DNA of 25,230 bases from the IMG/VR virus record IMGVR_UViG_3300010296_003804, positions 1 to 25,230 of that record; one strand, given 5' to 3'. The notes under the pieces were generated by a model that was not told where the DNA came from, searched no databases, and saw only the letters and a list, made by a program, of their open reading frames with translations. The stretch's first letter is position 1. Every line of letters starts with the position of its first letter. The DNA is from a virus. A program made the position numbers and the translations under genes. Below, piece after piece: positions 1 to 25,230 of the stretch.

Positions 1-2
1 AA

Positions 3-41
3 GGCGAATATCCAAATGGCACTTGGCGTCTAAAATTTTAA
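3..41 (+). CDS. 3' end of an upstream gene (partial)
   Basis: The third reading frame from the left edge runs open to a TAA at 39-41 and reads GEYPNGTWRLKF. This looks like the natural end of a protein and leaves 13 bp before the next ATG. Frame 1 is also open to a TAA at 31-33 and cannot be excluded. Too little is visible to name the product. Confidence 0.35.
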   Translation, partial: GEYPNGTWRLKF

Positions 42-54
42 TATAATTAATAGT

Positions 55-486
55 ATGAACAATATTATTTGCAGCGGAGCTCTATTTTATACTCTTGATA
101 CAAGCAGATTCCTCTTTTTGCACAGGACGCAAGGTAAGCAAAACAATCTTTGGGGTTTAGTAGGTGGTACAAATGAAGGAACAGAAACTCCTTGGGAAAG
201 TTTAAAAAGAGAAATAACAGAAGAGATAGGTGATACACCTATCAAAAAAATTATACCGCTAGAAACATTTATATCAAATGATTCAAAATTTCATTTTCAT
301 ACTTATTTGTGTGTAGTGGAGAAAGAATTTTTACCAATGCTTAACAAAGAACATGACGGTTATGCTTGGGTGACATTTGGTAAATGGCCTAAGCCATTAC
401 ACCACGGTTTAAGAAATACTTTAACTAATAAAGTTAATCAAACTAAATTAGAAACTGTTTTTAAATTAATAGATCTTATATCATAG
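55..486 (+). CDS. Nudix hydrolase
   Basis: A 143-residue Nudix-family hydrolase. The Nudix box lies at about residues 38-60: Gly38, Glu44, then REITEEIGD at 52-60. This gives the metal-binding REUxEExG core, with Asp in place of the usual last hydrophobic residue. The preceding strand (LFLHR, WGLVGG) is also typical. Family members hydrolyse nucleoside diphosphates linked to another moiety (NTPs, ADP-ribose, NADH, capped RNA), using Mg2+. The substrate cannot be read from the sequence. It opens a four-gene plus-strand run, and its TAG is followed directly by the ATG of the next gene. No clear Shine-Dalgarno precedes ATG 55. Nudix enzymes are common in T4-like phages. The family is secure; the role is not. 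Confidence 0.9.
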   Translation: MNNIICSGALFYTLDTSRFLFLHRTQGKQNNLWGLVGGTNEGTETPWESLKREITEEIGDTPIKKIIPLETFISNDSKFHFHTYLCVVEKEFLPMLNKEHDGYAWVTFGKWPKPLHHGLRNTLTNKVNQTKLETVFKLIDLIS

Positions 487-1068
487 ATGCAAAAGCAATA
501 TTTAGAAAATTTCGGATTTTATAGAGAAAAATTACCTTCTCAATTATATAAAAATCTGTTAGAAGAATGTAATACTTGTTCAAATCGAGTTCCAATCAAT
601 TCTGGATTAACTGAACAAGGTGTAGCTACACACTATAGACTTCAAGATTGTGCTAAAGAATTAAACCAATATATTGCAGATGTAGTTATGAGATATGAGG
701 AAGATTTTCCTGGCCTTGGCCGTATAGGTGTATTAACAAAAAATGTTCCGTATAAAATAGACAAACAATGGATTAATCATCAAAAACAAAATGAATTTAT
801 ACCTAATCATACGCATGAAGGAATTTATAGTTACAGCATTTGGATTAAAATGCCTGATATTCCTGACAGCAAATATGCTGGAAATTTTCAATTTACATAT
901 ACCAATATTATTGGAAACCAATGCACAAAAATAATAAATTTAAATAAAGAAAATGAAGGAGAGATTTTATTTTTTCCTTCTAAATTAACGCACTGTGTAT
1001 ATCCTTTTAGCGGAAGTGATAACATACGCATGTCTATAAGCGGAAATGTTCTTTTAGATGTAGGATAA
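487..1068 (+). CDS. 2OG-Fe(II) oxygenase-like protein, HxH type
   Basis: A 193-residue protein whose C-terminal half has the double-stranded beta-helix pattern of putative 2OG-Fe(II) oxygenases (PF13759/TIGR02466 type, from memory). The strand NHTHEG gives His108-x-His110. It is followed by a hydrophobic strand and then GEILFFPSKLTHCV with His169, and RMSISGN with Arg181 as the likely 2-oxoglutarate anchor. The first metal motif is HxH rather than the common HxD, as in the other members of this family in the window. The start is the ATG directly abutting the Nudix stop. The N-terminal 90 residues are less recognisable. Substrate is unknown. It is separated by about 8 kb from the main oxygenase island, so it may act on a different target. 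Confidence 0.65.
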   Translation: MQKQYLENFGFYREKLPSQLYKNLLEECNTCSNRVPINSGLTEQGVATHYRLQDCAKELNQYIADVVMRYEEDFPGLGRIGVLTKNVPYKIDKQWINHQKQNEFIPNHTHEGIYSYSIWIKMPDIPDSKYAGNFQFTYTNIIGNQCTKIINLNKENEGEILFFPSKLTHCVYPFSGSDNIRMSISGNVLLDVG

Positions 1069-1071
1069 GAT

Positions 1072-1428
1072 ATGCAAGATAAAAATAATATACAACAAAC
1101 CGAATTTGGTTATGAAATAATATGGATCTCAGAAGAATCATATGGTGGCAAAATTTTAGTTTTTGAAAAACCAAGTAAAACAGATTTTTGGTTTAACAAA
1201 AAAACAGAAAAATCTTGGTTTGTAAATAATGGACACTTTGTATTTCGTTGGATTGATACATCTAACGGACAAATATTTCAACAAGAAGCAAAAGAAGGAT
1301 TTGTTTTTACAGCTAAACCGTTTGTGCCTTGTGCAATTGAATGTGTTGGTCCAGGTAGTTTATCTGAAGTTAATAATGGTTTACACGAAAATGATAAACA
1401 CATAGTAGTCCAAAAAGGAAGTTACTAA
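1072..1428 (+). CDS. Cupin-like protein, metal ligands degenerate
   Basis: A 118-residue single-domain protein resembling the cupin of mannose-6-phosphate isomerase type II / small phage cupins: EIIWISEESYGGKILVFEK at 15-33, WFVNNGHFVFRW at 49-60 and EGFVFTAKPFVPCAIE at 75-90. Cupins normally bind metal with His residues in the first motif (H-x-H) and one in the second. Here the first motif region reads KTDFWFNKKTEKSWF and the second PFVPCAIE, both without the His ligands. The fold is probably kept, while metal catalysis is probably lost, so a binding role is more likely than isomerase activity. It starts 3 bp after the previous stop and its TAA overlaps the next ATG (TAATG). The cupin assignment is from pattern only. 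Confidence 0.6.
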   Translation: MQDKNNIQQTEFGYEIIWISEESYGGKILVFEKPSKTDFWFNKKTEKSWFVNNGHFVFRWIDTSNGQIFQQEAKEGFVFTAKPFVPCAIECVGPGSLSEVNNGLHENDKHIVVQKGSY

Positions 1429-1691
1429 TGATATTATCTCACTCCCCAAAATATCAAAAAGATCTAAAAAAATTTAATCAGGCACTTGAAAAAATAACAG
1501 ATCCTAAGAAAAAAATCTATTACAAAAAATTAATAGACGAATTACAATTCCAAGTAAAAATTATTGATGAAAATCATAGTTCAAATAATGCTGGAAAAAT
1601 ACAGCCTAATATTTTACAAGAAAATTTAAAGGATCTAGCAACCATAAGATATCAATTACACAATCTGGTTAAAGATGCTAGTAAACTTTAA
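1428..1691 (+). CDS. Small helical protein of unknown function
   Basis: An 87-residue protein, strongly charged and Lys-rich, with no signal peptide or membrane segment. Composition and the spacing of Leu/Ile suggest two or three amphipathic helices (about 6-24, 27-46 and 60-86), possibly a coiled coil. I do not recognise it. The start is supported by the TAATG overlap with the upstream cupin-like gene, as expected for translational coupling. Its stop overlaps the stop of the convergent structural gene by 4 bp, leaving no room for a terminator between them. Confidence 0.6.
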   Translation: MILSHSPKYQKDLKKFNQALEKITDPKKKIYYKKLIDELQFQVKIIDENHSSNNAGKIQPNILQENLKDLATIRYQLHNLVKDASKL

Positions 1692-2572
1692 ATATTAGAC
1701 ATTCTTTTTATAATTATTGCTCCAAACATAGCAGCGTGTGATTGACATTGATATGTGTACTGCGTATTATTAGTAATATTTTCAGGTATTCTCCAGTATA
1801 GTGTTCCTGTTGATTTGCCTTGTGCAGCACTGTCTCTGCTTATAGTTCCATCGGATGCAACATGAACTAGATTGGTTGTAAGAGCAGTAAGAGTATTATC
1901 CTGTAATTCGAAAGGATGTCCAGATATATTATCTAAATCAAATGCTACAGTAGTACCTGATAAAACATAGATGTTCGGATTATTACCAGTGTAATGACTG
2001 TTAAATGTATAAGCAGATGTGCTAATATTATCAACTCTATAAGTTGCAGCACAGTGTTCATAAATGTCATGTATTTCAAGTTGTGCTGTTTGAACATCAG
2101 TTAAATCGTGAAATGCTGATGCTCCACCAGAAGCTGTACTACTAAATGTAATTGTGTCACTTCCTGCATTAGTTGTGATTGTCATTCCTGACCCTGCAAC
2201 CAAAGTAAGAGTATCTTCTGCAAGATCGGCTTCTACGGTTGTTTGGCCTCCAACTGCAATATATTTAAAAGCATTTTGGTTAGGTTCACCACCTCCGCCC
2301 GATACAGTTGCAGTTAATGTAATTTGATTTGATCCTGCATCAGTTGTTATTGTAGTATTTGCACCTGCAACTAAATTTAAACTATCAGATGCTGTTCCAG
2401 CAATAACATTGTCTTGTCCTGCTACTGTGATTACACCAAATGAATTAGGTACAACAACTGCTCCTGATCCGCCTATAATAGACCACACAGTACCGTTCCA
2501 TTGCCAGGTAGTTGTTCCACTTGTAAATGTATCACCATTATTAGGATCTGCTGGAAAATTTATTGCTGCCAT
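1688..2572 (-). CDS. Virion fibre-like protein with C-terminal cupredoxin-like domain
   Basis: A 294-residue structural-type protein. The N-terminus (AAINFPADPNNGDTF, then TTTWQWNGTVW) is a module I associate with marine T4-like phage fibre or virion proteins. Two beta-repeat units follow at about 45-88 and 102-145; both carry LVAG followed by TITT-AGS--ITL/F. The C-terminal domain (about 175-290) looks like a cupredoxin: GHPFEL with His219, and YQCQSHAAMFG with Cys276, His279 and Met282. This is the complete His-Cys-His-Met type 1 copper set. There is no signal peptide. A likely role is a tail or capsid decoration or fibre. The start is supported by GAGAGG six bases before ATG and by an AATAAATA late-type box just upstream. 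Confidence 0.75.
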   Translation of the reverse strand: MAAINFPADPNNGDTFTSGTTTWQWNGTVWSIIGGSGAVVVPNSFGVITVAGQDNVIAGTASDSLNLVAGANTTITTDAGSNQITLTATVSGGGGEPNQNAFKYIAVGGQTTVEADLAEDTLTLVAGSGMTITTNAGSDTITFSSTASGGASAFHDLTDVQTAQLEIHDIYEHCAATYRVDNISTSAYTFNSHYTGNNPNIYVLSGTTVAFDLDNISGHPFELQDNTLTALTTNLVHVASDGTISRDSAAQGKSTGTLYWRIPENITNNTQYTYQCQSHAAMFGAIIIKRMSNI

Positions 2573-2588
2573 TTTTTACCTCTCGCTG

Positions 2589-2596
2589 TATTTATT
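2589..2596 (-). promoter_or_regulatory. T4-type late promoter box, AATAAATA
   Basis: Minus-strand AATAAATA, one base from the T4 late consensus, 16 bases before the ATG at 2572. It overlaps the stop codon of the upstream protease gene. Position is right for a late promoter of the cupredoxin-tailed fibre gene. Confidence 0.4.
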
Positions 2597-5147
2597 AATC
2601 TGGTACATATCCTGATGGGCCTGCAACTGTTGGATCACCTACGTCTCCGTCTTGGAATATGTTTCTAATTGTTGCCAATGATGGTTTACTGATTACCGGA
2701 GCAATGTATGTGTTATGGAAAGCATAACCTAATGGGTTATTTGTTTGAATACCTGCTTGGGTACGCATATCGTCTGTCCATTCAGGCGCAAGACTTCCAC
2801 CGTCCCATAATTCTGTGTATTCAAACATACTAAAGTTTAGTAAGTACAAGTATTCTTTTGCGGCTACTTCAAATGCATCTGCATCTGTTTTCCAAGCATT
2901 TGATGGACTTTGATAACCTGATGGATCCCACTTGCCGGCATCGTATGCTTCTTCCATTGCCGCATACAAATCACCTGTCTGCCAGTCAGCGGCTAAGAAC
3001 TGATATAGTTTTATATCGTCTGCAGGTAACCCGTGCATGTGTAGTGTGTGGAATACGTGTTCAATAACTTCTTGTGCGTCTATATCGCCGTCGCCATAAC
3101 CATCACCAGTTGAGTTCAAATACCACACCATATCGTTTTGTACAGTAGTATCAAACAAGTCTGTTAGATTCCAAAATATAATGCCAGCATCTGTTAAAAA
3201 GTTTGTGCTATAGTCTGAGCCAGCACCTCTTGCTACTCTTTGTATTGTTGGTAACCCTGCATGATATGTTCCTGCGTCACCACTAAGTGTTTTAATTAAA
3301 TTTCTTTGGTATTCTTCGTTAATGCCTGCACCATTTGGATCTGTAAACAATTCAAACATACGTGCTACTTTTTCTAACCACGCATCTGGAACTGCTGTTT
3401 GTCCTCCAACTGCGCCGGCACCCATTATCCTTACACCATTTACAGTAACTTCCCGTTTAAAGAAGTCACTACCATCGCCAACAACATTAATAATTGCACC
3501 ATTGTTGTATTCTGGATCTGCTTCTACTACTGGTACTGCTGGAACTTCTGCCGGAGTATAATTAGGGAAAATTCCCTGTAATTTAAGATTTGCTCCGTTC
3601 ACTTCTACAGGTTGCCTGCCATATCTTGAAAATAAAATTTTATCAGATGCACCTAATAATGATGTAGTAAAATTAAGATAATCACTATCAGATGCTGTAT
3701 CATACATTAATGGTTTTGCATCTGCTTCAATTTTTGCTTTTAGTTGTGCCGGCGTTGCTCCGGGTTGAGATTCTAAGTGTAATCCTGCAACGCCACATAC
3801 TTGGGGTGCAGCAAAACTTGTGCCACTATTAAGTGCAATTCTATATGCGTTATCTAATGGATATACAGCATCATTTTTGTCATTAATCGTGCTAGTTGCA
3901 GAAACAATATCAGTTCCAGGCGCCCAGATTTTTACTCTCGGACCTCTTGAGCTAGTAGCTGCTGCCCTGTCTTTTGCGATGCCGTTATCGTCAAAAGTTG
4001 TTGTGTTTATGTTACCTACTATAAACGCATTATCTGAATGAGGTGAACTTCCTCTATGATAAAAAAGCGTAGTTGCTCCATATGTTACAGAATTATCATA
4101 ATCTACACCACCCGATACATCTCCTTTATAATAATCATTGCCTGCAGCAATAAAAACATGCACACCGCTTGCGATTAAATCTTCTACATCGGCATCTACA
4201 GAAGCTACCCTAACAGGTATACGCCTTGAAAATCCTAATGGTAAAACAATACCGGTTCCTGTCCACAATGCAGTATTGTCATTATAATCTACCCCCCATA
4301 CCCAAGGTGTTCCTCTATAATTTCCACTTGTCGGATCCCCAGCCACCGTTGACAAATAACCCCAACTCATGTTGACTATGGTAGGTCTTTTGTATCCTGT
4401 TGCAGGATCAACTGGTTTTGATTCATGCCATAATCTTATAGTGTCAAAACAGTCTGATATAGGTATACCGGTGCCTGCATCTCCACTACCTTCTAAACCT
4501 GCCAGTTTCATTGAATAAATTTTTGCTTCTTTTGCAAATCCGTATGTTTTGCCAGCAACAATACTAGCACACATAGTTCCGTGACCATCATAATCTCTAT
4601 GGTAGCTTGCACTTTGAGAACCAGGCAAGCCCGAAGCTTCATACCAATCGATGTATTGATATCTATTATTTCCTGCATGATCTTCCCAATCTGGATGCGT
4701 AGGTTCAATACCACTATCTTGAACAACTAGATCAACTCCTCTACCCTGCAAAGCGTAATCATAATTATTAGATGTGGTTGCAGAATCTTGATATAAATTT
4801 GTTTCCATAATAGATCTTTTTAATCCCCAATTAACATATGCAACATTATCTAATGAAGTTGGTTTTGTAAAATTAGCAAACTGAGTACTTCTTAATCCTA
4901 TTTGTATATCGGTACGCTGATCGGGCGGTATTTCTACCGCAAGTATTCTATCGTCTGATTCCAATGCTGTTGCTTCAGCATCTGTTAACATAAAATGTGT
5001 CTGTCTATTCGATCCTAATCTTGGATTTGCAATCTCTACACTTCGATTAGGTATAGGTCCTGCACCTGTTGATGCAGTAAGTTCTGTTTCAATTTCTTCT
5101 AAATTAATACCGCTTTTAACGATTACAGTATATTCTTTTTCGCTCAT
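2595..5147 (-). CDS. Subtilisin-like (S8) serine protease, virion-associated
   Basis: An 850-residue protein with a clear S8 triad: Asp144 in VVQDSGI, His189 in DGHGTMCAS, Ser444 in NSGTSFAAP. The oxyanion Asn is Asn337 in FIAAGND. Residues 1-100 may be an inhibitor-like propeptide (VIVKSGINLEEIE). The C-terminal 300 residues are not protease: they contain an acidic loop, DGYGDGDIDAQE at 682-693, resembling an EF-hand/dockerin calcium site, followed by EHVFHTLHMHG, which may bind metal. There is no signal peptide. The open frame extends 14 codons further upstream to 5189, but I chose ATG 5147 because AAGG precedes it at normal spacing and the longer form would overlap the preceding gene by 34 bp. 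The position between two fibre-like genes suggests processing of virion proteins or degradation of host surface proteins. Confidence 0.88.
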   Translation of the reverse strand: MSEKEYTVIVKSGINLEEIETELTASTGAGPIPNRSVEIANPRLGSNRQTHFMLTDAEATALESDDRILAVEIPPDQRTDIQIGLRSTQFANFTKPTSLDNVAYVNWGLKRSIMETNLYQDSATTSNNYDYALQGRGVDLVVQDSGIEPTHPDWEDHAGNNRYQYIDWYEASGLPGSQSASYHRDYDGHGTMCASIVAGKTYGFAKEAKIYSMKLAGLEGSGDAGTGIPISDCFDTIRLWHESKPVDPATGYKRPTIVNMSWGYLSTVAGDPTSGNYRGTPWVWGVDYNDNTALWTGTGIVLPLGFSRRIPVRVASVDADVEDLIASGVHVFIAAGNDYYKGDVSGGVDYDNSVTYGATTLFYHRGSSPHSDNAFIVGNINTTTFDDNGIAKDRAAATSSRGPRVKIWAPGTDIVSATSTINDKNDAVYPLDNAYRIALNSGTSFAAPQVCGVAGLHLESQPGATPAQLKAKIEADAKPLMYDTASDSDYLNFTTSLLGASDKILFSRYGRQPVEVNGANLKLQGIFPNYTPAEVPAVPVVEADPEYNNGAIINVVGDGSDFFKREVTVNGVRIMGAGAVGGQTAVPDAWLEKVARMFELFTDPNGAGINEEYQRNLIKTLSGDAGTYHAGLPTIQRVARGAGSDYSTNFLTDAGIIFWNLTDLFDTTVQNDMVWYLNSTGDGYGDGDIDAQEVIEHVFHTLHMHGLPADDIKLYQFLAADWQTGDLYAAMEEAYDAGKWDPSGYQSPSNAWKTDADAFEVAAKEYLYLLNFSMFEYTELWDGGSLAPEWTDDMRTQAGIQTNNPLGYAFHNTYIAPVISKPSLATIRNIFQDGDVGDPTVAGPSGYVPD

Positions 5148-5155
5148 AGCATACC

Positions 5156-6430
5156 TTATACAATCGGACTTGTGTCTACAATTTTCCAAGCGCCATTTAC
5201 ATACATTTCTGGTCTATTGTTTGTTGTATTATAAATCATATCGCCGTTGGCTGGAACTAATGCATCTCGTTGTGTATTAGTTAAACTTGGTAATCTAAAT
5301 GGGCCTCCGGAGACAATGGTACCATCTTGACTAGATAAATTTATTGTTGTAGCACTGTCAATTTTAGGAGTACCTGCAGAAGTCGTTACAAAGTTGTTTG
5401 CATATGCAGTATTTCGTACACTAAGATCATTTTCTACAGTTAGATCTGACGAAGTTGTTACTGGTGGCGTAAAAGTAATACCGCTACTATCATCTGTGTC
5501 TATTACACTATTAGATAGAGTAAAATTACCAATACTATCTCCACCGGCTGCATCTTCAAATGTAAAGTTGCCTTCTCCATCTGTTGTTAATACTTGACCA
5601 ATTGTGCCGTCAGTAATACCTAAATCTGTCAAGGTGTTAATGACCGGATAAACTGGCTGTACCCATTGGTTACTATCTTCATCTTCTACATACACAAAAA
5701 GTTTTGCGGTTGTACTATCAAACCAAATAGACCCATTTGTAGGACTTTCTGGTGCAATTTCTGATACACTTATGCTTGTATCGCCGGCACCTGATCCTGG
5801 AAAAGATGAAGCAATAGTATTACCCATTCCGGTATGACTAGTACACCAATAGTATAACTGAGATGGCGTGTTACTTGTTATTGTTATCTGGACACTTCTC
5901 TGTGATGCACCGGCAAAACCATTTACATATTCTGCTTTTGATACTACATCGTTGTTAAGTTTATAAATTACATTTGAAAGATAAGTTGTACCATCACCTA
6001 GTTCACCATCTTGATCATCTTGACTAAAACTTAAAGGATGAATATTTGCAGTAGTTCCTGGGGTATTAGGAAAATACTCATTTGTGTCATCATTTTGATT
6101 AAAAATATATGTATAACCAATAACTAAGTTTAACTGAGGCTTATATTCTCCATCGATAAAATATTTGTTACCTACTTCTAATCCGTCTGGATCAACACCT
6201 ACTGTAACAGTGTATTCAACAACTCCTACACCACTTGATATAAGGTTAGAAGTAATGTTTGAATCAGTTAATACGGTGTATCCGCCAGCAAGTTTTCCTG
6301 AATATAATCTTAGAGTATTTGATTGTTTGTCAAAGAAAACCTCGCCACTGTTTCCGACATTTCTGTCAAGGAAATCGTCCGGGCGAGGTATAATCCTAAT
6401 TCTGTCTACAATTGGTGCTTGATTTGCCAT
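5156..6430 (-). CDS. Virion structural protein with internal cupredoxin-like domain
   Basis: A 424-residue fibre-like protein. The N-terminus (GEVFFDKQSNTLRLYSG, about 29-45) and the module SPTNGSIWFDSTTAKLFVYV further on are short beta modules common in marine T4-like phage structural proteins. The C-terminus (NTQRDALVPANGDMIYNT then MYVNGAWK) resembles fibre ends and baseplate/neck proteins. Between them, about 72-205, is a cupredoxin-like domain with IHPLSF (His131) and YYWCTSHTGMGN (Cys196, His199, Met202), again a full His-Cys-His-Met set. Translation probably uses GAAGGA nine bases before ATG, which lies inside a hairpin (see 6439-6474). The following protease begins 8 bp after its stop. 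Confidence 0.75.
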   Translation of the reverse strand: MANQAPIVDRIRIIPRPDDFLDRNVGNSGEVFFDKQSNTLRLYSGKLAGGYTVLTDSNITSNLISSGVGVVEYTVTVGVDPDGLEVGNKYFIDGEYKPQLNLVIGYTYIFNQNDDTNEYFPNTPGTTANIHPLSFSQDDQDGELGDGTTYLSNVIYKLNNDVVSKAEYVNGFAGASQRSVQITITSNTPSQLYYWCTSHTGMGNTIASSFPGSGAGDTSISVSEIAPESPTNGSIWFDSTTAKLFVYVEDEDSNQWVQPVYPVINTLTDLGITDGTIGQVLTTDGEGNFTFEDAAGGDSIGNFTLSNSVIDTDDSSGITFTPPVTTSSDLTVENDLSVRNTAYANNFVTTSAGTPKIDSATTINLSSQDGTIVSGGPFRLPSLTNTQRDALVPANGDMIYNTTNNRPEMYVNGAWKIVDTSPIV

Positions 6431-6438
6431 TATTCACT

Positions 6439-6474
6439 GTCCTTCACAATATATTTATGCTAATTGTAAAGGAC
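6439..6474 (-). promoter_or_regulatory. Hairpin sequestering a ribosome binding site, with a late promoter box in its loop
   Basis: On the minus strand the arms GTCCTTTACAAT (6474-6463) and ATTGTGAAGGAC (6450-6439) form 12 consecutive pairs in RNA, counting one U-G wobble; the plus-strand RNA would have a C-A mismatch at that position. The 3' arm contains GAAGGA, the probable Shine-Dalgarno of the gene starting at 6430. The 12-base loop contains CATAAATA, a late-promoter-like box. Read-through RNA from groEL would hide the site; RNA begun at the box would lack the 5' arm. Confidence 0.55.
6452..6459 (-). promoter_or_regulatory. T4-type late promoter box, CATAAATA
   Basis: One-base variant of TATAAATA on the minus strand, 21 bases before the ATG at 6430. 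It sits in the loop of the 6439-6474 hairpin. It would drive the structural gene and possibly the protease and fibre gene downstream. Confidence 0.45.
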
Positions 6475-6480
6475 TGAGTT

Positions 6481-8157
6481 TTACTGTTCGTATTGAGGTG
6501 GCAAACTTCGTTCACCTGCACTAGGTGCTGGTCCTATAACACTTAGATCTTCTTCATCATTATCTTCATATATAGCGCAATCTGTAATTAGGAGTAGTCC
6601 TGCAATACTTGAAGCATTTTTTAATGCTTTTTGTACAACTGTCACAGGATCAATAATACCAATATCAAACATATTTCCGTATTCTCCTGTTGCAGCATCA
6701 TATCCGTACTCGATATCGCCCTTTGAAACTTCGTTAGATACAACATCCGGACTGTCACCTGCATTGAAAACAATTTGTCTTAAAGGTTCTTCCATGGCTT
6801 TTAGAACAACTTGTATACCAGCATCTTGTTCAGTATTTGCGCCTTTAAGATTTTTTAGTTTGTTCTTTGCTCTAATAAGAGCAACTCCTCCGCCAGGTAC
6901 AATACCGTCTTTGAGAGCTGCTTTAGTAGCATGAAGAGCATCATCAATTCTATCTTCTTTTTCACGAAGTTCTATTTTAGTAGCACTGCCTACTCTAATA
7001 ATACTTACTGCTCCAGTTAAATTTGAGATACGCTTTTGTTGTCCTTTATCAGTAAAAACATCATCTCCTCTTGGAGCATCTATATAGTATTCAATTTTAT
7101 CTTTGATATATTGTGCAATTTCTTCTTTGTCTCCGTGTCCGCCTATAATTGTTACTTGGCTATCAGTTATTTCTACTCTGTTAGCTTGTCCACAATCTTC
7201 AATTTCGGCACTTTCAACTTTTCTACCAGTTTGATCAGAAATAACTTTACCACCTGTTAATACTGCAATATCCTCACAGTACTTGGTACGCATTTTTCCC
7301 TTCCAATCTGGTGGTTTTACTGCACAACAACTAATAGAACCATTTAGTGTGTTAATTACTAGTGTTGCTAACACATCAGTTTCAACTTCTTCAGCCATGA
7401 TTAAAAATGGTCTTTTTGTTGCCACTAGTTTTTCTAGAATAGGCAATACATCTTGCATATTTAGAATAGGTCTGTCACAGATAAGTATCAAAGGATTTTC
7501 TAAAACACATTTTTGTTTAGGAGCATTTACAAATTGCGGTGAAAGATATCCGTGTTCATATTGAAATCCATTTACCTTTAATAGTTCATCTTCATAACTC
7601 ATACCTGGTTCTACCGAAACCAGTGCTTGATGTGTTGGTTCGTCTCCTCCGAGAGATTCTGCAATTAGTTTTCCTAATTTTTCATCGTTATTTGTTGCAA
7701 TAGATGCTACTGCTTCTACTGTTTTTCTATCAGCACACTCTTTGGCATCTTCTCTTAATACTTTTAGTGCTTCTTCTACTGCAATATCTATTCCTCTTTT
7801 AAGATTAATGCCACTTATTCCCGCAGTTAAAAACTTTTGTCCTTCGTTGATCATTTTTTGAGCTAATAGTGTTGCTGTTGTAGTACCATCGCCGATGTCA
7901 TCAAATGTTTGGCTCGCTGCTTGTTTTATCATACGGACACCAGTGTCTTCTAATTTGTCTTTTAACCAAATTTCCTTTGCAACTGTTACACCGTCCTTGG
8001 TTACATGAGGAGGTCCAAATGTTCTTTGAATAATTACATTTCTACCTTTCGGACCTAGTGTTACTTTTACAGCATCAGCAAGTACATTTACACCGTCAAT
8101 AATTTTTTTGCGACCTTCTGCACCATTAGCAACTATTCGAGGAATAATTTTACCCAT
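6481..8157 (-). CDS. groEL: Phage-encoded GroEL chaperonin (Hsp60)
   Basis: A 558-residue full-length group I chaperonin. Visible hallmarks: VTLGPKGRNV (32-41), the ATPase Asp55 in TKDGVTVA, IGDGTTTATLLAQ with Asp90, Asp406 in RIDDALHATKAAL, and VPGGGVALIRA (420-430). It should form a ring that folds proteins with ATP and GroES. It differs from bacterial GroEL in several places. The apical Tyr203 of E. coli is Gln208 here (GYLSPQF), and the conserved PGFGDRRK loop is replaced by PPDWKGKMR. The C-terminus ends SAGERSLPPQYEQ without the GGM repeats that line the cavity. It overlaps groES by 8 bp. A phage GroEL next to structural genes probably folds capsid or tail proteins, or the many enzymes of this region. 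Confidence 0.97.
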   Translation of the reverse strand: MGKIIPRIVANGAEGRKKIIDGVNVLADAVKVTLGPKGRNVIIQRTFGPPHVTKDGVTVAKEIWLKDKLEDTGVRMIKQAASQTFDDIGDGTTTATLLAQKMINEGQKFLTAGISGINLKRGIDIAVEEALKVLREDAKECADRKTVEAVASIATNNDEKLGKLIAESLGGDEPTHQALVSVEPGMSYEDELLKVNGFQYEHGYLSPQFVNAPKQKCVLENPLILICDRPILNMQDVLPILEKLVATKRPFLIMAEEVETDVLATLVINTLNGSISCCAVKPPDWKGKMRTKYCEDIAVLTGGKVISDQTGRKVESAEIEDCGQANRVEITDSQVTIIGGHGDKEEIAQYIKDKIEYYIDAPRGDDVFTDKGQQKRISNLTGAVSIIRVGSATKIELREKEDRIDDALHATKAALKDGIVPGGGVALIRAKNKLKNLKGANTEQDAGIQVVLKAMEEPLRQIVFNAGDSPDVVSNEVSKGDIEYGYDAATGEYGNMFDIGIIDPVTVVQKALKNASSIAGLLLITDCAIYEDNDEEDLSVIGPAPSAGERSLPPQYEQ

Positions 8158-8458
8158 TGTTTGTGTCTCCTTTAAGTTTACCTAAAACTTCATGTTCCTC
8201 TAGAATCAGATATTCTTCTGCGTTAATTTTAATTTGATGTCCTGCATACTTAGGATAAACTATTAGATCACCTTGTTCAATAACCATAGATAATTGTTTC
8301 CCGTCATCATTTATTTTTCCTGGACCTACAGCAATAACTCTACCCTTTGTAGGTCTTTCCTTGGTGTCATCAGAAAGAACTAGTCCAGACTTTGTTTTTA
8401 ATTCATCTTCAATTTTTTGTACGAGAATTCTATCTCGTATTGGTTCAAATTCTTGCAT
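8150..8458 (-). CDS. groES: Phage-encoded GroES co-chaperonin
   Basis: A 102-residue Hsp10 of normal length. It has the N-terminal FEPIRDRILVQKIE motif, a mobile loop at about 21-38 with the GroEL-binding tripeptide region GLVL (25-28), TKGRVIAVGPGK (38-49), and GDLIVYPKYAGHQIK (63-77) at the base of the dome. It caps GroEL. T4 uses its own cap, gp31, with host GroEL; this phage instead has a matched pair. The start ATG is preceded by GGGAG at ten bases and by an exact TATAAATA late promoter box 35 bases upstream. The last bases overlap the groEL start, suggesting coupled translation. Confidence 0.96.
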   Translation of the reverse strand: MQEFEPIRDRILVQKIEDELKTKSGLVLSDDTKERPTKGRVIAVGPGKINDDGKQLSMVIEQGDLIVYPKYAGHQIKINAEEYLILEEHEVLGKLKGDTNNG

Positions 8459-8472
8459 ATTTTAGTATCTCC

Positions 8473-8488
8473 CAAATAACGATATTTG
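8473..8488 (-). promoter_or_regulatory. Small leader hairpin of the groES mRNA
   Basis: CAAATA and TATTTG pair around a TCGT loop on the minus strand, between the TATAAATA box and the GGGAG ribosome binding site of groES. Near the 5' end of the late transcript it could stabilise the mRNA. The stem is only six A/U-rich pairs. Confidence 0.3.
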
Positions 8489-8493
8489 CTAGA

Positions 8494-8501
8494 TATTTAT
8501 A
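8494..8501 (-). promoter_or_regulatory. T4-type late promoter, exact TATAAATA
   Basis: Exact T4 late consensus on the minus strand, 35 bases before the groES ATG and in the 73-bp gap after the tail assembly chaperone gene. It would drive groES-groEL late in infection. Confidence 0.7.
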
Positions 8502-8531
8502 GCACAAGATTAAATTGATTGAAAGATTTGG

Positions 8532-8975
8532 TTAGGATGGTTTTGTTGGCCAAACCGGATCCCATGGAAATCTAGACTGGCTAGTTAATTCGCGTAGTGC
8601 AGTTCTATATTCAGACCAAGCTGTTCTCTGAGCTGCTGTCATTGTTGCTGAAATTTCTGGCAATCCTGTATAGTCAGATTCTAACAACAATTGATTTCTT
8701 TTAGCTTTTACTGCTTCTTCTAGTTCGGTTTGTGTTTTAGGCATTGTAATATAGTGATCGCCAGTACCGTGATGCAATTCGCCATAGTCACCATTTTGCA
8801 AGGCATTGTAAAGATCACGCGATAATGCTTCGTCTGAGACTGGACTCGCATAGTACTCGCAGAAATTTTCACAATCTGTGAACTTAACTTGACACCATAC
8901 TTCTTCTACACCCATCACATAACAAGCGTTTTGTACTGCTACAACATCACTTAGTGAAAAACTCTTTATAGCCAT
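8532..8975 (-). CDS. Tail assembly chaperone-like protein
   Basis: A 147-residue protein. The C-terminal third (about 93-147) matches the phage tail assembly chaperone / tail fibre assembly pattern (Phage_tail_APC type): RNQLLLESDYTGLPE, then AAQRTAWSEYRTALREL, ending FPWDPVWPTKP. In this family the conserved features are R-x-x-L-L-x-x-[ST]-D-[WY], W-x-x-Y-R-x-x-L-R and a WPxKP tail. The N-terminal part is unrecognised and Cys-containing (Cys18, Cys28, Cys35, Cys39). The start is fixed by GGAG five bases before ATG and by an exact TATAAATA box 26 bases upstream. Such proteins help fold or attach tail fibres, consistent with nearby fibre and chaperonin genes. Confidence 0.8.
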   Translation of the reverse strand: MAIKSFSLSDVVAVQNACYVMGVEEVWCQVKFTDCENFCEYYASPVSDEALSRDLYNALQNGDYGELHHGTGDHYITMPKTQTELEEAVKAKRNQLLLESDYTGLPEISATMTAAQRTAWSEYRTALRELTSQSRFPWDPVWPTKPS

Positions 8976-9001
8976 TATGACTCCTTACTATATTACAAAT
9001 G

Positions 9002-9009
9002 TATTTATA
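9002..9009 (-). promoter_or_regulatory. T4-type late promoter, exact TATAAATA
   Basis: Exact late consensus on the minus strand, 26 bases before ATG 8975. It overlaps the stop codon of the upstream oxygenase gene. It is flanked by imperfect arms (CAAAT and ATTTG). Confidence 0.7.
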
Positions 9010-9658
9010 CAAATTTGTTCAAATCTTTATAACCAAGTTGCGGTCTTTTATCGTAAATCCATTCTGGATAAAACGGGCCATTTTTGTCTATATAATGGAA
9101 AAAACCTTGTACATGATAACTATTTATTCCTGCTTCAAATGGATCTCGCCAATGTTCAATATCAATACCTCTATATATCAATATGTCTCCGGGCTGTTGC
9201 TTTATCATTTCACCAGGATTATTTGAGCTCACAAAATCTCCTAAAGATCCTGTACCGTATGAGTCTTTGTCAACATACATACCCCAGTTGTAATCGTCTA
9301 CTGCATTAATATAATTAAAACCGAAGCAGGCCGTTGTGCTTATTTCACAACTTTCTCTATCTTTATGTCTTTCTAACTCTTGTCCAGGTCTATAAACCCT
9401 ATAGTAACTGTATGTAGGGCATAATTTTAAACCAGTATTGTTTTCCATATGAGGTAATAGAAAATAAAGCAAGGTTTCCATAAGTGTATCTGCATAAACA
9501 CTGTGAGAAAAAGGTACTTGCCCGTCTGCTTCTTCTGGTTCAAAATTAATTTCTTCTTTCATTAAGCAGTATTTTGAAACAAGACTGCATATATCCTTAG
9601 GTATAACTTGTTTGCAGTCTACATACATATCATTTTTAAATAATTCTGCGTTTGTCAT
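9005..9658 (-). CDS. 2OG-Fe(II) oxygenase-like protein
   Basis: A 217-residue protein with a double-stranded beta-helix core. YRVYRPGQELERHKDRES gives His98-x-Asp100, and GDILIYRGIDIEHWRDPF gives the distal His169. The end HVQGFFHYID is like small bacterial oxygenases with the HWR-x-x-F...FFHY/FLHY ending. No Arg occupies the usual anchor place about ten residues after His169, so 2-oxoglutarate binding is less clear than in its neighbours. Such enzymes use Fe(II), O2 and 2-oxoglutarate to hydroxylate a substrate, which here is unknown. It overlaps the preceding oxygenase gene by 4 bp (ATGA) and belongs to a three-gene minus unit that starts at 11060. Confidence 0.75.
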   Translation of the reverse strand: MTNAELFKNDMYVDCKQVIPKDICSLVSKYCLMKEEINFEPEEADGQVPFSHSVYADTLMETLLYFLLPHMENNTGLKLCPTYSYYRVYRPGQELERHKDRESCEISTTACFGFNYINAVDDYNWGMYVDKDSYGTGSLGDFVSSNNPGEMIKQQPGDILIYRGIDIEHWRDPFEAGINSYHVQGFFHYIDKNGPFYPEWIYDKRPQLGYKDLNKFV

Positions 9659-10440
9659 CTAAATGGGTATCCTAAATTCCAAGCAACTAAACTATATCGT
9701 GTACCTTCAGTTACAGGAGTTACTTGATGATAAATGTGTGAAGGAAAAACTATTACAGATCCTTGTGGTCTAATTTCTTTACAAGTATGATATCTTTTAT
9801 CTGCATGAGGGCCAAAATCAAATCTAAGATTGCCACCTTTGTATTCTTCTGGCTTGTTTAGGCTAATAGTAACACTTAGTTTTCTAATCTTACCGATTAA
9901 ATTTTCGTTAGTACTTGCTAGATTATCTTCAACTAAAGGATTACCAAATGTGTCTAACATCTGAGATCCATCTGCCTTTAGTTTATATTTGTCTATTTCA
10001 GGATCGAATCTTCTATAAGGTTTTGACCCCATATCAACATGCCATCCGTAAAATTGTCCAGGGCCATATTTAGTAAATTGGAATTCTTCAGTATAGTCCC
10101 AATCAAAATTCCAATTTGCATTTTTGTTTGCTTCAGCTACGAACGCCTGGACCATGTCATAAAGATAAGGATCGCTTAACCATGTAATATTAGAATCTCT
10201 TACATAAGCTGACTTTGGGTCTATTCCTTTTTTCTTTAATCCCTCAATAGTAAGATCATTTACGCCTGTAGAATATTCATCTGATTTGTGTTGCCAACCA
10301 CCTGTAGTAGCAATTGAAACTTCTTTTCCGTATGCTTTTTCTTGCTCATGCATTTTTGCAATGCCGGCTTCGACTATAGCATCACATATTTCTGGTTTAA
10401 TAGCAGATTCAAAATACCAATAGTCATAATCTAGTATCAC
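9655..10440 (-). CDS. 2OG-Fe(II) oxygenase, PKHD/prolyl hydroxylase-like
   Basis: A 261-residue enzyme with all the expected ligands: His134-x-Asp136 in FYGWHVDMG, distal His238 in FPSHIYHQV, and Arg248 in EGTRYSLVAW for 2-oxoglutarate. The strand pattern RKLSVTISLNKPEEYKGG is typical of PiuC/PKHD-type hydroxylases. An insertion between the first motif and that strand (about 140-183) is charged and may form a lid. It probably hydroxylates a peptide or a small molecule; the substrate cannot be inferred. Both ends overlap neighbours by 4 bp, so all three oxygenases of this unit should be made together. Confidence 0.9.
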   Translation of the reverse strand: MILDYDYWYFESAIKPEICDAIVEAGIAKMHEQEKAYGKEVSIATTGGWQHKSDEYSTGVNDLTIEGLKKKGIDPKSAYVRDSNITWLSDPYLYDMVQAFVAEANKNANWNFDWDYTEEFQFTKYGPGQFYGWHVDMGSKPYRRFDPEIDKYKLKADGSQMLDTFGNPLVEDNLASTNENLIGKIRKLSVTISLNKPEEYKGGNLRFDFGPHADKRYHTCKEIRPQGSVIVFPSHIYHQVTPVTEGTRYSLVAWNLGYPFR

Positions 10441-11060
10441 TTGAACAGGGCTCCGTGTATGTGTCCAATTATTATTTTCTTTTCACCTTTTGTAACCTTA
10501 TTAATTTTGTAAGGAGTAAAAGAAGGAAATATAAGAATTTTTCCTTTTTCGTTTGTGTTATGTTCGCTAGTATCTGTATTTAAAAATTCAATATCGCCGC
10601 CTTCGTAGTCTTTTTGATCTGAAAGATTTATTATCCAAGTAATTTTTCTAGTTGGTGCTAGAATATTAATGTCAATATGCCAATCATAGTAACAATCCTC
10701 TGTATATTTGTAAATTTGTGGGAAGTCTTGATCAATAATACCTAAAAGATCAAAATTGTATATTTGATCGTTAGCTGCTTTTGTAACATCTCTAATCTTC
10801 TCAAAAGGAAATCCATTAACATCTCCTCTTAATTTTTGTCTAAATCCTTGATGTAAGTTAGAATCACCATGTACCTTGATAGGCATCCATAATTCTTCTA
10901 TTGTATTTTCCCCAATTAATTCACAATCTTCTGTAGAAAAAATGTTACTGAAGTTTACTGAAGTTATTTGAAGTGACGGCTCATTTGATATTGGTGTATC
11001 CTGTTCTTGCCTTTGTTCTGCAAGATCTGTAAATCCACCGCTTAAATTTGTTTCATTCAT
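10437..11060 (-). CDS. 2OG-Fe(II) oxygenase homologue lacking the distal metal His
   Basis: A 207-residue homologue of prolyl hydroxylase-like enzymes. YYDWHIDINI gives His128-x-Asp130 and ITWIINLSDQKDYEGGDIEF is the standard core. At the place of the second metal His, however, the protein reads FPSFTPYKI with Tyr184 (codon TAC, one base from CAC), and the Arg anchor is replaced by Lys (GEKK, 192-195). It is probably inactive as a standard dioxygenase, or has altered chemistry. The frame is intact, so it is not a simple pseudogene. The start is clear: GGAGG six bases before ATG 11060. The N-terminal 30 residues are polar and probably disordered. It leads the three-gene minus unit. Confidence 0.8.
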   Translation of the reverse strand: MNETNLSGGFTDLAEQRQEQDTPISNEPSLQITSVNFSNIFSTEDCELIGENTIEELWMPIKVHGDSNLHQGFRQKLRGDVNGFPFEKIRDVTKAANDQIYNFDLLGIIDQDFPQIYKYTEDCYYDWHIDINILAPTRKITWIINLSDQKDYEGGDIEFLNTDTSEHNTNEKGKILIFPSFTPYKINKVTKGEKKIIIGHIHGALFK

Positions 11061-11183
11061 GTTTTTCCTCCAACTGAAGCATACTTACTTATCATAGTAG
11101 TTAATGGTTAGAAAAAATTTCTGAGTCGTATTTGTTGTCTACAACTAGGTGCTATGTTAAATATACTATATTAGGATGGAACA
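11061..11183. promoter_or_regulatory. Divergent intergenic region
   Basis: This 123-bp gap between divergent oxygenase genes is the longest non-coding stretch in the window. It holds a short inverted repeat, GTTGT-CT-ACAAC at 11134-11145, which could be an operator. On plus, GTTAAATA at 11156-11163 matches six of eight bases of the late box, 20 bases before ATG 11184. An AGGA ribosome site follows at 11173-11176. No convincing promoter faces the minus gene. Confidence 0.35.
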
Positions 11184-11783
11184 ATGTCTTTACCAGAAAA
11201 AATTCAATATACACCCATAATTTTGACCGAAGAAGAAAGGGCAATTATTGAAAACGACATTCTTGGTTACTATTTTCCATGGTACTATATTAGCAAACAA
11301 ACTACATATATCTATCAAGATGTTGTTCCTAAAGAAATTAGAGACGGTGAATATGTAAACGGTCCGTTTTTAAGCCATTCTCTTCTAAGAAGAACCGAAG
11401 AAGAACATATTAAACATACACAACGACCTATGGATCATTATAGTGAAGGATATTATGAATTTTTTATAGGAATTTTTCATAGATGGATGCAGGCTAACAA
11501 CCTAAAATATTCTAATATATTTAGAGCAAATTTAAATTGTAACTGGTATAATGGTGATGATGCTGTAACAGTTCCTCATGAAGATCACACATGGCCTCAT
11601 TACAATTGGCTGTTATATTTGACTGACAATCCTGGAGCGCCAACACTTATTTGGCATGACGACAAGTGGTTAGAATTACCTGCAGAAAAATTTATGGTTT
11701 CAAACTTTGAAGGATGCTATCATGCACACAAATACCCTAAAGTGGGCGAAAGAAGAGTAGTGGTAGTAATAACATATGTCTAA
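11184..11783 (+). CDS. 2OG-Fe(II) oxygenase-like protein
   Basis: A 199-residue protein with complete ligands: VPHEDHTW gives His132-x-Asp134, CYHAHKYP gives the distal His180, and ERRVVVV gives Arg190, ten residues later. The ending resembles the two minus-strand proteins at 19402-20013 and 20015-20572 (YHTA-x-x-P, then R ten residues after His), so these three form one subfamily. All three also share FPW near the N-terminus. The start is supported by AGGA seven bases upstream. It leads a plus-strand unit of two oxygenases and two halogenases with overlapping ends, implying joint expression. Substrate is unknown. Confidence 0.8.
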   Translation: MSLPEKIQYTPIILTEEERAIIENDILGYYFPWYYISKQTTYIYQDVVPKEIRDGEYVNGPFLSHSLLRRTEEEHIKHTQRPMDHYSEGYYEFFIGIFHRWMQANNLKYSNIFRANLNCNWYNGDDAVTVPHEDHTWPHYNWLLYLTDNPGAPTLIWHDDKWLELPAEKFMVSNFEGCYHAHKYPKVGERRVVVVITYV

Positions 11784-12417
11784 TACAATTTTTAATTCTA
11801 TAGACCAAACAGTTGTAATGCATATGCAAAAAGAAATATCTGAAGATATGTGCAAATCTATCAGTAAGCAAATTCTAGACTATAAATTGTCTGATACAAA
11901 AAACACAGATGAAAAAATGTTAAAAAATAGCAACTTTGGTTGTTGGCGAGGTAAGCCTCATTTACACAGCGGCTTTGATCAGGAAACAGAACAATATCTA
12001 ATGAATAAAATATTAGAGGTTTCTAATCTGTATATGCAGTCTTTGCCCAGACCAATAAATTTAAACATGCAAAACATACAAATTACCAAACAGTGGAATG
12101 TTAACGCTTGGTTTAATGTAAATAACAAAGGTGCAGAAAACAGAGAACACGCCCATACTAGTAATCTTAATTTAGTTAGTGGAGTTTTTTACTTTCAAGG
12201 CACAGGAACAGGTTTTATAGAATTTATACCACAGCATTATGTATATAGGACTACACATGTTGCTTGGCCTTATCATGGAACATCATATTACGAACCTAAT
12301 GATGGAGACATTTTATTGTTTCCTAGTTATTTGATACACAAAGTACATAATAATCCTATTGATAGACAAAGAATTAATATGGCATTTAATGCTGGACTTG
12401 CTTTAGAGGAATTTTAA
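11776..12417 (+). CDS. 2OG-Fe(II) oxygenase-like protein, HxH type
   Basis: A 213-residue member of the PF13759/TIGR02466-like family: FNVNNKGAENREHAHTSN with His125-x-His127, LVSGVFYFQG strand, then GDILLFPSYLIHKV with His188 and RQRINMAFN with Arg199. The metal set is therefore three His instead of two His and one Asp. It overlaps the preceding gene by 8 bp. Its stop shares a base with the start of the first halogenase (TAATG), so the oxygenase and the halogenase are very likely translationally coupled. That pairing suggests they act on the same substrate or in the same pathway. Confidence 0.75.
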   Translation: MSNTIFNSIDQTVVMHMQKEISEDMCKSISKQILDYKLSDTKNTDEKMLKNSNFGCWRGKPHLHSGFDQETEQYLMNKILEVSNLYMQSLPRPINLNMQNIQITKQWNVNAWFNVNNKGAENREHAHTSNLNLVSGVFYFQGTGTGFIEFIPQHYVYRTTHVAWPYHGTSYYEPNDGDILLFPSYLIHKVHNNPIDRQRINMAFNAGLALEEF

Positions 12418-13946
12418 TGAAAATTGTAATTGTAGGTGGTGGCACAGCAGGATGGATAACTGCGTTAATAGCAAGTGCTAGACACCCTAATCATGAAATT
12501 GTGGTTATTGAAAGTAGTAAGATAGGTGTAGTTGGTGTTGGTGAAAGCACCACTGGACATTTTACAGACGTTCTTATAAATTGGGCTACTAATTACGGAT
12601 GTAACCAACATGATTTTATTGTAGAAACAGGTGCTACACTAAAATATGCGATCAAGCACAAGGGTTGGACCAATAATATTGATGATTACTATATAGGACC
12701 CATAGATGGTACGCATACAACTAGTGCCATTCCGGATTGTTTGTTTAATTACGGGTTGGATAAGCTAAAAAGACCAGAGCTGTTAAATCTTTCAAGATGC
12801 GGATATTGGATCTATCATGAACTAAGCAATTTTAACAAGTTTAAAAAAGAATTTATAGACTCACATCATGCTTATCACATAGACGCACATCTTGCAGGTC
12901 AATATTTTAAGAAAATTACTCTACGAAGGCTGAACACAAAACATATAGATTCTGAAGTTTTAGATGTAAAATTAAATGAACATGGTTTTGTGAAAAATTT
13001 ACTACTTTCTAACCAGGAGACAGTAGACGGAGATTTCTTTATTGATTGTTCCGGATTTAACAGAGTAATAATGAAACATTTACCAAGTAAATGGATCAGT
13101 TTTAAAGACAATCTACCTCTAAATACAGGACTACCATTCCATTTGAAATACAAAAAGGGTGAAGTTCCTGAACCTTATACAACTGCCTGGGCTCAAAAAG
13201 CAGGATGGATGTGGCAAATTCCTTTAATGGATAGGAAAGGATGCGGTTATGTATATTGTGATGCCTATACAACTCCAGAAAAAGCCCAAGAAGAAATAGA
13301 AACAATACTAGGTCAAGAAATTGATCCTATCAGAGTTATAAAATTTGATTCAGGAAGGCAAGAATCTGCATGGATTAAAAATTGTGTTACAATAGGACTT
13401 AGCAGTGCGTTTTTGGAACCACTAGAAGCTACAAGTATTCACTCAACTATTGTTCAAGCAAATAATTTATTCATGGAATATGTTAAACCAACATTTGAAG
13501 AAACTGTTAATGAAGGTAGCATGGCAATTTATAATAAAAGAACTAGAAAGTTATATGACGATATTAAAGATTTCTTGGTTCTTCATTACATGGGGGGCAG
13601 AGATGATAGCGATTTTTGGAAATATATTAAAACAGGGGTTACTAAAACAGAATTTGTCAAAGAATTGTTAGAAATGGCTAAAACAAAGACTCCTACATTT
13701 AATGATTTCCCACATTATCAAGGCAGTGCAGGATGGCCATTATACAGTTATGTTATGGAAGGTATCAATGTTTTGAACAAAGACATTTCGGCTAACGAAA
13801 TTGATTTTGACATGAAAGAAGGTAATCTTTATGAGCTCACACAACAGAGCTATTATGAATTGCAAAATCAATGGGCTGACGAAAGCAAGTATAACTTTAC
13901 ATACAAAGAATTTATTGATTATTTTAGGAATTTAAGAAATATATGA
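12417..13946 (+). CDS. Flavin-dependent (tryptophan-type) halogenase 1
   Basis: A 509-residue full-length flavin-dependent halogenase. FAD binding: GGGTAGW at 7-13, GVGESTT at 40-46 and FFIDCSGF at 207-214. Catalysis: Lys76 in ATLKYAIKHKGW aligns with the essential Lys79 of PrnA/RebH. WMWQIP at 264-269 is the diagnostic WxWxIP that blocks monooxygenation. Glu337 in FLEPLEATSIH aligns with the catalytic Glu, and the chloride-site Ser-Thr-Gly is Ala-Thr-Ser here. Such enzymes use FADH2, O2 and halide to halogenate aromatic rings. A reductase must supply FADH2, and none is visible. It is in one unit with the oxygenases upstream and overlaps halogenase 2 by 4 bp. Confidence 0.93.
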   Translation: MKIVIVGGGTAGWITALIASARHPNHEIVVIESSKIGVVGVGESTTGHFTDVLINWATNYGCNQHDFIVETGATLKYAIKHKGWTNNIDDYYIGPIDGTHTTSAIPDCLFNYGLDKLKRPELLNLSRCGYWIYHELSNFNKFKKEFIDSHHAYHIDAHLAGQYFKKITLRRLNTKHIDSEVLDVKLNEHGFVKNLLLSNQETVDGDFFIDCSGFNRVIMKHLPSKWISFKDNLPLNTGLPFHLKYKKGEVPEPYTTAWAQKAGWMWQIPLMDRKGCGYVYCDAYTTPEKAQEEIETILGQEIDPIRVIKFDSGRQESAWIKNCVTIGLSSAFLEPLEATSIHSTIVQANNLFMEYVKPTFEETVNEGSMAIYNKRTRKLYDDIKDFLVLHYMGGRDDSDFWKYIKTGVTKTEFVKELLEMAKTKTPTFNDFPHYQGSAGWPLYSYVMEGINVLNKDISANEIDFDMKEGNLYELTQQSYYELQNQWADESKYNFTYKEFIDYFRNLRNI

Positions 13947-15451
13947 ACATTGTTATTGTCGGAGGCGGGACAAGTGGTTGGACAACTGCCTTAATTTTAG
14001 CAAATGAGCATCCGCAACACCATTTCACAGTTATCGAATCAAGTAAAATTGGAATAATTGGTGTTGGAGAGAGTACAACTGGTTACTTTACAAATCTATT
14101 TGATGGTAGATATGGATTACATCTAAAAGAGTTTATGTTAGCAACTAACGCTACTCCTAAGTATGCAATCAAACATCAAAATTGGTCCAATAATGTTACT
14201 GATTACTATGTTGCACCTATTGACGGAAGTTACACTAGTGGACTTGACCAAGATTTGTTTTTCTCCTGGGGTATAAACTTTCTTGAAAGGAAAGAATTAC
14301 CAACTGTTAGTAGACTAGGTAATTTTTTGCAAAAAGGTTATACATTTTTCCATAAACAAGACAAAGATTTTATAGATTTTAATTTTGCTCTGCATATTGA
14401 TGGACAGAAAACAAGTCAATATCTAAAAACACATGTGTTAAAATTACAAAATGTAGACTTAATAGACACAGAAGTAACTAAAGTAATATTAGATGAAAAA
14501 GGTTTTATAAAAAGTCTTGATTTAGCGAACGATAACAATTTAAAAGGTGATTTTTTTATAGACTGTAGTGGATTTAAAAAGTTTCTTATAGGAGAATTAG
14601 AAAAAGATAACTGGATCAGTTATAAAAAATATTTGCCTGTAGATACTGCAATACCATTTTTTACCTATTATGAAGAAAACGAAATTCCAGAAATGTATAC
14701 AACAGCCTGGGCACAAAACAACGGATGGGTATGGCGAGGTCCACTAGCTCACAGAAGAGGAAACGGATATGTGTTTAGTAGTGATTTTTCTACTGTAGAT
14801 GATGCTATAACCGAAGTTGAAAAGGTATACGGTCACAAAATAGAACCTATTAAAATTGTAAAGTTTGATGCTGGTAGATTAAAACAATCTTGGATTAAGA
14901 ATTGTTTTGCAAATGGATTAAGTAGTCAATTTTTAGAGCCGATGGAAGCTACAGCTATCCATCATACTGTAGTTCAAACACAAATATTAAGCAAACAATT
15001 TTTAAAAAATACATTAGTAGACACTTGTAACGAACACTCGCAAAAAATCTATAATGAAACTAACGCAAAAGCGGTTGACGATTATATGAATTTCTTGAAT
15101 ATTCATTACATGGGTGGTAGAACTGATACTGATTTTTGGAAATATATAAAAAATGAATGCTGTACAGAATTTAACAAAACTTTAATTGAAAGCGCAAAGT
15201 CAAGAATTCCTAGCAGATATGATTTTCCTACCTATTACGGTAGCGGTGGCGGTCCTTTGTACAGTCATGTTATGTATGGACTAGGTTTACTAGATAAAGA
15301 TGTTGCATTTTATGATATTAATAGAACATATGAAATGCAAGACATAAAAAACAATCTATTAGACTTACAAGATGAATGGATCAACTACATGTCATATTGT
15401 ATGACTAGCGAAGAATTTCATAATTACAGATTAAAAATTAAAACTCAGTGA
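13943..15451 (+). CDS. Flavin-dependent (tryptophan-type) halogenase 2
   Basis: A 502-residue tandem paralogue of halogenase 1. The first 50 residues are close (IVIVGGGTSGW, VIESSKIGIIGVGESTTG), and both carry AIKH-x-x-W and the C-terminal HYMGGR-x-D-x-DFWKYIK. Lys73 in ATPKYAIKHQNW is kept. The diagnostic motif is WVWRGP (262-267), with Gly for the usual Ile, and the catalytic region is FLEPMEATAIH with Glu335. Changes at WxWxIP and at the halide site (Ser-Thr-Gly to Ala-Thr-Ala) may alter substrate or halide choice. The start overlaps the previous stop (ATGA). The 3' end overlaps the convergent oxygenase gene by 21 bp. Confidence 0.9.
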   Translation: MNIVIVGGGTSGWTTALILANEHPQHHFTVIESSKIGIIGVGESTTGYFTNLFDGRYGLHLKEFMLATNATPKYAIKHQNWSNNVTDYYVAPIDGSYTSGLDQDLFFSWGINFLERKELPTVSRLGNFLQKGYTFFHKQDKDFIDFNFALHIDGQKTSQYLKTHVLKLQNVDLIDTEVTKVILDEKGFIKSLDLANDNNLKGDFFIDCSGFKKFLIGELEKDNWISYKKYLPVDTAIPFFTYYEENEIPEMYTTAWAQNNGWVWRGPLAHRRGNGYVFSSDFSTVDDAITEVEKVYGHKIEPIKIVKFDAGRLKQSWIKNCFANGLSSQFLEPMEATAIHHTVVQTQILSKQFLKNTLVDTCNEHSQKIYNETNAKAVDDYMNFLNIHYMGGRTDTDFWKYIKNECCTEFNKTLIESAKSRIPSRYDFPTYYGSGGGPLYSHVMYGLGLLDKDVAFYDINRTYEMQDIKNNLLDLQDEWINYMSYCMTSEEFHNYRLKIKTQ

Positions 15452-16054
15452 TATTCTTCCATCACTTTCATCTTCAGTAATGTTTTGTTCTACATAATGA
15501 CTGACATGGCTAGGAAAAAGCACTAGCATTCCTTCAACTGGTATAAACCAATGTGAATTATTAGTTTCAGTATTATCTACAATTAAATCATTTGTAGCGT
15601 AAATGCTTTGTATATTGTGCATACGATCGTATTCGTTGGTACTACGATTAAAAACTATCCTACCACTATCTTTAGGAACTTTTATATAATAAACACCACT
15701 TACAAGAGCATTTGCATGAATGTGTTCTCTATTATATGTGTATTTTGGATTTAGATTATACCAATAGCTAAAACTGTTAATATCGTGAGGTACTTTCCAT
15801 CCGTTTAGTATTGTGCTAACTGACGGTTTGATAAAATTATCAAATAATTTTGCTGTTTCTTCATGATCATAAGGTAAAGGGTAAATATCATTAGTTTGAA
15901 ATCCGCCAGCATTGCTTCTTTGCCGGCGTACATTTGGAACATTTTTATCAAGATGATACACATGCTCAGTTATTTTGCTGTTGTCAATGTCATTTACATA
16001 AGTAACATATGCAGATGTGACAAACATAGGATGGTATTCTAAATGTATGTTCAT
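15431..16054 (-). CDS. 2OG-Fe(II) oxygenase-like protein, HxH type
   Basis: A 207-residue protein of the PF13759/TIGR02466-like family: WYNLNPKYTYNREHIHANAL with His111-x-His113, LVSGVYYIKVP strand, GMLVLFPSHVSHYV with His186, and GRISLSFNF with Arg200 ending the protein. Substrate is unknown. It is a single-gene minus unit between two plus-strand halogenases. An AATAAATA box lies only 5 bases before ATG 16054, so a late transcript would start at about the ATG itself. The alternative start is Met10 (16027), which would have a 27-base leader; neither has a clear Shine-Dalgarno. The 3' end overlaps halogenase 2. Confidence 0.75.
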   Translation of the reverse strand: MNIHLEYHPMFVTSAYVTYVNDIDNSKITEHVYHLDKNVPNVRRQRSNAGGFQTNDIYPLPYDHEETAKLFDNFIKPSVSTILNGWKVPHDINSFSYWYNLNPKYTYNREHIHANALVSGVYYIKVPKDSGRIVFNRSTNEYDRMHNIQSIYATNDLIVDNTETNNSHWFIPVEGMLVLFPSHVSHYVEQNITEDESDGRISLSFNF

Positions 16055-16059
16055 GCAGA

Positions 16060-16067
16060 TATTTATT
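16060..16067 (-). promoter_or_regulatory. T4-type late promoter box, AATAAATA
   Basis: Minus-strand AATAAATA, one base from consensus, 5 bases before ATG 16054, in the 24-bp divergent gap shared with halogenase 3. With T4 spacing the transcript would begin at about the first base of the start codon. Confidence 0.5.
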
Positions 16068-16078
16068 GTTAGCCTTAT

Positions 16079-17560
16079 ATGGATGGAAAAAAATTGAACA
16101 AGTTAGAAAAAATATCAGTAGTTGGTGGCGGAACAGCAGGATTAGTTGCTGCACTTATACTTAAAACAAGATTTCCTAGCAAAAAAATAAATTTAATTAG
16201 ATCAGAAAAAATAGGTATCATAGGTGTAGGTGAAGGTTCTACTGAACATTGGAACGAATTCATGAATTATATAGGTTTAACATGGCGTGATATCATTAAT
16301 AACTGTGATGCTACACTAAAATCTGGTATTATGTTTAAAGGTTGGCACGATAAAGATTACTTACATAGTATTGGGCCTGAACACGAAATACTAAATGGCC
16401 AATATAGAATGTATTATGGTAAAGTAATAGCTCATAATAAATCTAACAAAGAACTTAACCCAATTTTTACTTGGGAAAACAAAGTTGATAGCTGGCACTT
16501 AGAAGAAGGGAATAGTAGTCCTTACAATCAGTACCATTTTAACACACAAAAATTAAATGATTACCTTAGTTTTGTAGCTCAAAGCAGAGGAATAGATTTT
16601 ATCGACGATGAAGTGAATGATATTATATTAAACGAGCACGGGGATATAGATTATCTTATAGGAGAAAAACAAAATCACAAAGCAGATTTCTTTATAGATT
16701 GCACCGGATTTAAAAAACTTCTTATTAGCAAACTTGGAGCTAAATGGAATTCCTACAGTCAATTTCTTAAAATGAAATCAGCAATAGTTTTTCCTATCCA
16801 AGATTCACAAGAAATAAATTTGTGGACAACTGCCCAAGCAATGGATTATGGTTGGATGTTTAAAATACCTGTTTGGGATAGAAGTGGCAATGGTTATATT
16901 TTTGACAGCGATTATATAAATGCTGATCAAGCTAAAGATGAGGTAGAAAAGTTTTTAGGACACGAAATAAATGTAGCAAAACATATAAATTTTGATCCAG
17001 GCGCTCTTGATCGTGTATGGATTAAAAATTGTTGTGCTGTTGGGCTAAGTGCAAGTTTCGTAGAACCATTAGAAGCAACAAGTATAGGTACAAGTATTAA
17101 TCAAACTTTTTTACTGATGCACAAATTACCTAATTACACTCAAAAAAGTATAGACACTTACAATAGAATGGTGGAAACTATTTTGTTAAACATAAGAGAT
17201 TTTGTTTTATTACACTATGTTACCAATAAAGAACATACAAATTTTTGGAAAGATGTAAAAAATACAAAATTACCTGATGATTTAAAAGAAAATATTCAAC
17301 ATTGGAAGCATAATTTGCCAATATTAGAAGATTTTATAGAAACAGGTAGTTATGCATTATTTAAAGATCCGCACTTTATACAAGTGTTAGCTGGTTTAGA
17401 AATATTTGATAGAAATAGTTTGTTAAAAGAATATGACCAATTTGGTCCAGTAGTAAAAAAACTTGCAGATAAGGCTGAATCAGAAAGACAAGTAATGTTA
17501 TTAAACAAAAAACCAATCGGCCATAAAGAATTTATTAGTAGATTACGGACTGAAAAATAG
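16079..17560 (+). CDS. Flavin-dependent (tryptophan-type) halogenase 3
   Basis: A 493-residue divergent halogenase. FAD motifs are GGGTAGL at 16-22 and GVGEGST at 49-55 (the others have GVGE-S/A-T), then FFIDCTGF at 204-211. Lys81 in ATLKSGIMFKGW is kept. The diagnostic motif is WMFKIP (259-264), so the second Trp of WxWxIP is Phe. Catalytic Glu332 lies in FVEPLEATSIG. The W-to-F change is in the motif held to separate halogenases from monooxygenases, so activity should be tested rather than assumed. No good Shine-Dalgarno precedes ATG 16079, and only 24 bp separate it from the divergent oxygenase, so its promoter would lie within that gene. The 3' end overlaps the convergent gene by 18 bp. 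Confidence 0.88.
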   Translation: MDGKKLNKLEKISVVGGGTAGLVAALILKTRFPSKKINLIRSEKIGIIGVGEGSTEHWNEFMNYIGLTWRDIINNCDATLKSGIMFKGWHDKDYLHSIGPEHEILNGQYRMYYGKVIAHNKSNKELNPIFTWENKVDSWHLEEGNSSPYNQYHFNTQKLNDYLSFVAQSRGIDFIDDEVNDIILNEHGDIDYLIGEKQNHKADFFIDCTGFKKLLISKLGAKWNSYSQFLKMKSAIVFPIQDSQEINLWTTAQAMDYGWMFKIPVWDRSGNGYIFDSDYINADQAKDEVEKFLGHEINVAKHINFDPGALDRVWIKNCCAVGLSASFVEPLEATSIGTSINQTFLLMHKLPNYTQKSIDTYNRMVETILLNIRDFVLLHYVTNKEHTNFWKDVKNTKLPDDLKENIQHWKHNLPILEDFIETGSYALFKDPHFIQVLAGLEIFDRNSLLKEYDQFGPVVKKLADKAESERQVMLLNKKPIGHKEFISRLRTEK

Positions 17561-18181
17561 TACTTGGTTAAGTCTAAACTGTGTAAAATAATCATCATTT
17601 TCCACAGCCATGCCATGTAGGAAATACCCTGCATCAAAAAGCACAACTCTGTTAAACACACCTTCTAAAGTCTTAATAACTTTATATTTTTTTGCAGGGC
17701 GCCATGGTTGATAATGTTCTGGACCTTCATATGTATCGTCTTCTAGTTGCTCGTACAAGTTAGTTCCCTGTTTTGTATTAGGATTTAGATAAATTATACC
17801 TATATATCCTTCAAAATCAATATGCGGTAACCAAAAGTTATTTTTATAATCATTAAATTCTATGTCTAAAAATTTAGTGCAATTAGTTACTACAATATCT
17901 CTGTTAATACCTACATAATGTTGACCGCAAATATTAGCTAAAGTATCACCTACTACTTCTACATTACTATCTTTAAACGCATGTCTATAGTCTAAAAAAT
18001 GCACACTATTATAACTAGGTGTATCATGTTCTTTCCAAAGTTTTGGTTGTTCTACCGTAAGCAGAAAAGAAACTAATTCGTCAGGATATTCATAGAAATT
18101 ATCTATGTAAATAATTTTACTGTTGTCAAAAATTTCTTCTCTGACAGTAAAATTTTTTGATATTTCAAATTTGTTTACCAT
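17543..18181 (-). CDS. DUF6445-like putative 2OG-Fe(II) oxygenase
   Basis: A 212-residue protein with the layout I associate with DUF6445, a family often found near tryptophan halogenases: YIDNFYEYPDELVSFLL near the N-terminus, FWLPHIDFEGYIGIIYLNP with His120-x-Asp122, GTNLY, then NRVVLFDAGYFLHGM with His189 and FRLNQVLFF with Arg203. The HxD...H...R order implies Fe(II)/2-oxoglutarate chemistry, although the family is not characterised to my knowledge. It is the last gene of the five-gene minus unit beginning at 20572. Its ATG abuts the stop of the preceding gene, sharing one base. Confidence 0.72.
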   Translation of the reverse strand: MVNKFEISKNFTVREEIFDNSKIIYIDNFYEYPDELVSFLLTVEQPKLWKEHDTPSYNSVHFLDYRHAFKDSNVEVVGDTLANICGQHYVGINRDIVVTNCTKFLDIEFNDYKNNFWLPHIDFEGYIGIIYLNPNTKQGTNLYEQLEDDTYEGPEHYQPWRPAKKYKVIKTLEGVFNRVVLFDAGYFLHGMAVENDDYFTQFRLNQVLFFSP

Positions 18182-18771
18182 TAACCAAAATTGACCGCAA
18201 TACTTATTCTCGGTGTTTCATTATTGCAAGGTTCGACCATATGTCTTAGATAAGATCTAAAAATTAACAAAGAACCTTCTTCAGCTGGATAGCCTATTCT
18301 TGTAAAACTTAAAGGATTTTTTTCTTGTATGTTTTTTACCTGTAACATATCCGGTTCTTTGGGATCTTCAAAAATTAATTTACCTGAACCTTCTGGAGCT
18401 GCTACCCAATATACACAACTGAATATAGCATTATTATGTGTATGAAATTCTTGAAATGTACCTTTTTCATTTATGTTTAACCAGGCGCCTGTGATACTAT
18501 ATTTTGCAGTTGATCCGTGCATTCTTGCAAAGTTGTGAGTGTGGTCAGAAATGCATCCTAATAAGTGATCAAACTTTGCATCGTTTGTTAGATCTAAAGT
18601 ATCGTGTGTATTATAAGTTTCTCCATACCATTCACTTCCTCCATTTGGTACAGTTTCTCTTAATTTGATACTGTGATCAAACAGTTCTTTGTTTTGCTTG
18701 CTGGTTAATATATTTGTATCCTTGTAGATTGCTACAGGAAACCACATTTCAACTTTTGGCGCCATTATCAT
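18181..18771 (-). CDS. 2OG-Fe(II) oxygenase-like protein, HxH type
   Basis: A 196-residue member of the PF13759/TIGR02466-like family: WLNINEKGTFQEFHTHNN with His110-x-His112, FSCVYWVAAPEGSGKLIFED, GSLLIFRSYLRHMV with His177 and PRISIAVNFG with Arg188. The start could be Met1 (18771) or Met3 (18765); GAG stands six bases before Met3, which favours the shorter form. The 5' end overlaps the preceding paralogue by 23 bp (17 bp from Met3). The N-terminal VEMWFPVAIY matches the family habit of beginning with a short strand ending in P-V/T. Substrate is unknown. Confidence 0.78.
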   Translation of the reverse strand: MIMAPKVEMWFPVAIYKDTNILTSKQNKELFDHSIKLRETVPNGGSEWYGETYNTHDTLDLTNDAKFDHLLGCISDHTHNFARMHGSTAKYSITGAWLNINEKGTFQEFHTHNNAIFSCVYWVAAPEGSGKLIFEDPKEPDMLQVKNIQEKNPLSFTRIGYPAEEGSLLIFRSYLRHMVEPCNNETPRISIAVNFG

Positions 18772-19405
18772 CTCGCATTGTTCTAACAGTTTTTACTACG
18801 TCATCTATATCTGCCCAAATATTGTAAGAAACAGATATTCTATCTTCTGTTGATTCATTTCGTTCCACACTATGTTGTAACCAAGATTCAAACATTATCA
18901 TTTCTCCAACTTTAGGTTCATATTCAATATAATCATAATTGTATTGATTTTCTCCTGTGCGAATTCTTTCAAAATATACATCGCTTGCTCTTCTTGGTTC
19001 TAAAGGATTATGAAATTTTAAATTTCCACTTTTTTCTGGTACTTGAAGATAGAATACTCCGCTAACACAGGCTCCGTAATGATCATGTCTATTAAATAAT
19101 GATCCAGGTTGATTAAGTTGTAACCAACTAGTAATTTCAATATAACAATTAGGATTAAAACCTCTTAATTCCAGAAAACCTCTAACATGGTTATTAATTT
19201 CTTCTAAAATTGGAATAGCGTTAATACTACCTAGAAAATTTTTGTTATCGTGATAGTAAGTTGTTAACAATTCGTTTGTATGGTCTTTAGCACCAGGCAT
19301 TTTGTTTTTTATGTAATCTCTTACTTTAAGATCTGTATCTGCTACAGCATCTTTGGATAATTCTAAAGTAACTATAGGAATAGGAAATGCATGATCTATT
19401 TTCAT
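18749..19405 (-). CDS. 2OG-Fe(II) oxygenase-like protein, HxH type
   Basis: A 218-residue paralogue of the following gene: WLQLNQPGSLFNRHDHYGAC with His107-x-His109, CVSGVFYLQVPEKSGNLKFH, GEMIMFESWLQHSV with His178, and EDRISVSYNIW with Arg189. It carries an extra C-terminal tail of about 22 residues (VVKTVRTMRDDNGAKS) not present in the other copies. It overlaps the upstream gene by 4 bp. The two neighbouring HxH proteins look like a tandem duplication that diverged early, because their flanking residues differ widely. Substrate is unknown. Confidence 0.78.
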   Translation of the reverse strand: MKIDHAFPIPIVTLELSKDAVADTDLKVRDYIKNKMPGAKDHTNELLTTYYHDNKNFLGSINAIPILEEINNHVRGFLELRGFNPNCYIEITSWLQLNQPGSLFNRHDHYGACVSGVFYLQVPEKSGNLKFHNPLEPRRASDVYFERIRTGENQYNYDYIEYEPKVGEMIMFESWLQHSVERNESTEDRISVSYNIWADIDDVVKTVRTMRDDNGAKS

Positions 19406-20013
19406 TTTTCCACCGTATTCACATTAAATATGACCCTGCGTTTAGCATTTACAGGATTACTTGCTGTATGATACTGTAATCCATTAATTATTAAAAGTCT
19501 ATTAGCTTTTGGATCTACTGTTGTTTTAACTGTAAAAGTATCATAACTTATACCTAAATTATGTCCTTTAGGAGTTGGTGTAAATTTTTCATTGAAAATT
19601 CTTGTAGGACCGTCACTGTCATTAATATAGTATATCAACGAAAGATGTGGTACAAAATAATCAACATGGGGTAAATTATAATTTTCTTTTGTATATCCTA
19701 TTTTAGGATGTTTGATGCTTGCTCTAGATCTAATAATATCATCTCTAGTTATACCTAGTTTGTTTTCTAGTTGATTGTTAAAGTCATCTAGTTTAGTATA
19801 TGTCAGAGATTCTGTGTTCCATTCTCTATCAAAAAATAAATGAGCGTATCCATCTGTTTCAACTGCTTCTGGATTTTTTATATTGTTATCTATAGGGTCT
19901 AAAGACACATGTTCTATATAAAACCAAGGAAAATCGCTTGATAGTACCCAGTCTTGCAATTTTGCAAACTGCTGTTGTGGCATAAAATCGTCTATTACTT
20001 CAAATTCTATCAT
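19402..20013 (-). CDS. 2OG-Fe(II) oxygenase-like protein
   Basis: A 203-residue enzyme-like protein with complete ligands: LPHVDYFVPHLSLIYYIND gives His116-x-Asp118, INGLQYHTASNP gives His182, and KRRVIFNVN gives Arg192, ten residues on. Residues 1-35 (VIDDFMPQQQFAKLQ, then DFPWFYIEH) follow the start of its upstream paralogue (IVDNLISPAYQEELK, then KFPWGFIPD). Only one base separates it from that paralogue's stop, so the pair is a tandem duplication. A third relative is at 11184-11783. Substrate is unknown. Confidence 0.8.
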   Translation of the reverse strand: MIEFEVIDDFMPQQQFAKLQDWVLSSDFPWFYIEHVSLDPIDNNIKNPEAVETDGYAHLFFDREWNTESLTYTKLDDFNNQLENKLGITRDDIIRSRASIKHPKIGYTKENYNLPHVDYFVPHLSLIYYINDSDGPTRIFNEKFTPTPKGHNLGISYDTFTVKTTVDPKANRLLIINGLQYHTASNPVNAKRRVIFNVNTVEK

Positions 20014-20014
20014 T

Positions 20015-20572
20015 TTACTCTACATTAAAATTTATAATGCACCTTAAATTGTCTTTGGGTTGTTGTGCTGTATGATAGTACTTACCATTAAATATAACTG
20101 CTCTTCCTTGTTTTGGAGTTACACGCATTACTACGTCTTCTACTTTATTTAAATAGGGTTGTTTTTCTTGCTGGAAGGTTTTACTTGTAATTAAAGTGTC
20201 TCCGTCCGCATCTAAAACATAATATAAGACTACAAGATGTTCATAATCAAGATCTATATGCAATAAATCTATTTCTTTATTATAGAATGTAGTGTTTAAT
20301 GGAAATTGTAAAAAACTTCTACACTGTATTACATTATGAAATTTATATTGAGCAGCTTCTGCTCCTTTTTGTGCTACGGGAGCAACAATGTCGTAATATG
20401 GACAGTGAGTAGTGCTATTCCATCTAAAATTATGTATCAAGGCAGGAGCATTTATATCCACTCCGGCACTTGTAACATCCGGAATAAATCCCCATGGAAA
20501 CTTAGTATCAAGCAAAGTTTCTTTCAATTCTTCCTGATAAGCTGGTGAAATCAAATTGTCTACAATAAGCAT
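20015..20572 (-). CDS. 2OG-Fe(II) oxygenase-like protein, first gene of a late unit
   Basis: A 185-residue protein with complete ligands: LLHIDLDYEHLVVLYYV gives His105-x-Asp107, NGKYYHTAQQP gives His167, and NLRCIINFNVE gives Arg177. It leads five minus-strand oxygenase-like genes that overlap or abut down to 17543. An exact TATAAATA lies 5 bases before ATG 20572. The start is well supported because residues 1-30 match the start of the downstream paralogue and no other Met occurs before residue 149. The late mRNA would therefore have almost no leader. Substrate is unknown. Confidence 0.82.
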   Translation of the reverse strand: MLIVDNLISPAYQEELKETLLDTKFPWGFIPDVTSAGVDINAPALIHNFRWNSTTHCPYYDIVAPVAQKGAEAAQYKFHNVIQCRSFLQFPLNTTFYNKEIDLLHIDLDYEHLVVLYYVLDADGDTLITSKTFQQEKQPYLNKVEDVVMRVTPKQGRAVIFNGKYYHTAQQPKDNLRCIINFNVE

Positions 20573-20577
20573 AGCAA

Positions 20578-20585
20578 TATTTATA
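20578..20585 (-). promoter_or_regulatory. T4-type late promoter, exact TATAAATA
   Basis: Exact late consensus on the minus strand, 5 bases before ATG 20572, in the 39-bp gap to the divergent halogenase 4. It would drive the five-gene oxygenase unit 20572-17543. Confidence 0.65.
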
Positions 20586-20611
20586 AGTACTCGTGTGCAA
20601 GGAAAAAATAA

Positions 20612-22090
20612 ATGAAAGTATCTACAATCACGATTGTTGGAGGCGGAACTAGTGCCTGGCTCACAGCAGCTTATCTAAGCCACAATCAGCCTCATATAAA
20701 AATAACAGTTGTTGACAAGGAAGTTGGAACCCCTATCGGTGTTGGGGAAGCAACATTGCTCAGTTTTAGACCGTTTTTAGAAGAATCAGGCATGCCAATT
20801 GAAGAATGGTTTATGCCAATGGATTGCGCATACAAATCTGGTATTCTTTTTACTAATTGGCAAACTCCAGGTGAAGATATATGGCATCCTTTTTACAAAG
20901 GAGATAGAGATGTTACGGATGATTGGGGTGTTTGGGATTTTTGGTCTAATCATCAAGATTTAGATTTTAAAAAGTATGCTCTTGCTTTTTATGACAATAG
21001 CATATATCATAACAGTGTGCATCTTGATGAAATATCAAAGTATGCGGTTCATGTTGATTGTGGTAAAGTAGTTAGATATATAAAAAATCATTTACAGAAT
21101 AAAATTACATTTATTAACAGTGATGTTATAGATGTTGACTATGAAAAAAATGTCGGTGTTAAAACTATAACTTTGAAAGATGGTAAAAAAATATCAAGTG
21201 ATTTATTCATAGACTGTACTGGATTTAAAAATATATTGCGTAAACCTGATAATCGTGTTGATTTACAGAACAGATTATTTGTTAATACTGCTGTGGCAGG
21301 TCATGTACAGTATCAAGACAGACCAAATGAATTGACACCATATGTTAAATGTGATGCTGTTGATCACGGATGGGTTTGGAAAATTCCTGTACAAAGTCGC
21401 ATCGGTAGTGGCATGTTGTTCAACAGAAACATTACAGACGTTGAAACAGCAAAAAAATATTTTACAAACTATTGGAATCAAAGAATAAATGAAAAAGATT
21501 TGAAAGTTATCAATTGGGATCCTTTTTATAATGAGGATCAATGGAAAGATAATGTAGTAAATGTTGGTCTAAGTGCAGGATTTATTGAACCACTAGAAAG
21601 CACTGGTATAGCATTAATGACATATGCAATTGGACAAATAAATGGTATTCTCAATGAAGGTTACTTTGATAAAAATCATGTAGACTATTTTAACATACAG
21701 ATGAAAATTTTGTTTGAAAATTGTGTTGATTTTGTTAGTATGCACTATGCAAACAATACAAGGCAAACAGAATTTTGGCAACATGTAAGGGATAAATTTA
21801 AACCTAGTAAAGTTATGTTATCTTATTTAGAAGACTTAGAAAATCCTAATATAACTATTCCTATTACATCTAAGTATAATCATATGTTTTGTGGACCTAA
21901 TTGGAGTATCTTTTTACAGCAATTAGGATATCCTATAGCAAAAAGAAATATAGGAATACCGCAAGAAGAATCTATGGAATATCTTGTAAAAAATTATATC
22001 GAGTATGAAAAGTATAGACATTTACAAGGAAGGCATCACAGTACAGAATTAGATAGATTAAAAGAAATAAAAAAGCATGGAATTAATTAA
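20612..22090 (+). CDS. Flavin-dependent (tryptophan-type) halogenase 4
   Basis: A 492-residue halogenase with a canonical active site. FAD motifs are VGGGTSAW at 9-16, GVGEATL at 43-49 and LFIDCTGF at 198-205. Lys75 in CAYKSGILFTNW, WVWKIP at 254-259 and Glu329 in FIEPLESTGIA, including the Ser-Thr-Gly that binds chloride in PrnA, are all present. The Ala in GTSAW replaces the Gly of the GxGxxG pattern. The start follows AAGGAAAA eight bases upstream. It is divergent from the late oxygenase unit. Its end overlaps the next gene by 14 bp, linking it to the unknown protein and halogenase 5. Confidence 0.93.
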   Translation: MKVSTITIVGGGTSAWLTAAYLSHNQPHIKITVVDKEVGTPIGVGEATLLSFRPFLEESGMPIEEWFMPMDCAYKSGILFTNWQTPGEDIWHPFYKGDRDVTDDWGVWDFWSNHQDLDFKKYALAFYDNSIYHNSVHLDEISKYAVHVDCGKVVRYIKNHLQNKITFINSDVIDVDYEKNVGVKTITLKDGKKISSDLFIDCTGFKNILRKPDNRVDLQNRLFVNTAVAGHVQYQDRPNELTPYVKCDAVDHGWVWKIPVQSRIGSGMLFNRNITDVETAKKYFTNYWNQRINEKDLKVINWDPFYNEDQWKDNVVNVGLSAGFIEPLESTGIALMTYAIGQINGILNEGYFDKNHVDYFNIQMKILFENCVDFVSMHYANNTRQTEFWQHVRDKFKPSKVMLSYLEDLENPNITIPITSKYNHMFCGPNWSIFLQQLGYPIAKRNIGIPQEESMEYLVKNYIEYEKYRHLQGRHHSTELDRLKEIKKHGIN

Positions 22091-22802
22091 TTGGTCTTTT
22101 ATAACAAGCAGTGAGTGGGACATTGATCATCCTAGCTGTCTAAAAGATCTTTTAGACAATAGCGATGTTTTAGTGCCTCTTCAAAAGAAATATGTACATG
22201 AAAGAAAAGGTAACATTGTTCTTAAATGTCCTGCACATACTGATTTTCTAAAAAATATTTTTGTATTTCATGCACCATATGATCTTACTATAGACATTGA
22301 TGTAAATCCAAATACAAATGATGTAAAAATTATTTGTCCAAATCTTACACAAGAACAATTTGATTGTTTAATTGATACTAGATTTTTGTTTGATGATCAA
22401 AGAGGAAAAAATCCTAATCCCATGATAGGTATAGATTGGTTGAATATTTTTCAAGCAAATTCTAGCACAATAATGCAAATGTTACCTGCATTTTTACATA
22501 ATAATGAATTTATTCAAAAAACTACTCTAATGCCCGGCGAATATGATATTTCAAAATGGACAAGACCTGCAGAAATAGTGTTTGAATGTAAAAATCAAAA
22601 GGACAGTATACATATAAAGAAAGGCGATGCAATAGCATATTTTAAATTTTATTGTAATGATAGTGTAAAATTACATAAACAAAAGACTCCCTGGGAAGAA
22701 ATAAAATTGTGTAATACAATTAGAAATGAAAACACTTTCCGCCCATTGAAAGAAAGATATGAGAAACTTGCAGAAATAAAAGGGTGTCCTTATGACCACT
22801 AA
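22077..22802 (+). CDS. Unknown protein between two halogenases
   Basis: A 241-residue soluble protein that I do not recognise with confidence. Its layout, with mixed beta strands and the segment LMPGEYDISKWTRPAEIVFE (152-171) followed by IHIKKGDAIAYFKFY (178-192), vaguely recalls DUF6065-type proteins, also of unknown function. There is no signal peptide, membrane segment or nucleotide-binding motif, and it shows no flavin reductase signature. Overlaps of 14 bp with halogenase 4 and 11 bp with halogenase 5 mean the three are probably translated together. This makes it the best candidate in the window for a halogenase partner, such as a carrier, a scaffold or a substrate-presenting protein. 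Confidence 0.65.
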   Translation: MELINWSFITSSEWDIDHPSCLKDLLDNSDVLVPLQKKYVHERKGNIVLKCPAHTDFLKNIFVFHAPYDLTIDIDVNPNTNDVKIICPNLTQEQFDCLIDTRFLFDDQRGKNPNPMIGIDWLNIFQANSSTIMQMLPAFLHNNEFIQKTTLMPGEYDISKWTRPAEIVFECKNQKDSIHIKKGDAIAYFKFYCNDSVKLHKQKTPWEEIKLCNTIRNENTFRPLKERYEKLAEIKGCPYDH

Positions 22803-24360
22803 TGTAAAAAAAATTATTATTGTAGGTGGAGGAAGTGCCGGATGGATGACAGCAGCTACGCTGGCGTCTCAACTAAAATCTGTAGAAATTAAAGTTGTGG
22901 AAAGTCCTAACATTCCCACAGTTGGTGTTGGAGAAAGCACAGTGGGAGGAGTTCGAGCTTGGCTAAGAATGGTAGGTATTCAAGATCACGACTTTGTCAA
23001 ACACACAGATGCAAGTTACAAACTTGCTATTAAGTTTAACAATTTTTACACAAAAGATAGTGGTTCGTGGTACTATCCTTTTGGCGAGCCTGTATTTGAA
23101 AACTGTATTCACAAAAGAGATGATTGGTTTATAAAAAAGACACTATATCCAGATACTCCTAGCAGTGATTATGTAGACTGTTATTATCCGCAAATGGCTC
23201 TTGTAAACAATAATAAAATGGTTGTGGACCATGTAGATCTAAAAGGTTTTAATTTTTACAATGATACTGCTTTTCATTTTGATGCAGCAAAATTAGGTAT
23301 ATGGTTGCGTGATACATTTTGTAAAAATCTAGGAGTAGAGCACATTTCAGCAGAAGTAGTAGAATGTTTACAAAATCACAACGGAATACAAAAAATAATA
23401 CTAGATAACAATACTGAACATACAGCAGATTTGTTTGTTGATTGTACAGGATTTTCAAGTTTGCTTTTAGGTAAAACACTTGACGTTCCATTTAATAGTT
23501 ATGAACATATATTGCCTAATAATCGTGCTTGGGCTACTCGTGTGCAATATACCGATAAAGAAACACAACTAGATAGTGTAACAGACTGTACTGCATTAGA
23601 TAATGGTTGGGTGTGGAATATTCCCTTATGGAGCAGAATAGGCACAGGTTATGTTTATAGTGATAAATTTATAAATCCGGAAGATGCTAAAAAAGATTTC
23701 ATTGCTCATTTACAGAATAAAGGTTATAGCACAGATAACTGCGAATTCAAAGATATTAAAATGAGGGTAGGTATACATGAAAAGCTCTGGGTTAAGAATG
23801 TAGTAGCAATCGGACTCAGTGCAGCATTTATAGAACCTTTAGAAAGCACAGGACTACTTACTACTCACGATTTTGCTACAAATCTTGTAAGAATATTATC
23901 TAGAGGTAACAACTACAGTCAATGGGATAGAGATGAATTTAATCTAGTATGCGAAGATACTTTTAATTATTGGGCTAGTTTTGTAAGTATGCACTATGCA
24001 CTTAGTCATAGAAATGACAGTGCATATTGGCGTGCTGCTACTGAAAAAAGCTATACTAATTTGTTACCTAAATTAAGCAATGTACAAACTCAAGGATTGT
24101 ATTTCCAATCTATATATCAAAAGAATTTTGTTGATTTTTTACAAGATGACGATGGCGTAAATTGTTTAGCAGCAGGAATGAATTGGAATGCAAATGATGT
24201 TACTGTGCTTAATAAAATTTTTCCTAAGCATATAGATAAAAAACAAGAATTTTCTAAAATGATAGATAATTTAGAATTGAGAAAACAAAAATGGAACATT
24301 GCTGTGCAATCTGTTCCATCTTTAAATCAATTTTTATTTGAAAACTTTTACAAAGATTAG
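22792..24360 (+). CDS. Flavin-dependent (tryptophan-type) halogenase 5
   Basis: A 522-residue halogenase, the longest of the five and the most like characterised enzymes. FAD motifs are VGGGSAGW at 11-18, GVGESTV at 45-51 and LFVDCTGF at 214-221. Catalytic Lys77 lies in ASYKLAIKFNNF, followed by WVWNIP at 273-278 and Glu351 in FIEPLESTGLL with the Ser-Thr-Gly halide site. In the Lys motif the final Trp is Phe. The C-terminal region contains VSMHYALSHRNDSAYW, shared in outline with halogenase 4 (VSMHYANNTRQTEFW). The substrate could be tryptophan, another indole or phenol, or a protein side chain. The 3' end overlaps the convergent glycine-rich gene by 4 bp. Confidence 0.95.
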   Translation: MTTNVKKIIIVGGGSAGWMTAATLASQLKSVEIKVVESPNIPTVGVGESTVGGVRAWLRMVGIQDHDFVKHTDASYKLAIKFNNFYTKDSGSWYYPFGEPVFENCIHKRDDWFIKKTLYPDTPSSDYVDCYYPQMALVNNNKMVVDHVDLKGFNFYNDTAFHFDAAKLGIWLRDTFCKNLGVEHISAEVVECLQNHNGIQKIILDNNTEHTADLFVDCTGFSSLLLGKTLDVPFNSYEHILPNNRAWATRVQYTDKETQLDSVTDCTALDNGWVWNIPLWSRIGTGYVYSDKFINPEDAKKDFIAHLQNKGYSTDNCEFKDIKMRVGIHEKLWVKNVVAIGLSAAFIEPLESTGLLTTHDFATNLVRILSRGNNYSQWDRDEFNLVCEDTFNYWASFVSMHYALSHRNDSAYWRAATEKSYTNLLPKLSNVQTQGLYFQSIYQKNFVDFLQDDDGVNCLAAGMNWNANDVTVLNKIFPKHIDKKQEFSKMIDNLELRKQKWNIAVQSVPSLNQFLFENFYKD

Positions 24361-25230
24361 TATCTTACAATAACAACGCCATTACCGCCTGGGTATCCCC
24401 ATTGGCCGCCACCGCCGCCTCCACCAGTGTGTGATCCGCCTGCGCCGCCTCTGGCTGTTGGAAATCCATCTTGGCCTGTATTAAGACTTTGTCCGCCGCC
24501 TTGGCCAATCTTTCTTGGTCCACCATAAGGTCCGCTGTGATGGAAACTACCTCCTCCACCACCGCCAATGCCTCCAGCATTGCCATTAACATTCCAACCT
24601 AGGTGTCCGCCTCCTGCGCCGCCTCCACCAAAATAGAGTGTTCCTCCTAGTAGATCTGTAGCACGACCTGGTCCGCCTGCTATTTGGTTTCCACGGAAAC
24701 TGCCACGGTAGTTTTGACGACCGTCAGGTGCACTAGCACCACCGCCACCAGCGCCACCACCACCGCCACCTTGGTGACTGTTTTCGCCATTAACATTAAA
24801 TCGTACTCCGCTACCTCCTGGATAGCCTTGACCGTCTGTGCCACGACCTCCTAAGTGTCTACGACGACTACCATCGGCATCACTGTTTGATCCACCACCG
24901 CCGGATCCTCCTGAACGTCCTGAACTGTGTCCATTATCATAACCTTGTGGATTTGAGCCTCTCCAAGATCCACCTCCACCACCGCCTTGAGCAGTTATAG
25001 TTGAAAATACTGAGTTGCCACCATTTTGTCCTGCAATCGTAGGTGATCCTCCTCCGCCGTTTCCTCCACGGCCTTCTGCACCTACTGTAACATTATAACC
25101 ACTGCCTGCGCTTACTGGAAAACTTCTATTAAACACAACACCGCCGGCACCACCAGCGCCTGACCAGTCATATCCACTAGCTCCGCCACCGCCGACTACA
25201 AGTACCTGAACATTACCACTAAATGCAGGA
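24357..25230 (-). CDS. Glycine-rich fibre or adhesin protein (5' end outside window)
   Basis: About 290 codons are visible; the frame stays open to the right edge, so the true start lies outside. The GTG at 25136 is internal. Reading from the edge, NVQVLVVGGGGASGYDW, then GAGGAGGVV, FPVSAGSGYNVTVGAEG, NSVFSTITAQGGGGGG and the terminal GGNGVVIVRY match the glycine-rich domain of phage tail fibres and adhesins, in which Gly-rich motifs form polyglycine-II sheets as in gp38-type tips. Many short runs of G with S, N, W and H between them suggest receptor-binding loops. Base composition is clearly more GC-rich than in the flanking genes because of GGN codons. It is likely a host-recognition protein and starts a new minus unit. 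Confidence 0.82.
   Translation of the reverse strand, partial: PAFSGNVQVLVVGGGGASGYDWSGAGGAGGVVFNRSFPVSAGSGYNVTVGAEGRGGNGGGGSPTIAGQNGGNSVFSTITAQGGGGGGSWRGSNPQGYDNGHSSGRSGGSGGGGSNSDADGSRRRHLGGRGTDGQGYPGGSGVRFNVNGENSHQGGGGGGAGGGGASAPDGRQNYRGSFRGNQIAGGPGRATDLLGGTLYFGGGGAGGGHLGWNVNGNAGGIGGGGGGSFHHSGPYGGPRKIGQGGGQSLNTGQDGFPTARGGAGGSHTGGGGGGGQWGYPGGNGVVIVRY

Follow-up and report, generated by a model that had tools for sequence, protein, structure and literature searches.

We identified a cis-acting RNA hairpin that probably acts as a transcript filter for the tail gene starting at position 6430 of the window, the 25,230-base IMG/VR record analysed here over its full length. The hairpin is real and built as the initial annotation had described it: 12 continuous pairs including one U-G, with GAAGGA in the 3′ arm and a late promoter box in the loop, match the sequence and its predicted fold exactly (Table 1). 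Most likely, the element joins the late-promoter-in-hairpin switches of the T4 e/I-TevI class as a new member, here found on a tail/baseplate-type gene.

Results

Anatomy and fold of the leader hairpin

The 5′ arm is located in the noncoding gap downstream of groEL and starts 6 nt past the groEL stop codon (stop at 6481). For the 66-nt leader, the folding energy is −15.8 kcal/mol compared to −7.4 on average in shuffles (z −3.6; 2 of 200 shuffles equal it), and shuffling only the 25 nt upstream while keeping the box and the downstream sequence fixed yields p = 0.0023 (20,000 shuffles). Within a 200-nt context, the stem is kept in both the MFE and the centroid structures, where the total energy stands out less (z −1.5). 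Stem length alone is not decisive, because stems with 12 or more pairs, no more than one G-U and a loop of 4–16 occur on average 0.7 times per strand in shuffled sequence; the whole window contains one other. The decisive features are instead position, comprising the ribosome site and the late box, and conservation. An Rfam search of the window matched no family at the gathering score.

Table 1 Features of the hairpin leader and of its gene neighbourhood (window coordinates)
Feature	Position	Strand	Basis or remark
Hairpin	6474-6439	minus	12 continuous pairs, one U-G; sequence and predicted fold
5′ arm GTCCTTTACAAT	6463..6474	minus	sequence, fold pairing, compensated conservation
Loop TAGCATAAATAT, 12 nt	between arms	minus	sequence
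Late promoter box CATAAATA	6459-6452	minus	in hairpin loop; sequence
3′ arm ATTGTGAAGGAC	6439..6450	minus	sequence, fold, conservation
Ribosome-binding site GAAGGA	6445-6440	minus	within 3′ arm; sequence
Predicted late transcription start, +1 near 6446	6445..6447	minus	inside 3′ arm; inferred from T4 box position
ATG of the putatively regulated tail gene	6430-6428	minus	sequence
Putatively regulated gene, 424 aa, tail/baseplate type	5156..6430	minus	partial match to phrog_708 (baseplate wedge)
groEL	6481..8157	minus	co-directional; possible read-through source
groES	8150..8458	minus	
Late-type box TATAAATA upstream of groES	8494-8501	minus	also in all co-directional relatives examined
Tail-assembly chaperone gene	8975-8532	minus	
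Late-type box before tail-assembly chaperone gene	9002-9009	minus	

Gene neighbourhood and late boxes

The minus strand encodes, in this order, a tail-assembly chaperone, groES, groEL, the 6430 gene, a subtilase-domain protein and a phrog_677 protein. Cyanophages provide the nearest isolate matches of the 424-aa tail gene, at about 27–36% identity, and a search of isolates for a close relative of the window phage found none. Late-type boxes precede the tail-assembly chaperone gene, groES, the 6430 gene and the 2572 gene in the window, and nearly all relatives of the 424-aa tail gene have an ATAAATA core ahead of their ATG. Homologues of the gp55-type late sigma factor were detected in 4/4 relatives' records over 115 kb; gp55 was not found in the shorter fragments, among them the window and the co-directional relatives. 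Promoter-like matches for a longer upstream transcript occur at chance level.

Two further observations concern this neighbourhood. At 8985–9024, the tail-assembly chaperone gene has a late box flanked by ACAAAT/ATTTGT arms (6 bp), which are not significant (p 0.30) and leave the ribosome site of this gene uncovered. Positions 9005–24360 contain a dense block of small 2OG-Fe(II) oxygenase-like and about 500-aa tryptophan halogenase-like proteins, as judged by eye from the translations; the cultured pelagiphage HTVC008M carries annotated genes of both kinds, 2OG-Fe(II) oxygenase and tryptophan halogenase.

Predicted folds of read-through and late RNA

T4 late boxes span −13 to −6 (PMC2988020). 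The predicted +1 of the window promoter is therefore near 6446, inside the 3′ arm, so that late RNA would lack the 5′ arm. We propose that the two transcript forms behave as follows: (i) read-through RNA from groES-groEL would contain both arms and form the 12-bp stem, which would hide GAAGGA and leave the tail gene untranslated; (ii) RNA polymerase with a phage late sigma factor would use the CATAAATA box of the loop and start at about 6446, and the resulting RNA, whose ribosome site is open and whose leader measures about 16 nt, would allow translation of the tail gene. This sequestration logic, already put forward from the sequence, agrees with model folds of both forms. Over eight leaders, opening the ribosome site is predicted to cost a median of 10.2 kcal/mol in read-through RNA versus 0.28 in late RNA; for the read-through RNA of the window, the value is 12.1 kcal/mol. 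The leader of the late-start RNA is unstructured in the model fold.

Conservation through compensatory change

Eight distinct leaders have groEL directly upstream and co-directional (window, L006, L010, L011, L013, L014, L018 and L019). They represent four deep lineages, between which four-fold sites of groEL are only about 35–48% identical; at this divergence, a noncoding 5′ arm that still pairs needs selection as its explanation. Over the eight leaders, 97.1% of cells are paired, compared to 39–57% in slid controls, and GAAGGA is invariant. Departures include one internal mismatch in L014 and the missing outermost pair in L006.

The initial annotation had named compensating changes in relatives as a check of the stem. 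Such changes are present: two pairs have changed on both sides, from A-U to G-C and from C-G to U-A, both within the single lineage L018/L019. One-sided changes in the eight leaders are mostly to G-U in the mRNA sense, namely C-G to U-G in the window and L018 and A-U to G-U in L011, and these preserve pairing in the mRNA sense only. The wobble pair had been taken to favour a role in minus-strand RNA, an argument that gains strength from the two more one-sided changes in relatives that are also G-U in that sense. Judged from the aligned leaders, the structure is conserved through compensatory change.

Association with the orientation of the upstream gene

The presence of the hairpin is associated with a co-directional groEL. 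With co-directional groEL upstream, hairpin p is at most 0.01 in 8/8 leaders; values below 0.05 are obtained for 8 of 30 leaders with other co-directional upstream genes and for one of eight with a divergent upstream gene, the rows of the comparison not being independent. Other late-box genes reveal no general excess of hairpins (6/72 below p 0.05), and p < 0.01 is reached there by one family only, L039/L040.

In the tail-gene tree, L002, L012 and L027 are nested in the clade that holds all hairpin leaders, and the nesting of L012 and L027 is strongly supported. L002 and L012 carry groES-groEL in the opposite orientation, and L027 has an unrelated divergent gene upstream of the tail gene. The hairpin is absent in all three (p 0.16, 0.23 and 0.32 for L002, L012 and L027), and the late box is retained in each of them. 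Comparison of L027 with L018 shows that leader and upstream gene were swapped together, with the breakpoint just before the ATG. The leader thus moves with the upstream gene, and shared descent of one junction therefore partly explains the association of hairpin and groEL.

Weaker cross-box hairpins in the non-groEL relatives L225, L209, L042, L023 and L231 have unrelated arms and were not counted as the same element. Strong or moderate hairpins of unrelated sequence surround the tail-gene late box in L225 (about 2940–2998), L231 and L193, where groEL is not upstream; these are possibly independent inventions. In L040 (about 5080–5145) and L039 (about 5120–5185), the late-box leader of a protein beginning MALRLRRGTQ... 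carries TTTCTCC/GGAGAAA arms around the box, and its ribosome site is hidden (−16.8 and −13.1 kcal/mol for L040/L039, p 0.003).

Candidates from wider scans were rejected. A collection-wide scan for CCTT..ATAAATA..GAAGG gave mostly chance hits among the matches listed. Look-alikes upstream of gene 3 (tail completion) owe their appearance to an intrinsic terminator that closely precedes the late box; the CCTTTTTTT tail of this terminator happens to pair with GAAGGA. In HTVC008M, 0/5 late leaders were significant for a hairpin.

Discussion

Alternative functions of the hairpin

Each of three alternatives, namely termination, translational coupling and a DNA palindrome, is less likely than a transcript filter. 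The hairpin could chiefly terminate transcription or protect the 3′ end of the groES-groEL mRNA, with the overlap of the ribosome site being secondary. Its start 6 nt past the groEL stop, the intrinsic terminator found right after groEL in distant groEL relatives and the TTTT that follows the stem in L010, L011, L018 and L019 would all be in line with such a role. In the window, however, the stem is not followed by a T run (ACAGTGAATAATG), a terminator scan of this strand of the window calls none, and the stem is AT-rich, encloses a 12-nt loop and always includes late box and ribosome site, which makes a primary function at the groEL mRNA end unlikely. We consider it somewhat less likely still that ribosomes finishing groEL open the hairpin, with the tail gene translated from groEL mRNA and the two outputs tied. 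Such coupling would fit a 5′ arm that begins 6–13 nt past the groEL stop in all lineages, a distance near the footprint of a terminating ribosome. Yet in every lineage no part of the 5′ arm belongs to the groEL coding sequence, so that translating ribosomes never cross it; moreover, 50–57 nt separate the groEL stop from the start of the tail gene, which has its own predicted promoter in the loop.

A 12-pair stem somewhere in an AT-rich 25-kb window is not rare, and a palindrome might arise by chance or be selected as a DNA-binding site. Either origin is highly improbable for the present element in view of the compensatory changes, which persist despite near-saturated neutral divergence, of the G-U changes, which pair in the mRNA strand only, and of the 72 other late-box genes, nearly all of which have no comparable hairpin.

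Relation to known late-gene switches

The mechanism proposed for the filter is already known, the comparative evidence is good and the location is new. In T4 e, late RNA lacks the 5′ arm of the leader hairpin (PMC3014915). As in the window, the late box of T4 e is in the loop and the ribosome site in the 3′ arm, with a stem of about 11 bp and −13.3 kcal/mol compared to −15.4 in the window. The target of the T4 e element is lysozyme, whereas the window element precedes a tail/baseplate-type gene downstream of groES-groEL with its own late box; we claim no sequence homology between the two, and the function in the window is a predicted one. For I-TevI, I-TevII and segB of T4 and mobE of Aeh1, the position of the late promoter keeps the inhibitory stem from forming in late RNA (PMC2988022). 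These genes encode mobile endonucleases, several of them inside introns, in contrast to the virion-type gene following a chaperonin operon described here.

For T4 soc and gene 49, both of them late genes, longer transcripts conceal the initiation region (PMC3014915), and the same source confirms the precedent of e, soc and 49 that had been invoked for the window. Like the tail/baseplate-type gene, soc is structural; in the soc and 49 folds, the box lies next to the stem or upstream of it, whereas the window box is in the loop. Our hairpin test recovers T4 e and I-TevII (p 0.003 each) and misses T4 soc, 49 and segB, whose boxes are placed differently. A narrow full-text literature query returned no report of the scheme in cyanophage-type phages.

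Timing or insulation

The annotation as a T4-style switch holds with respect to anatomy, predicted sequestration, precedent and compensation. The less certain component is a read-through RNA timed apart from late RNA: groES has its own TATAAATA-type box, and the upstream unit, together with its read-through RNA, may therefore be late too. Insulation against read-through translation is as well supported as an early-off/late-on timer. Tentatively, the hairpin could be a transcript-class filter between two late units, the chaperonin operon and the tail gene, with the output of the tail gene set by its own promoter only.

Other junctions in related phages show different arrangements. Just past groEL, the distant groEL relatives L265–L289 carry a bidirectional terminator, a GC-rich hairpin with A and T runs on its flanks, and their tail-assembly chaperone gene is convergent to groEL. 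In L062, L070, L076 and L133, a gene-3-like tail completion gene is preceded by a late box that has an intrinsic terminator directly on its upstream side. The terminator at the groEL end in distant relatives and the terminator before the gene-3 late box would represent other ways of separating units.

The hairpin accompanies a groES-groEL cassette that points into the tail gene and is missing when this cassette is inverted or replaced; on the tentative reading as a filter between two late units, the phages would rewire translation control together with gene order. The natural comparison of co-directional and divergent chaperonin cassettes, along with the compensatory changes, points to selection. 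A classic T4 device, known from lysozyme, soc, gene 49 and homing endonucleases, would thereby extend to a tail/baseplate-type gene of uncultured T4-like phages, which offers a sequence-level route to asking when phages insulate late genes against read-through.
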